A stretch of DNA of 58,448 bases, from NCBI GenBank assembly GCA_035532835.1, contig DATKQG010000011.1:1-58448 (forward strand), in the 5' to 3' direction. Positions 1-58,448 of the stretch are shown piece by piece; the stretch's first letter is position 1; each line of letters begins with the position of its first letter. Made by a program: the position numbers and the translations under genes. The notes beneath the pieces were generated by a model. The model ran no database searches. It saw only the letters and a list, made by a program, of their open reading frames with translations, and was not told where the DNA came from. The DNA comes from Candidatus Dormiibacterota bacterium. Lineage in GTDB: Bacteria; Vulcanimicrobiota; Vulcanimicrobiia; Vulcanimicrobiales; Vulcanimicrobiaceae.

Positions 1-132
1 TTTTACATCCTGTAAAATCCAACGCTGCTACGTTTTTTGGGCAAAGCGAAGCTTTGAAGTTCACATCCTGTGAAGGCCCAAAAAATCGTAGCTCCCCCAA
101 CCGTGTGCCTCGCCTGGGGTTCGCGCCTTGCC
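1..132 (-). repeat. Copy A (truncated) of GGA-loop three-way-junction element
   Basis: Read on the minus strand this matches the elements at 40127 and 47643. The conserved paired core is TTTTTTGGGC (33-42 on +) with GCCCAAAAAA (76-85 on +), extended by a five-pair CTACG/CGTAG helix with one bulged A. Between the arms lie a CAAAGC/GCTTTG hairpin (42-56) and an apical hairpin (60-74) that reads TTCACAGGATGTGAA on the minus strand. A second hairpin with the same AGGAT loop is cut by the window edge (1-23). Positions 93-132 correspond to one 40-nt outer arm, starting TCCCCC and ending TTGCC as in copy B; its partner arm lies outside the window. Confidence 0.8.
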
Positions 133-216
133 CGGCCTCCGGAACTGTGCCGGTCACGTGTGGGCTGTTCGATGCATTAAGGGTGTAGAATGGTCGCAGA
201 AGCGGAGGGTAATCCC

Positions 217-1341
217 ATGGTGCGCCGCGCTCTCATATTCGTGCTGGCTCTGCTGCTGGCGGCTGCGATGACGCCGTTGGCCGCGCGTGCCGAGTCGGCA
301 ATCGAGGCCGTTCACACGGCGCGGCAGCTCATTGCCGCGGGGAACATGACCGGTGCGCTCAGGTCCATGGAGTTGTACGTCGCACGGCATCCCGACCAGC
401 CCGATGCGTTGCGCTTTCTGGGTGACCTGTATTACCGGGCGGGCCAGATGGGCAGGGCGGAGGCGACGTATCGGCAGGCGCTCGATATCGATCCTCGCGA
501 TCGCGAGACGCATAATCGCTTGGGGACCGTTTACGCAGCCGAAAATCGCGTCGACGACGCCATCGATCAATTCAACAAAAGCCTGCCGGGCATTTCATCG
601 GTCGGCGATCTGGTCGTACTCCACGAACGCAAGGGCGATCTGCAGCAATACCGCCTTCAAGTCGAACAGGCGGTCGAAAAAAATCCGAGCGATGCCGATC
701 TCGTCGTAGAACTCGCGCAGGTATATGCGGCGCTCTATCATCCGACCCTGGCGCTGGGGCGTTACCGCCGGGCGCTCAATCTCGATCCTACCTCGATCCC
801 GGCGATTAACGGCCTGGGTTTAGTCTTTCTCGATCTGCACGACCCGACCGATGCGATCGACCAATTCGAGACGTGCTTGCGGCTCGACCCGTTCAACTAT
901 TCTTGCACCGATAACCTCGGCGTGGCCTATATGGATCTTCATCGCGACGATCTCGCGCTGCCGATCTTGAAGCGAGCCTATCAGTACGCGCCGGAACGCC
1001 CGGAGGCGATCGTCAACTTCGGCTATATTGAGGACGACCGCGGGAACTGGAAAGCGGCGGTCACCTATTACGCGCAGGCGATACGGGTATGGCCTTACGG
1101 ACGCGACGCCTACTTCAATATCGCCATAGCCTACGAGACGCATCACCTCTATCAGCTCGCGCAAGCGGCCCTTCTCGAAGGGTTGGCCGTCTCTCCAGAC
1201 GATGGTTGGATGCACTACTTGCTGGGCGAAACGTATTTGATGCAGGGGCATCACGATTTGGCCAAAGTGCAGTTCCAGGCCGCGACGACGGCGATCGATC
1301 CGAGCGTCGTCGAGCTGGCGAAGAGCGCGCTCTCGAACTAA
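217..1341 (+). CDS. Exported tetratricopeptide-repeat protein
   Basis: The 374-residue protein has a signal peptide (about residues 1-25, ending AARA) followed by roughly nine TPR units filling the rest, with typical spacing of Leu, Tyr, Ala and Pro such as LGDLYYRAGQMGRAEATY and ALDIDPRDRETHNRLG. TPR arrays are protein-docking scaffolds, so a periplasmic or envelope assembly role is plausible; no catalytic domain is visible. I chose ATG 217 over the upstream in-frame ATG 190 because GGAGGG (204-209) sits seven bases before it and the signal peptide then starts cleanly. It precedes the large surface-protein operon on the same strand but is separated by 224 bp, so it may be transcribed independently. 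Confidence 0.85.
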   Translation: MVRRALIFVLALLLAAAMTPLAARAESAIEAVHTARQLIAAGNMTGALRSMELYVARHPDQPDALRFLGDLYYRAGQMGRAEATYRQALDIDPRDRETHNRLGTVYAAENRVDDAIDQFNKSLPGISSVGDLVVLHERKGDLQQYRLQVEQAVEKNPSDADLVVELAQVYAALYHPTLALGRYRRALNLDPTSIPAINGLGLVFLDLHDPTDAIDQFETCLRLDPFNYSCTDNLGVAYMDLHRDDLALPILKRAYQYAPERPEAIVNFGYIEDDRGNWKAAVTYYAQAIRVWPYGRDAYFNIAIAYETHHLYQLAQAALLEGLAVSPDDGWMHYLLGETYLMQGHHDLAKVQFQAATTAIDPSVVELAKSALSN

Positions 1342-1358
1342 CCGGAATGCGTTCCCGA

Positions 1359-1379
1359 GCGGGCGTTTCTTGCGCCCGC
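1359..1379 (+). terminator. Hairpin after the TPR gene
   Basis: GCGGGCG (1359-1365) pairs perfectly with CGCCCGC (1373-1379) around a 7-nt loop, 18 bp after the TPR stop. There is no run of T after it, so it may be a weak or factor-assisted terminator, or only an mRNA 3' stabiliser. The rest of the 1342-1565 gap holds a candidate promoter (see 1431-1457) and no gene. Confidence 0.4.
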
Positions 1380-1430
1380 GCCGTGCGCTTTACGTTGCGC
1401 TTACGCACCGTTAATATCGACAACCTTCTG

Positions 1431-1457
1431 TAAACTCCCCAAGGCGAACGCCGCGAC
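1431..1457 (+). promoter_or_regulatory. Weak sigma-28-like promoter candidate for the DUF11 operon
   Basis: TAAA at 1431-1434 is followed after exactly 15 bases by GCCGCGAC (1450-1457). The flagellar sigma consensus is TAAA-N15-GCCGATAA, so the -35 is perfect and the first half of the -10 fits, but the AT-rich end of the -10 is missing. I list it because a much better match precedes the pilin operon at 31771. It may be chance. Confidence 0.25.
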
Positions 1458-1565
1458 CACTCGCTCTGCTGCTAGGATGCGGGTGTCGAGCCCCGGTTAT
1501 GTCCGCGTTATACAACGCGGTTTCCGCCGAGGTTGGTCTTGTCGTGCCTTGTGAGGAGAGTTTCT

Positions 1566-2048
1566 ATGCGGATGCTCCGCATGCACGCCCTCGTTGTAGC
1601 GGTCGTACTGGTATGTACGGTCGCCGCGTCGGCTGCCGCCCCAAAAATTGCCCTGCGCCTCGTCGGCCGAATCGTTTCGATGCACGACGGCAAAGTGCGA
1701 TACGAACCGATGGATCGCCCGGTTAAAGCCGGCGAGTTGTTGCAGTACACGATCGATGCGACCAACGCCGGCTCCGCACCCGCGTTCAGCGTGGCTCCGA
1801 TCGGGCGCGTGCCCGACCGCACGGCGTTTGTCAAAATCGATGGAGCCTCCAGGGCGTCCGAGGTCGCTTATACGGTGGACGGCTCGCACTGGTCCGTGCA
1901 TCCCACGATCGCGGTCAGGGAAGCCAACGGCAAGACGGTGATGAAGCCGGCTCCTCTTTCGTCGTATCGCGCGGTGAGATGGACCCTTAAGCAGCCGCTC
2001 CCGGTACGCGGTGTGGCGACATTTAGTTACGAGGTTCGCGTTCAATGA
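1566..2048 (+). CDS. Small exported DUF11-like beta-sandwich protein
   Basis: The 160-residue protein has a signal peptide ending near SAAA (about residues 1-22), then a single Ig-like domain with the DUF11-type pattern of a stretch favouring YTIDATNAGSAPA followed by a conserved fibrous beta-sandwich to the end. DUF11 modules are common in surface fibres and sometimes form isopeptide bonds. ATG 1566 is preceded by GAGGAGAG (1553-1560); an in-frame TTG at 1533 would place extra residues before the signal peptide and is less likely. The stop codon overlaps the start of the next gene (ATGA), so it is the first gene of the five-gene surface operon. Function is inferred from domain and context only. 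Confidence 0.75.
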   Translation: MRMLRMHALVVAVVLVCTVAASAAAPKIALRLVGRIVSMHDGKVRYEPMDRPVKAGELLQYTIDATNAGSAPAFSVAPIGRVPDRTAFVKIDGASRASEVAYTVDGSHWSVHPTIAVREANGKTVMKPAPLSSYRAVRWTLKQPLPVRGVATFSYEVRVQ

Positions 2049-4591
2049 TGCGCTCTACCGTATCGCGGAGCCTCGTTTGGCTTGCCGCGTTCTCGATGCT
2101 CTCGAATATCGTCTTGATGCCGGTCGCCGGTGATACCGCGACCGCACCGGGCACTCAAATTACCAATAGCGCGAGCGCGATCTACAAAGACGCCGCCGGT
2201 AATTCGTACAATACGCTCTCCAATATCGTCACCACGACGGTGCAGAACGCGCCGCAGCTGACGAACACCGCCGGCACGGGTACGACCTACGCGCCCGGCC
2301 AGGTCGTGACCGATACGTTCACGCTGGTGAATACCGGTAACGCCTCGGGGTACTTTCAAGTCTCCGGCAACGCTTCTGCACCGACGACGAGCTCCGACGC
2401 GGTTCTCGGCGGAACCGACGCGACGTTCGCGACGCTGGGCAATAACGCCGCGACCTGTACGACTCCGGTCGGCTCGCAAGCCTCGCCGTGTAAGTATGCG
2501 GCGACCGTCGGAGGCACGACGTATTATTTCACGAGCCTCGACGGCTCGGCCGATAACAACTCGCTCGACTACTGGCTCCAGCACACGAACGGATTGACCG
2601 GCACCACCGCCTCGATCGTCGTCAGCGCGTACTACACGATGTCGACTGCGGCAACGACCGGCAACAACGTAACCTCGCAGATCTATGCAACGATCACGCA
2701 GGCTGCCGCCGGCACGGCTCCGTTGGAGACGTCCGCCTCGCAGAATGCGACCGAGACGAACAATATCAACTCGGATGCGCGATTGGATCTTTACAAGTCC
2801 AGCATTGTGGGTACGCCGACCGCAACCGATATCCAGTACACGATCTCCGCGCATAACGGCGGCGCCTTTAGCGCGAAGGACCTCATCTCGGCGAAGACCT
2901 TGGTCGGCGCCGGCACGGGTGGCATTCTTGTCACAGATAAGATTCCGCAGTTCGGGAGCGTGCCCGTTCCGCTTGCGGTGAGCAATAGCGGCACCATTAC
3001 GGTGACCACCAACGCTACCTACGGGTTCGCAACCGGCGCAAGCACCGCGATCTACTACACCACCAGCACGACCGGTTCGTCGGGGTGGACGCTCGCAAGC
3101 GGTGGTAAAGTTCCGACCGACGGCTCGGTCTACTACATCGGTATCTACGTTTCGGGCGGCTCGTGCGGCGGCACCAGCGGCTTCGAACTCTGCGCCGACA
3201 CCGGCCATGCCACGACTCCGGGTAACGCTAACGTGGCCGCAGCGGCGGCTCTGCAGTTCCAATTCTCGGTAACGCAGCCGACCGGGCCCGGATCCGGTAA
3301 CCCCGGCGCCGTGACCAATATGGCCAACGGCGTGATCGGCGACAACCAGCCCACCGAACACATCCTCGGCCCCGGCGGAACCTTGAGCGGTACGACCGAT
3401 TCAACGTCCACGACGGCGTTGACGACGGCCGGCCAGGGGATCAATAACGTCACACCCAGCACAACCGGCACGCCCATCGGCGGCGCATCGAACCAAACCT
3501 CGGATGCGGCGACGACGGCGTATAACGCGCTGGTCGGGCCGTTCGGCGTACCGGCTTCGTCCGGCTCCTTCGATGGCGCGGCGACGGCTTCGACTTCGAA
3601 CGACTTCACCGCGTTCCCGATCGGGCAGGCTGCGGATACGCCGCAGAATACGTCAACCACACCCGGTTCGCCGACGACGGCGCAAACCTCCGGCGCGTCG
3701 CAGACCGTCTGCATTCCGAACACCCTGGAAAATAACGGCAACTCCAACGACACGTATTCGGTAACCGTGTACGCGCCGACCGCTTTCGGCATCCCGACGA
3801 CCGGCGGACAATCCTATGCCGGCAGCTTCAGCGCCGGTGGAACGCAAGTCGCCGGCTGGAGCGTTGGGTTGTATTCGAATAGCACCTGTTCGACCAACCT
3901 TGGCGGCGCTATCGACGGCTCGACGACCTCTACCGCGACGGGCGTAGCGGTGACTTCGGGAAGCACGACGACGCTTTACGTGAAGTATGTCGTTCCTGCC
4001 GCCACCAAGTACTTCTACCGCTACGACTCGCTGATCCACGCGGTGAGTGCCGGGGATACCACCAAGGTGAACGACACGCACGACGATCTCTACGCGAACT
4101 TCATCGCGTTGACGAAGTCGCAATCGATCGTCACGGGATGCCCTGCAGGGCTTACCCCCGCCATCGTCTCCGGCGTTTGTTCGGGCGGCACGATCACCTA
4201 CTCGGTCGACTACCGCAATCTGGTTCTGGGCTCGACCGATACGAACGTCTCGTTCGATTCGACCATCACGACGGCCGGAACGTTGGGCATAACCGACGAC
4301 GGCACGACCGTTACGACAAGTTCGGCTACGCAGAACAACTGGGCCACCTTCGCGACGATCAACGCTGCGCCGGTCGATACCACCAGCACCAGCACCACGC
4401 GCGCGGCAACGACCTATGCGTACTACACCGGCATTCCGCCGGTGAGTGCGGGAAGTTTCTCCACCGGCGTCACCAAGTTCGTTGGAACGATCGGCGGAGC
4501 GGGCTTTCAGTTGGTTCCGAAAAACTACCTCGCCCCTTCTGCGAGCCAGGATTGGCAGGGGACGCTGAGCTTCGCCGTTACGGTGAAGTAA
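2045..4591 (+). CDS. Large exported DUF11-type surface protein with shared C-terminal module
   Basis: An 848-residue protein with a signal peptide (about 1-29) and a mature part very rich in Thr, Ser, Gly, Ala and Asn. After the signal it reads GTQITNSASAIYKDAAG, which recurs nearly unchanged at the start of the next gene (GSQITNSATATYQDAAH). The middle contains several beta-sandwich stretches with NTGN and NNGN turns typical of DUF11 repeats. Residues about 689-848 form a module also found at the end of the 968-residue protein of this operon: LTKS, GCPAG, SVDYRN, DDGT, NWATF, TIGGA, NY and a final FAVTVK. The start codon overlaps the preceding stop. Likely a secreted fibre or S-layer-like matrix component; the role of the shared tail (sorting, polymerisation or anchoring) is unknown. 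Confidence 0.8.
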   Translation: MMRSTVSRSLVWLAAFSMLSNIVLMPVAGDTATAPGTQITNSASAIYKDAAGNSYNTLSNIVTTTVQNAPQLTNTAGTGTTYAPGQVVTDTFTLVNTGNASGYFQVSGNASAPTTSSDAVLGGTDATFATLGNNAATCTTPVGSQASPCKYAATVGGTTYYFTSLDGSADNNSLDYWLQHTNGLTGTTASIVVSAYYTMSTAATTGNNVTSQIYATITQAAAGTAPLETSASQNATETNNINSDARLDLYKSSIVGTPTATDIQYTISAHNGGAFSAKDLISAKTLVGAGTGGILVTDKIPQFGSVPVPLAVSNSGTITVTTNATYGFATGASTAIYYTTSTTGSSGWTLASGGKVPTDGSVYYIGIYVSGGSCGGTSGFELCADTGHATTPGNANVAAAAALQFQFSVTQPTGPGSGNPGAVTNMANGVIGDNQPTEHILGPGGTLSGTTDSTSTTALTTAGQGINNVTPSTTGTPIGGASNQTSDAATTAYNALVGPFGVPASSGSFDGAATASTSNDFTAFPIGQAADTPQNTSTTPGSPTTAQTSGASQTVCIPNTLENNGNSNDTYSVTVYAPTAFGIPTTGGQSYAGSFSAGGTQVAGWSVGLYSNSTCSTNLGGAIDGSTTSTATGVAVTSGSTTTLYVKYVVPAATKYFYRYDSLIHAVSAGDTTKVNDTHDDLYANFIALTKSQSIVTGCPAGLTPAIVSGVCSGGTITYSVDYRNLVLGSTDTNVSFDSTITTAGTLGITDDGTTVTTSSATQNNWATFATINAAPVDTTSTSTTRAATTYAYYTGIPPVSAGSFSTGVTKFVGTIGGAGFQLVPKNYLAPSASQDWQGTLSFAVTVK

Positions 4592-4604
4592 GGATCGGAA
4601 AACC

Positions 4605-6776
4605 GTGAAAGGCTTCATGACGAGGCCACTCCTCGCCGCGTTGCTCTTGAGCGGTTTCTCGTACTCCTTGACCGGTGCTGCGACGCAGGGTGGATCGCAG
4701 ATTACCAACTCCGCGACCGCAACCTACCAGGATGCGGCACATCGCACATACACGACGTCTTCGAACGCGGTGACGGCGACGGTCGCAAAACTTGCGGCCA
4801 TCGTCGTCTCGCCCAAAGAAGCGGCGCCGATTCCGGCGTCGGAGACGGCGCCCGTGGGCCAGCCGGCGGTCCGCACCTTTGTGGTCACCAACGACAGCAA
4901 CGTCACCGATGCATATCGCGTCACGGCGCTGAGCGCCGGCGCGCTCGCCGCCACTTCGATCGCGTGGATCGGACCGAACGGTGCGATTCCGACGACGATC
5001 GGCGGAGCGATTTCGCCGCAGGTCGTGCCGGGCGCGTCGATGCAGGTGCGGGTAACGATCGATACCTCCGGTATGGCTGTCGGAGCCAAGGTTCCCGTGC
5101 ACATTGTCGCTCAGACGACCGCGGCGGGCACCGTCAACGGTTTGCAAACGGATTCGGGCACGGAATGGATCGTCGGCGCCTCGCCGCCCAAGTTGGTCGG
5201 CCCGGGCGGTGCGAACACGCAAGTGACCAAGACCGTTAACCGCGTGACCGTCGTACAATCGCAGCCGGGTGCGGTCGTCACGTTTTCGATCGACGCCATG
5301 AATAGCGGCGGATCGGCGGCGCAGAACGTGGTTATTTCCGATGCGGTGCCGGCGGGTTTGGGTGTCGACCTTTCGAGCGCCACCATCGACGGGCAGCCCG
5401 CCGGTGCGGCCGCAACCTTGCAGGGACAGACGATCACGATTTCAGTCCCAACGCTGGCACCGGGTGCGACGCTCGACGTTTCGTTCGATGCAAGTGTGCC
5501 GCAGAACCAAATTCTCGGGCTGACGTTTGTGAACGTCGCATCGATCTCCGCAACCGGCGTGCCACCGATTACCACGACGCCAGCCAGCGTGCTCGCGGGT
5601 GCCGCGGATATCGTCTTCGACGGATTTGAAGGCGGCCAACATCCGGTTGCCGATGCGACCGTGACGCTGTTGGACGCGAGCGGGCTGCCGGCACCGCTGA
5701 GTGCGATCAAGAGCACCGCGGAAGCGCGGACGCTCTCGGCGGTCCAGGGCGGTATGCAAAACCCCGATGTCACGGGGAGCGACGGTACCTACGGGTTCGC
5801 GCTGGCGCCTGCGAATATCGCACCGGGCGGCTCGCGTTTGTTCCTGACGATCGTCGCTCCCAATTATCTGAATCGTCGCATTGCGCTCGATATCACGCCC
5901 GGAGCGCAAGGCGTCCTCTATAACGTTACGCAGACCTCGCTCGATGGGCAACCGCTTGCGAAAGCCGGCAGTTTCACGTTGACGACCACCAACGTCGCGC
6001 TGCAAAACGTATTCGGTCTGTTCGGCAACTTGCCGCTCTTTGCAAAGCAGACGATCGACGTCACCAAGAGTGTCGATCGGCAAGCGGCCAGCCCGGGCGA
6101 TCGCCTCCTGTTTACGGTCGCGTTCGCCAATGCGTCCGGATTCGGCATCGGGCCGACGACCGTCACCGATACGCTCCCCTCGGGCATGGCGTACCTCAAT
6201 AGCTCGGCCCGAATGGACGGCGCGGCGATCGAACCGACGGCATCGGGCCGCACGCTGGTGTGGGCGCTCCCGTCGCTCGATCCTGGAACCAAGCACGTCA
6301 TCACGTATGCCGCGACGATCTTTCCCGGCGTCGCGCCGGGTACGAATCTCACCAATACCGTTGTGGTAAGCGGGCACGTCGCAGGCACGGCGCTGACGAC
6401 CTCCGGTTCTGCGACCACGACGGTTGAGGCCACCAGCGGCGTGTTTACGCAGCGCCGCGTCCTTACCGGCCGCGTCTTCATCGACGCACGCGGTACCGGT
6501 TACTTCGTCAAAGGCGATACCGGCGTTCCGGGCGTGCGCATTTATCTCGAAGACGGTTCGTACGTCATCACCGATGCGAACGGCCGTTTTTCGATCCCTG
6601 CCATTCGCCCGGGCGAACACGTCCTGCGCCTCGATCCTGCGACGCTGCCGAAGACCGTGCGCACCGATCTTTCCGAACCGATTACCTCGAACAAAGCGCT
6701 CCAACGCTTGGTGCACGGCATTTTCGACGATGCGTCGATGCAAGACATCGAGTTCGCGTTGGAACCGAAAACGTGA
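4605..6776 (+). CDS. Exported DUF11 protein with C-terminal SdrB-like domain
   Basis: The 723-residue product begins with a signal peptide (cleavage near residue 25) and the QITNSATATYQDA motif shared with the upstream gene. At least two clear DUF11 units are visible, about 206-320 (VTKTVNRVTVVQSQPGAVV, then SIDAMNSGG) and about 482-600 (IDVTKSVDRQAASPGDRLL). Residues about 620-700 match the SdrD B-like/carboxypeptidase-regulatory fold: GRVFIDARGTGYF, GVPGVRIYLEDG, TDANGRFSIPAIRPGEH. The start is GTG 4605; ATG 4617 is an alternative. It overlaps the next gene by 4 bp. In other bacteria DUF11-SdrB proteins occur beside large outer-membrane barrels, as here, suggesting the pair works together at the surface. 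Confidence 0.8.
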   Translation: MKGFMTRPLLAALLLSGFSYSLTGAATQGGSQITNSATATYQDAAHRTYTTSSNAVTATVAKLAAIVVSPKEAAPIPASETAPVGQPAVRTFVVTNDSNVTDAYRVTALSAGALAATSIAWIGPNGAIPTTIGGAISPQVVPGASMQVRVTIDTSGMAVGAKVPVHIVAQTTAAGTVNGLQTDSGTEWIVGASPPKLVGPGGANTQVTKTVNRVTVVQSQPGAVVTFSIDAMNSGGSAAQNVVISDAVPAGLGVDLSSATIDGQPAGAAATLQGQTITISVPTLAPGATLDVSFDASVPQNQILGLTFVNVASISATGVPPITTTPASVLAGAADIVFDGFEGGQHPVADATVTLLDASGLPAPLSAIKSTAEARTLSAVQGGMQNPDVTGSDGTYGFALAPANIAPGGSRLFLTIVAPNYLNRRIALDITPGAQGVLYNVTQTSLDGQPLAKAGSFTLTTTNVALQNVFGLFGNLPLFAKQTIDVTKSVDRQAASPGDRLLFTVAFANASGFGIGPTTVTDTLPSGMAYLNSSARMDGAAIEPTASGRTLVWALPSLDPGTKHVITYAATIFPGVAPGTNLTNTVVVSGHVAGTALTTSGSATTTVEATSGVFTQRRVLTGRVFIDARGTGYFVKGDTGVPGVRIYLEDGSYVITDANGRFSIPAIRPGEHVLRLDPATLPKTVRTDLSEPITSNKALQRLVHGIFDDASMQDIEFALEPKT

Positions 6777-9700
6777 TGCTGCGCGCGTCGTTCGTGCGGC
6801 GTGCCCTCGCCGGCGCGCTCGTCGCGGCGCTGTTTGCGGCGTCGGATCTTCCGGCACGAGCCAGCCGCCGCGATGCTAGCGGGAAAACGATTACCGAACC
6901 GACGCCGCCGCCGGCTTCGCGTACCGTCTACGGCGATCTCTCGCACCTCACGTATACGGCGACCGGCGATCTGCATGCAACGTTCGTGAGCCCGAGCGCG
7001 CAGAGCGCTTCCCCGGTCGACGCGGTGGAAGTGACGGCGGCAACGGTACGCGGCGCGGGCATAGAACTGCGGGCGAACGGCGCGATCGTCGACAGCAAAC
7101 ATTTGGGCAAGCGAACCGTCAACGAAAAGACCGGCCGGACGGAGTATTTCTTTTACGGCGTTCCGCTCGTAGCGGGGCCGAATACGCTGCAGATTACCGC
7201 CCTCGGCGCCGGTGGGCTACGCGGCGATTCGGCGACGCAAGTGGTGTATGGGCCCGACGAACCGGCGAGCGCGAGTGCGGTGTTGGAAGGTGCGCTGATT
7301 GCCGACGGCGTTTCCTCGACGGTTCTGCGCGTGCAGGTACTCGACCGCTTCGGCCACGCGGCTATACCCGGAACGAAATTACGCATCACGATCGCCCGCG
7401 GCGACGCGCACTTTTCTGACCGTGGCGTCCTGCTGCCGGATCCGTTGAGCACCGGACCTCAGGCGGGCGATCCGCATGCGGACGTTACATCATCGCCCGA
7501 TCGCGGAAATCGCGCGCAGGTGGCGAGCGGCCTTGTCTATGAAGGGCCCTTGCCCGTGGGCGGCCTGCAAGACCTGCACGTCGTCCCGGGGACGGTCGCC
7601 GGACCGCTACGCATCGACATCCTCGCGGGCGGCATCACGACGAGCCTCGGCCTCTATATCGCGCCAAATGCGCGCGCTCCATTTGTGAGCGGACTGATCT
7701 CGATTGGTGCGGGTTCGATGCCGGTTGCGGTCGACGGTGACGGCATCTACGATGGCGGTGGCGCGCGCCGCGGCCGTATCGCCATCTTCGGAAACGGGCG
7801 CATCGGCGCATCGTCGGTGTTGACTTTTGCTTACGAATCGCAGAATAGGCTCTCGCCGGTCTCATCCTTTGGCCCGTTTATTCAAGACCCTAACGAGCGG
7901 CCGTATCTCACATACGGCGATTCGAGTGTGGCGGGCGATACGCTCCACTCCGCGGATCATTTCTACGCGCGTCTGGAGCGCGGACGAAGCAGCCTGATGT
8001 GGGGGCAGTTCAACGTCGCGGCTGGCGGCGATACCATCGGGGCCTACCATCAACTGCTCAGCGGGGCAAAGGCCGATCTCACGCTCGGGCGCGATGGACG
8101 CGTGCGTCTGCTCGGATTTACGGCGCGAAACGATCAGGCGTTTGCATCGCTCGTCCTGCCCATCAGCGGCCTGGCGGCGCTCGCGCAGCCATTGGAGCCC
8201 AACATCGTCGTCGGGTCGGATATTCTGCAATTGATCGTCCTGGACCGGCACACCGGCATCGTCATCTCGCAGACGCCGCTGATTCGGAACGTCGATTACA
8301 CCATCGACTACGCAACCGGTGTGCTCCGCTTCATCAACGTGCCGTTGCCATTCGACGCTAATTTCAATCCGCAAGCGATCTCGATTCAATACGAATACCA
8401 GGGCCCCGGCGTCCTCTCGCAGACTACCGGCGCGGGCGTCGAATTGACACTCGGGCGCGACAAAGGTACGAAACTAAAGACCGGCTACGTCAACGACGCG
8501 AGCGGCACCGCGAACTTTTCACTGGTGTCGCAATCGTTTACGCGGACGTGGAACGGCGGGAGTTGGGAGATCGAGCATGCGTCGAATCGCGGCGTAGTTC
8601 CCGGGGTCGTTCAGGCCGTAACCGGCTTACCGGGCGGCGACGCGATCTCGTTCGTCATGCACGAGCAGCACGAAAGCAATCGCTACGATGCGGCCTTTCA
8701 AAAGACCACCGCCGGTTTCGCCGATCCGTTCGGCGGGCTCTCTTCACCGGGGCTCCTTGCCTATCGCTTCGCATGGACGCGGAGCAAGGATCGCACGCAC
8801 TCGTTCTCACTCTCGTTCGACGGGCAGGCCAACCGCGGCGTGGGGCAGGCCAGCGCGCAAACCGACGCCTCGGCGACCTACAACGTCGCGATCGGCAAAG
8901 CGTATGCGCTGCTCTTTGGGCTAACGCAGCACAAACAGAATGCCGCCGCTCCCGCACCGCTGCCCTCCTCGACGCCGGGCGCGATTCCGCTCGCCAACCT
9001 TACGCAGACGCAGGCGGAAGTGGGCATCACATATACGCCGAACAAGCGGTTGGAGATGGATGCCGCGCGTACGCAAACGCTATCGGGGAGCGACGTCGGG
9101 TCGAGCCAGCCATCGGGGACGACGGCACAGGTGAGCTATCGGTTCTCCAAAGTTGGGCGTGCCTATTTGCGCGAATTATGGAGCGCGCAGCCCGCCGCGA
9201 CGTTCGCAAATGCGACATCCGGGTTGGCGCTGGGGGCATCGTCGACCCACATCATGCAATTCGGCATCGAAAACGATCTCTCGCCGACGACCACGGTCGA
9301 TTCGCAGTATATCGTCTCGGGGGTCGGGAGCGCCGCGAACATCTACTCGGCGCTCGGCGTCAACCAGAAGGTGCATCTGGGCAAATATCTCGGCGGTGCC
9401 GTATCGGCCCAGCTCGCGCATGCGATCGGTGGGACGGCATCGGGGTTTAACGTGTACACCGCATCGCTCGCGTATGCGCGCGAGAACGGCATTCATGCGG
9501 CGCTCGCCTATCAGGACCGAACCGGTGCCGGCGGCGGCTCGACGATCGGCATGGGCATCACCGGTAAGCTCTCCTCGGAAGTCTCGGTCTTGGGCCGTAT
9601 CTCGCGCGCATACGGTAATGGCAGCAACGCGATCGACGATCGCATCTCGATGGCCTATCGCCCAACCCAGAACGATCGCTTCACCTCACTCTTTGGTTAC

Positions 9701-10120
9701 CAGCGCACCAACGACGGCAGTTCCACGCCGGGTTCGGCGAGCGTGGTGTCGTTCGAGGAGCTGTATCGCCCCATCGAGACGCTCGAATTCGCTAGCCGCG
9801 TTGCATACAAACTCGATAACGGCGGCGCCTATGCCGCGCGGACGACGTATCTCTCGCTACGCGCGCGCAAGAGTATCGGTCGACGCTTCGATATCGGCGC
9901 TGCAGTACGAACGATCGCGATTCCCCAGGCCGCTCAAGCGCGCGCGACGGACTTCGCCGTCGAAGCCGGCTATGCGGTCGGATCGAGTTCGCGCGTTGCC
10001 GTGGGCTATAATTTCTCCGGGAGCGTCGATCCGACGCTGACGGGTCATCCCGATCGTAAGGGCGTCTACGTGATGCTGACTTCGCTGGTCGACCGGGTCT
10101 TCGGATGGGGGAAGCCGTAA
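6773..10120 (+). CDS. Predicted outer-membrane beta-barrel with N-terminal Ig-like domains
   Basis: The 1115-residue protein has a signal peptide (about 1-31), an Ig-like region (about 60-170; GIELRANGAIVD, VAGPNTLQITAL), a bacterial-Ig/invasin-like region (about 177-290; ADGVSSTVLRVQVLDRFG) and a long C-terminal part (about 320-1115) of alternating hydrophobic strands. The barrel part carries YLTYGDSSVAGDTLHSADHF and VLDRHTGIVISQTPLIRNVDY, a pattern seen in large surface barrels next to DUF11/SdrB proteins in other phyla. The start is GTG 6773 or ATG 6776, overlapping the previous stop. It is the only evident membrane component of this operon and so the best candidate for exporting or anchoring its partners. 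Barrel identity is a prediction from strand pattern. Confidence 0.7.
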   Translation: MMLRASFVRRALAGALVAALFAASDLPARASRRDASGKTITEPTPPPASRTVYGDLSHLTYTATGDLHATFVSPSAQSASPVDAVEVTAATVRGAGIELRANGAIVDSKHLGKRTVNEKTGRTEYFFYGVPLVAGPNTLQITALGAGGLRGDSATQVVYGPDEPASASAVLEGALIADGVSSTVLRVQVLDRFGHAAIPGTKLRITIARGDAHFSDRGVLLPDPLSTGPQAGDPHADVTSSPDRGNRAQVASGLVYEGPLPVGGLQDLHVVPGTVAGPLRIDILAGGITTSLGLYIAPNARAPFVSGLISIGAGSMPVAVDGDGIYDGGGARRGRIAIFGNGRIGASSVLTFAYESQNRLSPVSSFGPFIQDPNERPYLTYGDSSVAGDTLHSADHFYARLERGRSSLMWGQFNVAAGGDTIGAYHQLLSGAKADLTLGRDGRVRLLGFTARNDQAFASLVLPISGLAALAQPLEPNIVVGSDILQLIVLDRHTGIVISQTPLIRNVDYTIDYATGVLRFINVPLPFDANFNPQAISIQYEYQGPGVLSQTTGAGVELTLGRDKGTKLKTGYVNDASGTANFSLVSQSFTRTWNGGSWEIEHASNRGVVPGVVQAVTGLPGGDAISFVMHEQHESNRYDAAFQKTTAGFADPFGGLSSPGLLAYRFAWTRSKDRTHSFSLSFDGQANRGVGQASAQTDASATYNVAIGKAYALLFGLTQHKQNAAAPAPLPSSTPGAIPLANLTQTQAEVGITYTPNKRLEMDAARTQTLSGSDVGSSQPSGTTAQVSYRFSKVGRAYLRELWSAQPAATFANATSGLALGASSTHIMQFGIENDLSPTTTVDSQYIVSGVGSAANIYSALGVNQKVHLGKYLGGAVSAQLAHAIGGTASGFNVYTASLAYARENGIHAALAYQDRTGAGGGSTIGMGITGKLSSEVSVLGRISRAYGNGSNAIDDRISMAYRPTQNDRFTSLFGYQRTNDGSSTPGSASVVSFEELYRPIETLEFASRVAYKLDNGGAYAARTTYLSLRARKSIGRRFDIGAAVRTIAIPQAAQARATDFAVEAGYAVGSSSRVAVGYNFSGSVDPTLTGHPDRKGVYVMLTSLVDRVFGWGKP

Positions 10121-10121
10121 C

Positions 10122-13028
10122 GTGAAGGCATCAGTAGGAAGGCTCGCTCGCAAGGCGCTTGCCGTCACGACGATTCTCGTGCAACTCACCTTGTTAGCCG
10201 GCATCTCGATCGGCGCTCAATTCGCGGCGATGCGGCCCGCTTTAGCGTCCACCGTCTGTGCAACGCCCGGAAAAGACGGCTCGCCCGGCACGTTAAGCGG
10301 AACCTATAATACGTATTATGCCCCGTCGGCCGGGACGACGATTGCTGCGGGAAGCACCTCGTTCTCGCTTGGAACCCAAGACACCGCCGGCGGAGGCGCT
10401 ACCAATGCGGTGACGGTCGGCGACGAGTTGCTGATCATTCAAATGCAAGACGGTTCGTTCGATTCGAGCAATAGCTCGGCGTACGGCGACGGCGCCAGCG
10501 GCTCCGGCTACACGGGGCAAGGAAATGCCGGACTCTACGAATACGTCCTGGTCACGGGTATAGCGGGCAGCACCGTGACGATTGCCGGAGCGGGTAGTGG
10601 GGGCGGCCTCATCAACACCTATCACGAAAGTGCTGCGACGGGAACGGCCGGGCAACAAACCTTCCAAATTATCCGCGTGCCGCAATTCCTCACCGCGACC
10701 CTGGGCGGCAACTTCCGAGCCGCATACTGGGACGGGCAGACCGGGGGAGTTGCGGCGCTCGATCTCGCGAGCACGTTAAATTTAGGCGGCGCGACGATCT
10801 ATGCCACCGGAAACGGATTTCGCGGGGGCGCTCGTACGGTGCAGACTTCGTCGCCGGCCGGTTGGAGCAGTGGCGACTACGCGGAAACCTCAACGGCGCA
10901 AACGCCTCCGGCGGACGGCTCGAAGGGCGAAGGGATACTCGGCTCGCCGAACTACACCTTCTATTACAACACGTATACGACACCGTCTACGCCCACCGGC
11001 CCGACCATCGCCAATTCCGGCAGCGACGGTTATCCGGGTGGAGACCAAGCGCGCGGCGCGCCGGGCGACGCCGGCGGCGGCGGCACCGACGACGACCCGA
11101 ACGCTAACGATCAAAATACCGGCGGCGGCGGCGGTGCGAACGGCGGCTCCGGCGGTAACGGCGGCTATCCCTGGACGCCGACGTATAGCGGTAACACGCC
11201 GTCGTACCTGCAATATCCGTACGTCAACGGGGCTACGAAAACGTACGCAGCCGGCAACTTCCACGACATCGGCGGCCGCGGCGGCACGGCCATCCCCACT
11301 GTCGACGTAGCGCATGCGTTCTTGGGCGGCGGTGGTGGCGGCGGCGCCAACAATAACGGCAGCAATAACAATACCTACAACAACTACGGTTCATCCGGCG
11401 GCACGGGCGGCGGCGTCGTGATGATGCGTATCGCGCAAACCAGCGGTAGTGCGGCGACGATTTATGCCGACGGAACCACGGGCCTCGCGCCCGCCAACGA
11501 CGGCGGCGGCGGCGGCGGAGCCGGCGGCACGGTCATCATTACGTCACCGACGGCATTTAGCGGCATCACCGTCCACGCAGACGGAGCTGCAGGCACGACC
11601 GCCAACGCAGCGCCGAATTCGTACGCGCAACAGCATGGGCCGGGTGGCGGCGGCGGTGGCGGCATCGTCGTCACCAGCAGCCCCGTCACGGCAACGGTTG
11701 CCGGCGGAGCGGCCGGGACGACCACAACCTATGCGACGACCTATGGAGCGACGAACGGACAGAGCGGGGTCGTATCTACTGTGAGTGCAACGCAGATTCC
11801 CGGCGTCGCATCGGGTGCCGAGTGTTACAGCGCAACGGGAACCAACGCATTGTATACGGGCCCCGATTCGAGTGCCGATACCACTTACGGCGGAGCAAAT
11901 CTTACGGGAAGTTTCGACGGCTCGGTGCCCGTGACCGACAACAACGATTTCACGGCCGCGGGTATCCCGACGGGCGCGACGTCATTGGTCAATACTTCAA
12001 CCACGCCGGGGTCCCCGGCCGGCAATACGCTCAGCCTCGGATCGGCGGTAACGATCCAGGTGCCGCATGCATTCTACTACGACAACACGACGAGCAACGC
12101 AAACCACATCATCACGCTTACCGCACAAGCGCCGACCGCCCCGAGCGGCTGGACGGTCGAAATCTGCGCCGATAACTATACCGGAGGAACCGGTCCACCG
12201 CTACCGTCGCCGACGACGCCGAATTGTGCGACGAACAACGTTGGAGTCACCTGTAAGCCGTCGAATTTCGGGCCGCCGCCGAACAATTGGATTATAGCCG
12301 GCACGGCGGGTACCATCGGTAACACCTACACGGCAACGTACTGTGCGGAGAAAAATAGCGGTAAGTTTTACGACTGGTATTGGACGATCTACACGGCGCC
12401 CGCAAATGGGCTGGTGGCATTTCAACGCTACGATGCTTCGATAGCGGCAACCGATAACATCGCCTCGCCGAACAACAGCTACAACGCGACCCACGACGAG
12501 CTCTACCCCGGCTTCGTACCGCTCACGAAGAGCTTTAAAGTGATTTCGAACGGCTGTCCGGCCGGCGCGACGCCGACGTATCCGACGCTTGGCGTCTGTC
12601 CCGGCGGCGTGCTGCAATATACCGTGGATTACCGGAACATCGTCGCCGGCGGCGGGCTTGGAACCGAAGCGACGTTGCCGAGCGCCTTCCTAGAGACCGG
12701 CGCCGGCTCGTTCGCGGTAACCGATGACGGGACGCAGAGCACGACGAGCCAAACCACGGTTCCCAACTGGGCAACCTTCAGTAACGGTCTCAAGGAAGCG
12801 CTCTCCAATAATCTGGGAGCGACCAACGTGAACTGCGGAACGACGGCGGGAACGTGCGGAGACTCAACCGCGGGAACGACGTTCACCTACGATGCGGGGC
12901 ATCCGAGCGGTACCGCGGCGACGAAGTTTACCGCCACGATCGGTGGTGCGGCGTTCTCGCTCTATCCGATCAACTATGCCGGGCAGAAGAGCCAAGGCAC
13001 CCTTACGTTTGCGATCGTCGTAAAGTAG
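10122..13028 (+). CDS. Exported glycine/asparagine-rich surface protein sharing the operon's C-terminal module
   Basis: A 968-residue protein with a long signal peptide (about 1-43, ending ALAS). The first 300 residues look like a beta-helical or sandwich adhesin region. Residues about 316-516 are dominated by Gly tracts of four to six residues interrupted by Asn/Ser-rich turns, reminiscent of silk-like or cohesive matrix proteins. From about 800 to the end it repeats the module of the 848-residue protein: LTKS, GCPAG, TVDYRN, DDGT, NWATF, TIGGA, NY and terminal FAIVVK. GTG 10122 lies one base after the previous stop. Last gene of the operon; its 3' end overlaps the convergent membrane-protein gene by 26 bp. 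Probably a structural matrix component; no enzymatic motif is visible. Confidence 0.8.
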   Translation: MKASVGRLARKALAVTTILVQLTLLAGISIGAQFAAMRPALASTVCATPGKDGSPGTLSGTYNTYYAPSAGTTIAAGSTSFSLGTQDTAGGGATNAVTVGDELLIIQMQDGSFDSSNSSAYGDGASGSGYTGQGNAGLYEYVLVTGIAGSTVTIAGAGSGGGLINTYHESAATGTAGQQTFQIIRVPQFLTATLGGNFRAAYWDGQTGGVAALDLASTLNLGGATIYATGNGFRGGARTVQTSSPAGWSSGDYAETSTAQTPPADGSKGEGILGSPNYTFYYNTYTTPSTPTGPTIANSGSDGYPGGDQARGAPGDAGGGGTDDDPNANDQNTGGGGGANGGSGGNGGYPWTPTYSGNTPSYLQYPYVNGATKTYAAGNFHDIGGRGGTAIPTVDVAHAFLGGGGGGGANNNGSNNNTYNNYGSSGGTGGGVVMMRIAQTSGSAATIYADGTTGLAPANDGGGGGGAGGTVIITSPTAFSGITVHADGAAGTTANAAPNSYAQQHGPGGGGGGGIVVTSSPVTATVAGGAAGTTTTYATTYGATNGQSGVVSTVSATQIPGVASGAECYSATGTNALYTGPDSSADTTYGGANLTGSFDGSVPVTDNNDFTAAGIPTGATSLVNTSTTPGSPAGNTLSLGSAVTIQVPHAFYYDNTTSNANHIITLTAQAPTAPSGWTVEICADNYTGGTGPPLPSPTTPNCATNNVGVTCKPSNFGPPPNNWIIAGTAGTIGNTYTATYCAEKNSGKFYDWYWTIYTAPANGLVAFQRYDASIAATDNIASPNNSYNATHDELYPGFVPLTKSFKVISNGCPAGATPTYPTLGVCPGGVLQYTVDYRNIVAGGGLGTEATLPSAFLETGAGSFAVTDDGTQSTTSQTTVPNWATFSNGLKEALSNNLGATNVNCGTTAGTCGDSTAGTTFTYDAGHPSGTAATKFTATIGGAAFSLYPINYAGQKSQGTLTFAIVVK

Positions 13029-13428
13029 TCGCGGCGATCCAACGCCCTGCCACGATTGCCGCAACGAGCGGCCCCGGGAGGGCAAGCATTATGGCTCCCG
13101 CGTCGCGAAGCGTAGCGGCCGAGGCGGCCGGAACGAACGTTGCGGCCGCGAGGGAAGCGATCGCGAGCGCTAACGGGCCGGCCAGCGCGATCTGCAGCGC
13201 ACCCCGGGCGGTAACGATGGCGATCGCGGCGCCCACGAGCGCAAACGGCGCGGCATAAAACGCCCACTCCGGCATCGCGCGTAGCACCGCGAATCCAAGC
13301 AACATCAGCGCCGCGCCCGGGAGCGACGTCCGCGCGCCTAACCACCCCGGCCGCACCAGGCTGGCCATGATCGCCGCCAGATACGCGCCCGCGCTCGCCG
13401 CGCCCGCGCACTCCAACAGTGTCCCCAC
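13003..13428 (-). CDS. Small hydrophobic membrane protein
   Basis: About 141 residues, Ala/Leu-rich, with four likely membrane segments (for example PGAALMLLGFAVL and FALVGAAIAIVTA). I recognise no family. The start is uncertain: GTG 13428 lies five bases after the stop of the upstream gene (13434-13757) and keeps the hydrophobic part; the open frame continues upstream only by running antisense-like through that gene. Its end overlaps the glycine-rich protein gene on the other strand by 26 bp. Arrangement suggests it is the last gene of a minus-strand operon with the small membrane protein, RidA and the aldo/keto reductase. Confidence 0.5.
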   Translation of the reverse strand: MGTLLECAGAASAGAYLAAIMASLVRPGWLGARTSLPGAALMLLGFAVLRAMPEWAFYAAPFALVGAAIAIVTARGALQIALAGPLALAIASLAAATFVPAASAATLRDAGAIMLALPGPLVAAIVAGRWIAATTLRRSQT

Positions 13429-13433
13429 CGCGA

Positions 13434-13757
13434 CTATGCGGGAAGCCCGGCGTCGATGGCGGCTAAAAGATCGGGGTCGAGTTCTTGTTCGCGCGCGCAG
13501 AGCAGGATCGGAATCGACCAATCGGTCTTGCTGCTCGCAAGCTCGCGCAGCATCGAAAGGCGCTGCTCGCGGGTGAAGAGCCGCTCTCCGGTTCCGAGCA
13601 ACAGCGGCCAATAGATTTCACGCGGCGAATGCGGTTCGCCGATGATCGGCACGGCGACGGGAGGCGGCGGACGCAGGGCGGCCACCGCCACAAAAATTGC
13701 GCCTCCCAGGAAACTTGCGATCAGCGCTAGTGCTTGACCCAGTCCCAGGTGCTCCAC
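13434..13757 (-). CDS. Membrane-anchored small protein of unknown function
   Basis: A 107-residue protein with one N-terminal membrane segment (about 7-28; ALIASFLGGAIFVAVAAL), a short Pro-rich linker and a helical soluble part (about 45-107) containing YWPLLLGTGERLFTREQR and SMLRELASSKTDWSIPILL. The soluble half resembles a HEAT-like helical pair but the match is too weak to name. It starts 4 bp after ridA ends and is probably cotranscribed with it. Confidence 0.55.
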   Translation of the reverse strand: MEHLGLGQALALIASFLGGAIFVAVAALRPPPPVAVPIIGEPHSPREIYWPLLLGTGERLFTREQRLSMLRELASSKTDWSIPILLCAREQELDPDLLAAIDAGLPA

Positions 13758-13761
13758 GCGG

Positions 13762-14145
13762 CTAGCTCCTGCGTGCTATCGCGTCGATTTCAACGCGAGC
13801 GCCTCGCGGTAGGCCTGCGACGGCGACGGTGGAACGCGCAGGTTTCGCGGCACCGAAGGCGCGTTCGTAGATCGTGTTGACGGCAGCGAAGTCTTGCATG
13901 TCGATGAGATAGATCGTGGTCTTGACGACGTCGCCGTAATCGAATCCAGCCTCGCGCAGCACGGCTCCGAGGTTATCGAGCACGCGCTGCGTTTGCGCGC
14001 CGATGTCGCCGGCGACCAACTCGCCGGTCTGCGGATCGAGCGGAATCTGGCCGCTGCAGAAGAGCTCCTTACCGCTGCGGACGGCCTGGCTGTACGGGCC
14101 GATGGGAGCGGGTGCTCCCGAAGTGAGGACGGCTTCGTTGCTCAC
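13762..14145 (-). CDS. ridA: RidA family enamine/imine deaminase
   Basis: The 127-residue product has the full length and signatures of the YjgF/YER057c/UK114 family: GPYSQAVRSGKELFCSGQIPLDP near the N-terminus, the middle VVKTTIYLIDMQDFAAVN, and the conserved arginine motif ARSTVAVAGLPRGARVEIDAIA at the end. RidA trimers hydrolyse reactive 2-aminoacrylate and related imines released by PLP enzymes such as threonine/serine dehydratases. The GTG start overlaps the stop of the aldo/keto reductase gene by one base, so the two are translationally coupled. A PLP decarboxylase is divergently encoded nearby, a sensible neighbour for imine clean-up, though the link is inference. Confidence 0.93.
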   Translation of the reverse strand: MSNEAVLTSGAPAPIGPYSQAVRSGKELFCSGQIPLDPQTGELVAGDIGAQTQRVLDNLGAVLREAGFDYGDVVKTTIYLIDMQDFAAVNTIYERAFGAAKPARSTVAVAGLPRGARVEIDAIARRS

Positions 14146-15176
14146 TAAGCGTGAATCTCGTCGCGCGTCATCGTGCCCTTGAAGTTCATCGGAGGCTCTT
14201 CGATGCCGAAGTTCTTCGCATATAGCGCCGCGACTTGCGCCAATTCATCGGCGGTCAGAACCGGCGTATCCGGCGCCTTCGCGAATTCCTGTAACTGTTC
14301 GCGATTGTAGATGTTCGGCAATACCGACATCACGCGCGGTTCCGCGAGCAACCATTGGATCGCCGCTTGCCCGAGGGTGCGGTCGGGACGCTCGAGGAAG
14401 CGCAGCGTTTCAACTTTTTCGATGCCGCCGAGCAGCCACGAACGGGGGCGATGACGCCGATGATCGTTCTCCGCGAAAACGGTGTCCTTGGTATAGTGCC
14501 CTTCAAGCATTCCGCTCGAGTGTGGTACGCGAATCATGTAGCCGGTATCGGCACTGCTTTCGTACGCGGCTTTGATCTGCTCGTTGCCCGGATACTGCTC
14601 CAGGATGTTCCAGATGATTTGCAGCGTTGCGCAGTTGCGTTCCTTGACCGCGTCGACCCCTTCGTAGAGCCAGCCGATCGCCGGTCCGAGCGCGACGCCG
14701 TACATGCGGATCTTCCCCTCGGCTTTGAGCGAAGCCAGGAGCTCCCACAACGCGTCGTCGGCGACTTGCGCCATGCGCGCGTTGTGCATCTGATAGATGT
14801 CGATATAATCGGTGTTGAGCCGGCGGAGCGAATCTTCCAACGCCTTGCGTACGAACGCGGGAGAAAAATCGTGCGGCAATTCAAACTGTCCGCGCCGTGC
14901 GTTCGGATCCGACGTAAAATCGTATCCGAATTTCGTCGCATAGATGACGCGATCGCGCACGCCCGAGAACGCGGTGGCGAGTTGCTCCTCGCTGCGCCCG
15001 TTGCCGTACGTATCGGCGGCATCGAAGAGGGTGATGCCCAAGTCATGCGCTTCGCGAAGCATCGCGACCGCTTCGTCGTCGGTGTTGTTGCCCCACCAAC
15101 CGGTCGAGGTGGTCCATAGGCCGAAGCCGACCTCGCTGACGGTGACATCGCTATTAGGATACGTCCGGTATTTCAT
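14145..15176 (-). CDS. Aldo/keto reductase
   Basis: A 343-residue soluble TIM-barrel oxidoreductase. The catalytic tetrad is visible: Asp and Tyr in DAADTYGNGRSEEQLA, Lys in YATKFGYDF and His in YIDIYQMHNARM. The C-terminal NADPH-binding part includes LGQAAIQWLLAEPRVMSVLPNIYNREQLQEF. Members of this class reduce aldehydes and ketones with NADPH; the substrate cannot be told. ATG 15176 is preceded by AAGGAGAT, which argues against the longer in-frame start at 15236. The gene is coupled to ridA and divergent from the decarboxylase gene across 63 bp. Confidence 0.9.
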   Translation of the reverse strand: MKYRTYPNSDVTVSEVGFGLWTTSTGWWGNNTDDEAVAMLREAHDLGITLFDAADTYGNGRSEEQLATAFSGVRDRVIYATKFGYDFTSDPNARRGQFELPHDFSPAFVRKALEDSLRRLNTDYIDIYQMHNARMAQVADDALWELLASLKAEGKIRMYGVALGPAIGWLYEGVDAVKERNCATLQIIWNILEQYPGNEQIKAAYESSADTGYMIRVPHSSGMLEGHYTKDTVFAENDHRRHRPRSWLLGGIEKVETLRFLERPDRTLGQAAIQWLLAEPRVMSVLPNIYNREQLQEFAKAPDTPVLTADELAQVAALYAKNFGIEEPPMNFKGTMTRDEIHA

Positions 15177-15239
15177 GCTCGATCTCCTTACTGGGTTCGA
15201 AGGCGGGCTTCGACACATGGGCCGCCAACTCCGCATAGT

Positions 15240-16658
15240 GTGGAAGATCAGGCCGTTTTCGAAGACGACTTTGCTAGCGTAGCACGCTGGATCGAGCGCT
15301 ATCTCGGCGATCCGGGGCGGTATCCCGTGCTCTCACGGGCCAAGCCGGGCGATCTGATCCGTTCCCTACCGTCCCACGCTCCCGAAGAGGGCGAACCTTT
15401 CGAGCGAATCCTCGCCGATTTCGAGCGATTGGTGATCCCTGGCATCACGCATTGGAATCATCCGCGATTCTTCGCCTATTTCGCGACGAGCGCGGCTCCG
15501 GTCGCGATCCTGGCGGAAGCGTTGGCGGCCACGCTCGATGTGAAGGCGATGCTTTGGCGCACGTCTCCGGCCGCGACGGAACTCGAATCGGTCGTGATGG
15601 GCTGGCTCGGCGAACTGATCGGGGTCCCCGCCGCATGGACGGGCATTATTTACGATACGGCCTCGATCGCGGGTTTCACGGCGCTCGCCGCGGCTCGCGA
15701 ATCGCTCGGACTGCAGATTCGCGAACGGGGCATGACCGGGCGCGATCTGCCGCGGCTGCGCGTCTATATCACCGAGCACACGCACTCGCACATCGAGAAG
15801 GGCGCGATCGCGCTGGGCATCGGACAGGAGAACGTCGTGCGCATTCCCTGCGACGACCGTTTTGCCATGAGTCCTGCGGCGCTAGATCGGCAGATCGCGC
15901 AGGATCTCGCCGCCGGCATGCGCCCGCTCGCGGTCGTCGCAACGGTGGGAACGACGTCGACGACTTCCGTCGATCCGGTTGCGGCGATCGCGATCGTTGC
16001 GAAGCGGCACGGGGTTTGGCTCCACGTCGATGCCGCCTATGCGGGCGTCGCGGCGATCGTCCCGGAGTTTCGCTGGCTGATGGACGGCGTGGAAGCAGCC
16101 GATTCGCTGGTCGTCAATCCGCACAAGTGGCTCTTCGTTCCGATGGACCTCTCGGCGTTGTACGTCAAAGACGAAGCGTTGCTGCGCCGTACGTTCGCGC
16201 TCGTACCGGAGTATCTCACCACCACCGACGGCGACGTGCGTAACTACATGGATTACGGCCTTCAGCTCGGGCGACGTTTTCGCGCGCTAAAACTATGGTT
16301 TGTGCTGCGGTCGTTCGGTGCCGAGGGATTGCGCGAGCGGCTACGCGAGCACGTTGCTCTCGCACAACTCTTCGCGTCGTGGATCGAGGCGGCGCCGGAC
16401 TGGGAACTCCTTGCGCCGCACCCATTCTCGGTGGTCTGCTTCCGGTACCATCCGCGGGGTAACGACGGCGAGCCGATACTCGAAACGCTCAACGCTCGCT
16501 TGCTCGATGCCGTCAACGCGACCGGCGAAATGTTCGTTTCGCACACGAAAATCGAGGGCCGCTATGCAATTCGCCTGGCGATCGGAAACTTGCGCACTCG
16601 GCGCGAGGACGTTGCGGCGGCGTGGGCGATTCTCGAGCGCGAGGCGGTGCTCGGATGA
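15240..16658 (+). CDS. PLP-dependent amino-acid decarboxylase (aromatic-L-amino-acid type)
   Basis: The 472-residue enzyme belongs to the group II PLP decarboxylases. Visible landmarks are GITHWNHPRFFAYF near residue 75, the PLP-stacking His within EHTHSHIEKGAIALG, the pyridine-nitrogen Asp in WLHVDAAYAGVAAI, and the Schiff-base Lys in VVNPHKWLFVPMDLSAL. Length and HW-HPRF are typical of tyrosine/DOPA/tryptophan decarboxylases, but substrate cannot be fixed from motifs. The start is GTG 15240. Its last four bases overlap the sensor kinase start (ATGA), so it leads an operon with the two-component genes, an unusual pairing that could place aromatic amine formation under, or next to, a light/redox-type signalling cassette. 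Confidence 0.88.
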   Translation: MEDQAVFEDDFASVARWIERYLGDPGRYPVLSRAKPGDLIRSLPSHAPEEGEPFERILADFERLVIPGITHWNHPRFFAYFATSAAPVAILAEALAATLDVKAMLWRTSPAATELESVVMGWLGELIGVPAAWTGIIYDTASIAGFTALAAARESLGLQIRERGMTGRDLPRLRVYITEHTHSHIEKGAIALGIGQENVVRIPCDDRFAMSPAALDRQIAQDLAAGMRPLAVVATVGTTSTTSVDPVAAIAIVAKRHGVWLHVDAAYAGVAAIVPEFRWLMDGVEAADSLVVNPHKWLFVPMDLSALYVKDEALLRRTFALVPEYLTTTDGDVRNYMDYGLQLGRRFRALKLWFVLRSFGAEGLRERLREHVALAQLFASWIEAAPDWELLAPHPFSVVCFRYHPRGNDGEPILETLNARLLDAVNATGEMFVSHTKIEGRYAIRLAIGNLRTRREDVAAAWAILEREAVLG

Positions 16659-17950
16659 TCGATGTCAAGGACGCCCGGCCCGCGGGCTCCACCGCGCGCT
16701 TCTTTGTCGTGTTGGTCCTGTTGATGCTGGGGACCGGGATCGAAGCGTTTCACGTTATCGCAAAGCATCGCGCGATCTTTATTCGCAGTTTGGATGCGCG
16801 GGTCGACGTACAGCGGCTGGTCGCAGCGACGCAGGACGAAGCCACGAGCCTCCGCGGCTTCGCGATGACGGGCGACGTCGTGTTTCGCCGTGAGTACGAT
16901 TCCGCGCATCGCACATATGTTTCCGCCCTCCAACGATTGGAAAACGATCTGGGTTTAACCGAGCAGGCCGAGATGCTCGGCGAAGTTAAGCGCTACGATG
17001 TCGAACACTCGCAATGGGAGCGCGACCGGGGCGGAGCGGCGCCGCTCGATCGCATGCGCACGCTAGCCGCCACGATCGACGCACAGTTGCGGCGCCGAAG
17101 CCAGTGGATTGCCGGCGTCGCGAATTTCGCGATCGGAGGCTGGGTCTTCGTCGTCGTCGTGCTGACGGCGGGATTCGGAGCGTTGGCGGTGAGCAGCGAA
17201 CGGCGCAGGCTCGCCCAGGAGGTGCGCCTGCGCGCGGATATTGCCTCTCGCAACGCCGCTTTAGAGCGCAGCAATCAGTCGCTGCAAGAGTTCGCATACG
17301 TCGCCTCGCACGATCTGCAGGAACCGCTTCGCACGGTAGCGAGCTTCACGCAGCTCTTACAAAAACGCTACGCGGGAAAACTCGATGCGCAAGCCGACGA
17401 ATTCATCGGGTTCGCGGTCGACGGCGCCAAGCGTATGCAGCAGCTGATCAACGACATCCTCCAGTATTCGCGAGTGACGACGCACGGGAAAACGTTCGAA
17501 CGCGTCGCGATCGGGAGTGCGGTCGAGCGCGCGGTCACGGCGCTGCAAGGACGCATTGCGGAACGCTCCGCGGCGATCGTGGTCCTCGGAGGCCTGCCGA
17601 CCGTCACGGGCGATCCGGCCCAGCTTTCGCAGCTTTTTTTGAACCTGATCGGCAACGCCATAAAATACAATCAAGACGGACACCCGCGTGTCGAAATTAG
17701 TGCGCGGCGCGATGGAGGACGGTGGGTGCTCCGCGTAGCCGACAACGGGATCGGGATCGACCCGCAGTACCACGAGCAGATCTTCCGTATTTTCACCCGC
17801 CTGCACACGCGCGATGAATACGAAGGCACGGGTATAGGGCTCGCCCTTTGCCGCAGGATCTTGGAACGCCATCGTGGCCGGATTTGGCTCGAATCTAGCG
17901 AAGGAAGCGGCACGTCTGTCTTCTTTACGCTACCCGCGGAGATATCGTAG
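16655..17950 (+). CDS. Membrane sensor histidine kinase with CHASE3-like domain
   Basis: The 431-residue kinase has a membrane segment (about 15-35), a periplasmic CHASE3-like helical domain (about 36-160, with [13 protein letters not shown]), a second membrane segment (about 165-190), a HisKA phosphoacceptor helix ([19 protein letters not shown], His about 238) and an HATPase_c domain with [22 protein letters not shown] and [13 protein letters not shown] boxes. The [10 protein letters not shown] box is the kind found in phytochrome-like kinases that pair with Rcp1-like regulators, and such a regulator follows directly with overlapping stop/start (TAGTG). The chosen ATG 16655 overlaps the decarboxylase stop. 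Signal unknown. Confidence 0.92.
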
Positions 17951-18396
17951 TGTCGCTCCCCTCCGAAGTCGTCGAGATCCTCTTGGTTGAGGATAGTCCC
18001 GCGGACGCCCGATTGACGCAAGAGGCGTTCAAGGATGGGAAGGTTCGCAACAATCTGGCCGTCGTGAGCGACGGCGTCCAAGCGATGGCGTACCTGCGGC
18101 GGGAGGGCCGTTTTGCGGATGCCGCGCGTCCGGATCTGGTGTTGCTCGATTTGAACCTGCCGAAAATGGACGGCCGGGAAGTGCTCAAACGGATGAAGAC
18201 CGATCCCGGGTTGATGACGATTCCGGTGGTTATTCTCACCACCTCGCAGGCCGATGTCGACGTGCTTGCCGCCTACGAGTATCACGCCAACTGTTACATT
18301 CAGAAGCCCGTCGATTTGACGCGCTTTCTCGCGGTCATTGCCGCGATCGAGACGTTTTGGCTTACCGTCGTCAAACTTCCGGTCGTGGCCGAATGA
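17950..18396 (+). CDS. Single-domain response regulator (Rcp1-like)
   Basis: A 148-residue stand-alone receiver domain. The acidic pocket (VEDSPADA), phosphoacceptor Asp ([13 protein letters not shown]), switch Thr (VVILTTSQ) and invariant Lys (YIQKPVD) are all present, and there is no output domain. Long loops and the DSPAD and [11 protein letters not shown] wording match the Rcp1 subgroup that shuttles phosphate from phytochrome-type kinases. Start GTG 17950 shares a base with the kinase stop and its own stop overlaps the hybrid kinase start, so stoichiometric expression of the three is expected. Probably relays phosphate between the two kinases or to an unlinked target. Confidence 0.92.
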
Positions 18397-19835
18397 AGCC
18401 GCTGCGCGTTCTGCTCGTTGAAGACAACGAAGCCGATGCCGCTTACGTAAAGGCCGTCCTCGACGGCGGCGAATTCGACATCGCTGTGGCATCCCGTATC
18501 GCCGAGGCCATCGAGATACTCGGAAACGGCCGCACCGATGTCGTCGTGCTCGATATGGGCCTTCCGGATGGAAGCGGCCTTGCGGGGCTGCGCGCGATTC
18601 AAGACGTCGCGCCCGCCGTGCCCGTCGTCATTCTCAGCGGCGACGATGACGAACGCATGGCGACGAGCGCCGTGCAAGCCGGAGCGCAGGACTACTTGCT
18701 CAAGGGGCACGCAAGCGACGTCGTGTTGCGCCGCGCCTTGCGTTACGCGGTCGACCGTCAGGACCTGCGCGCGCGTCTAGCCGCGAGCATCGACGAATTG
18801 GAGCGTCAGCGCGGGAGCGTGTTGGCATTGAACGCCCTCAAAAACGATCTGATCGCCGTGCTCGCGCACGATATCAAAGGCCCGCTGACCTCGATCATGG
18901 GGTACGCCGAGCTCCTTGAGGAAGGGGCCCTGGAAGGCCCCGCCGCGGTCGACGCGGCGCGGACGATTCGCTCCGGCGCGGGCCGGCTCGCGACGCTTGC
19001 GAACGACGTCCTCGCGCTCTCTCGCGTCGAACATGGCGACCTCGAGATTGCCGACGAGCATGTCGACCTGGTCGCGTTGATCGAATCGACGATCGCTTCG
19101 CATGCGAGCGAGCGTGACATCGCGTTCGCATCGTCGTGTACCTCGGCGATGGTGCGAGGTGACGAAGATCGTCTGCGTCAGGTTTTCGATAACTTGCTCC
19201 GCAACGCGCTCAAGTACACGCCGCCGGGGTCGCCGATCGAGGTGAACGTGCGCCGGGAGGACGACCGCTTTCTGGTCGACGTGCGCGACCGCGGCATGGG
19301 AATTCCGACCGACGAAATGCCGCGTCTCTTCGAGCGCTTCTCGCGAGCTTCGAACGCGAAGCGGGCGAAGATCGCGGGCACCGGTATCGGGCTCTTCATC
19401 GTAAAGATGGTGGTGGAGCGTCATGGCGGCGAGATCGCGGTTCAGAGCGTGCTCGGAGAGGGCAGCACGTTCACCGTGATGCTGCCGTCGCTCGACGCGG
19501 CGAACGCTCAGCGTTCGATGCGCGTCGCCGTCGTCACCGCCGATGCGAGCTTGCGCCATTTTGTCGCCTACGAACTGCGGGCGCGCGGCTTTCGCGTGCG
19601 CGAGTGCGCGAGCGTCTCCGATCTCTCCCATGTGGACGACATTCGGGATGGTGACGTCGTCCTAGTGGACACGGCGACCGCTGCCCGCAGCGATATCGCC
19701 GCGATCGTGCCGCGCGACATCGGCGTACGCTACGTCGGCCTGGGCAGCCCGGACGCCGAAGCTTACGACGATCTCCTTCCGCGTCCGTTCTTGGTCGCCG
19801 ACCTGTTGCGCGCGGTATCGTCAGTAGAGGCGTAG
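18393..19835 (+). CDS. Hybrid receiver-histidine kinase with degenerate C-terminal receiver
   Basis: The 480-residue soluble protein has an N-terminal receiver (about 1-120; Asp in [13 protein letters not shown], Lys in YLLKGHASD), a coiled linker, HisKA (about 150-215; [20 protein letters not shown]) and HATPase_c (about 255-365; [33 protein letters not shown]). A further receiver-like domain (about 372-480) keeps a candidate Asp ([10 protein letters not shown]) but has Arg in place of the invariant Lys (LLPRPFLV), so it is probably a partner-binding or vestigial domain. It lacks membrane segments, so input must come by phosphotransfer through its receiver, most simply from the adjacent kinase. 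ATG 18393 overlaps the previous stop; the 3' end overlaps glnA convergently by 15 bp. Confidence 0.9.
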
Positions 19836-21137
19836 GTACGCGCGGTGCTCCCACGGATGCACGGCGCGCCGGTATTGCTCGTACTCCGCGAGCTTTGCGT
19901 CGCGAAATGCGTGGTAGAGATGGTCGCCGAGCGTCGAACGCACGATCGGGTCCGCATCGAGCTCGACGATCGCTTGGCGCAGCGATTTCGGCAACGTGCC
20001 GATCCCGCGTTCGCGCCGTTCGCGCGCACCTAAATCGTAGGTGGATCCGGTGAGCGCCGCGCCCGGAAGCGTGGCGTTGGCGACGCCGTCGGCTGCGGCG
20101 CCGACGAGGACCGCTAGTGCTAGATAGGGATTACAGGCGGGATCGGGGCTGCGCATCTCGATCGCACGCGGTCGCGACGCGGGCGGCACGCGTACCAGCG
20201 CGTTGGCGCTGCGCTCCGACCAGACCGTATAAATCGGCGCGTCCCACGCGGCCACCAGCCGTTTGTAGGAATTAACCGTCGCATTGCAGATCGCCGTACT
20301 CGCCTGGGCGTGCGCCAGCAAGCCGCCGATCGCGTAGAGCATGCGCTCTTCATCGGCATCTTCGCCGAGATCGAATTGCACGTGCAGGCCGCTTCCGGCG
20401 CTTTCCTCCAGCGGTTTGGGCATGAAGGTGGCTTCCAAGCCGCAACTCCCCGCGAGTTGTTTTGCAACCGTGCGCAGCGTGAGAATGTGATCGGCAGCCG
20501 CTAGCGCGTCGTCGATCGCGATATCGATTTCGTGCTGGCCGGCTCCGTGCTCGTGATGCGCCGAAGCGATCGGCACGCCCATCGATTGGAGCGCCGCCAC
20601 CATCGCGTTGCGCGCGTGTTCGCCCGGGTCGTTGGCGGAGAAATCGAAGTACGATCCCACGTCCGAGGTTTGGGTCGATCCGAACGCGCTCTGCGTGCGG
20701 TCGAAGAGATAGAATTCGATCTCGGAGCCGATCCGCAGATTTGGTAGATGCGCGCGCGCGGATTCGAGCGTGCGGCGCAGCGTCGTGCGCGGACATCCTT
20801 CGAACGGCGACCCATCGGGCATCGCGATGTCGCAGATGAGCCGCGCTTCCGCGCCCTCCGCGCTCGTCCATGGATAGAGCGCGAACGTTGCGGGGTCGGG
20901 GCGCAGCACCATGTCGAGCTCTTCGCCGCGGACGAAACCGTCGATCGATCCTCCGTCGAACGTCACGCGTCCTTCGAACGCCGCCTCCAGTTCCGCGAAC
21001 GGAATCGAGACGTTCTTGGAGACGCCGAAGATATCGGCGAAAACCAGACGGATAAAGCGCACGTTGCGCTCTTTGGCGAGTTTGAGCGCGTCGCGCTTGG
21101 TGGCGGGGCGCCGTGGTTCAGATGGTGTGGAGTGCAT
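19821..21137 (-). CDS. glnA: Glutamine synthetase type I (GSI-alpha-like)
   Basis: The 438-residue enzyme makes glutamine from glutamate, ammonia and ATP. Landmarks in order: FADIFGVSKNVSIPF, FDGGSIDGFV, metal-site EIEFYLFD, HHEHGAGQHEIDIA, ATFMPKPLEESAGSGLH, NSYKRLVA and EMRSPDPACNPYLALA. Length and the absence of the NLYxLP adenylylation tyrosine near the C-terminus fit the GSI-alpha group, which is regulated by feedback and repressors rather than by adenylylation. ATG 21137 was preferred over the upstream TTG 21146. It overlaps the end of the PucR-type regulator gene by 20 bp, so regulator and enzyme are cotranscribed. Confidence 0.93.
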   Translation of the reverse strand: MHSTPSEPRRPATKRDALKLAKERNVRFIRLVFADIFGVSKNVSIPFAELEAAFEGRVTFDGGSIDGFVRGEELDMVLRPDPATFALYPWTSAEGAEARLICDIAMPDGSPFEGCPRTTLRRTLESARAHLPNLRIGSEIEFYLFDRTQSAFGSTQTSDVGSYFDFSANDPGEHARNAMVAALQSMGVPIASAHHEHGAGQHEIDIAIDDALAAADHILTLRTVAKQLAGSCGLEATFMPKPLEESAGSGLHVQFDLGEDADEERMLYAIGGLLAHAQASTAICNATVNSYKRLVAAWDAPIYTVWSERSANALVRVPPASRPRAIEMRSPDPACNPYLALAVLVGAAADGVANATLPGAALTGSTYDLGARERRERGIGTLPKSLRQAIVELDADPIVRSTLGDHLYHAFRDAKLAEYEQYRRAVHPWEHRAYLRLY

Positions 21138-22305
21138 CGATCGCAATCGCTAGACGAAGGGTGAGTTGGTCGTGCGGGCTCTCCAGCGAGCATCCGGCGA
21201 TGTCGCCGATTTGCCGTAGCCGGTAAAAAACGGTGTGACGGTGGACGTTGAGATGAGCGGCGGCGGTTTTGACGTTCTCGCCGGTTTCGAAGTAGAGTTG
21301 CAACGTTCGCTCCAGTTCGGTTTGGTGTTTATCGTCATACGCGCGGAGCGGTGCCAACACGCGCTCGGCAAAGGGCCGCAAACGATCGACGCTCGCGCCT
21401 TCCAGGAGCAACGGGTACGCCCCAAGACTTTCGTAGAGCCCGATATGGCCGCTGCCGTAGAGCCTGCGCGCGATTTGCAGCGCGGCTTCGGCTCGCGCGA
21501 CGCTTTCGTTCGTGTTCAGCAACGGCTCCGCCGTCCCGACGCCGCCGCTGATGCGCAGCCCTGCAAGGCGTTTGCCGACCGTCTTCGGCAGCAGCGTCGC
21601 GGCGGTCCGCGCGTTTTCGGCATCCACTTCGCGCGCTACCGGAGCCAACACCAAGAGCGCTCCCCCGCGGTCGAGGATCCCGAGATCCGTCTGGCCGGCA
21701 TGAAAGGTTTGGGCGACGATGCTTCGCACGTCGGCCGCATGTGACGGCGCGTGTGCCTCATCGCTCGGTTCGGTCTCGATCGCGATCGCGATGTACGAGG
21801 GAGCGGGTGCGATCCCGCGCGCGATCGCATCGTCCCGCGCGGTCGTGGCGTCGGGATAGGTCCCGGCGATGAGCCGTTCCCAATAGGTGCGCCGGCGCCC
21901 GCGCCCTCCGTCGGCATCGCGAGCCAACTCCACGGCGATCGCCGCCGCGGCCAAGCGCATCGTTAGGGCTAAATCCTCCGGCGCGGCGCGCTTCGTCGGA
22001 AACACGGAGAGCCAGCCCAGATGATTCGATCCGGCAACGATTGGGAGCGTGCTCCCACGGTCGCCGTTGCGGTGAGCGCGCGGCGCGCTTTGGCCGTCGC
22101 CGGTTTCGTGATCGAAGAGATCGCGGGCCGACGACGGTATGGTCGCCTCGCCGGCAGTAGCAACGTGGCGCCACTCTGCGTCTTCCACGAGGACGCCGAC
22201 CGGTAAGCGCTGCGCGACGTAGGTCGCGAGCGCCTTGGCACCGCCGCCCGAGGCGGCGATGCGCGCCAGTCCTTCGGCAAACTCGACGACCTCCACAGGA
22301 GTCAT
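21118..22305 (-). CDS. PucR/CdaR-type transcriptional regulator
   Basis: A 395-residue cytoplasmic regulator. The C-terminal HTH_30 domain is unmistakable: ELERTLQLYFETGENVKTAA, then AHLNVHRHTVFYRLRQIGDI. The middle (about 180-300) is the usual GGDEF-like/CdaR region without catalytic residues, and the N-terminus (about 20-140) looks GAF-like. Family members control nitrogen- and purine-related genes in response to small ligands. ATG 22305 follows AAAGGG at good spacing; the longer frame to 22509 runs into the divergent cyclase gene. It overlaps glnA by 20 bp, so its likely target is its own operon, hence glutamine synthesis. Confidence 0.88.
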   Translation of the reverse strand: MTPVEVVEFAEGLARIAASGGGAKALATYVAQRLPVGVLVEDAEWRHVATAGEATIPSSARDLFDHETGDGQSAPRAHRNGDRGSTLPIVAGSNHLGWLSVFPTKRAAPEDLALTMRLAAAAIAVELARDADGGRGRRRTYWERLIAGTYPDATTARDDAIARGIAPAPSYIAIAIETEPSDEAHAPSHAADVRSIVAQTFHAGQTDLGILDRGGALLVLAPVAREVDAENARTAATLLPKTVGKRLAGLRISGGVGTAEPLLNTNESVARAEAALQIARRLYGSGHIGLYESLGAYPLLLEGASVDRLRPFAERVLAPLRAYDDKHQTELERTLQLYFETGENVKTAAAHLNVHRHTVFYRLRQIGDIAGCSLESPHDQLTLRLAIAIDALHTI

Positions 22306-22345
22306 GCGCGCCCTTTCGGCGAAGAGAGCTTCGGCTCTTTGAACG

Positions 22346-24139
22346 ATGGATGAAACAAAACTTCGCGAGATCGCAGCCTCGCTGTACGCCGATACCCCCG
22401 ATGCGGTCGTCCTGTACGATCGTAGCGGCCACGTTATTGACGCCAACGAAGCCGCCGCGATCTTAACCGGGTACCCTCTCTCGGAGTTCGCTGGGTCCGA
22501 GTATCGCACCCACGTCGCGCGAGGCGATATCGACCGCGTGCGCCTGGCGTTCGAGACCGCCCTAGCCGGCGGAAGCGATCATTTCGAAACCAGCGCGCGC
22601 CACAAGGACGGCTCGATCGTCCCCGTGGAGTGCGACGTTTTTCCGGCGCGTCTCGACGGCCAGGTCGTCGGGGTCTTCGCGCAGGCGCGCGACATTATCG
22701 CGTTACGTTCCGCCGAGGAGTCGCTGGGCATCAATCAAGAGCGATTTCGATCGCTCTTCGAATATCACCCCGACGGCATCATGGAACTCAAGGCGACCGG
22801 CCAAATCTCGCGCATCAACGTTTCGCTCGAGAGCGAGACGGGTTTCTTCGGCGAGCAAATCGTCGGCAAGCCCTGGATCGATTTAATCGCTCCGGAGATG
22901 CGCCCCGCCGCCGACGAAGCGCTCCGTTCGGCGATGCGCGGCGAAGCCGTCGAATCCGACTCCCTCTTACTCGACCGGCTGGGCAACCGCCTGGACGTGC
23001 AACTCAAGCTCGTCCCGCTCCACGCGCGCGCCGCGATACTGGGCGCCTACGCGATCTTCAAAAACGTCACCCCGCAGCGCATAGCCGAACGGGCGATCGC
23101 GACGCAAAACGAGCGGATTCGGCGCCTCTATCTCGTCGCCGCGTCACGCGACGCGTCGACCGACGAGCAGATCGACGCGGCCCTTCGCCTTGGGCTGGAA
23201 CTCTTCGGCTTCGACGACGCCTACGTTACGCAATTCGAAGGCGATCGGGTCTTCATTCGTAACGCGTGCGGCGGACGCGCGATTTCGCAAGGCACGCGCT
23301 ATCCGCTCGGCACGTCGCTTTCGCGCCACCTTGCCGGCGGTGCCGAACTCCTGTGGATCCCGGATATGGAGAGCGAGGAGTGGCGGAACGACCCCGCGCG
23401 CACGACGGCTCCCTGGCGTTCCTACCTAGCCGTGCAACTCAATCTCGGCGACGGCGTCTTCGGTGCCCTGGTCTTTGCAGGGCGGCTTGCCCGCCACGAG
23501 GGTATCGATCGGCGCGAACGCGAGTTCATTCAACTGATGGCATTGTTCGTCGCGGCGGCGCTCGAACGCGCCGGGCAGAACGAACGCATCGAACAGATGG
23601 CCTTCACCGATGCATTGACGGGCCTTCCCAATCGGGTCCTCTTCAACGATCGCATCGTCAACACGATGGCGACTGCCAAGCGCTACGGCCGCGGATTTGC
23701 CGTGATGTACCTCGACGTCGATCAATTCAAAGCGATCAACGACGGATTCGGACACGCGATCGGCGATGCGGCCTTGACGGTCGTCGCCGAGCGCTTACAA
23801 AGGACGCTACGCGAGAGCGATACGGTCGCGCGATTCGGCGGCGACGAATTCGTGATTCTGCAGCCCATCGTCGATGGCCCCAGCGATGCAGCGGATCTCG
23901 CGCGCAAGATTCACTTGGCGTTACAGGATCCGGTCGTCATCGACGGCCACGCGCACCTCGCACACGCCTCGATCGGCATCGCGCTCTATCCCTCAGACGC
24001 CGCGACGATCCCCGATCTGATGGAAGAAGCCGATCGCGCTCTTTACCGCGCCAAGCACGAAGGCCGCAACCGCTGGTGCTTCGCGAACGCCGAAGCGGCA
24101 CGCCGCGAATTAAAGAAAGCGTCCTCGCGCGGGGAGTGA
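22346..24139 (+). CDS. PAS-PAS-GAF-GGDEF diguanylate cyclase
   Basis: The 597-residue soluble protein has two PAS domains (about 5-120 and 128-250), a GAF domain (about 255-420) and a C-terminal GGDEF domain (about 430-590). The active site RFGGDEFVIL is intact, preceded at the correct five-residue distance by an RxxD inhibitory site (RESD), so it should make c-di-GMP and be product-inhibited. No EAL or HD-GYP domain follows. Start ATG 22346, 40 bp from the divergent regulator start. Given the exopolysaccharide and fibre loci in this window it is a plausible local source of c-di-GMP for surface attachment, but no direct link is visible. Confidence 0.92.
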   Translation: MDETKLREIAASLYADTPDAVVLYDRSGHVIDANEAAAILTGYPLSEFAGSEYRTHVARGDIDRVRLAFETALAGGSDHFETSARHKDGSIVPVECDVFPARLDGQVVGVFAQARDIIALRSAEESLGINQERFRSLFEYHPDGIMELKATGQISRINVSLESETGFFGEQIVGKPWIDLIAPEMRPAADEALRSAMRGEAVESDSLLLDRLGNRLDVQLKLVPLHARAAILGAYAIFKNVTPQRIAERAIATQNERIRRLYLVAASRDASTDEQIDAALRLGLELFGFDDAYVTQFEGDRVFIRNACGGRAISQGTRYPLGTSLSRHLAGGAELLWIPDMESEEWRNDPARTTAPWRSYLAVQLNLGDGVFGALVFAGRLARHEGIDRREREFIQLMALFVAAALERAGQNERIEQMAFTDALTGLPNRVLFNDRIVNTMATAKRYGRGFAVMYLDVDQFKAINDGFGHAIGDAALTVVAERLQRTLRESDTVARFGGDEFVILQPIVDGPSDAADLARKIHLALQDPVVIDGHAHLAHASIGIALYPSDAATIPDLMEEADRALYRAKHEGRNRWCFANAEAARRELKKASSRGE

Positions 24140-24160
24140 TTCGACTCCCGCTCCGTGCGG

Positions 24161-25477
24161 TTAGCTTCCGCCGAGCGCGGGGAAAATCGTTTGTACTGTC
24201 GAGACGATCGTGAGTAATCCGACGATAATAACCGTCGCCCAGGCGACGATGTTGAAGAAGATGCCGTTCGTCCAGGTGCCCATCAAACGTTTGTTATTGA
24301 TCAGCAGTAACATAAGCACGAGAACGATTGGCAGCAACGCCCCGTTGAGGACCTGTGAGTAAAAGATGATTGCGAGCAGCGGCGAGCCGGGGATGAGGAC
24401 CGTTCCCGCTCCGATCACGATGAGCGCGAGATAGAAGCTGTAGAAGATCGGGGCTTGTTTGAAGCTGTGGTCGACGCCGCGTTCGAAACCGAAGGCTTCG
24501 CAGACGTAATAGGCCGTCGAGAGCGGCAGAATCGATGCGGTGAAAATCGCCGCGTTCAGCAGGCCGATTGCGAAGAGGAGCGAGGCGAACTTGCCCGCGA
24601 GCGGCGCGAGGGCTGCGGCGATATCGCCGGCGTCGTTGATAGCCAGAGGATGTACCGCGTGGAGATTGTGGACGTAGATCGTTGCTGCGCTCGAGACGAT
24701 GATGAAGAAAGCGATGATGTCGGTAATCACCGAGCCCACGACGACATCGACTCGGGAGTACTTATAATCGGACTTCGTCACGCCTTTATCGACGATGGCT
24801 GATTGGATGTAGAATTGCATCCACGGCGAGATGGTGGTGCCGATGACGCCGATGGCCATGAGGAGGTAGGCGCTCGATGGCGTGAAGTGCGGGACGATCG
24901 TCTGATGTAAGACGTCGGGCCAGTTGGGATGGACGAGAAATCCGCTGACGACGTACGCGAGGTAGACGATACAAAAGGCAAAGAAGACGCGCTCGACGAC
25001 TTTATAGTTCCCACGCGTGATGGTGAAAAAGACTAATGCGGCGGCCAACGGCACCAAGAGAAACTTCGAGAGTAGCGGGACGTACGTTTGAAAGATCGGC
25101 GAGGCCGTAGCGATACCGGCGAACTCCGCGGCGGTATTTCCGAGATCGCCGAAGACGAACAGCAGCAGCACCCAGAAGGTGACCTTGACGCCGAAGTTCT
25201 CGCGGATGAGATCGGCGAGGCCCTTGCCGGTGACTGCGCCCATGCGGGCGCACATTTCCTGGGTGACGATCAGCGCGAGCGTGACGGGGATCAGCAGCCA
25301 CAGCAAGGAGTAGCCGAATTGAGCGCCGGCTAGGCCGTAGGTGGTGATGCCGCCGACGTCGTTGTCGGCGTTGGCGGTGATGATGCCGGGGCCGACGATG
25401 GAAAAAAACATCAGCACGGTGCGCAGGTTCGCGCGCCACCGCATTCCAAGCGCGGAGGTGTTCGTCGGTTGCTTCAT
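24161..25477 (-). CDS. NRAMP-related divalent cation transporter, probably magnesium type
   Basis: A 438-residue polytopic protein (11 predicted helices) with NRAMP hallmarks GPGIITANADNDVGG in TM1 and AGAQFGYSLLW in TM2. The metal-site residues differ from MntH/DMT1: the DPGN motif reads DVGG (Asn to Gly), and the TM6 MPH motif reads SPW (IGTTISPWMQFY), removing the methionine that favours Mn/Fe. Loss of this Met characterises NRAMP-related magnesium transporters (NRMT). Context supports magnesium strongly: it overlaps (ATGA) the end of an MgtE_N/CBS protein gene and the operon leader is an M-box Mg2+ riboswitch. Metal specificity remains inference from these two lines. Confidence 0.85.
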   Translation of the reverse strand: MKQPTNTSALGMRWRANLRTVLMFFSIVGPGIITANADNDVGGITTYGLAGAQFGYSLLWLLIPVTLALIVTQEMCARMGAVTGKGLADLIRENFGVKVTFWVLLLFVFGDLGNTAAEFAGIATASPIFQTYVPLLSKFLLVPLAAALVFFTITRGNYKVVERVFFAFCIVYLAYVVSGFLVHPNWPDVLHQTIVPHFTPSSAYLLMAIGVIGTTISPWMQFYIQSAIVDKGVTKSDYKYSRVDVVVGSVITDIIAFFIIVSSAATIYVHNLHAVHPLAINDAGDIAAALAPLAGKFASLLFAIGLLNAAIFTASILPLSTAYYVCEAFGFERGVDHSFKQAPIFYSFYLALIVIGAGTVLIPGSPLLAIIFYSQVLNGALLPIVLVLMLLLINNKRLMGTWTNGIFFNIVAWATVIIVGLLTIVSTVQTIFPALGGS

Positions 25478-26781
25478 TGCTGAGAGCCGTTGTGCTCGTG
25501 GTTATGCGCCGCGCGATGGCGTGTGATGCGTGGTAGACGCTTGATGGCGTCGTCGGGCATCAGTTGATCGATGGCATCGTCGACGGTGACGATTCCGAGC
25601 ATTTTCCCGTTGGGATCGGTGACCGGGACCGCGAGAAGATCGTATTTGGCGATGGTGGCGGCAACGTCGTCGGCGTGCATATTGGGGTGCACGGAGATGA
25701 GGTCGGTATTCATGATGCGCTCGATGAATGCCGTAGGTAGCGCGAGCAGGAGCGCGCGCAAGCTCAGCACGCCCAGTAGCGTGTCGTCTTTATCCACGAC
25801 GTAGAGATAGTAGATGAATTCCGATTTCGGCGCGATTTCGCGGATCTTGCGGATCGTCGCTTCGGTCGTGCGATGCGGGTAGATCCACACGTAATCGGTC
25901 GTCATCAAACCGCCGGCGGAGTCTTCGGCGTATTTGACGAGTTCGCGCAGTTCGTCCGCGGTGTAGTCGCTCATCTCCGCGAGCAAGAGGCTCTGCTGCT
26001 CCTTCGGGAGTTCGGCGAGCAAATCGGCCGCATCGTCGGAATCCATCTCCTCGATGATGTCGGCGGCGCGTTCGGTGCCGATGTCTTCGATCAGGGAGCG
26101 CTGCGTTTCGGCGTCGAGATGTTCGAAGGCGTCGGCGGCGGTCTCGTCATCGAGCTGGCTTACGACGGCGGCGGCTTCGCGCTTGGAGAGATCGCTGATG
26201 ATCTCGGCGAGTTCGGAGGGGTGCAGCCGTGCGAGCTTGCTCTCTTTCACCGAAAGATTGACTTGCGAGGGGTTGGCGTCGCGAATGGGCGCGACAGAAT
26301 CCCACGCGATCATCGAACGCGGGACCGAACGGTAGATTCCCGGCGTGAAGCGCTTGCCGAAAGCCTTGAGCCCCAAGCGCCGGAGCAGCCCGGCGACGCC
26401 GACGTCGGCGGCAACCACGCGGAGCGCGCCGCCGGCGTTCGCCACCTCGATATCGTTGATGCGCACGACCTTACGGCCATCGACGTCGACGATCTGCTTG
26501 TCCAGGAGGTCGGCTACCAGATAGAGCGAGTCGACGTCGGGTGGGGCCGGCTCTTTGGGCGCTAAACGCAGGGCAACGCAGCCGTCGGCGTCGACATCGA
26601 TGACGCTCTCCATCGGCGCGTAGCGGGGGCCCTGGGATGTCTTGATGACTAAGCCGTCGATATGCGGAAAAACTGCGTCGGGCTGGCTGACGAGAAAATC
26701 GGCGACCCGGCCGATCGGCAGATCGTCGATCGTCGCCTTTCGCCCCACGAGTTCGGAGATGAATCCCTCTTGAAACGACAT
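25474..26781 (-). CDS. PRC-barrel/MgtE_N/CBS cytosolic magnesium-sensing protein
   Basis: A 435-residue soluble protein. The N-terminal third has two PRC-barrel-like segments (about 1-160; SELVGRKATIDDLPIGRVADF). Residues about 195-300 are an MgtE intracellular N domain of superhelical repeats (LHPSELAEIISDLSKREAAAV, AADIIEEMDSDDAADLLAEL), and residues about 300-415 are a CBS pair (MTTDYVWIYPHRTTEATIRK; AVPVTDPNGKMLGIVTVDDA). In MgtE these domains bind Mg2+ and close the channel; here the MgtE membrane domain is absent and a separate NRAMP relative is encoded next. It is therefore a likely regulatory subunit of that transporter. ATG 26781 follows GAGGAGGT; the frame to 26826 is unlikely. Expression is governed by the upstream M-box. 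Confidence 0.88.
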   Translation of the reverse strand: MSFQEGFISELVGRKATIDDLPIGRVADFLVSQPDAVFPHIDGLVIKTSQGPRYAPMESVIDVDADGCVALRLAPKEPAPPDVDSLYLVADLLDKQIVDVDGRKVVRINDIEVANAGGALRVVAADVGVAGLLRRLGLKAFGKRFTPGIYRSVPRSMIAWDSVAPIRDANPSQVNLSVKESKLARLHPSELAEIISDLSKREAAAVVSQLDDETAADAFEHLDAETQRSLIEDIGTERAADIIEEMDSDDAADLLAELPKEQQSLLLAEMSDYTADELRELVKYAEDSAGGLMTTDYVWIYPHRTTEATIRKIREIAPKSEFIYYLYVVDKDDTLLGVLSLRALLLALPTAFIERIMNTDLISVHPNMHADDVAATIAKYDLLAVPVTDPNGKMLGIVTVDDAIDQLMPDDAIKRLPRITRHRAAHNHEHNGSQQ

Positions 26782-26812
26782 GGCCGGGCACCTCCTCTCC
26801 ACTTCGACGCAT

Positions 26813-26845
26813 AAAAATACCGGCACGCCCCGCCTGGCGCCCGGT
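26813..26845 (-). terminator. Intrinsic terminator of the M-box expression platform
   Basis: On the minus strand ACCGG plus GCGCC pair with GGCG and CCGGT around a short loop, immediately followed by ATTTTTAT. It lies after the M-box aptamer and about 20 bp before the ribosome-binding site of the MgtE_N/CBS gene, so it is well placed to stop transcription when Mg2+ is high. An antiterminator is not resolved by eye. Confidence 0.75.
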
Positions 26846-26878
26846 GTGAATGAGGAAAGATGCAGCCGCTACGACCCT

Positions 26879-27054
26879 ACCTCAATCGCACACAGCTTTG
26901 GCACCACGCATCGTAGAGAATTCCCATTGGGGAGAGGTCCTCAGCCGCGTTAGACACCGCCTTAAGTCGGCGCAGTCTGGTCTACCCACTTGGCGTCTCT
27001 CGACGTTTCCGGGCAGCGGCCTATGTATCGCGTGGACGCCTCACCTAGCGAGGT
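26879..27054 (-). ncRNA. M-box (ykoK leader) magnesium riboswitch
   Basis: Read on the minus strand this leader matches the M-box consensus at several points: CCTCGCTAGGTGAGGCGTCC at the 5' end, CATAGGCCGCTGCCCGGAAAC then GTCGAGAGACGCCAA and GTGGGT in the core, and GTGCCAAAGCTGTGTGCGAT with TGAGG at the 3' end pairing with the 5' CCTCG to close P1. The 176-nt length fits the class. M-boxes bind several Mg2+ ions and repress Mg transport genes, matching the downstream operon. An open frame on the other strand (26850-27092) is a shadow of this RNA. Confidence 0.95.
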
Positions 27055-27065
27055 ATCTACTTCTT

Positions 27066-27071
27066 AGTATA
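27066..27071 (-). promoter_or_regulatory. Probable -10 box for the M-box transcript
   Basis: TATACT on the minus strand sits 12 bp upstream of the M-box 5' end, placing a transcription start near 27059. No convincing -35 is seen at 17 bp (TTGACG is present but only 8 bp away). The site lies immediately after the flagellin stop codon. Confidence 0.45.
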
Positions 27072-27081
27072 GGCGCCCGCG

Positions 27082-28512
27082 TCAACCCTTGAGGCTTGCC
27101 CCGCCGCCGCCGAAGGATCCGATGAGGAGGTTGGTGAGCCCCGAGGCCGAGACTTCGATCTGCGCGAGCAGCTTGCTACCGACCTGCGTGAGGATTTGCT
27201 GCTTGGTGAAATCGGTGACCGTCGCGCCGATATTCGCGTCGCGAATGTTGCTGACCGTCGTCGTCAGGTTGAGGGCGGCAACCGAATCGTTGGCGCCGTC
27301 TTCTTGCAGCGAAACCGCCTGCGCTCCGACCACCGCGCGCACCGCGTTGACTTGTTGCAGCGCGGCATCGACGCGAATTTCCGCATCGCCGGCCGGGACG
27401 ACGTTGCTGGAATTCTGCCCGATGATTTGGTTGTAAAGGTTCACATCGGCGGTCGGCAGTACGGAGATGTCGCTGATGTTGAGCGCGTTCGTGCTGACCG
27501 ACGGAATGTCGATCGGGACGATCGTACCTTCTTGGCCGCCGTCGTTGACGCTGAGCGCTTGGCCACTCGGATTGGTGGGCGTACCGTCCGTACTGATGAA
27601 CGCGATCGTCGCGCCCACATCCGCTTGGGTGAGATTCGCGATCGTGAAGTTGAAGAGGCTTGCGCCCGGAGCTCCGCCGCCGCTCGTATAGGAGCCCGGC
27701 GTGGCGTACGATGATGTAATCGGGCCCGAATTGATCGGGACGGCTTCTTGATCGATAAAGGTCGGCGCGGCACCCATCGACGGCGATTTACTGTACGCGG
27801 TGAATTGCACGAGCACGCCGGGCCCAACGTTGATGCCGGTGTTCGGATCGATCTGGTTGGCGCTGTAGCTAAGAACTTGAAAAATCATCAGAGCCGGTGT
27901 AAACGAACCGACCGGTGGAACGCCCGGCGACCCCGGGGTCCCATCGCCCGGGACAACGAGCGGGCCGGGGCCCGAACCGTATCCGGGGAGTTGCGAATCG
28001 ACGACCGTGGACGTGCCGGCATAACCGCCCGGCGCGAGGATGAGATTGTCCACTTGCGTCGCGCCGTACGGAACGCTGGAAATTCCCTGGCCCGTATCGT
28101 ATTTGCCGCTAAGCAGTGAGAGGCCGTTGAACGTGGTGTTCTGCGAAATCTTGTTGATTTCGAGCAGCAGCTGATCGATTTCCGTTTGGATGTTTTGGAC
28201 ATCGTTCAGCGAGTTGATATCGCTGCGCGACTCAACGATGAGCGATCGGATGCGCTGGAGGATCATTTCGACGTTGCTGAGTGCGCCGTCCACGACGTCG
28301 AGCAAGTTGTTTGCCGTCTGGACGCTCTGCACCGACTGCTGCAGCCCGTTGATCTTGGATTGGATCGTTTGCGCGATCGCGTAACCGCTGGGGTCATCGG
28401 CAGCAGAATTCACACGCAAGCCTGTTGCTAGCGTGTGAGCGTCCGTACCTAAATTATTTTGAACCAGAGAGAGATTCCGTAGAATCAATCCCGAGCTCCC
28501 CAGCACATCCAT
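27082..28512 (-). CDS. Flagellin with long variable centre
   Basis: The 476-residue protein has conserved D0/D1 ends of flagellin: N-terminal about 1-140 with NLGTDAHTLATGLRVNSAADD and PSGYAIAQTIQSKINGLQQS, and C-terminal about 385-476 ending FTKQQILTQVGSKLLAQIEV. The centre (about 145-380) is a Gly/Pro-rich beta domain I do not recognise, presumably surface-exposed. No hook, chaperone or other flagellar gene is adjacent, so this is a stand-alone filament gene. A sigma-28-like promoter (28556-28583) and a leader with five GGA motifs precede it. The ribosome-binding site AAGGAGG is 14 bases from ATG 28512, longer than usual. Confidence 0.93.
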   Translation of the reverse strand: MDVLGSSGLILRNLSLVQNNLGTDAHTLATGLRVNSAADDPSGYAIAQTIQSKINGLQQSVQSVQTANNLLDVVDGALSNVEMILQRIRSLIVESRSDINSLNDVQNIQTEIDQLLLEINKISQNTTFNGLSLLSGKYDTGQGISSVPYGATQVDNLILAPGGYAGTSTVVDSQLPGYGSGPGPLVVPGDGTPGSPGVPPVGSFTPALMIFQVLSYSANQIDPNTGINVGPGVLVQFTAYSKSPSMGAAPTFIDQEAVPINSGPITSSYATPGSYTSGGGAPGASLFNFTIANLTQADVGATIAFISTDGTPTNPSGQALSVNDGGQEGTIVPIDIPSVSTNALNISDISVLPTADVNLYNQIIGQNSSNVVPAGDAEIRVDAALQQVNAVRAVVGAQAVSLQEDGANDSVAALNLTTTVSNIRDANIGATVTDFTKQQILTQVGSKLLAQIEVSASGLTNLLIGSFGGGGASLKG

Positions 28513-28555
28513 GGAAAAGGCGGTTTCCTCCTTGAAACAGTCCCTTGTAGTCCTA
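28508..28555 (-). promoter_or_regulatory. GGA-rich flagellin leader, candidate CsrA target
   Basis: The leader between the predicted transcription start and the start codon contains five GGA triplets in under 50 bases: TAGGACT, AAGGGAC, two inside the ribosome-binding site AAGGAGGAAA, and CATGGATGTG across the start codon. CsrA is known to block flagellin translation in Bacillus by binding two such sites, one over the Shine-Dalgarno. That it does so here is inference; no csrA lies in the window. Confidence 0.4.
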
Positions 28556-28583
28556 CTATCGGCGCTACGGCTGGAAAAGTTTG
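28556..28583 (-). promoter_or_regulatory. Sigma-28-like flagellin promoter
   Basis: CAAA (28583-28580) and GCCGATAG (28563-28556) on the minus strand are separated by 16 bases, against the consensus TAAA-N15-GCCGATAA. One mismatch in each box and one extra spacer base. Its position before a flagellin gene makes it credible. Confidence 0.6.
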
Positions 28584-28646
28584 CGATAACCCCGTAAGGC
28601 TCCCGTTAAGACGCTCGGCCGGAGCGTCGAAACCCACTTATAGAAG

Positions 28647-31600
28647 ATGGGAAGTTGCGTGGTCCGGCGTAGGCGCCGCTTGGTCGGCCGTCTGCTCCAG
28701 TGTCTTGGTGCGGGAACGATGCTGATAGGGTTACTCTATGCGGCCGCTTTTCGTACCCCCGCCTATGCCGCCATCATGGCACCCGTCGATCGCCTTGTTC
28801 GCTCGTTTGCCTCGACTGTGGCGATCGTTCCGGTCGCCAGCCCATCGCCGAGCCCATCGCCTTCGCCGTCGCCCGCGCCCGGAGGCATCGTGCTCCCGAA
28901 TGCGACCCCCACGCCGAAGGCCTACCGGGCTACGCGGGGCGGACCCCTCGAGTTCGGCCTTTCGGGCAGCCTTTCGTTCGGCTCGCGTTCCATCAGCTCG
29001 ACGCAATACAGTCCCTTCGGCGTGGCCAGCCCATCCCCGAGCGCCAGCCCGTCGGAGTTCATCGGCTCCACGTTCACGACGAATCAGTCGCTCGCCCAAG
29101 AGTCGGTGGGGATGCTTGCCGAGCTGACTCGGCGCACCGGAAGCACGATGACCGACATCAAGCTGCCGCTCGGGTTCGGCAGCCAGGGGACGCAGCTCGG
29201 CTTGGTACAGGCGATTTTTTCGACCCCGAAGTACGCGATTGGATACGGCTCGCAGGTGCTGACGCTCTTCGGGCAGATCCCGGCGGGCGGAACGCAGCGG
29301 GGCCCGTTCATGATCGTGCCCCTGCCGGCCGGCGACGCCACCTTTTATGAAGGCCCGGCGATCGGGGCGCTCTCGGAGACGGTGCCGCTCTACGGCGTTC
29401 GCATCCGCCACCTCGGGAACGGCGCGCTCTACGAAGCCGGCTTGGCCTTCGCGAACGGGCTGGAAACCGGAAAATCGGTGACCGCGATTTTGGGCGGGGC
29501 GGCGTCTCGAGGGCCGTTGACCCTCACCGGCGAGGCCGCGGCGCAACACCGGCAGGGGGGCGACGCGAATGCCTCCGGCCTCACCTATCAACTGCGTTTG
29601 GATGACGGCGGCACGAACACGTACGTGACCGCGATCCTGCGCCACGTGTCCAACAACTTCGTTGCGTTCGGTAATGGGGAGATCTACGGGGACGATTACG
29701 AAGATTTCGGATATCACAAAAACGCGACGCTGCAGAATTTTTCGTTCGACATCAGCCGCGAGCGGATCGGGAATACGCTCGGCGGAGCATCGACGAACCG
29801 CCAGGAATCGATGACCTACGGCGGCCCGGCGCGCTTCGGCCAATATACGGTCAGCCTGCAATCGCAGAATACGGGGGGCTCCGGGCTTACCTCGCAGTGG
29901 ATCGGGACCGCGATCGGGCAGTTTTCGGCGAACCTCGGCCATGGATTTTTGCTGCTCGGATCGCAGGCTTCGCGCACGACCCAATCTTTCGGCGGGGACG
30001 TCGGCAGCTCGGGCTTCAATGCGTCGCTCGAGGAGCCGCTCGGCTCGATCACGTTCGGCGCTTCGTATCAGGCCTATCGGCAGATCTCGCAACTCTACGG
30101 GCGCACGACTATTGCGTCCGAAGGTTTCAACGCGACGCGGACGTGGGGACGCACCTCGCTCGGGCTCTCGGAGACGTTCTCGCACACGTACAGCGCGCAA
30201 TCCGCGGCGGTGCAGACCAATCCGCTCTTTACCGTGACGCGTCAAATATCTCCGGTGATCTCGGTCCAAACCTCGATCGGATATCAGACGCTGCGCGACC
30301 CGCTCAACCCGGCGGCCAACGGCAAATCGCGAACGTTCAGCTTTCAGATCAACGCGCCGTTCAGCTACGGAAACAGCATCGTCACCGGCCGGAGCGACGC
30401 GCGGCTTCCGGCAACGATCGTCGGCAAAGTGCTTACGGACGCGGGCACGAATGCGAGCTTCGCCGGCCTCGCGAGCAGCGGCGTGAGCAATATCCTGATC
30501 GTGCTCGACAACCAGACGATTCAACGCACCGATGTAACCGGCGGCTTCCAATTCTCGTTCGTCACGCCGGGTCAGCACCAATTGCGGATCGAGAATTCGT
30601 CGCTCCCGCGCGGGGTGACCGCCGACCAACCCATCGCAACCATCAGCGTCCTGGGCGGCCAAACCGCGCAGGTTATCTTCCAGGTCGGGAACTTCGGCGG
30701 CATCAGCGGGCACGTCTACGGCCGCGACGATACCGGCGCGATCGTTCCGCTGCCCAACGTCCTGCTCCGCGTGGACGGGGGCGCCTACTCGCAGACCGAC
30801 GGCGCCGGAGCGTACGGCTTCGGGCGGCTTCGCCCCGGCAAGCACACGGTCACCATCGTGCCGCAGTCGGTTCCCGCCTTCGCGTCGTTCAGCAAAGCCT
30901 CCGAAACGGAGGTGGTTCAGGTGCACGATGGCGTCTACACGCCGCTCAACTTCGATGCCGAGCCGCTAGGATCGATCTCCGGTTCGATCATGTTCGCTCC
31001 GGAACTCGCCTCGGAGAACATGACCGGCCCCGTGCCCAACGCCTACGTCGTAGCGGAGCCCGGCGAACATGCGGCGATCGTGGACGACGGCGGCGACTTC
31101 ATCATCGACAACCTTCCGCCGGGCGATTACACCGTCTCCGTCGATCCGGAGACGCTTCCCGATGGAACGGGCGCTACGCCGGATAGCGTGCCGGTCGCGC
31201 TGGGATCCGAGGAGCACTATCACGGGCTGCGTTTCTTGGTTGGGCATGCGCAGAAGAAGGTGGTGTTCTCGTTCCTCGGAAGCGGCGCGACCGCTTCGGC
31301 GCCCGCGCAGGTGCAGTTGAGCGAGCAGCGCCTTCCGCCACACGGCATCGCGAGCGTCAGCGTCGACGCTCCCAAGAGCGCCGAACGCGTCCGGCTCGAG
31401 GCCTTCGGAGCATTGCGCGACCTCGTGTACGACGATCGCCGCAGCGCGTGGGTGGGGGACGTCATCGTGCCCGCTACCGCGAAGGCGGGAACGTACACCA
31501 TCGCGGCGACGGTCGGGTCCGGGACCAAGCCGGCCTCGGCGAAACTCGTCGTCGATCCAAAGATGCCGATTGCGATCTTGCAGGTGCAGCCTGCTAATGC

Positions 31601-31808
31601 GATCGTCGGCCAGTACGTTCGCGTCCGCGCGCGCTTCCTGGTGGACGTGCGGGAAGGCGATCGCATCGAGTGGCAGGACGGCACCACGACGATTCTGGGC
31701 AAACCCGTGGTCGGGCGCATCTTTACATTCAGCCTGCGTATTTCTTTACGCCCTCTGCACGGAGTACTGCTAACCAAGGGCTCGCGCTTGCCGATAAGTT
31801 TAATGTAA
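28647..31808 (+). CDS. Predicted outer-membrane beta-barrel with carboxypeptidase-regulatory-like repeats (usher-like role inferred)
   Basis: The 1053-residue protein has an Arg-rich start with signal/membrane segment (about 1-41, ending AYA), a Ser-Pro linker (about 65-76), a long beta-strand region (about 95-580) consistent with a large barrel, then beta-sandwich repeats: about 589-690 (IVGKVLTDAG, VTGGFQFSFVTPGQHQLRIE), 690-780 (GISGHVYGRDDTGAIVPLPN, AYGFGRLRPGKHTV) and 785-870 (DFIIDNLPPGDYTVSVDPE), and a final domain to about 1010. It heads an operon with a chaperone and pilin-like proteins, the position of an usher in chaperone-usher loci, but I see no recognisable FimD motif. The last twelve codons contain the promoter of the next gene. 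The start is weakly supported (no good ribosome-binding site). Confidence 0.65.
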   Translation: MGSCVVRRRRRLVGRLLQCLGAGTMLIGLLYAAAFRTPAYAAIMAPVDRLVRSFASTVAIVPVASPSPSPSPSPSPAPGGIVLPNATPTPKAYRATRGGPLEFGLSGSLSFGSRSISSTQYSPFGVASPSPSASPSEFIGSTFTTNQSLAQESVGMLAELTRRTGSTMTDIKLPLGFGSQGTQLGLVQAIFSTPKYAIGYGSQVLTLFGQIPAGGTQRGPFMIVPLPAGDATFYEGPAIGALSETVPLYGVRIRHLGNGALYEAGLAFANGLETGKSVTAILGGAASRGPLTLTGEAAAQHRQGGDANASGLTYQLRLDDGGTNTYVTAILRHVSNNFVAFGNGEIYGDDYEDFGYHKNATLQNFSFDISRERIGNTLGGASTNRQESMTYGGPARFGQYTVSLQSQNTGGSGLTSQWIGTAIGQFSANLGHGFLLLGSQASRTTQSFGGDVGSSGFNASLEEPLGSITFGASYQAYRQISQLYGRTTIASEGFNATRTWGRTSLGLSETFSHTYSAQSAAVQTNPLFTVTRQISPVISVQTSIGYQTLRDPLNPAANGKSRTFSFQINAPFSYGNSIVTGRSDARLPATIVGKVLTDAGTNASFAGLASSGVSNILIVLDNQTIQRTDVTGGFQFSFVTPGQHQLRIENSSLPRGVTADQPIATISVLGGQTAQVIFQVGNFGGISGHVYGRDDTGAIVPLPNVLLRVDGGAYSQTDGAGAYGFGRLRPGKHTVTIVPQSVPAFASFSKASETEVVQVHDGVYTPLNFDAEPLGSISGSIMFAPELASENMTGPVPNAYVVAEPGEHAAIVDDGGDFIIDNLPPGDYTVSVDPETLPDGTGATPDSVPVALGSEEHYHGLRFLVGHAQKKVVFSFLGSGATASAPAQVQLSEQRLPPHGIASVSVDAPKSAERVRLEAFGALRDLVYDDRRSAWVGDVIVPATAKAGTYTIAATVGSGTKPASAKLVVDPKMPIAILQVQPANAIVGQYVRVRARFLVDVREGDRIEWQDGTTTILGKPVVGRIFTFSLRISLRPLHGVLLTKGSRLPISLM
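31771..31797 (+). promoter_or_regulatory. Sigma-28-type promoter for the pilin operon
   Basis: TAAC (31771-31774), a spacer of exactly 15 bases, and GCCGATAA (31790-31797). The -10 is a perfect match and the -35 has one mismatch to the FliA consensus TAAA-N15-GCCGATAA. It lies inside the 3' end of the barrel gene and 66 bp before the first pilin-like gene, giving a leader of about 60 nt. Confidence 0.7.
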
Positions 31809-31863
31809 CCCGCTTTAGAACTTTGCCACGGATGGCACTCTCGCGCATGGTGAAATAAGGACG

Positions 31864-32562
31864 ATGAACATTAAGAAATTTGCAGCACTCGCATCCTTTG
31901 CAGCAGTGCTCGCCACCACAGTGGCACCCGCGTATGCGGCTAACCCGACCGGAACGGTCACGATCAAGTGGAACACCCAATCGATCGCCACGATGACCCT
32001 GACGACCAACTACTCGGCGACCGGCGCCCAGGGCCTCGGCGCCCCGGCGATCTTTCAGAACACCAACGGCGGCGCAGCCAGCGCCGGATGCACGGCTGCC
32101 GGCGCCGGCAGCGAAGTTGCTTCGACCGTGAACTTCGGCAACGTCACCCCGGACTCGGCGAAGTACGTCGATTGCCTCTACGACAACGGCATCAATGCCG
32201 CCGTCGCGACGAACGATACGCTCGGATACGCCGTCAACGTTCAAGAGACGACCGCACCTACGAGTCCCGGCAGCTACATGCTGTGTCTCCTGCCCAACGG
32301 CACGTACAGCAATACGGGCGCGGTTGCCCAAAGCACGCGCACGACGAATGCTTCGGTAACGTCGATCGTCACGACGACGGCCAGCGGTACTTCTTGCGGC
32401 GCAGGTAACACGACCATCTGGGGAACGACGCAGGCCCTGTACACGAGCGCAGCCTCGACCGCCGGCGCAAACTTCGGCGCCGACGTCGAACTCGTGATCG
32501 CTCCGAACGCGCCGACCGGCGCAAACTCGGGCGTCGTCACCTACACGATGGCCCTCAACTAG
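31864..32562 (+). CDS. Secreted pilin-like subunit
   Basis: A 232-residue protein with a signal peptide (about 1-25, ending AYAA) and an all-beta, Thr/Ala/Asn-rich mature part. Shared features with the 224-residue protein at 33482 are VTIKWNTQSIATMTLTTNYS (there VTIKWQAQAIVNVTLTSNYA), a V-N-F-G-N-V turn near the middle, and a C-terminal VTYTMALN strand. The same FG(N/S) turn and terminal Y-T strand end the large adhesin, so these look like homologous subunits of one fibre. Four Cys residues could form two disulfides. A ribosome-binding AAGGA precedes ATG 31864 and a sigma-28-type promoter lies upstream. No known pilin family could be assigned. Confidence 0.7.
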   Translation: MNIKKFAALASFAAVLATTVAPAYAANPTGTVTIKWNTQSIATMTLTTNYSATGAQGLGAPAIFQNTNGGAASAGCTAAGAGSEVASTVNFGNVTPDSAKYVDCLYDNGINAAVATNDTLGYAVNVQETTAPTSPGSYMLCLLPNGTYSNTGAVAQSTRTTNASVTSIVTTTASGTSCGAGNTTIWGTTQALYTSAASTAGANFGADVELVIAPNAPTGANSGVVTYTMALN

Positions 32563-32592
32563 TCTCTGAAGGGTAACGTACCGCTTTGTCAC

Positions 32593-32610
32593 GGGGCCGC
32601 TTGCGGCCCC
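32593..32610 (+). promoter_or_regulatory. Strong intercistronic hairpin between pilin and chaperone genes
   Basis: GGGGCCG pairs with CGGCCCC around CTTG with no T-run after it, 30 bp past the pilin stop and 17 bp before the chaperone start. It most likely stabilises the upstream mRNA end or attenuates read-through, which would keep pilin in excess over chaperone. An intrinsic terminator is unlikely without the T-tract. Confidence 0.45.
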
Positions 32611-32627
32611 ATGGCGAAGAGGCCGAC

Positions 32628-33425
32628 ATGATGCAGACACGACGCATTGCCGTACTAGTTGGCCTGCTGGCGGTGGCGGCACTGATCCCAACCCCGGCCG
32701 GTTCGGTCGGACTAGGGCTCTCGGTGACACCCGGCAAGTTCGAAGTCTCGATCCCCTTGGGGACGACCTACAACGTACCGGTCACCGTTCAGAACTCCAA
32801 CTTCTCCTCGACGCACGTGCAGGCGACCATGGTGGATTTCGGCCTCTCGCAAAGCGGCAACTACGAATTCGGCAAGGTTGGTTCGCGACCGTACTCGCTC
32901 TTGAAGTGGGCCGCGATTCGCCCCCGTGAATTCGATATCGCTCCCGGAACCTCGCAGCAAGTTCAATTGACGCTGGCCATTCCGTCCAACCAACATCTCA
33001 CGGGCGAATACGCCGGCATCATTTTCTTCCAAACCCGGCCGGAACGCAAACCCGGACAGAACGTAGCATTCTCCGTTCGCGTGGCCTCAAAGATTTACGA
33101 AACGATTCCGGGCACGGTCAAGATTGAAGGAGCGATCGTCAAGATGACGAGCGCGAAGACGCCAGATGGCCAGATCTTCCGGGTGCTCTTCAAAAATACC
33201 GGAAACGCGCACGTCTATCTGCGCGGCCAAATAACGGTACAGAAAAACGGTGCATCGGTATACCAAACCGCGATGCCGGACAACTTATTGGTAGAACGCG
33301 GCGGCGAGCGCGATGTCGAGGTGCGGGGTAAAGCCCTTCCACCCGGCTCGTATCAGGCCATCGCCACGATCGACTACGGCGGAAAAAACGAAACCGGCGG
33401 CGAGATCAACTTCGAAGTTCATTAG
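32628..33425 (+). CDS. PapD-like periplasmic pilus chaperone
   Basis: The 265-residue protein has a signal peptide (about 1-26) and two Ig-like domains. The first (about 28-150) begins LSVTPGKFEVSIPLGTTYNV and contains FDIAPGTSQQVQLTLAIP and TGEYAGIIFF, followed by the G-strand-like VAFSVRVASKIYETI; the second (about 150-265) contains FRVLFKNTGNAHVYLRGQITV. This two-domain layout with an alternating hydrophobic strand before the hinge is that of chaperones which donate a strand to pilin subunits. Length is close to the family's 220-250 residues. It sits between pilin-like genes. ATG 32628 follows GAAGAGG; the longer frame is not needed. Assignment is to the fold class, with partner specificity inferred from context. 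Confidence 0.7.
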   Translation: MMQTRRIAVLVGLLAVAALIPTPAGSVGLGLSVTPGKFEVSIPLGTTYNVPVTVQNSNFSSTHVQATMVDFGLSQSGNYEFGKVGSRPYSLLKWAAIRPREFDIAPGTSQQVQLTLAIPSNQHLTGEYAGIIFFQTRPERKPGQNVAFSVRVASKIYETIPGTVKIEGAIVKMTSAKTPDGQIFRVLFKNTGNAHVYLRGQITVQKNGASVYQTAMPDNLLVERGGERDVEVRGKALPPGSYQAIATIDYGGKNETGGEINFEVH

Positions 33426-33432
33426 CCGCACA

Positions 33433-33456
33433 CCACGCAGGATGGAGCTTGCGTGG
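33433..33456 (+). promoter_or_regulatory. GGA-loop hairpin in pilin leader
   Basis: CCACGC pairs with GCGTGG around the loop AGGATGGAGCTT, which shows two GGA triplets, the first in the same C-AGGAT setting as the loops of the repeated elements. It lies 26 bp before the pilin start. A CsrA-type site is a hypothesis. Confidence 0.4.
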
Positions 33457-33481
33457 AACAGGGAGTGTATAGGAAGCGCAG

Positions 33482-34156
33482 ATGAAAAGGTTTACTCGGC
33501 GGTCGATAGCAGTAGGAGGCGCCCTTTTGGCAGCGCTCGCTGCGCTCGGCCCCGCCCGCGCAGCCGCTCCCTCAAGCCCGGTCACGATCAAGTGGCAGGC
33601 GCAAGCGATCGTCAACGTCACGCTAACGAGCAATTACGCGACCGGCTACGGCTCGGTCAAGGCGGTGTTCGGTACGCAACCCGCACCTACGCACGGACCC
33701 GACGCAACCGGCCCCGGGACGCCGATCGATTTCGGCTCGGTGCTGGCCGGCAACACGTATCTGTATAAGTATGCGGCGCACGTGAACGTCGTCACCAACT
33801 CTTCGACCGGATTTGATCTGTACGGCGAAGGCGCCGCGGATTTCTTTAACACGGTAGATAGCTCGACGCAGACGCTCAACCAAACGCTCTACTACGTCAA
33901 CTCAACCAGCGGCTCTCCGGCGGATAGCAACACCGGCTTCTCGCCCGGACTGCCGTTCTATCGGACCGCCGGTGCGGTTACCGGTAACGGGCAATTCACG
34001 ACGCCGTCGATTTCGTACACGACCTATCCCTCCCCGATTGCCGCCGATGCGGCCGCGACGGGCGACTTCTACTACGACTACCAGATGAAGGTGCCGCCGA
34101 CAGCAACCAGCGGCCTGTACTACGTTTGGATCGTCTATACGGTGGTGCCTAAATGA
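33482..34156 (+). CDS. Secreted pilin-like subunit (paralogue)
   Basis: A 224-residue exported protein (signal about 1-28, ending RAAA) clearly related to the product of 31864: VTIKWQAQAIVNVTLTSNYA near the mature N-terminus, IDFGSVLAGNTYLYKYAAHV in the middle and IVYTVVPK at the end. The mature part is about 195 residues of beta-structure without cysteines. Start ATG 33482 follows AGGAAG. It overlaps the next gene by 4 bp. In a chaperone-assembled fibre it would be a minor or shaft subunit; which of the three pilin-like proteins is the main one cannot be told from sequence. Confidence 0.7.
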   Translation: MKRFTRRSIAVGGALLAALAALGPARAAAPSSPVTIKWQAQAIVNVTLTSNYATGYGSVKAVFGTQPAPTHGPDATGPGTPIDFGSVLAGNTYLYKYAAHVNVVTNSSTGFDLYGEGAADFFNTVDSSTQTLNQTLYYVNSTSGSPADSNTGFSPGLPFYRTAGAVTGNGQFTTPSISYTTYPSPIAADAAATGDFYYDYQMKVPPTATSGLYYVWIVYTVVPK

Positions 34157-34845
34157 CGATCGTTATGCGGCGGATGCTCATCGCTTTTGCGATATTGGCA
34201 TTGCTTCCCGTAGCCGTACAAGCGCTCTTCGTTCAGCAGCGCGACCAGATCGGCGTGACGATCGTGGTCAACGTCGCTCCGCCGCTTGCCGTCAATCTGC
34301 ACGCGCCGAACGCGGCATCGGGAGGGGTCTTTGGCACGCTCGCGCTCGCCGGCGCGACCGGCAAAACGTCGTTTCATGCGGAGAGCCTGCATTTCGAACG
34401 GACCTCGATGCTCGTCGCCCAAGGCAGCCAGAGGGCGGTAAAAGTGGAGGCTGAGGTCTCTCCAAACCCCTTGGCAACCCTGCTGTACAGCGATCAGAGC
34501 CTGGTGACGGTGAACGTCGCCGCCGGACAAAGCATCACGGTTCCGTGCGCGTACCACGTCACCGTCGATACGACCCAAACCTATTGGCAGCTCAAGGATG
34601 GCTTGGGGACCGACTTTTACGGATCGACCTTTCCTGGAAAGGACGTCGGGCGCGACAATTACCTTGCGACCCCTCATCCCACATCTTCGCCGTTTGCCGT
34701 CTACGCCGATGACAGCAGCATGTGGACGCTGGTCGATACCAATACGCTTAAGAAAACCTATTGCGTCTCCTTAACGGTCAGCGTTCCGATTAGCGTTCCG
34801 GCCGGTTCCTATAGTTCCAACGCGATCTACACGGTGTACTACTGA
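34153..34845 (+). CDS. Exported pilin-like protein
   Basis: A 230-residue protein with a signal or anchor (about 1-25; AFAILALLPVAVQA) and a beta-rich mature part. It differs most from the other pilin-like products but keeps the same general layout, with GVTIVVNVAPPLAVNLHAP near the start and a closing strand ending AIYTVYY. Its two Cys residues are far apart in sequence. It overlaps both neighbours (ATGA at 34153 and TGATG at 34845), so its amount is coupled to them. It could be an adaptor between fibre and tip adhesin. Homology to a known family is not established. Confidence 0.65.
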   Translation: MTIVMRRMLIAFAILALLPVAVQALFVQQRDQIGVTIVVNVAPPLAVNLHAPNAASGGVFGTLALAGATGKTSFHAESLHFERTSMLVAQGSQRAVKVEAEVSPNPLATLLYSDQSLVTVNVAAGQSITVPCAYHVTVDTTQTYWQLKDGLGTDFYGSTFPGKDVGRDNYLATPHPTSSPFAVYADDSSMWTLVDTNTLKKTYCVSLTVSVPISVPAGSYSSNAIYTVYY

Positions 34846-37800
34846 TGCGTCATCTGCGCGGAGCCTGGCTCTTCGTTCTCATCGCCTTCATCGCGTTAGC
34901 CGCGACGGCGTTCGCGCAGGTGCGTGGGGTACCTCCGCACGAGCCGATCGTCCGCGTCACGATGCCGCCCGTGACGGTGACGATGCCTCCGATCGGCCGC
35001 CCGATCGGCCTGCCTTCCGCGCCGGGCGTTTCCACCTCGAACTCACAGTACATCGGTGTAGTCCCGCCGGGCACGAAGGTTCCGCTGTCGCGGCTACCGA
35101 TGCTGCCGCGTGCAAGCACGCTCAACACCGTCACGCCGAAGATGGCGCGCGCACGCGTGCATCCGCTGGCAGCTAACGGTGCGTACATCGATATTTCCAA
35201 CACCAACTGCTTTACGCAAGGCGCGCTCGGCGATAATTTTAACGTAGGTTGTGCCTTGCAATGGTATGCGGCGAGCATGCCTGCAGGTGACACGTATCAG
35301 GATTATTACGTTTTCTCAACTAACGGCAACGAGCTAAACGCCGGCGCCACAGCGGTCGGCGGAGCGCACGGTAGCGGGAACGGCCCGGGGCGTTCGACGA
35401 CGCTGAGTGCTGCCGGGACGTACATTTTCGGTACCTACGATGTGACGAAAGGGCAATGGGCGGCAATCATCTATGTGAATGCAGGCCAGGTGTTCTCGAT
35501 CAAGGTCTATCAGGACTCGTTCCATTCGCAAGAGACGTACCAATTCGATGCCGGTACCAGCAACAACGCCTATATTTACCTTCAAAATGTCTCGCAGTCG
35601 GACTACTACGTCGTCGGCATCACGCAAACGTCGGTAGCGCCGAACTGTGTCTTTATCGCTCCGGCTCCGCTTCCCGCACCATATACGCCGCCCGCGAACC
35701 AGCTATGCGCTCTGACGGCATCGACCGGCATCCAGGCTCCGGGAGGAAATCTTTCGGTCACGTGGCCGATCGGCCCGACGCTCAAATCGGGGATCTATTC
35801 GATCGAAGTCTACGACCTTACCCAGGGCGTTCGACTCGGACAAGTGCAGGTTTCGCTGACGGGCTCAAGCGGCTTGGTATTGATCACGCGTGCGGATGGA
35901 ACCGGCGCAAACATCAATCCATCCCCCGCGCCGATCCCGGCGCCGACCCCGGCGACTATCATTGCGTGGGACGGTAACAATCCCATCGATGAATCGGCGA
36001 CCGGCGTGAGTGCGTCGATTTCCGGCGCGAGCAACGGCTCGAATTACAAGTGGACGCTCAGCGACCCGCAAGGGCAGGTGCTTTCGACCGCTGCCGGGAC
36101 GATCGCCGGGAATGCCGGCAGCCACGTCTTTACGTTCGACAACACCAACATGCTGCAGCCCGGAAGCTACCCCTCGCACACGTTTACGGTCCAGTTGTAC
36201 GATACGACGAACAACGACGTCGTGGCATCGCAGAGTTTTCAGGTACTCGGTTACTCCACGACGACGCAATTCAACAACGCCGGCACGCTCGGTTCCACGG
36301 TGGCCATCACGCCGAATAGCCAGGTCACCGAAGGGATTCGTTTTACGAATAACGGCGGTGGAATTTACAACGGGTTTGGCGATAATCTCAGTAAGATCAT
36401 TTTCACTACCGGACCGGATTTTAACGTCAGTAACACGACCGGAAACGGAATCATGATGTCCGTGGTGAACGGCGCCACCAATCCCTGCGGCTTATGCTCG
36501 ACCACCACGACCGACTCTAGTGGTAACACGTGGAACGCGACGGTAACGTGCAGCGCAACCACGAAACAAAAAAATGGCGAGTGCAATCTTGAGCTCGACC
36601 CGGCAAGCACTAGCACGACCCTCGCTCCGGGCGCATATATCAATCTCAATAACGTCACGTTTTTTAGCTCGACAGGAGCGACGTGCGGCAACTCATGCCA
36701 GGCGCTAACGTCGGAATTTCCTCAACACGGTCTTACTTGGTCGAATACGACGAGCGCTCTCGCATGGCAGCCGGTGTATTTCCGGAACTCGTCTGCTTCC
36801 GAGAGCGGCACGGCGATGTTTCAACTCGTCGGCTCGCTCAATCAAGGCAACTACAATCTAAACCCCGGGCCGCCGTTTAGCGCTCCGTTCGTCGGTACGC
36901 ATTATTTCCTCAATCCGTTTATGCAAGCCGATTACAATAACAATTCGCCGTACAACGTCCCCGTCTCGCTCACCAACCAAAACGCCTCCAATCAGGACAT
37001 CGCCCTGTTTACCATAAAAAACACCGGGACGAATGTTATTTCGCGGGTGGCGATTGAGCTGCCGCCGTTGTACTTGAACCAGGGCATCTATGCACTCGAC
37101 GGTGCGACTCCGGGCGCGTGGTTCGTGGCCGCCTGCCCAGCCAATTTTAGCGTCCAGTGGATCTGCCTCAACAACGGTAACGTAAAGGCCGGAAACTCGG
37201 ATTACATCTATCTCGATCTGACGATGACGCTGCAGAGCTTTCCGTTCCAAGATATCGCCATGCAGGCCTACGCGAACAACCAATGGTTCGCAATGACGCC
37301 GGCTGCCGGGGCGAATACGACTCCGGACGGCTTGAATACGCTGGATAATCTCTCGTTCGGAGTGTATTCGCTGGTGGGTTCCGACATGACGACGTATTTT
37401 TCGCCGTCGACGGTAGGCCAGGGTTCTACGGCAACGCTCGGAGCCCAAGTGCAGAACACCTCGACATCGGTGGATCCCAACCCCGATTCGCTCGATATCG
37501 TCGTTTTGGAAGCCCCGAGCACCGGACTCACCCTGAGCTCTACTCCAAGCGTGACACCTGCGGGCTGGAGCTATCTCGGGCAGTTCAAGAAAAATGGCGC
37601 GACGGCGACGCAGTACTGGTTCGGGCTTTGCACCAATCAGTTCAACGGGGCCAGCAACGGCACGTACGCCGGGCCGCCGACGGCGAACGGTGCGTCGGGC
37701 GTGCCGTTAACGAATCCCTATCCGTCGCCTCCGCCATGTACGGGCGCGCAAGAAATCAACGCTGCGCGTCCTGGGGCGAAGGTGACGATCTCGAACATGC

Positions 37801-38909
37801 AGTTCACCAATTTCAATACCAACGGTGTGCAGACGTGGAAGATGTACGCTCACGGCGCCGATGCCGGCGGCTGGTCTGCCGGGCAACCGTTCTCGCTAAC
37901 GGTCACACCCGAGTCGGCTTCGATCTGGTTCAATCAGGTCAACGGCGTGGTAACGCCGACGAACACCGTCCCGACGATCGGCGGCAGCCCGAACACTTAT
38001 CAGTACGCGGTGAAGAACACCAGCCAAACCTCGAATATTTCCACGACGATCATCACGATTCCGGGCCTGGACGTGAACAATCAGAACGCGACCGACCCGA
38101 GCGGAAACACGTGGAACATCACCAACATCGCGAGCGGCGGCGTAACCCTCAGTGCGCCCGGCGGCCAGGCCGACGGTATCGGCGGTTGCGTGGTTGATAC
38201 GAGCGCGACCAAGACGTTCAACCCGACGACCGCTGGAGCGAACGGGCAGATCACGCTCGACGGATGCACGAATTTCAAACCCGGCGACACCATTTACGCC
38301 AACTTCACCGCCGCCAATCCGGAAGTGCAGAGCGATAGCTACGTCTTCCCGGCGACGGTGGACGGAAGCAACGCCGGTGCGGCATGGCTGGGCGCCGACG
38401 AAATCAGCGAGTCGTTCAAGATCGGCCTCGATATCATCGTGGATCCGAGCAACCCCGGGCCCGGCGGGTCGACGCCGGTAGTCAATTGCGGTAACCCGTG
38501 CGCTTTCTCGGGCACGACCGTCGACTTTGGGAACATCGCGAACAATACCGCATTCAATTTCCTCGACGTCGTGCGTGCGAGCGTCTATTACACCGGCGCG
38601 ACGACTCCCGGCCACGATCTACTCTTGCAGGTGAGCGCGAACAGCAATCCCACGAATTCGACCGGAACGCCGACCAATGAGATGCTGACGGATATCGACA
38701 GTACGAACTCGACGCAGGGGGCCGGTATAGGTTTTAGTCAGACCACGATGGCGGTTGTCCCAACGAGCGGCGGACTCTTGGTCGGTACGGTTCCGGAAAC
38801 CAACCGCTCGACGCCGTACGATCTGATCCAGAACTACCGGATCGCCATCGGCAACGAAACGATCACGGCCCACGTCGTCACCGTGACCTATACGCTGATC
38901 CCGAACTAA
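34845..38909 (+). CDS. Giant exported adhesin with pilin-like C-terminus
   Basis: A 1354-residue protein with a signal peptide (about 1-24), a short Pro-rich stretch (about 25-75; VTMPPVTVTMPPIGRPIG) and many beta-sandwich repeats of 80-130 residues through the body, Asn/Thr/Ser-rich, several with NNGGG or NTSQTS turns and Cys pairs. The C-terminal about 135 residues resemble the pilin-like proteins of the same operon (TTVDFGNIANNTAFNFLDVV then a final VTYTLIPN), while the N-terminal body has no such match. A large adhesive region joined to a pilin-type domain is the layout of two-domain tip adhesins, although there the pilin domain is also C-terminal but the adhesin domain is far smaller. 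Last gene of the operon; ends convergently on a DUF4149 gene. Confidence 0.72.
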   Translation: MRHLRGAWLFVLIAFIALAATAFAQVRGVPPHEPIVRVTMPPVTVTMPPIGRPIGLPSAPGVSTSNSQYIGVVPPGTKVPLSRLPMLPRASTLNTVTPKMARARVHPLAANGAYIDISNTNCFTQGALGDNFNVGCALQWYAASMPAGDTYQDYYVFSTNGNELNAGATAVGGAHGSGNGPGRSTTLSAAGTYIFGTYDVTKGQWAAIIYVNAGQVFSIKVYQDSFHSQETYQFDAGTSNNAYIYLQNVSQSDYYVVGITQTSVAPNCVFIAPAPLPAPYTPPANQLCALTASTGIQAPGGNLSVTWPIGPTLKSGIYSIEVYDLTQGVRLGQVQVSLTGSSGLVLITRADGTGANINPSPAPIPAPTPATIIAWDGNNPIDESATGVSASISGASNGSNYKWTLSDPQGQVLSTAAGTIAGNAGSHVFTFDNTNMLQPGSYPSHTFTVQLYDTTNNDVVASQSFQVLGYSTTTQFNNAGTLGSTVAITPNSQVTEGIRFTNNGGGIYNGFGDNLSKIIFTTGPDFNVSNTTGNGIMMSVVNGATNPCGLCSTTTTDSSGNTWNATVTCSATTKQKNGECNLELDPASTSTTLAPGAYINLNNVTFFSSTGATCGNSCQALTSEFPQHGLTWSNTTSALAWQPVYFRNSSASESGTAMFQLVGSLNQGNYNLNPGPPFSAPFVGTHYFLNPFMQADYNNNSPYNVPVSLTNQNASNQDIALFTIKNTGTNVISRVAIELPPLYLNQGIYALDGATPGAWFVAACPANFSVQWICLNNGNVKAGNSDYIYLDLTMTLQSFPFQDIAMQAYANNQWFAMTPAAGANTTPDGLNTLDNLSFGVYSLVGSDMTTYFSPSTVGQGSTATLGAQVQNTSTSVDPNPDSLDIVVLEAPSTGLTLSSTPSVTPAGWSYLGQFKKNGATATQYWFGLCTNQFNGASNGTYAGPPTANGASGVPLTNPYPSPPPCTGAQEINAARPGAKVTISNMQFTNFNTNGVQTWKMYAHGADAGGWSAGQPFSLTVTPESASIWFNQVNGVVTPTNTVPTIGGSPNTYQYAVKNTSQTSNISTTIITIPGLDVNNQNATDPSGNTWNITNIASGGVTLSAPGGQADGIGGCVVDTSATKTFNPTTAGANGQITLDGCTNFKPGDTIYANFTAANPEVQSDSYVFPATVDGSNAGAAWLGADEISESFKIGLDIIVDPSNPGPGGSTPVVNCGNPCAFSGTTVDFGNIANNTAFNFLDVVRASVYYTGATTPGHDLLLQVSANSNPTNSTGTPTNEMLTDIDSTNSTQGAGIGFSQTTMAVVPTSGGLLVGTVPETNRSTPYDLIQNYRIAIGNETITAHVVTVTYTLIPN

Positions 38910-39337
38910 ACTCGCGTTCGCGGCCTCCATGCGGAGAGCGCGAACGCGACCAGCGCGGCGAGGACGATAACGGAATAAACCGTGCTGCTGCGCTGGTGCA
39001 GGGCGTCGTAAGCCGGAGTCTGCAACGGGGTCGATTGCATCTGCGGAACGATCCAGGCCGTCTCGACAAATCCAAACGCAATGGCTACCGCGATGCAGGC
39101 GACGATGATCGTTGTGGTCTTTCGCGTTTCGAGATACGCGAAGACGGTGATTCCGGCCGCAACGATTCCGCACCAGTCCCCCAGGCGCGTCAGCAAGCCG
39201 ACGCAGGCTGCGATCGTCGCAGCGAAGGCGGGGGTCGGGCCGACGTAGGCGAACGCCGCCGGCGCAAAAAGAAACGCGAACCCGATCATCGCGCCGACCC
39301 AGATTCCGAGGACCAAGAGGCGAAGCATACTCCACAT
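38906..39337 (-). CDS. DUF4149-like membrane protein
   Basis: About 143 residues with four hydrophobic segments (LVLGIWVGAMIGFAFLFAPAA, LGDWCGIVAAGITVFAYL, IIVACIAVAIAFGFVETAW, SVIVLAALVAFALSAW) and the intramembrane pattern W-x-G-x-x-x-x-F-x-x-x-P typical of DUF4149/TMEM205-type proteins. Function unknown. The start is uncertain: ATG 39337 or 39328 are both possible. ATG 39337 lies only three bases from the divergent phosphatase start at 39341, so at least one of the two genes must have its promoter in the other's coding region, or a different start. Confidence 0.65.
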   Translation of the reverse strand: MWSMLRLLVLGIWVGAMIGFAFLFAPAAFAYVGPTPAFAATIAACVGLLTRLGDWCGIVAAGITVFAYLETRKTTTIIVACIAVAIAFGFVETAWIVPQMQSTPLQTPAYDALHQRSSTVYSVIVLAALVAFALSAWRPRTRV

Positions 39338-39340
39338 ATC

Positions 39341-40135
39341 ATGAGCATTGCACATCGCAAGCACCCCGACCCGTTGAGACTCGCCATCGAGACCGCGCGC
39401 GAAGCGGGCGCGGCCTTACTCGAGGCCGGTCGCTTGCCGCTCGATATCCGCCAGAAAGACCGGCGTGCCGACATCGTGACGAGCGCCGATCGAGCGAGCG
39501 AAGCGATCGTCATCGCCCGCATTCGGGAAGCCTACCCGGATGCAGCCATATTGGCCGAGGAGAGCGGGGCGAGCCCGGGTAGTAGCGACGAGCGCTGGAT
39601 TATCGATCCGCTTGACGGTACGACCAACTTCGCGCACGGCTACCCCATCTATTGCGTTTCGATCGCCTACGAACGCGCGGGCGAACTGCTGGCGGGCGCC
39701 ATCTACGCTCCCGCCCTCGACGAATGCTTCGCGGCAGAGCGCGGAGGCGGGGCGACGTTAAACGGCAAGCCCATCCGCGTCTCCACGATCGACGCCGTTG
39801 GCGATGCCATGGTGTGCACCGGGTTTCATCCCGCCGATTACGCGCGCAACGGCGCGCACTTCGGGGCGATATCGCAGGTGGCGCAAGCCGTCCGGCGCGA
39901 CGGCTCGGCCGCACTCGATCTCGCCTACGTCGCCTGCGGGCGTTTCGACGGTTTTTGGGAGTTCGATTTGCACGCATGGGATGTTGCAGCCGGTACGCTG
40001 ATCGTTCGCGAAGCCGGCGGCCGCGTTACGCAACTCGGCGGAGCTACCGCCGCGCTGGACGCATCATCGATTCTCGCGACGAACGGCCGGATCCACGCGG
40101 GCCTTGATGGCGAACTGGCGCGGGCCGGCAAGTGA
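39341..40135 (+). CDS. Inositol monophosphatase family protein
   Basis: The 264-residue enzyme carries metal-binding motifs of the family: ADIVTSADRASEA, then LAEESGAS, WIIDPLDGTTNFAHGYP (WIDPLDGT box) and FDLHAWDVAAGTLIVREAGG. These Mg2+-dependent phosphatases act on inositol-1-phosphate, histidinol phosphate or PAP; the substrate is not decided by motif. ATG 39341 has no Shine-Dalgarno, consistent with leaderless translation or a poor start. The last codons and stop form the beginning of the 40-bp outer arm of the repeated element at 40127, so the arm overlaps the coding sequence by 9 bp. Confidence 0.9.
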   Translation: MSIAHRKHPDPLRLAIETAREAGAALLEAGRLPLDIRQKDRRADIVTSADRASEAIVIARIREAYPDAAILAEESGASPGSSDERWIIDPLDGTTNFAHGYPIYCVSIAYERAGELLAGAIYAPALDECFAAERGGGATLNGKPIRVSTIDAVGDAMVCTGFHPADYARNGAHFGAISQVAQAVRRDGSAALDLAYVACGRFDGFWEFDLHAWDVAAGTLIVREAGGRVTQLGGATAALDASSILATNGRIHAGLDGELARAGK

Positions 40136-40308
40136 ACGACGCGGGCTACCCTGCCCGATTGGGGGAGCTGCGATTTTTTGGGCCCACACAGGAGGTGTGT
40201 TTCAAAGCTTGCTTTGCCCAAAAAACGTAGCAGCGTTGGATTTTACAGGAGGTAAAATCCAACAGCGGTCCCCCAATCGGGCAGGGTAGCCCGCGTCGTT
40301 CACTTGCC
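40127..40308 (+). repeat. Copy B of GGA-loop three-way-junction element (complete)
   Basis: The 40-bp outer arms (40127-40166 and 40269-40308) are perfect inverted repeats. Inside, CTGCG-A-TTTTTTGGGC (40168-40183) pairs with GCCCAAAAAACGTAG (40216-40230) leaving the A bulged and one G-T pair; it is capped by CACAC-AGGAG-GTGTG (40185-40199) and an A/T hairpin near 40203. A separate 12-bp hairpin (40235-40263) has the loop AGGAG. The left arm starts inside the phosphatase gene end and the right arm stops 2 bp before the convergent PelG-like gene, so the element also could terminate both. Confidence 0.85.
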
Positions 40309-40310
40309 CG

Positions 40311-41912
40311 CTAGTATGCAGCGTAGTACGTGTAGGTGAAGCGGCGCATCGCCGAAGCTGCCGCGATCGTGGTGACGATAACGAATGCTAATGCTCCGCA
40401 GACGAGTCCGCCGACCATGGCTCCGGGTTGCGCGTGGAGGATCAGCGCGACGCTGCACCACGCGATACTTGCGGCACACGCGATAGCGCTACCGAGCAGC
40501 GGCCATAACGGACGGCTCAAGAAGAACAGGAGCTGCGCGTTGAGCAATCCCAGCATGATGAGCGCATAGCCGACAACACCGTAGCGGAGGACGAGCAGCG
40601 AATCGGGATTGCCGCCGCCTAAATGGGGCGATGCAACGACCAGCGCTCCGACGATCTCGCCTAATGCGACCGCTGCGAGCGTTGAAGCCAGAATAGCGAG
40701 CACGCCTAGGCCATAGAAGCGAAACATTCCCGCCTGCATCGTTCCGGTCGAGCCGATGCCCTTGCTCGCGCCGGCAAGGATGCGTTTGGGCAGTGCTTCT
40801 AGGATGACGTTGACGACGCCGGTGACGGGAAGCACGGCCAGCAGCGCAACGTCCGCCCCCAATTCATAGACCTCGGAATACGCATAGCCGTGTCCGCCTG
40901 CGGCGGCGATGCCTGCGAAGATGCGATCGCAGAGAATCGAGGCGAAATACAGTAATCCGAACGTTGCATATGGGAGCGTCGAAGCCGTGATCGATCGCAA
41001 GGAGGGCGGAACGAAGTCGCTTCTCGCGCTTGCCGCGGCGCGGGCCAGCCAGCGATAGGTCGCAAAAAGCACGAGCGCGCCGATGGCGCCGATCTCCGCG
41101 GCGAGCGTGGCCGGTTCCCACGGCACGTCGACGTGCCGGTGGAAGAGCAGCACGAAGGTTACGCCGGTAACGAGGGTCGATACCGTTGCGATCGCGATAA
41201 TCCAGGCGAAGCGCCGAAGCGTGTAGAGCGGAACCAGCGAGAGCTGAAAGAGCGCGCTCCCGGCGCAGAAGCTCGCGGCCAGCCATGCATCCGGGTTGCC
41301 GTACGCAGCGCGGAGCGCTAACCAGAGCAGCAACGCTGCCACCAGCGTCGTGCCGAGGGCGAGCGTGATGAAGCGTTCGAACGTCCATCGCATCAGGCCG
41401 GTGTTATCTTGTAGGAAATAAAACGTCAGCCGGCGCGCGATGGCCTGCGAGTAGAAGCCGCTGACCAATTGCGCGACGTACACTCCTAGTGCGATTGCGG
41501 TGGCGAGGTGGAGCGGCGTTGAGAGGCTCGACCACAGCGAAGCGCCGAAGACGGCTAGCCCGATCACCGCGATGATCCATGGCCCCGAATAGAGCGACCC
41601 GATCGCATAGTCGCGGCAGGCGTCCACGAACCACGAGAGGTCGCGCTGTTCGGTGCGCTCCTCGTCGCTCACGTACTGATCGATCAGCTCGGTGACGTCG
41701 CGGGCCAAGGCGAAGAGATCGGGATACCAGAGTTCGGCGACGATGTCGTTCGAGTAGCCGAGTGACTCCAGCAGAATCGCGACTTCGTCGATGCCTTTCG
41801 GCCGCCATCCGCGCCCGAATGCGTCGCTGCGGCAGATCGAAACGATGCTCCGCGCGGCGATCTCGATCTCGCGCGCGCGCCGCTCGAACGGCTCGAAATC
41901 GGCGTTATCCAT
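40311..41912 (-). CDS. pelG: PelG-like polysaccharide membrane transporter
   Basis: A 533-residue protein with a soluble N-terminal region (about 1-115; LESLGYSNDIVAELWYPDLF, EERTEQRDLSWFVDACRDYA) and about 12 membrane helices. Adjacent PelF and features such as SGPWIIAVIGLAVF, YFLQDNTGLMRWTFERF and SRPLWPLLGSAIA identify the PelG type of MOP/flippase-like inner-membrane protein needed for Pel export. The start ATG 41912 overlaps the PelF stop by 8 bp; the frame to 41948 is not needed. Length is longer than typical PelG (about 455), because of the N-terminal soluble region. Identity rests on topology and gene pairing more than on short motifs. Confidence 0.75.
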   Translation of the reverse strand: MDNADFEPFERRAREIEIAARSIVSICRSDAFGRGWRPKGIDEVAILLESLGYSNDIVAELWYPDLFALARDVTELIDQYVSDEERTEQRDLSWFVDACRDYAIGSLYSGPWIIAVIGLAVFGASLWSSLSTPLHLATAIALGVYVAQLVSGFYSQAIARRLTFYFLQDNTGLMRWTFERFITLALGTTLVAALLLWLALRAAYGNPDAWLAASFCAGSALFQLSLVPLYTLRRFAWIIAIATVSTLVTGVTFVLLFHRHVDVPWEPATLAAEIGAIGALVLFATYRWLARAAASARSDFVPPSLRSITASTLPYATFGLLYFASILCDRIFAGIAAAGGHGYAYSEVYELGADVALLAVLPVTGVVNVILEALPKRILAGASKGIGSTGTMQAGMFRFYGLGVLAILASTLAAVALGEIVGALVVASPHLGGGNPDSLLVLRYGVVGYALIMLGLLNAQLLFFLSRPLWPLLGSAIACAASIAWCSVALILHAQPGAMVGGLVCGALAFVIVTTIAAASAMRRFTYTYYAAY

Positions 41913-43371
41913 GCGATGCCGCTTCGGGGATATGCGAGCTTGCCGCAACCTGCGCGTAGAGCGCGCGATAGTTATCGAGGAAACGCTTCTGCGTGAAGAA
42001 CTCGAGCGCGCGTTCGCGAGCGCGTTTCCCGACCGAGCGCGCGACTTGCGGGTCGGTGAGATAGGGGATCAGCGCCTGTGCGAGACGTTCGGGGCGTTTG
42101 GGCGGAACGACGGTTCCGCAATCGTCGATCGCCTCGCGCACGCCGCCGACATCGGTCGCAACGACGGCCTTGCCGCACATCATCGCCTCGATAATCGTGT
42201 AGGGAAAACCCTCCGAAATGCTCGAGAGCGCGACGATGGTGGCATTGCTGTAGGCGTCGGCCGGGTCTTTCGTGGATCCCATAAAGAACACGGTTTCTTG
42301 GAGATCGAGTTCCTCGACGAGCCTTCGGCAGAAGGCATCGTAGTCGCGATCGTGCACGGGGCCCCAGAGTTCGTACCGCACGTTGGGCACGCGTTCGCGC
42401 ACGTGCGTCGCGCTGGCGATCATGGTTGCGACATCCTTGAGCGGATCGATGCGCAGCACCGCGCCGACGGTCGGCGTGGCGGGCCAGATGTCGCGGTCGG
42501 CGAAGCGATGCTCGTCGACGCCGTTATAGATCACGCGCACGCGCCCGTCCGAGACGCCGTAGTATTTTTCCCACGTGGTGTTGTAGGAACAGACCGGCGC
42601 GATGATATCCGAGGCGGCATACGCGGCGCGTGCGATCGCGGAGAACAAATTTTTCTTGATCGCACGATCGCTGGCGGGAAAGCCGGCACGCGCGAGCGAG
42701 AGCACCCGTTCGCGCAAATAGACGCCGTGCTCGGTGAGGATCATCGGCGTTCCATGCACGGCCTTTGCCGCGATAGCGGCCAGCGAGCAGAGCCCGGCGA
42801 CGCTCGTGTGCATCACGTCGCATTCGGGGAGTTCGATCGCGAGCGGCAGCAGGTAGCGATAGAGCGAGCGAACGAGTTCGATCGCTTCGAGCGAACTCAT
42901 GAACCGAGCGTGCCAGGGCTGCGCGCGGAAGAGCTCGAGCGCGGCGGTCCACGTCTCCTCGCGCCGCATGGTCCAATCGTAGTCGTTGTGGCGGAAGTAC
43001 CGATAGAGCGCGCCGATGGCCTCCACTAACTGGTAGGGTTCGCCGTAATCCATTCCTCGTACGACTTGGCCGAGGAAGGCCGTAAAGATCGGGATGAACT
43101 CTTGGCGCAAAGCCCGCACCGAGCGATGCCCGGCGCTGTGCAGGTCGCCGGCATTGTATTCGGTCAGGCGCTCGTGCCCCCACAGCGGAATGTTGAGCAC
43201 GCGGCGCACGTTGCTCGGAAGCTCGTACTCCAGCCGCGCCGCGGGATTTCCTACCAGCGCGTACACGTCGAACGTCATCTCCGGGAGCCCGGCGATCAGA
43301 TCGCGGCACCACGTCGAGACGCCGCCGCGAACGTATGGATACGTTCCTTCGGTCAACAGGCAGATGCGCAT
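41905..43371 (-). CDS. pelF: PelF-like GT4 glycosyltransferase
   Basis: The 488-residue cytosolic enzyme begins ICLLTEGTYPYVRGGVSTW, the signature of PelF, and has the GT4 C-terminal half with VRVIYNGVDEHRF, VGAVLRIDPLKDV and the E-x7-E motif SEGFPYTIIEAMM. PelF uses UDP-sugar to polymerise the GalNAc-rich Pel polysaccharide; length agrees with family (about 500). ATG 43371 overlaps the regulator stop; the next gene is PelG, as in known pel operons. UDP-sugar choice cannot be deduced from motifs. Confidence 0.9.
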   Translation of the reverse strand: MRICLLTEGTYPYVRGGVSTWCRDLIAGLPEMTFDVYALVGNPAARLEYELPSNVRRVLNIPLWGHERLTEYNAGDLHSAGHRSVRALRQEFIPIFTAFLGQVVRGMDYGEPYQLVEAIGALYRYFRHNDYDWTMRREETWTAALELFRAQPWHARFMSSLEAIELVRSLYRYLLPLAIELPECDVMHTSVAGLCSLAAIAAKAVHGTPMILTEHGVYLRERVLSLARAGFPASDRAIKKNLFSAIARAAYAASDIIAPVCSYNTTWEKYYGVSDGRVRVIYNGVDEHRFADRDIWPATPTVGAVLRIDPLKDVATMIASATHVRERVPNVRYELWGPVHDRDYDAFCRRLVEELDLQETVFFMGSTKDPADAYSNATIVALSSISEGFPYTIIEAMMCGKAVVATDVGGVREAIDDCGTVVPPKRPERLAQALIPYLTDPQVARSVGKRARERALEFFTQKRFLDNYRALYAQVAASSHIPEAASHG

Positions 43372-44651
43372 CAACGCAGGTTCGACGGCTGATCGTCGGA
43401 GATGACCGAGTGCATCGATTCGGCAATCTCAACCGATTTGCGCGCCAGCTTCAGATTGCCGGCTGCAAGAAAGCACCGAGCGGCATTCACGTAGGCGTCT
43501 TGGATCGCCTTACCGTCGTTCGACGTCTCTGCCCAGGAGAGATACATCTTCCCCGCGAGACGCAAAAATTTATTCGAGAGATCGAGATTTTGTAGCTGGC
43601 CGGCTACCGCCGAAGCGTTGCGGAAGGCAATCGCGGCCCTGGGATACTGCTTGGCGATTTCGGCGCGTTCGGCTTCGGCGACGTAGTGCGTGAGCGCTTC
43701 GCGCAGCTTTCCGAGCTGCTGCGCTTGCACGGCCGCGTTCCAATAATTGCCGTCGGCGGGCGGCGCTGCATCGACGTAAGGATCCTGCGCGGGAGCCGCT
43801 GCGGCGGGGGTGCCCGCCGTGGGCTGCGGCGACACGACATCGTCGGCAAGGAGTTTGCGCCAACGGAGCTGCTGCTCGATGCGTGCGACCAGTTCGCGCG
43901 AATCGAAGGGCTTGGTAATGTAATCCTGTGCGCCCGCTTCGAGCGCCGATACCTTATCTTCGGTGCGCGCTTGGCTCGTGAGCATGACGATCGGGATATG
44001 GCGCGTGCGCTCGTCGTTCTTGAGCTTGTGGGCGGCGCTGCGGCCGTCGAGAATGGGCATCATCCAGTCCAGCAGAATGAGGTCGGGCCGTATCTTCAGC
44101 GCGGTTTCGAATGCGAGCAATCCGTTGGATACCGCCGTGACGGTGAAGCCGTTGCGCGAGAGCAGCGTTTGCAGTAATTTGCGAATCGCCGGGTCGTCGT
44201 CGGCAATCAGCACGTGCCCGCGCTTGGGCGACTCGAGCGCCGAAGTTTGGTTGCCGGAGAGTAAGGCCGCGCCTAGGCCTGCGGCCCACGTCTCAATCGC
44301 CGCCGCTTCGGCGAAGCCGATCGCGCCGTCGCTATAGCATTCGACGTAGCCGTAGGTCACGCCATCGCCCAGAATCGGCACGCCGAGATACGCGCCGTTC
44401 GGAATTGCGCCTTCGCGCGCATCCGCGCTCGGCTTTGCGTGGAGCATCGAAGCGCCGACTTCTAACGAGCTGGCGATCTGCTTTGCGGTCAGGCCGCCAT
44501 ATACGATGTTGCTCTGCGCCGTTGCGCTCCCGGCGAGAATCGGCTCGCCGGTGCCGGGAGGCTCCACGAGCCAGACGCGCACGTGCGCGAGCGCAAACTG
44601 TGCTAACGCATCGTTCGCGGCGTCCGCAGCAAGTTCGAGCGGCGATCGCAT
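43371..44651 (-). CDS. GAF-REC-TPR regulatory protein of the Pel-like operon
   Basis: A 426-residue cytosolic protein. Residues about 1-135 resemble a GAF domain (NGAYLGVPILGDGVTYGYVE). Residues about 145-265 are a complete receiver: IADDDP acidic pair, LILLDWMMPILDG with the phosphoacceptor Asp, LTSQ and ITKPFD Lys. After an Ala/Pro-rich linker, about 300-420 form TPR-like helices. In Pseudomonas the same operon slot is held by PelD (GAF plus degenerate GGDEF that binds c-di-GMP) and PelE (TPR). Here one soluble protein seems to combine a GAF, a phosphorylatable receiver and TPRs, and no GGDEF domain is seen, implying control by phosphorylation instead of c-di-GMP. Equivalence is inference. 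Confidence 0.75.
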   Translation of the reverse strand: MRSPLELAADAANDALAQFALAHVRVWLVEPPGTGEPILAGSATAQSNIVYGGLTAKQIASSLEVGASMLHAKPSADAREGAIPNGAYLGVPILGDGVTYGYVECYSDGAIGFAEAAAIETWAAGLGAALLSGNQTSALESPKRGHVLIADDDPAIRKLLQTLLSRNGFTVTAVSNGLLAFETALKIRPDLILLDWMMPILDGRSAAHKLKNDERTRHIPIVMLTSQARTEDKVSALEAGAQDYITKPFDSRELVARIEQQLRWRKLLADDVVSPQPTAGTPAAAAPAQDPYVDAAPPADGNYWNAAVQAQQLGKLREALTHYVAEAERAEIAKQYPRAAIAFRNASAVAGQLQNLDLSNKFLRLAGKMYLSWAETSNDGKAIQDAYVNAARCFLAAGNLKLARKSVEIAESMHSVISDDQPSNLR

Positions 44652-45415
44652 TAAATATTGACCCCATACGAAATCGTCGGGCGGAAATCGAAGTAGCTGC
44701 GATTGGTGCCGATGGGCAGTAGCGCCGCGCGCGTGTAGATGCCGGCCGCCTCTTCCAGTGCTATCGAGGGGCCTTTCAGGCCAAACGGATGGAAGCGTAC
44801 TCCCGCGGTGATCTCGGCGATATTGTCGTAGTAGAACGAATGACTATCGGCGGTGAGTACGCCGCGAACGTAGGTGTCGATCGGCCGTTTTGCCGAGCCC
44901 GAGGTGCGTCCGGTCTCGAGTTGGTTGTAAAACACGGCATCTTGGTAGCGGCTATAATACGTGCCGCTGCCGTAGAAGTTACCGTACGTGCGCTTACGAT
45001 TATTCGGGCCACCCCATTCGCGATAGAGCTCGATGCCGCCGCGTACGTCGCCGCCCGAAGGAACCGATGCGATCGGCCCGATCGAATGCGTCGCTCCGGC
45101 CTGCGCGAAAATGCGTAGCCCGGCCGGCGTGGTGTACTGCAAACCGAACGCGCCACCCGCGTAGTTGTCGGAGTAGATGCGCGGAACGGATCCACCGGCC
45201 GATTTTGAATCGTCGTTACCGAAGACGTCGACGAACGGCCGAATGCGAGCGTTCGGCGATCCGACCGGTTTGTATGCGTCGACGGAGTAGACGAAGTCGC
45301 CGTAGCGGCTCTCGTTGATCGCATAGGTATAGAGGTACCCGGCCTGGTCCGCCTGCGCGAACGCGCTCGTCGCAGCGATGAGGGCGAGCAGCCAAGGGAG
45401 TACGGTGCGGCACAT
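44651..45415 (-). CDS. Predicted outer-membrane barrel of the Pel-like operon
   Basis: The 254-residue protein has a signal peptide (about 1-21, ending AFAQ) and a mature part of alternating beta-strands rich in Tyr, Gly and Arg (AGYLYTYAINESRYGDFVYS; RSYFDFRPTISYGVNI at the end). Repeated YSR-Y, FYYD and PxxxRxY wording resembles the C-terminal barrel of phage-receptor NfrA-like and PelB/PgaA-type exporters, but it lacks their long TPR part. It may be the outer-membrane pore. Start ATG 45415 overlaps the preceding stop; the longer frame to 45472 lies in the deacetylase gene. Confidence 0.6.
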   Translation of the reverse strand: MCRTVLPWLLALIAATSAFAQADQAGYLYTYAINESRYGDFVYSVDAYKPVGSPNARIRPFVDVFGNDDSKSAGGSVPRIYSDNYAGGAFGLQYTTPAGLRIFAQAGATHSIGPIASVPSGGDVRGGIELYREWGGPNNRKRTYGNFYGSGTYYSRYQDAVFYNQLETGRTSGSAKRPIDTYVRGVLTADSHSFYYDNIAEITAGVRFHPFGLKGPSIALEEAAGIYTRAALLPIGTNRSYFDFRPTISYGVNI

Positions 45416-47118
45416 TAAGGGTTCCCTTCGAGCAGATCGTACACGTGCAGCGAGCGTCGCGCCTGTAGCCAATTGCTCGCATAGAGCGTCGATCCGTCGA
45501 AGGTGAGGTCGTGCAGAGCGGCGTTCACGGGAATGCGATCGACGATCGCTCCCGTGGGTTCGAATGCGACAACCGTTTTTGCCCGGCGATCGAAGGAATA
45601 GAGCAGTCCCTTACGGGTCGCGAGCCCGGCAAAACGATTCTGCCGGGTGATCTGCGCGAGCGAGGGATCGAGTTCGAAGAGCTTCATCCTCGTCGTAACG
45701 TTGAAAACCGAGCCATGGTCGTCTATTCCGTAGAGGATGCCCGCGTCCATGGTTATGCCCACCAGCCAGCTCATCGCGCTAGGGAGTGGCGTATGGGATA
45801 CGAGCGTAGCTCCGCCGGCGTCCAGGGCGAAGGCATCGAGATAGGGTTGCGGATGCGGATCGAAGCCCGCCTGCTGAACCGCCCACATGTGAGCGGCATC
45901 GCATGCTAGGCCCGAAATGGCGGCGCTGCCGCCGGGCCGATCGGCGATCAGCGCCGGGAAGTCTTGCTTTCCAAGTACCCGTCCGTTGCGATTGAGGGTA
46001 AAGATCCTTGGGCGATTGGTTGCCGCCGCCAACAGCCCGCCGTTATGCGGGCAAATCGGACCGACGTCGGCGTAGCGCCCATCGGCGATCTCGGGGTACT
46101 CATCACCCGTTCCGAGCAATGCCGAAAGCTCGCTCTCACGAAAATTCGCTCCGACACCCAGGCGCGGCAGCTCCCAAATTGAATCGCTGCGCTGTGCGAA
46201 ATGGGCCGCTCCCGGCAGCGAGACCGCAAAGGCCGCCCGATAGCCCGCATTCTTGAGCGCTTCGATGACCAGCGCGCTCAACCCGAGAGCGTTGGAGTGC
46301 CCGGCTTCGATCCGCGTGCTCGGATCGGCGCCCGGGGCAAGCGCGGCGTTCTGCCCGTACTCTCCGCTCGGAAACGCAAAGGCTCGGATCGACGCTCCGA
46401 TGACCGGCTGGAACATCGTCCGCATCTTTAGCAAATCGCTCTGGACGCGGGCTTCGAACTCGGGCTTCGTCTCAAAACGCTGCTTCGCGGGCAGCCACGC
46501 GAGGTTGGCATACCAATACGGCGAGAGCGTGCCCTTGCTATCGATTTGCAGGTTGCTATGTCCGGCGAATCCATGCGATTCAATCGTCCAAATCCCCGAT
46601 TTCGCCATAAGCTTGAGATCGGCGCGCCCTAATCGGCCTGGAACTGCCGGATTGTCGGTTGCGTGGCCTTCGAAGAACATCGTCGCAACGTCGCCGTGCT
46701 TGCGCAGAATCGGCGTGGCCACCGTCAGCGCGGTGAGAAACCCATCGTCGAAAGTGAGCAGCGCAGGATGCGGAGGGAGCGCCGCGGCATCGACCTTGCC
46801 CTCGAAAAAATCGAGCGCCAGCGAGAGCGGAATCACATGATAGCCGTCGCTCTTTAGATCTGAGAGGAAGCGATCGAAGGCAGCGGGACTCGTCCACGGC
46901 TTCTGGACATGGTCGACTCCGTGGGCGCTCTCGATCGGATGGTTGCTGACTTGATGGAACAGCAGAACGGCAATCTCGGCGAACGGCTCTGGAACGAGGC
47001 GCTCGTGGAGGGTGAACGCGCGGGCCGGGACGATGGTCACTGCCACGAACAGGAGGACCTGCATCCAGGCAGCCCAGCGCTGCGCCTGTCGTAGCGATCG
47101 AAGGTACATCCTCCGCAT
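45415..47118 (-). CDS. Polysaccharide deacetylase fused to propeller-like domain
   Basis: About 567 residues: a signal/anchor (about 15-35), a NodB-type deacetylase domain (about 45-330) and a C-terminal beta-rich region (about 350-567). Deacetylase motifs visible are LLFHQVSN, LLTFDDGFLTA (metal Asp) and ESHGFAGHSNL. The C-terminal part has repeated blade-like strands (GITMDAGILYGIDDHGSVFN; RFAGLATRKGLLYSFDRRAK; LHDLTFDGSTLYASNW) that suggest an NHL/SMP-30-like propeller. In Pel systems PelA provides deacetylase and hydrolase activities; here the hydrolase is absent and the propeller might bind sugar or a partner. First gene of the Pel-like operon. ATG 47118 with AAGGGTAAG upstream was preferred; ATG 47109 is possible. 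Confidence 0.8.
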   Translation of the reverse strand: MRRMYLRSLRQAQRWAAWMQVLLFVAVTIVPARAFTLHERLVPEPFAEIAVLLFHQVSNHPIESAHGVDHVQKPWTSPAAFDRFLSDLKSDGYHVIPLSLALDFFEGKVDAAALPPHPALLTFDDGFLTALTVATPILRKHGDVATMFFEGHATDNPAVPGRLGRADLKLMAKSGIWTIESHGFAGHSNLQIDSKGTLSPYWYANLAWLPAKQRFETKPEFEARVQSDLLKMRTMFQPVIGASIRAFAFPSGEYGQNAALAPGADPSTRIEAGHSNALGLSALVIEALKNAGYRAAFAVSLPGAAHFAQRSDSIWELPRLGVGANFRESELSALLGTGDEYPEIADGRYADVGPICPHNGGLLAAATNRPRIFTLNRNGRVLGKQDFPALIADRPGGSAAISGLACDAAHMWAVQQAGFDPHPQPYLDAFALDAGGATLVSHTPLPSAMSWLVGITMDAGILYGIDDHGSVFNVTTRMKLFELDPSLAQITRQNRFAGLATRKGLLYSFDRRAKTVVAFEPTGAIVDRIPVNAALHDLTFDGSTLYASNWLQARRSLHVYDLLEGNP

Positions 47119-47225
47119 CTTACCCTTAAAGAACGGGTGCGTACCGGCGACCGATGCATGATTGCCCGGCCCAGGCATGTACCCGCTGCAAGGAAGGCCT
47201 AGCAGGCGAGGGTAACCTTCCCGCC

Positions 47226-47642
47226 ATGAACGCACCGCTGATCGCTCGCATCCTGGGCGTGCTGCTTCTGCTTGTGGGGATCGCGGGGTTTTTACCCTAC
47301 GTCACGGCGCCGATGCCGTTCGACGCGCAAGTCGTGACGCTCGATCACGTTTATCGGATGCTCGCGTATCTCTTCCCCGTCAATGCAGTGCACGACGGGC
47401 TGCACGTCATCTTCGGAATCTGGGGATTGATTGCGGCGCGTACGTTCGCTAAGGCCGTCACGTACTGCCGCGCGGTCACGTGGGTCTACGCCGTTCTGGT
47501 CGTGCTGGGCTCGATTCCGATTACCGATACGTTGTTCGGAGTCGCGCCGATCTACGGCTACGACGTTGCGCTGCACGCGTTCATCCTCTTGCTCGCAGCA
47601 TACGCCGGTTACGGCCGCGGTTCGCTGGAGAATCCGGTCTAG
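47226..47642 (+). CDS. DUF4383-like membrane protein
   Basis: A 138-residue protein with four hydrophobic segments (IARILGVLLLLVGIAGFLP; VNAVHDGLHVIFGIWGLIA; WVYAVLVVLGSIPI; YDVALHAFILLLAAYAGY) and the NAVHDGLHVIFGIWGL motif that typifies DUF4383. Function unknown. ATG 47226 was preferred to 47154, which would add a non-hydrophobic Cys-rich tail antisense to the deacetylase leader. It ends 1 bp before the left arm of the element at 47643. Confidence 0.7.
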   Translation: MNAPLIARILGVLLLLVGIAGFLPYVTAPMPFDAQVVTLDHVYRMLAYLFPVNAVHDGLHVIFGIWGLIAARTFAKAVTYCRAVTWVYAVLVVLGSIPITDTLFGVAPIYGYDVALHAFILLLAAYAGYGRGSLENPV

Positions 47643-47819
47643 CGTAAGCGGGCTCCTGAGAAGCCTCGGTGTTTCTGGGGACCTGTGATTTTTGGGCAAT
47701 CGACATGGATGTCGACTTCCTTTGGCCGTTGCCCAAAAACATAGGAGTAGGAGGCGTGCAGGATGCACGCCGACGAACGGTCCCCCGAAACACCGAGGCT
47801 TCTCAGGAGCCCGCTTACG
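47643..47819 (+). repeat. Copy C of GGA-loop three-way-junction element (complete)
   Basis: Outer arms 47643-47682 and 47780-47819 pair with a single mismatch over 40 bp but are unrelated in sequence to those of copy B. Inside, CTGTG-A-TTTTTGGGCAA (47683-47699) pairs with TTGCCCAAAAACATAG (47729-47744), leaving the same bulged A and one G-T pair as copy B while another pair changes from C-G to T-A. It is capped by TCGAC-ATGGAT-GTCGA (47700-47715). A second hairpin is GGCGTGC-AGGAT-GCACGCC (47753-47771). The element fills the whole gap between convergent genes and probably also terminates them. Confidence 0.85.
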
Positions 47820-47832
47820 TCGAGCCTAGCAC

Positions 47833-49185
47833 CTACGCTGCAAGGGGTTCGGCGCGGCTCCATGCGTCGTCGCGCAGCCGCCATGCCGTGAGCGCGCCGC
47901 GCGCGCTCCAGGCGACGATCCACGCGATCGGTATGCTGAATAATCCCACGTGCAAACGTTCGATGCAGAACCACGCAATCGGTAGCACCAAGACGCCGCA
48001 CAGGATGCCCACGAACATCGAGAATTGCGTGTCGCCTGCAGCGCGGATCGGTGAGAGCGAGACCATCGCCCAGCCTTTGATCGGCAGCGTGATCATGTGT
48101 ACGGCGAGCGGCAACGCGGCAACCGATGCGATGACGGCGTTGAGCGTAAAGAGATATGCCAGCGGCCATGCAAAGATCGCGACGAATACGCCTGCGATCG
48201 ACGTGACCCACAGCGTCAGGTGAAGCGAACGGCGCAGAAACCAGCGCGCGCCTTCGGCATCGCGGGCACCTAAGCGTTGCCCGATGACCGTTTGCGCTGC
48301 GCTCTGCAGCGGGCCGGGAACGACGAACGTGAGGTCGCTCACGACGTTGAGCGCTCTGAATCCGCCGATGGCTACTGCACCGAGCGGGGCGAGCATCGCG
48401 ACGATGGCGATATCCGGCGAGACGATCGCCAGCCCGAACACCGATTCCGGCAAGCCGAGCCACGCGCATCGCGCGGCAAGATTCCAGTCGAGCGTCATGG
48501 ATGAAAAGACGCGGTAGATGGGTTTGCGTGCCGTGTAGACGACCGCGAAAATCGCGGCGATTGCTTCCGAGATGAGGGTGGAGATGCCGGCTCCGACGAT
48601 GCCGTACGGATGATGCGTCCACCATCCAAGCGCGAGCATCAGCAACAACGGGATGTGGACGAGATTGATGACGGCAAGCAGATAGATGCCGAGTTTACGA
48701 TTACCGGCGGCGCCTAATCCGACGATTAGCGTTGCGGAAATGTTGATTGGAATCAGCGACGCGCAGCGAAGCGCGAGATAGATGCCGCTGGCATGCGCGG
48801 AAGCCATCGATCCGATCATCAGGTGGATGATGGGCACGCCGGCGAAGGTGCTGGCAATGGCTAGTGCGATCGCCGCAATACAGGGGATCACGAAGCCTGC
48901 CCGGACGGTACGGCCGAAGCCATCTACGTCGTGCGCGCCGATGCGCTGCGCCGCGATGATGCCCAGGCCGCTCCACAACCCGCCCAGCGTCATGATGACG
49001 GTAAAAAAAACGGTGGTGGCCGCGGTTACGCCCGCAAGTGCGACGGCCCCGAGGCTGCCGATAGCGATCGTATCGACGATGCCCAGCAATTGATCGCCGA
49101 GCATTTGCACGGCAAGCGGAAGAGAAAGGCGCCGCACTGCGGCGCCCACTCGGCGGTGATCGACGATCATGGACGCGGAGGTCAT
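47833..49185 (-). CDS. MATE-family multidrug/metabolite transporter
   Basis: The 450-residue protein has 12 predicted membrane helices and MATE-type features: PLAVQMLGDQLLGIVDTIAI in TM1, GVTAATTVFFTVIMTLGGLW then a second-half repeat with GLPESVFGLAIVSPDIAIVA and FVVPGPLQSAAQTVIGQRLG. MATE proteins export drugs or metabolites by H+ or Na+ antiport. The ATG 49185 overlaps the kynureninase-like gene stop (ATGA), so it is the last gene of a coupled operon with tryptophan-degrading enzymes; exporting an intermediate is a reasonable inference. The long upstream frame to 49692 is antisense-like extension into the previous gene and was discarded. Confidence 0.87.
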   Translation of the reverse strand: MTSASMIVDHRRVGAAVRRLSLPLAVQMLGDQLLGIVDTIAIGSLGAVALAGVTAATTVFFTVIMTLGGLWSGLGIIAAQRIGAHDVDGFGRTVRAGFVIPCIAAIALAIASTFAGVPIIHLMIGSMASAHASGIYLALRCASLIPINISATLIVGLGAAGNRKLGIYLLAVINLVHIPLLLMLALGWWTHHPYGIVGAGISTLISEAIAAIFAVVYTARKPIYRVFSSMTLDWNLAARCAWLGLPESVFGLAIVSPDIAIVAMLAPLGAVAIGGFRALNVVSDLTFVVPGPLQSAAQTVIGQRLGARDAEGARWFLRRSLHLTLWVTSIAGVFVAIFAWPLAYLFTLNAVIASVAALPLAVHMITLPIKGWAMVSLSPIRAAGDTQFSMFVGILCGVLVLPIAWFCIERLHVGLFSIPIAWIVAWSARGALTAWRLRDDAWSRAEPLAA

Positions 49186-50333
49186 GTGCGCCGATGTTCG
49201 TCCAAGGTTCGGAAAAACGTTTCGATTTCGGCGTCGGTGGTGTAGAAGTGGGGGCTCACTCGCAGGCCGCATCCCGGGCGGTAATCGAGAAAGACGCGAT
49301 CCGCGATCAATCGCTCGCTGACGCGTTGCGAGCCTTCGAAATCGATGCCGATCCAGCCGGTACGCGCGGCCGGTTCGAGCGGCGTATTGACGCGGAGTTT
49401 GCGCTCGAGCGCCATCTCGGCAATCATCGACGTGAGCCGGACGTTGTGTTCGCGAATGCGCGGCACGCCGATCGAGCGGATGAGATCGTGCCCCGGTTTT
49501 GCGACCACGTAGCCGGGAATCGTCGGCGTGCCCGTGCCGAAGCGATACATCGACGGCGCGTGGCGCATCGGCGCATCTTCGAAGGCGAACGGCGAAGCGT
49601 GCGCCATCCATCCGGTCACGGCTGGAAGAAAGCGGTCGAGTAGCGCGGGCTTGATGTACAGAAACCCGCAGCCGGGGCCGCCCATCAGCCATTTATGCGA
49701 GCCGCCGGTGACCATGTCCAGATCCCACGCCTGCACGTCGTATGGGTAGACGCCGGTCGTTTGATAGGCGTCGACGCAGAGGATGGCGCCGACCTTGCGG
49801 CAGTGCGCTTGGATCGCGCGCACGTCGGCAACCGCGCCGGAGACGTAGTACGCGTGCGAAAGCACGGCGATCGCGGTGCGTTCGGTGATCGAGGCGATAA
49901 TACGCTCGGTCGGAATGGTGCGCCCGTCATCCGAATCGACGATCTGCACGGTGGCACCGTAGCGCTCCCATTCGCGCCACACGTAAGTGAGCGACGGAAA
50001 CTGCAGGGACTCGTAGACCACTTCGTTGCGCTTGGCCTTAAAATTGAAGCAGGTCGCGATTGCCGCTTGTAAGACCGAAACGTTCGGGCCGAGGAACACG
50101 CTCGCCGGCGCGGCGCCGATGATCGCCCCGATCCCGTCGGCGATTTCGCCGATTTTCGGCAACCAGCGCTCCCATGCTTCCGGGCCATCGGTTGCCCAAT
50201 CGTTCCAATAGTCGTCTAAAGCCGCCTTGGCGCCGAGCGGCGCGGCGCCCATCGAATGGCTTACCAGGTATGTCGAACTCTGCAATATCGGAAATTCTTC
50301 GCGCCGCAGCGCCTGGGTCAACGTCGAACTCAT
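49182..50333 (-). CDS. Kynureninase-like class V PLP enzyme
   Basis: A 383-residue PLP-dependent enzyme with GPNVSVLQAAIATCF, VDAYQTTGVYPYDV (Asp that contacts PLP) and GGSHKWLMGGPGCGFLYI (Schiff-base Lys). This last motif and the neighbouring tryptophan dioxygenase gene point to kynureninase, which splits kynurenine to anthranilate and alanine. It is slightly shorter than typical KynU (about 415) and other class V aminotransferase/desulfurase functions cannot be ruled out. Start and stop overlap both neighbours by four bases. No kynurenine formamidase gene is seen in the window. Confidence 0.75.
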   Translation of the reverse strand: MSSTLTQALRREEFPILQSSTYLVSHSMGAAPLGAKAALDDYWNDWATDGPEAWERWLPKIGEIADGIGAIIGAAPASVFLGPNVSVLQAAIATCFNFKAKRNEVVYESLQFPSLTYVWREWERYGATVQIVDSDDGRTIPTERIIASITERTAIAVLSHAYYVSGAVADVRAIQAHCRKVGAILCVDAYQTTGVYPYDVQAWDLDMVTGGSHKWLMGGPGCGFLYIKPALLDRFLPAVTGWMAHASPFAFEDAPMRHAPSMYRFGTGTPTIPGYVVAKPGHDLIRSIGVPRIREHNVRLTSMIAEMALERKLRVNTPLEPAARTGWIGIDFEGSQRVSERLIADRVFLDYRPGCGLRVSPHFYTTDAEIETFFRTLDEHRRT

Positions 50334-51106
50334 GCGTAGGTTCCTTGGCCGAGATGCGAACGCACCTCCCAGAGTGCGGGGAAGAAGCGATACTCGAGCG
50401 TGCGCTTCAAATACTCGGCGCCGGACGATCCGCCGGTGCCGGTCTTATGGCCGATCATGCGCTCGACCATACGCACGTGCCGCCCCCGCCAGAGCAGAAA
50501 ACGTTCGTCGAATTCGATCAGATCTTCGAGCAGCATGTACAGGTCGTAGTGGCCGGCTTCGTTGACGTAGATCGTGCGTAAGCTTTCGACGAGTTGCGTC
50601 TCGTCGTCCACGGCAAACCCGCGGCGCGCGAGCGCCTGCTTGAGGCGTTCGTAGAGGGAAGGTTCGTGCAGGCGCGCATCCAGACGCGCCCGCTCCGGCG
50701 TGCTCATGGTAATGTGCTGCAGCGTTTCCAAACGGCGCACGCCGCACAGAAACTCCAACTCGCGAAATTGGATCGACTGAAAGCCGCTCGCCGGGTTGAG
50801 GTGATCGCGAAATTGATTGAACTCTTGCGGCGTCATCGTTTCCAGAATGTCGACTTGCTGCTCCAGCAGGCGTTGAATCGTGTGGATGCGTTTGAAATGC
50901 TTCGCCACGCGGTGGAGTTCGTCGCGATCCAAGGCCCGGCACGCGGCTTCGACTTCGTGCAGCACCTGTTTGAACCACAATTCGTAGACCTGATGGATCA
51001 CGATGAACAGCATTTCATCGTGATGCGGAGGCGACGAGACCGGGTGCTGCAAGGCGAGTAGGTCGTCGATGCGCAGATAGCTCCCGTACGAAAGGCGCTG
51101 CTCCAC
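50330..51106 (-). CDS. kynA: Tryptophan 2,3-dioxygenase
   Basis: The 258-residue haem enzyme opens the tryptophan ring to N-formylkynurenine. Family landmarks: YLRIDDLLALQHP, then HHDEMLFIVIHQVYELWFKQ, RIHTIQRLLEQQVDILETM, FNQFRDHLNPASGFQSIQFR, and the C-terminal LLWRGRHVRMVERMIG with haem His followed by KTGTGGSSGAEYLK. Length matches bacterial enzymes (about 260-280). GTG 51106 is the most sensible start (VEQRLSYGSYLR); the frame continues upstream to 51412 only through the neighbouring gene. Overlaps the kynureninase-like gene by 4 bp (ATGA). Confidence 0.93.
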   Translation of the reverse strand: MEQRLSYGSYLRIDDLLALQHPVSSPPHHDEMLFIVIHQVYELWFKQVLHEVEAACRALDRDELHRVAKHFKRIHTIQRLLEQQVDILETMTPQEFNQFRDHLNPASGFQSIQFRELEFLCGVRRLETLQHITMSTPERARLDARLHEPSLYERLKQALARRGFAVDDETQLVESLRTIYVNEAGHYDLYMLLEDLIEFDERFLLWRGRHVRMVERMIGHKTGTGGSSGAEYLKRTLEYRFFPALWEVRSHLGQGTYA

Positions 51107-51110
51107 GATG

Positions 51111-51500
51111 CTACTGAACCGTAACCGTGAAGGTCGCGCTCTTTGCGGGCGCGGCATTACTATCGAATGGGCGCGAGTAGTTGAAGGTGACCGTCGTCGT
51201 GCCGGTGCGATTCGCGTGGAAGACGAAGATCTGCTGCCCGCCCGCGCCGGGGAGACCGCCGAGCGGCGGTTGGTAAACGTTGCCTTCGTATGCGAGAAGC
51301 TTTCCGTCGAAGCCGCTCGCTGTCCAGGAATACCCGGTGGTGACGTTCGAGGGAAGCGCGATGAAGAAATCGTCGCCCGCCGCGACCATCGCCGTCTGCG
51401 AGGCGTCGACAAAGACGGTGGCGTGCAATTGCATGGCGAGCGCCGGTGCTGCGCAGAGGAACGATGCGAGGGCTATGGTAGCGGCGATTTTGCGGATCAT
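51111..51500 (-). CDS. Chagasin-type (I42) cysteine peptidase inhibitor, exported
   Basis: A 129-residue protein with a signal peptide (about 1-22, ending ALAM) and an Ig-like domain that keeps the three inhibitory loops of family I42: NVTTGYSW (usually NPTTGYxW), GAGGQQIF (GxGG) and SRPF (RPW/F). The inhibitors block papain-like cysteine peptidases; in bacteria their role is uncertain. ATG 51500 overlaps the preceding gene's stop. Position between a DUF962 gene and tryptophan dioxygenase is unexpected. Confidence 0.85.
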   Translation of the reverse strand: MIRKIAATIALASFLCAAPALAMQLHATVFVDASQTAMVAAGDDFFIALPSNVTTGYSWTASGFDGKLLAYEGNVYQPPLGGLPGAGGQQIFVFHANRTGTTTVTFNYSRPFDSNAAPAKSATFTVTVQ

Positions 51501-51817
51501 GCCGAGTCCTTTCCGATGCGTGCGTACTCCCGGTCGATGCTGCCGCGCAGCACGTGGTAGGCCATCAGGTAGTCGCCCCGGAGGGAGGCAAGCGGCGCGC
51601 GGAACGTCTCGGGCTTGTTGTGCTCGATGGCAGCGTGAGAGTACCACGCCGGCCCGTACCCGGCGGCCAGGCCGACGGCCGCCAGCCACGGCTTGCGCAA
51701 CGCGATCGCTCCGAGAACGATCGCGGTTGCCGCGATCGTCCCGGCGACGTGATAGGCCCGGGTTCGCGGGTCGCGGTGAGCGGCGAGGTAACGCGGCCAA
51801 AACTCTTCGAACGTCAT
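51497..51817 (-). CDS. DUF962/Mpo1-like membrane protein
   Basis: A 106-residue protein starting MTFEEFWPRYLAAHRDPRTR with two or more short hydrophobic segments (IAATAIVLGAIALRKPWLA; AAGYGPAWYSHAAIEHNKPETF) and the conserved YHxxG and H-x4-N-x-P motifs of the DUF962/YGL010w family. Yeast Mpo1 of this family is a 2-hydroxy fatty acid dioxygenase using iron bound by such histidines, so a lipid oxidation role is possible here. ATG 51817 fits the family start; first gene of the coupled operon to 47833. The longer frame to 52078 lies antisense to a lipoprotein gene. Confidence 0.8.
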   Translation of the reverse strand: MTFEEFWPRYLAAHRDPRTRAYHVAGTIAATAIVLGAIALRKPWLAAVGLAAGYGPAWYSHAAIEHNKPETFRAPLASLRGDYLMAYHVLRGSIDREYARIGKDSA

Positions 51818-51897
51818 AGTACCGAAGGGCTTACGGGGCTTGGCGCGCTTCTCCTCGAAAGCGGCAGCGTTCCTCGTTCGACATCTTGGAGGGGTAG

Positions 51898-52584
51898 ATG
51901 AAGTTCCGCTACGCCGCCGTCGTATTGGCGGTGCTGACCGCGTGTTCGCATGGATCGACGACGACATCGGGCTCGAGCCCGTCGTCCGAAACGGCGACGA
52001 CGAATCCGGTCGATTTTCCGCTCTACGCCGGTAGCGCCGTCGTCGCAACGCGCGATTGGCATGCCACGGTCGGCGCAACTACCGCTCAAAACCAGCGCAG
52101 CATCTACGGCCAGGGCGCCGGGTCGTACGCCGGGCATGAGGTGATCGCGCAGACCTCGGCGACCCTCCCGCAACTCGAATCGTGGATCGATACGATCGAC
52201 CGGATGCCGCCCCTAGGCTACACCGTCGCTCTCAAGGGAAGCGCGCTCGACGAAGCGCGTCTGCGTGCCAACGCGCTCGGCTTAGCGTTCGGGTCGTTCG
52301 AGAAACCGATCGCGGGCAAGCGTCATACCGTGGTGGTGATTGCGATCGATCCGGCCCAGCTCGATGCCAAAGCCGGCTCGTTCATCAGCTTGATCGGTAA
52401 ATACAAGATGCTCCCCGCCGTATTTCGCGACCCGATCGACGCGCAAGCCAAGGCGCGGACCGGCTTTACGGTGAGCGAAGCGCTCGACCCCAATACGCCC
52501 ATCGGCGCGGCCCTGGGCGCACTTTCGACGCTTCGCTCCTCCGGCCAACGAGGCATCGTACTGCTCGACGCTAGTAAGAGGTAA
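51898..52584 (+). CDS. Putative lipoprotein
   Basis: A 228-residue protein with a short signal ending in the lipobox LTAC (Cys about residue 16), a Ser/Thr-rich linker (about 17-37) and a mixed alpha/beta domain (about 40-228) with FPLYAGSAVVATRDW and RHTVVVIAIDPAQLDAKAGSF. I recognise no family. TGGAGGGG precedes ATG 51898. The next gene follows after one base, so the two probably form an operon at the outer membrane. Confidence 0.75.
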   Translation: MKFRYAAVVLAVLTACSHGSTTTSGSSPSSETATTNPVDFPLYAGSAVVATRDWHATVGATTAQNQRSIYGQGAGSYAGHEVIAQTSATLPQLESWIDTIDRMPPLGYTVALKGSALDEARLRANALGLAFGSFEKPIAGKRHTVVVIAIDPAQLDAKAGSFISLIGKYKMLPAVFRDPIDAQAKARTGFTVSEALDPNTPIGAALGALSTLRSSGQRGIVLLDASKR

Positions 52585-52585
52585 T

Positions 52586-53329
52586 GTGATCCGTTCCGTA
52601 CTCGTGGCATGTGCGCTGTTTTGCGCTGCCGCCGGCAGTGCTTCTGCCGATACCCCTGCTAGCCCGATTCCGCAGACCTATTTCGGCGTCCAGGGGCTGA
52701 TGATCGTGGGGCAGCATCGCGACGTTGCCGGTACGCAGCACGGTATCGGCGGCGCGCCGCTGCTCGAAATTGGCGCCGGCACCAAGCGCTTCGCGCTCCA
52801 TCTGGAAGGCATTCCGGTTGTGAGCGCGCCGCAACGGGCATCGGCTTTTTACGGCCAGGCAACACCGGCTCTAGGCCTCTTTAACGGCGATGTGGAGGCC
52901 GCGCTCGATGCGCGGCGCGACGTGTGGCTCGGCATCGGTACGACGATCATCAATCAGCGCACTCCGCTGCCGAATCTTCAGCAAGTCGTTTCGTCCCGGT
53001 TAGCCGGCGTGCGCTACACGCTCGTCGCGCGCCGGTCCACGCGATCGCCCGGGCATTTTATCGAAGCGTATCTTGGCGTGGCGCCCAGCCTCGCCGGCGT
53101 CGATCGTTTTCTGTATAGCGACGGGGTCACGGCGCCGGTGAACAAGGACGAACGCGCCTCCGAACTGGACGCATCGCTTGCATTCGGTTGGCATCACCGC
53201 CGCACCGAGTGGCTTTTCGGCGTGCGGACGCTCAATTTCACGGCGCGATTTATCGCGACGGGCGAGGCGGCCGACCGGAACGTGGGGATCGGCCCGATGA
53301 TCGAATGGCGTCATCTGCTACGGCCCTGA
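52586..53329 (+). CDS. Predicted small outer-membrane barrel protein
   Basis: A 247-residue protein with a signal peptide (about 1-22, ending SASA) and a body of about eight to ten alternating amphipathic strands (for example RDVWLGIGTTIINQRT; HFIEAYLGVAPSLAG; RTEWLFGVRTLNFTARF). This fits a small barrel such as an acyl-transferase-like or OmpW-like protein, but no specific family is clear. Start GTG 52586 with AAGAGG upstream, one base after the lipoprotein stop. Its end overlaps the alkyltransferase-like gene convergently by 80 bp. Confidence 0.6.
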   Translation: MIRSVLVACALFCAAAGSASADTPASPIPQTYFGVQGLMIVGQHRDVAGTQHGIGGAPLLEIGAGTKRFALHLEGIPVVSAPQRASAFYGQATPALGLFNGDVEAALDARRDVWLGIGTTIINQRTPLPNLQQVVSSRLAGVRYTLVARRSTRSPGHFIEAYLGVAPSLAGVDRFLYSDGVTAPVNKDERASELDASLAFGWHHRRTEWLFGVRTLNFTARFIATGEAADRNVGIGPMIEWRHLLRP

Positions 53330-53843
53330 ACAGGCCCTCGAAATGCAGTAAAGCGCGGCGGGTCGAGCCCACGCCCGCGCCCTTGATGCGGCCGTCGGCG
53401 CCGACCACGCGATGTGCGGGGATGAAGAGATCGAATGGGGATCGGCCCATGGCCATAGCGACGGCCCGGTGCGCGCGCGGATACCCCAGCGCTCGCCCGA
53501 CGTCGGCATACGAGATCGTTTCGCCGAACGGCAGTTGCGCGACGAAACGCCAGATCGCCACTTGCATCGGCGTGCCCGCCAGGGCGAGCGGCACGTCGAA
53601 GCGATCGAGCCGCCGGGAGAAATAGGCGTTTACTTGTAGGCGCACCTGCGCCAATAGCGGATGCGGCGCGGGCTCGCTCTTCGCGCGAGTTCGGGCGACA
53701 AAATCGCTCGCGGTGATCGCGTCTCCATCGGTCGCGACCAGCAAGTCGATCCCCAGCGGCGTGCGGATGCGCGTGCGCAAAGCAGGGATCGCTTCTCCGT
53801 TGCGAACAAGCAGACGTGATGATCGTTGCACGTTACCGTTCAT
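53250..53843 (-). CDS. Alkyltransferase-like protein (ATL) with PAHR in place of PCHR
   Basis: The 197-residue product matches O6-alkylguanine-DNA alkyltransferases: N-terminal domain (about 1-85) then TPMQVAIWRFVAQLPFGETIS and the C-terminal DNA-binding FIPAHRVVGADGRIKGAG and GLxxKxxLL-like end. The active-site Cys of PCHR is replaced by Ala (codon GCA), so it cannot accept alkyl groups. Such ATL proteins bind alkylated bases and recruit nucleotide excision repair; an Ala variant is known in Thermus. Presence of an Ogt-like N-terminal domain is unusual for ATL proteins, which are often only about 100 residues. Confidence 0.82.
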   Translation of the reverse strand: MNGNVQRSSRLLVRNGEAIPALRTRIRTPLGIDLLVATDGDAITASDFVARTRAKSEPAPHPLLAQVRLQVNAYFSRRLDRFDVPLALAGTPMQVAIWRFVAQLPFGETISYADVGRALGYPRAHRAVAMAMGRSPFDLFIPAHRVVGADGRIKGAGVGSTRRALLHFEGLFRAVADDAIRSSGRSPRSGRPPRPSR

Positions 53844-53892
53844 TCATCGTTCGCGGTTGGAGCCTTTCTTCGACGCCGGTCCAGGCACCGTA

Positions 53893-54759
53893 ATGCGTGG
53901 AAAGACGCTCTTTATCAGCGGTGCGAGCCGCGGCATCGGCTTGGCGATCGCCCTGCGGGCCGCTCGCGACGGCGCTAATGTCGCCATCGTCGCAAAAACG
54001 ACGCAGGCGCATCCGAAGCTCCCGGGCACGATCTTCACCGCGGCAGCGGAGATCGAGGCTGCGGGCGGCCGAGCGCTCCCGATCCAGTGCGACATTCGCA
54101 GCGAAGAACAAGTCGAGGCTGCGGTCGCTAAAACGGTCGAGAGGTTCGGCGGGATCGATGCATGCATCAACAATGCGAGCGCCATCGCGCTGACCGGGAC
54201 GCTGCAAACGGATATGAAACGCTACGACCTGATGCACAGCATCAACACGCGTGGCACGTTTCTCTGCTCCAAGGCGACGATTCCGCACCTGTTGAACGCC
54301 TCGAATCCGCACATCCTCAACATGGCGCCGCCGCTGGACATGCACCCGCGCTGGTTTGCGGGACACGTCGCCTACACGATGGCAAAATACGGCATGTCGA
54401 TGTGTACCCTCGGGATGGCGGCCGAATTCAAGAGCAAAGGCATCGCGGTGAACTCGCTCTGGCCGTTGACCGCGATCGATACCGCCGCCGTGCGGAACGT
54501 ACTCGGTGGCGACGGTATGGCCAAGCTCTCACGCAAGCCCGAAATCGTCGCCGACGCCGCGATAGCGATTCTCGGCCGGCCGGCCGCGGATTGTACCGGC
54601 AATTTCTTCATCGACGAAGAAGTGCTTCGCGCCGAGGGCATCACCGATTTCGCGCCCTATGCAAACGACCCGTCCTCGCCGCTCGTCCCCGATTTCTTTG
54701 TGCCCGACGAAGTCCTTGCGCGCTCGTCGACGCCGCTCCAACGATTGCCGTGGTCATGA
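53893..54759 (+). CDS. Short-chain dehydrogenase of HSDL2-like type
   Basis: The 288-residue Rossmann oxidoreductase has the NAD(P) motif SGASRGIGLAIALRAARDGA, KTTQAHPKLPGTIFTAAAEI, NNAS, and the catalytic YTMAK (Tyr, Lys). This wording is that of the HSDL2 subgroup. The catalytic Ser of HSDL2 (NISPP) reads Ala here (NMAPPLDM), which may reduce or alter activity. ATG 53893 gives a product starting at the beta-strand before the glycine motif; the frame to 53713 is antisense to the ATL gene. It overlaps the isomerase gene by 4 bp, and a fatty-acid or aromatic-acid CoA pathway is plausible. Confidence 0.87.
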   Translation: MRGKTLFISGASRGIGLAIALRAARDGANVAIVAKTTQAHPKLPGTIFTAAAEIEAAGGRALPIQCDIRSEEQVEAAVAKTVERFGGIDACINNASAIALTGTLQTDMKRYDLMHSINTRGTFLCSKATIPHLLNASNPHILNMAPPLDMHPRWFAGHVAYTMAKYGMSMCTLGMAAEFKSKGIAVNSLWPLTAIDTAAVRNVLGGDGMAKLSRKPEIVADAAIAILGRPAADCTGNFFIDEEVLRAEGITDFAPYANDPSSPLVPDFFVPDEVLARSSTPLQRLPWS

Positions 54760-55496
54760 ACGAACAGATTCTCTATGCCAAAACGGGTGCGGTTGCGACG
54801 ATTCGCTTGAATCGCCCCGAAAAGAAAAACGCCCTCACCACCGCGATGTATGCGACGTTATCCGAAGCGATCGCCGACGCCGCGCGCGATGCGGACGTAC
54901 GCGCGATCGCGCTGCTCGGCGGCAACGATTTCACCGCCGGCAACGACATCGCGGATTTCGTCGCGAGCGGCGGAATGGGCGACGACCCTCCGCCGGTGCG
55001 CTTCCTGCGCGCGCTCGGCGACTGCCCGAAACCGATTATCGCGGGCGTACGGGGCGCCGCGATCGGGATCGGCACGACCATGTTGATGCATTGCGATGCG
55101 GTCGTCTTAGGCGATTCTGTGAAGATGGCGATGCCGTTCACCAAACTCGGCCTCGTGCCCGAGGGCGGCTCGAGCGTGTTGCTGCCGTTGATTGCGGGAC
55201 GCTTGCGGGCATGGTGGCTGCTGCTCTCGAGCGAAACGTTCGGCGCCGACGAAGCGATGCGCGTTGGGCTCGCGACGCGCGTGGTTGCCGACGAAGAGAC
55301 CGACGCGACGGCCCTCTCGATGTGCGAACAATTAGCGAAGCTCCCGCCGAAGGCGGTTGCCAATGCAAAACGCATGCTCAAGGAACCGTTTGCCGAGCTG
55401 GTTCGCACGACGATGGACGAGGAGTTTCGCGCTTTTGCCGAGGCTTTGCGCGGCGATGAGGCTCGGGCCGCGCTGACGAGCTTTCTGCAACGGTAG
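54756..55496 (+). CDS. Enoyl-CoA isomerase/hydratase (crotonase fold)
   Basis: A 246-residue crotonase-family protein: NRPEKKNALTTAMYATLSEA, FTAGNDIADF, oxyanion-hole GVRGAAIGIGTTML and MPFTKLGLVPEGGSSVLLP. The usual hydratase Glu144 is Phe here, while the PEGGSS Glu matches the catalytic residue of delta3-delta2-enoyl-CoA isomerases (ECI2/PaaG-like). Isomerase activity is therefore more likely than hydration. It overlaps both the SDR gene and the HutD/Ves gene, forming a three-gene coupled unit. Confidence 0.85.
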   Translation: MNEQILYAKTGAVATIRLNRPEKKNALTTAMYATLSEAIADAARDADVRAIALLGGNDFTAGNDIADFVASGGMGDDPPPVRFLRALGDCPKPIIAGVRGAAIGIGTTMLMHCDAVVLGDSVKMAMPFTKLGLVPEGGSSVLLPLIAGRLRAWWLLLSSETFGADEAMRVGLATRVVADEETDATALSMCEQLAKLPPKAVANAKRMLKEPFAELVRTTMDEEFRAFAEALRGDEARAALTSFLQR

Positions 55497-56026
55497 TGCC
55501 CATACGGCGTATAGCGCGCGCGGCCTACCGTCGCGCGCCATGGAAAAACGGCTACGGTACCACCTTGGATATCGCGATCGCTCCGGGAAGCGAGCCTGCG
55601 TGGCGTGTCTCGCTCGCGAGCATCGAACGGGCCGGCCCGTTTTCGGATTTTACGGGATACGATCGTACGATCGTCGTCGTCAGCGGGAACGGGTGCGTGC
55701 TGCGATTCGACGACGACGAAGCCGTAACGCTCGAGGCTTTACGGCCCTACGCGTTCCGCGGAGAGCGGGCGGTTTCGGCCGACCTCCAAGACGGACCGGT
55801 CGAGGCGTTGAACGTGATGTCCAAGCGTATCGAGTGCGCGCACCGGGTCGGCCTCCATCGTCCCGGCGCACCGTTGCTGCGATCGCACGGAGCGCTGGTG
55901 TCGCTGCTCTACGTGCTCGATTCTGATGAGGCGGGAGATACCGTCATCGATCCATCCGATTCCGCCGATCTTGCTCGATATGGTATCGATATCGTCGTGG
56001 ACCGGCTAGCGGAACCCCTCGCGTAG
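55496..56026 (+). CDS. HutD/Ves family protein
   Basis: A 176-residue cupin-like protein with the family start YRRAPWKNGYGTTLDIAIAP, AWRVSLASIERAGPFSDFTG then YDRTIVVVSGNGCVLRFDDD. HutD/Ves proteins accompany histidine utilisation in some bacteria and are cold-linked in E. coli; biochemical function is not settled. GTG 55496 shares a base with the upstream stop (TAGTG), so it is translationally coupled to the isomerase. No hut genes are visible in the window. Confidence 0.85.
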   Translation: MPIRRIARAAYRRAPWKNGYGTTLDIAIAPGSEPAWRVSLASIERAGPFSDFTGYDRTIVVVSGNGCVLRFDDDEAVTLEALRPYAFRGERAVSADLQDGPVEALNVMSKRIECAHRVGLHRPGAPLLRSHGALVSLLYVLDSDEAGDTVIDPSDSADLARYGIDIVVDRLAEPLA

Positions 56027-56027
56027 C

Positions 56028-58364
56028 CTAACTTGCATGGGCCTCGAACTCCAGCAACTCCGAGAGTTCGATTGCCGGCGAGAACAAGAACCCTTGCGCA
56101 TACGACACGCCGAGCGATCGCAGGACGTTGAATTGCTCGATCGTTTCGACGCCCTCCGCGACCGTGTAAAACCCCAGCGTTTTTGCCAGCGCGACGATGC
56201 TGCGAACGATGGCCACCGCTTGCCGGTCGGTCGCGAGCGGATCGACGAACGAGCGGTCGATTTTGAGCCCGGCGATCGGCAATCGATGGAGGTACGCGAG
56301 CGACGAGTGGCCGGCTCCAAAATCGTCGACGATGATCTTGATGCCGTTGCGATGCAGTTGATCGAGTGCGGCGTGGGCCTGATAGGCGTCGGTCATCACC
56401 GCGGTTTCCGTAATCTCGAGCCGAATAAGATCGGTTGAAACGGCATGGATTCGGAGCGCGTCGGCAACCTGGCTCGCGAGTTTCGTGGTGGTCAGTTGCG
56501 TCGCCGAAACATTGATCGCAATCGTCGTATTTGGGAAGCGCCTAAAGAGTGCGGCCGAGTCTCGGCAGACGCTATCGAGGATCGAGGCATCGATCGCCGA
56601 GATCAATCCATGCGATTCGGCGTAACCGATGAAATCCGCAGCTTGCAAAACGCCGTGGCCGGGCCGATTCCAGCGCGCGAGCGCTTCGAACGAAACGATG
56701 GCGCGCGATTCGACATCGACGATGGGTTGGTAGTACGCGACGAACTCGTCGTGCTCGATCGCGTGGTGCAGATCGTTTTCCAACGCGGACTCCGCGGCCA
56801 CGCGCTCTCGCATTTCCGTATCGAAGATGGCGTATCTCGCTCGGCCCGTTCGCTTGGCATGATACATCGCGATGTCGGCATCGCGCAGGAGTTCTTCCGG
56901 CCGGCTATAGCTCGCATCGACCAGGACGACGCCGATCGACGCCGTCGTATAGACAGCGCGGCCGGTCACCACCATCGGCTCCCGCAGGCACGCAAGGATG
57001 TGTTCGGCAACGGCGGGTGCACCCGCAGTATCGGTAGAGAGGAGTATGACGAATTCATCGCCCCCGAGCCGCGAGAGCGATGCTTGTGCGGGAAGCGCCT
57101 CGCGTAAGCGGACTGCAATGAGCTTGAGGAGCGTGTCGCCGGCTAAGTGCCCCAGCGTGTCGTTGATCATATTGAAATGATCGAGGTCGACGAAGAGGAT
57201 GGCGTAGTCGATCGCGTCACGGCTTGTCGCGATCGCTTCGGACGCAAACCCCCAAAACGCCGAGCGGTTGGGAAGCCCGGTCAGGGCATCCGTTTCGGCG
57301 GTTTTACGCAGCTCGATTTCGATGCGCCGGCCAACGGCGATGACGCTTTCCAGCCGGGCCTGCTCGATATCGCGCTCGACCGTCGCTTCACGCGAACGCC
57401 AGAGACGAATCATTCCAAAACCCAGCAAGCCGGCCAAAAACCATACGACGCCCGCGAAGGCGACGCTCCCCCACACGATGCGAGCGCGAGCGGCGTAGAG
57501 CGGGGCCGCATCACTTGAAAGGTGGAGGATCGCTCCTGTGTATCGTAGGGGAAGCTGACGATCGATCCGTGGGGTACCGTCGCGTGACATGGGCGCGGTT
57601 GCGAGCAGCGTTCGCACGTGATCACTGCCCTCAATGTATCCGATGTCGCCGCGATCCAAAGCCGATGCCATGAGCTCCTTAAACGTTACGGTGAGCGTAT
57701 CGACCGCCATAACGCCGACTAGGCGGCCGTTATGACGGACCGCTTTCAATGTGCTGATGAAGCTGCGTCCATTTTCGAAGTACGGGCCGGCGAAGGTCAA
57801 CGACCCGCTTGCGTGAGCGGCGCCCCGGTACCAATAGAGTCGCGTGTAATCATTGGCCTTATCCGAACCGTCGTTTTGCCAGAGCACTTCGTCGATGCCG
57901 CCGGGCATCCGGTGATCCTGGGGCGACGGTGGCGGGCCCGGTAGCGCGGCTCGCGGGAGGCGCGCCGCGTGATCGTACACGCTTACGAGGCGCGTGCGCC
58001 CGTCGAAGGCATACGGCGCATAGAAGACACCGAGCCCATAAACGCTGGAGTTCCGGTGCGAACGATAAAGCCCTAATACGAGCTGTTGCACCAGGCGTAG
58101 ATTGGCGCGTTGGGGCGCCAAGGCTTCGGACCCCGTCGTCGCCAGTTGGATTGCATCTCCAAAGAAGTCGTCGATCCGCTGTTCCATGAGATGTAAGCGC
58201 AACAACTGCGAGGACTCGAACTGGCGCTGGCTCTGGGCGATCCGCGCGCGAGCGTCCACGGCGATGAACCCCGTGGCCAGAACGGCCGCGAGGAGCAGGA
58301 CGACCAACCAATACCACGGCCTCCGATAACGGAGCACGCCCGTCGCGGCCGCCTCAAGCCCCAT
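56028..58364 (-). CDS. Membrane-anchored GGDEF-EAL protein with extracytoplasmic sensor
   Basis: The 778-residue protein has a membrane helix (about 16-36), a periplasmic dCACHE-like sensor (about 40-290), a second helix (about 300-320), a GGDEF domain (about 350-505; RLGGDEFVILL intact) and an EAL domain (about 515-770; FEALARW, NVSATQL, EITET, DDFGAG, KIDRSFV, AEGVE). The EAL residues needed for metal and substrate binding look complete, so it may hydrolyse c-di-GMP, while the GGDEF lacks an RxxD inhibitory site. ATG 58364 follows GGAGGAG. Convergent with the HutD/Ves gene (1 bp gap). Bases 58365-58448 hold only its leader. Confidence 0.9.
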   Translation of the reverse strand: MGLEAAATGVLRYRRPWYWLVVLLLAAVLATGFIAVDARARIAQSQRQFESSQLLRLHLMEQRIDDFFGDAIQLATTGSEALAPQRANLRLVQQLVLGLYRSHRNSSVYGLGVFYAPYAFDGRTRLVSVYDHAARLPRAALPGPPPSPQDHRMPGGIDEVLWQNDGSDKANDYTRLYWYRGAAHASGSLTFAGPYFENGRSFISTLKAVRHNGRLVGVMAVDTLTVTFKELMASALDRGDIGYIEGSDHVRTLLATAPMSRDGTPRIDRQLPLRYTGAILHLSSDAAPLYAARARIVWGSVAFAGVVWFLAGLLGFGMIRLWRSREATVERDIEQARLESVIAVGRRIEIELRKTAETDALTGLPNRSAFWGFASEAIATSRDAIDYAILFVDLDHFNMINDTLGHLAGDTLLKLIAVRLREALPAQASLSRLGGDEFVILLSTDTAGAPAVAEHILACLREPMVVTGRAVYTTASIGVVLVDASYSRPEELLRDADIAMYHAKRTGRARYAIFDTEMRERVAAESALENDLHHAIEHDEFVAYYQPIVDVESRAIVSFEALARWNRPGHGVLQAADFIGYAESHGLISAIDASILDSVCRDSAALFRRFPNTTIAINVSATQLTTTKLASQVADALRIHAVSTDLIRLEITETAVMTDAYQAHAALDQLHRNGIKIIVDDFGAGHSSLAYLHRLPIAGLKIDRSFVDPLATDRQAVAIVRSIVALAKTLGFYTVAEGVETIEQFNVLRSLGVSYAQGFLFSPAIELSELLEFEAHAS

Positions 58365-58448
58365 GAAAGCTCTCCTCCGTGGTTGCCTTCCAGCACTCCA
58401 GGCAGCGATTCGTTCGACGCCGGGCGCCCGGTTCATCGTGCCCGGCGG

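Follow-up and report, generated by a model that had tools for sequence, protein, structure and literature searches.

Six genes in the analysed window, a stretch of 58,448 nucleotides (contig DATKQG010000011.1), probably encode a divergent chaperone-usher (CU)-type donor-strand system that occurs in only one order of Eremiobacterota. Computation gave the gene content and synteny, related the chaperone and the barrel C-terminal domains to known families, and predicted a barrel with about 24 strands; the operon products may form fibres. An earlier note on this DNA had proposed a CU-like pattern. As a working model this pathway holds up: the chaperone is CU-related, FimD and PapC head the structural matches of the barrel, and each subunit has a strand at its very C-terminus. 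Against this, no sequence homology of the subunits to CU pilins was found, the chaperone is about equally near to the WxLIP proteins, and the match of the barrel C-terminal domains is partly generic. The note had left open whether the system was divergent or had evolved independently. Divergence from CU systems is favoured on sequence grounds, because the chaperone and the barrel C-terminal domains align with bona fide CU proteins of the same phylum, and an independent origin is disfavoured.

Gene content and conservation of the operon

The predicted operon comprised a barrel, three small exported beta-proteins, a chaperone and a 1354-residue adhesin, and all six ORFs were present (28647-38909), overlapping or closely spaced on the + strand. 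The first gene (28647..31808) encodes an usher-like outer-membrane barrel of 1053 aa, assigned from its AF2 model, Foldseek, the Pfam family CarboxypepD_reg and hhalign comparison with ushers. It is followed by small exported subunit 1 (31864..32562, 232 aa, with Cys, C-terminal end VVTYTMALN; identified from the ORF and its translation), which forms one homologous family with subunit 2. The periplasmic chaperone gene (32586..33425) probably has its true start at the ATG at position 32628. Subunit 2 (33482..34156, 224 aa, C-terminal end WIVYTVVPK) and subunit 3 (34153..34845, 230 aa, C-terminal end NAIYTVYY; placed by family alignment) come next, the start of subunit 3 overlapping the stop of subunit 2 (34153 vs 34156). 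The last gene (34845..38909) encodes the giant adhesin-like protein of 1354 aa, whose C-terminal ~130 residues correspond to the subunit module. A scan for promoters and terminators scored no better than shuffles.

The same gene set was found in synteny in about 30 Eremiobacterota loci in other genomes, which excludes chance clustering; the barrel, chaperone, subunit and adhesin genes stay linked from locus to locus. Full-length barrels were detected in 41 of 149 Eremiobacterota genomes, all of them from two families within a single order. Genuine PF00577 ushers were found at other loci in 23 of the 149 genomes, nine of which also carry this barrel; no PF00577 match was found anywhere in the present genome.

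A divergently transcribed flagellin gene (27082..28512, - strand; Pfam Flagellin_N/C), which we do not count as an operon component, lies next to the barrel gene. Such a flagellin is present in 31 of the 32 loci where the upstream side of the barrel gene is readable, and this association could mean that the operon components serve the flagellum, for example in filament coating or modification, instead of a separate fibre. We consider this very improbable, since flagellin transcription points away from the operon, three further flagellins and two FlhA-family genes are located elsewhere in the genome, and none of the six operon proteins resembles a flagellar component.

A chaperone between the PapD and WxLIP families

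Single-sequence searches of Pfam, NCBIfam and PDB yielded only CarboxypepD_reg for the barrel and only a weak WxLIP match for the chaperone. The CU proteins of E. coli K-12 alone were too distant to decide the question, and the inclusion of CU operons from the same phylum changed the picture. Against a reference set of 24 CU chaperones (E. coli K-12 plus 14 from Eremiobacterota), the chaperone profile gave an hhalign E-value of 5e-9, compared with 1.3e-3 against the K-12 CU chaperones alone. About 40 column shuffles reached a minimum of 0.1 and the reversed profile 0.41, while a 60% jackknife gave a median of 6e-8 (worst value 2.5e-6). The two predicted Ig-like domains of the protein also aligned with WxLIP (E=5e-8 over 220 columns, covering both domains). 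The Pfam family WxLIP_PGBD was detected in 33 of 35 chaperone homologues (best 2.1e-7) and PapD_N in none of the 35; the best PDB sequence match was EfmWxLIP1. By sequence, the chaperone thus appears about equally close to CU chaperones and to Gram-positive WxLIP proteins. Its earlier description as PapD-like is backed by the profile comparison, but not by Pfam.

In CU chaperones, the cleft residues Arg8 and Lys112 contact the subunit C-terminus (PMC6838868). All 29 core members of the chaperone family carry K/R in the column of FimC Arg8, and in all 29 a second K/R lies one position away from the column of Lys112. These basic residues may anchor the subunit C-terminus in a similar manner; in the present chaperone the candidates are K37 and K155, counted from the ATG at 32628. 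Both are absent from six members of a related chaperone group.

The WxLIP relationship suggests another reading, in which the operon would be the two-membrane counterpart of a WxL cluster. The WxLIP-like protein would then remain attached to the module proteins, small and large, and keep them as a non-polymeric coat on the surface, and the barrel would be only an export channel or anchor. WxL clusters follow the same gene logic, with one or more small module proteins, a large protein with a C-terminal module, and a WxLIP (PMC10599100), and the chaperone matches described above fit this reading. We nevertheless consider it unlikely. The chaperone has a beta-strand-like stretch at its C-terminal end and no apparent counterpart of the membrane helix that WxLIP carries there, and the residues resembling Arg8 and Lys112 fit a CU chaperone. 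Gram-positive WxL clusters, moreover, contain no barrel, as Gram-positive bacteria lack an outer membrane.

The barrel and its relation to ushers

The AF2 model of the barrel protein (mean pLDDT 78) shows a large antiparallel beta-barrel at residues ~101-575, with 23 long strands and one short strand, about 24 in all, as in ushers (PMC8410936). A signal/TM helix (residues 1-34) and a Pro/Ser-rich linker (35-98) precede the barrel. This linker was modelled as disordered, with low confidence, and no folded domain was found N-terminal to the barrel, which therefore lacks the usual chaperone-recruiting domain. Between barrel strands 3 and 4, the alignment and the model revealed a conserved stretch of ~50 residues forming short strands (residues about 181-228), which may be a counterpart of the usher plug domain. 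A row of small beta-domains follows the barrel, CarboxypepD_reg/transthyretin-like at ~590-870 and continuing with further beta-domains to residue 1053. Two features claimed from the sequence alone were borne out here: carboxypeptidase-regulatory-like repeats (PF13620, E=2.8e-13, present in 29 of 29 homologues) and the absence of a clear usher signature, with no match to PF00577, PapC_N or PapC_C among 29 barrels.

In a Foldseek search against PDB, FimD and PapC structures occupied ranks 1-7, 9 and 11-14 (E 3e-16 to 8e-10), and the first non-usher barrel was a porin (E=4.5e-7). TM-scores of the usher matches were low, at 0.2-0.28 of the query with an rmsd of about 20 A; usher structures comprising only the barrel scored no better than porins. 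The comparison of the barrel with usher profiles, suggested in the earlier note and performed here with hhalign, gave a relationship that is in part weak and in part generic. The transmembrane part matched ushers with E=2.7e-4; shuffles gave at best 0.46, and no other barrel did better than 0.016. Dropping sequences in a jackknife weakened the match, the median then being 1.4e-3. The C-terminal domains matched the usher CTDs of the same phylum with E=2e-11 (shuffle minimum 0.038) and those of K-12 with E=6e-4. Together the two form a co-linear match of 394 columns (E=1.4e-12). Usher CTDs were also matched (E=3e-9) by an unrelated CarboxypepD_reg segment of the window, and we therefore rejected the C-terminal match as proof of an usher; as judged from the profiles, it is partly a generic carboxypeptidase-regulatory/transthyretin-like relationship.

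These results bear on the possibility that the barrel is a porin-type protein unrelated to ushers, recruited together with carboxypeptidase-regulatory repeats as an independent secretion partner of a PapD/WxLIP-type chaperone. The missing usher Pfam match, the similar Foldseek scores of porins and barrel-only ushers, the generic family of the C-terminal domains, and other loci of the lineage where related chaperones are paired with other barrel types are all in its favour. This origin seems quite unlikely to us, as the transmembrane match is weak but non-random and is co-linear with the C-terminal one, and as about 24 strands are predicted.

Subunits, proposed assembly and comparison with known systems

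The C-terminus of the adhesin is homologous to the module of the small proteins (E=5e-9 in hhalign, against 0.1 or more in all 30 column-shuffled controls). The proposal of a shared module is thus solid for subunits 1 and 2 and the adhesin, but weak for subunit 3, which is only weakly related to subunits 1 and 2 (E=1.4e-4; null minimum 0.2) and lacks the D/N-FG turn. The terminal Y-T strand was found as claimed in all four proteins, and the chain ends directly past it. The AF2 model of subunit 2 (pLDDT 84) is a beta-sandwich with its last strand at the C-terminus and a conserved N-terminal VTIKW segment left unpaired. Foldseek gave no subunit match below 1e-3; the CU pilins Caf1, FimG, CsuA/B and PapA were frequent among the weak structural matches. 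An identity of the subunits with SCPU or FimA pilins was rejected at the profile level (E=0.24 against same-phylum SCPU pilins; E=0.3 against FimA-type pilins). An assignment to WxL domains was likewise rejected, and this also argues against a WxL-cluster counterpart: hhalign detected no similarity (E=0.014-0.016), none of 54 subunits had a WxL Pfam match, and the alignment contained no conserved W-x-L pair. PDB profile searches with the subunit and adhesin alignments gave no match. Outside its C-terminal module, the adhesin matched no known family in Pfam and PDB searches; it carries conserved cysteines.

Under the CU-type reading, subunits, chaperone and adhesin would be exported to the periplasm, where the chaperone would donate a strand to cap each subunit, an incomplete Ig-like domain, and would anchor the subunit C-terminus by the basic pair equivalent to Arg8/Lys112. 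Capped subunits would be handed to the outer-membrane barrel and docked by its C-terminal beta-domains. The donated strand would then be exchanged for the conserved N-terminal segment of the following subunit, linking the subunits, and the thread would exit through the barrel. With its single C-terminal subunit module, the 1354-aa protein would sit at the tip as an adhesin. A more tentative idea, possible but rather doubtful, is that the operon represents a separate donor-strand assembly class, defined by a platform that lacks the recruiting N-terminal domain of ushers and by a chaperone linking the PapD and WxLIP families, which would imply one ancestral strand-donating chaperone for CU pili and WxL complexes.

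If fibres are assembled, the CU family would widen to include a platform without an N-terminal recruiting domain, raising the question of how subunits are recruited, and the mostly uncultured Eremiobacterota would gain a specific candidate for adhesive structures. The intermediate position of the chaperone profile suggests a common origin of two ways of surface assembly that are normally regarded as unrelated, and the conserved flagellin neighbour invites the study of a swim-or-stick switch.

In the same lineage, further chaperone and barrel pairs (L039, L054-L057 type; L058/L060 type) likewise place a related chaperone beside a barrel with CarboxypepD_reg-like C-terminal domains. They differ in their shorter barrels, other N-terminal regions and absence of a giant adhesin of this family; the six aligned chaperones without the two anchor residues are of the L039, L054-L057 type. 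With Gram-positive WxL clusters (WxLIP = DUF916/DUF3324), the operon shares a chaperone homologous over both domains and small module proteins accompanied by a large protein with a C-terminal module. WxLIP has been predicted to complete the WxL sandwich through an inserted strand (PMC10599100). Here, in contrast, the module is not detectably WxL, the chaperone has no apparent membrane helix and an outer-membrane barrel is present. Compared with CU pili (classical FimC/FimD and PapD/PapC; archaic Csu/SCPU), the barrel has neither an Usher Pfam match nor a folded N-terminal domain, its C-terminal beta-domains are more numerous than CTD1/CTD2, no homology of the subunits to FimA or SCPU pilins is detectable, and the adhesin is several times the size of FimH. 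Common to both are a profile-related chaperone whose basic residues coincide with or adjoin the Arg8/Lys112 positions, a large outer-membrane barrel followed by small beta-domains, and several small exported subunits encoded in a single operon with one adhesin that carries the subunit module at its C-terminus.

Organization and distribution of the operon

Six open reading frames on one strand make up the operon at 28647-38909: a barrel protein (28647..31808), subunit 1 (31864..32562), a chaperone (32586..33425), subunit 2 (33482..34156), subunit 3 (34153..34845) and a giant adhesin-like protein (34845..38909). Neighbouring frames are spaced by tens of bases or overlap slightly. A Pfam scan of the six proteins matched the carboxypeptidase-regulatory-like (CarboxypepD_reg) repeats that the earlier note had claimed for the barrel and gave no convincing match for the other five; an NCBIfam scan gave no useful match. 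The earlier description of the operon was accurate overall, and the adhesin does end in a module homologous to subunits 1 and 2 (hhalign E=5e-9; shuffles minimum 0.1), but subunit 3 lacks the shared D/N-FG turn and is only weakly related to the other two.

Chaperone homologues are present in 40 of the 99 genomes of the window's family. Their surroundings, together with those in four genomes from a second family within the window's order, revealed a conserved gene order: divergent flagellin, barrel, subunit, chaperone, then either subunit-subunit-adhesin or adhesin-subunit-subunit. Of 32 loci with a readable barrel side, 31 have the divergently transcribed flagellin (27082-28512 in the window) next to the barrel (besides the window, comparison loci L022-L034, L036-L038, L040, L042, L044-L046, L048-L050, L052, L053 and L137-L140). 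Three more Flagellin_N matches and two FlhA-family genes lie elsewhere in the window's genome. One genome carries a second system copy (L035:5884-18246) with two chaperones, two subunits, an adhesin and the barrel last, without a flagellin neighbour. Among 149 genomes of the phylum, 41 carry a full-length barrel (>500 bits), 37 from the window's family and 4 from the second. A non-exhaustive scan of GTDB genome contigs with one short peptide pattern matched only MAGs labelled Candidatus Eremiobacterota, WPS-2 or unnamed bacterium.

Canonical PF00577 ushers occur in 23 of the 149 phylum genomes. A genome-wide search detected none in the window's genome, and in nine genomes such an usher and a window-type barrel are found together, at separate loci. 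All six phylum ushers tested match PF00577, some also PapC_C or, weakly, PapC_N. PapD_N is matched by two chaperones encoded next to them, and SCPU by two subunits. Because these ushers sit in other genomes or at separate loci, the window system is distinct from the canonical chaperone-usher (CU) systems of its own phylum.

A chaperone between two families

The chaperone had been called PapD-like. Its family profile matches 24 CU chaperones (10 from E. coli K-12, 14 from the phylum) at E=5e-9 over 157 columns (hhalign); in runs without 40% of the sequences the median was 6e-8 and the worst value 2.5e-6; about 40 column shuffles never fell below 0.1, and the reversed profile gave 0.41. Against the K-12 chaperones alone, E was 1.3e-3. 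The label holds in this respect, but PapD_N is matched by none of the 35 family members, and WxLIP, a protein of Gram-positive WxL clusters, is comparably close: eight WxLIP from Gram-positive plasmids match across both domains (E=5e-8, 220 columns). WxLIP_PGBD is matched by 33 of the 35 members (best 2.1e-7), and in the PDB the sequence search ranks EfmWxLIP1 first (E=0.0013). Given these profile values and matches, the chaperone is, at the level of sequence, intermediate between the CU-chaperone and WxLIP families.

In an alignment with FimC, K37 (counted from the ATG at 32628) aligns with Arg8, and K155 (same count) lies one residue off Lys112, within FimC's donated strand. Both positions hold K/R in all 29 core chaperones, and neither does in the six of a related group. 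By analogy with the Arg8/Lys112 cleft of CU chaperones (PMC6838868), we infer that these residues may serve the same role here.

The related group belongs to a second operon type of the window's family (L039:9750-13195, L055:3151-6805, L054:5582-9028, L056:8570-14457, L057:7256-11241), with a chaperone, a small protein and a 696-778-aa barrel; two of three barrels scanned have a weak Cu_amine_oxidN1-like match at the N-terminus. The second-type chaperones aligned lack both anchor residues, and the group matches WxLIP (1e-9) and CU chaperones (5e-11). In a third type (L058:6278-10164, L060:9463-13454), a chaperone-related protein of ~420-430 aa adjoins an 877-899-aa barrel with SdrD_B/CarboxypepD_reg repeats.

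When the CU chaperones were pooled, WxLIP profiles (L061-L068) matched them at E=7e-7 (lowest shuffle 0.16), but subsets gave only 0.013-0.057 and the pooled match was unstable on jackknife (worst 1e-3); a shared origin of the two families is possible. A plasmid record labelled Klebsiella pneumoniae (CP069367.1, 102183-102474) holds a stretch 74% identical to Enterococcus WxLIP and is probably mislabelled or contaminated.

The barrel, the small subunits and the adhesin

No barrel matches PF00577, PapC_N or PapC_C in Pfam, which bears out the earlier remark that a clear usher signature is missing. Ushers comprise a 24-stranded barrel, a plug, an N-terminal domain and two C-terminal domains (PMC8410936). 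The AlphaFold2 model (29-sequence alignment; mean pLDDT 78, pTM 0.54) predicts a helix at 2-34, disorder to ~98, 23 long strands and one short at 101-575, then several small beta-domains, with no folded N-terminal domain. In Foldseek against PDB, FimD/PapC hold ranks 1-7, 9 and 11-14 (E 3e-16 to 8e-10; highest-placed porin 4.5e-7), but this calls for caution, with global TM-scores of only 0.2-0.28 and a lead that stems from barrel and beta-domains combined, barrel-only usher structures (2e-7 to 5e-6) being on par with porins.

Profile comparison with ushers, as the earlier note had proposed, gave E=2.7e-4 for the transmembrane part, weakening to a median of 1.4e-3 with sequences dropped (lowest shuffle 0.46; reversed profile 0.027; single barrels of unrelated type 0.016 or higher). 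For the whole protein the alignment is co-linear across 394 columns (1.4e-12), and the C-terminal part matches same-phylum usher C-terminal domains (CTDs) at 2e-11. However, a generic CarboxypepD_reg segment in the window (end of 4605-6776) also matches that part, at 3e-9, so the match assigns the C-terminal domains to a superfamily that includes usher CTDs but does not prove usher identity. This segment lies at the C-terminal end of a 723-aa protein whose repeated sequence looks Ig-like/DUF11-like; its gene and the adjacent one, for an 1115-aa protein resembling another beta-barrel, together occupy 4605-10120 (+).

Subunit 2 is predicted to be a beta-sandwich (AlphaFold2, pLDDT 84) with a conserved, unpaired N-terminal VTIKW segment and its last strand at the C-terminus. 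In these features the model is consistent with a putative donor-strand subunit. Foldseek returned nothing below 1e-3 for it; the CU pilins Caf1, FimG, CsuA/B and PapA are common among weak matches (0.04-0.2). Profile comparison of the subunits with FimA-type pilins, same-phylum SCPU pilins and WxL domains showed no homology. For the adhesin, Pfam and PDB searches gave no family match, but it contains conserved cysteines.

A proposed assembly pathway

Exported subunits would be capped by the chaperone through strand donation and delivered to the barrel, where they would be joined by strand exchange and threaded outward, with the giant adhesin-like protein placed at the tip. Of these steps, strand donation has the best support, because the literature describes both of the chaperone's relatives as strand donors: CU systems are established to use donor-strand complementation and exchange (PMC8410936, PMC9452303), and others have predicted that WxLIP inserts a strand into WxL (PMC10599100). 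Polymerisation and secretion are inferred. As the barrel lacks an N-terminal usher domain, subunit recruitment would have to differ from CU, perhaps proceeding via the barrel C-terminal domains.

The most likely reading is a divergent system, confined to one order, that operates in the manner of chaperone-usher. The pathway type put forward in the earlier note is retained to that extent; full membership is withheld, because the N-terminal usher domain was looked for and not found and the barrel and subunit tests are undecided.
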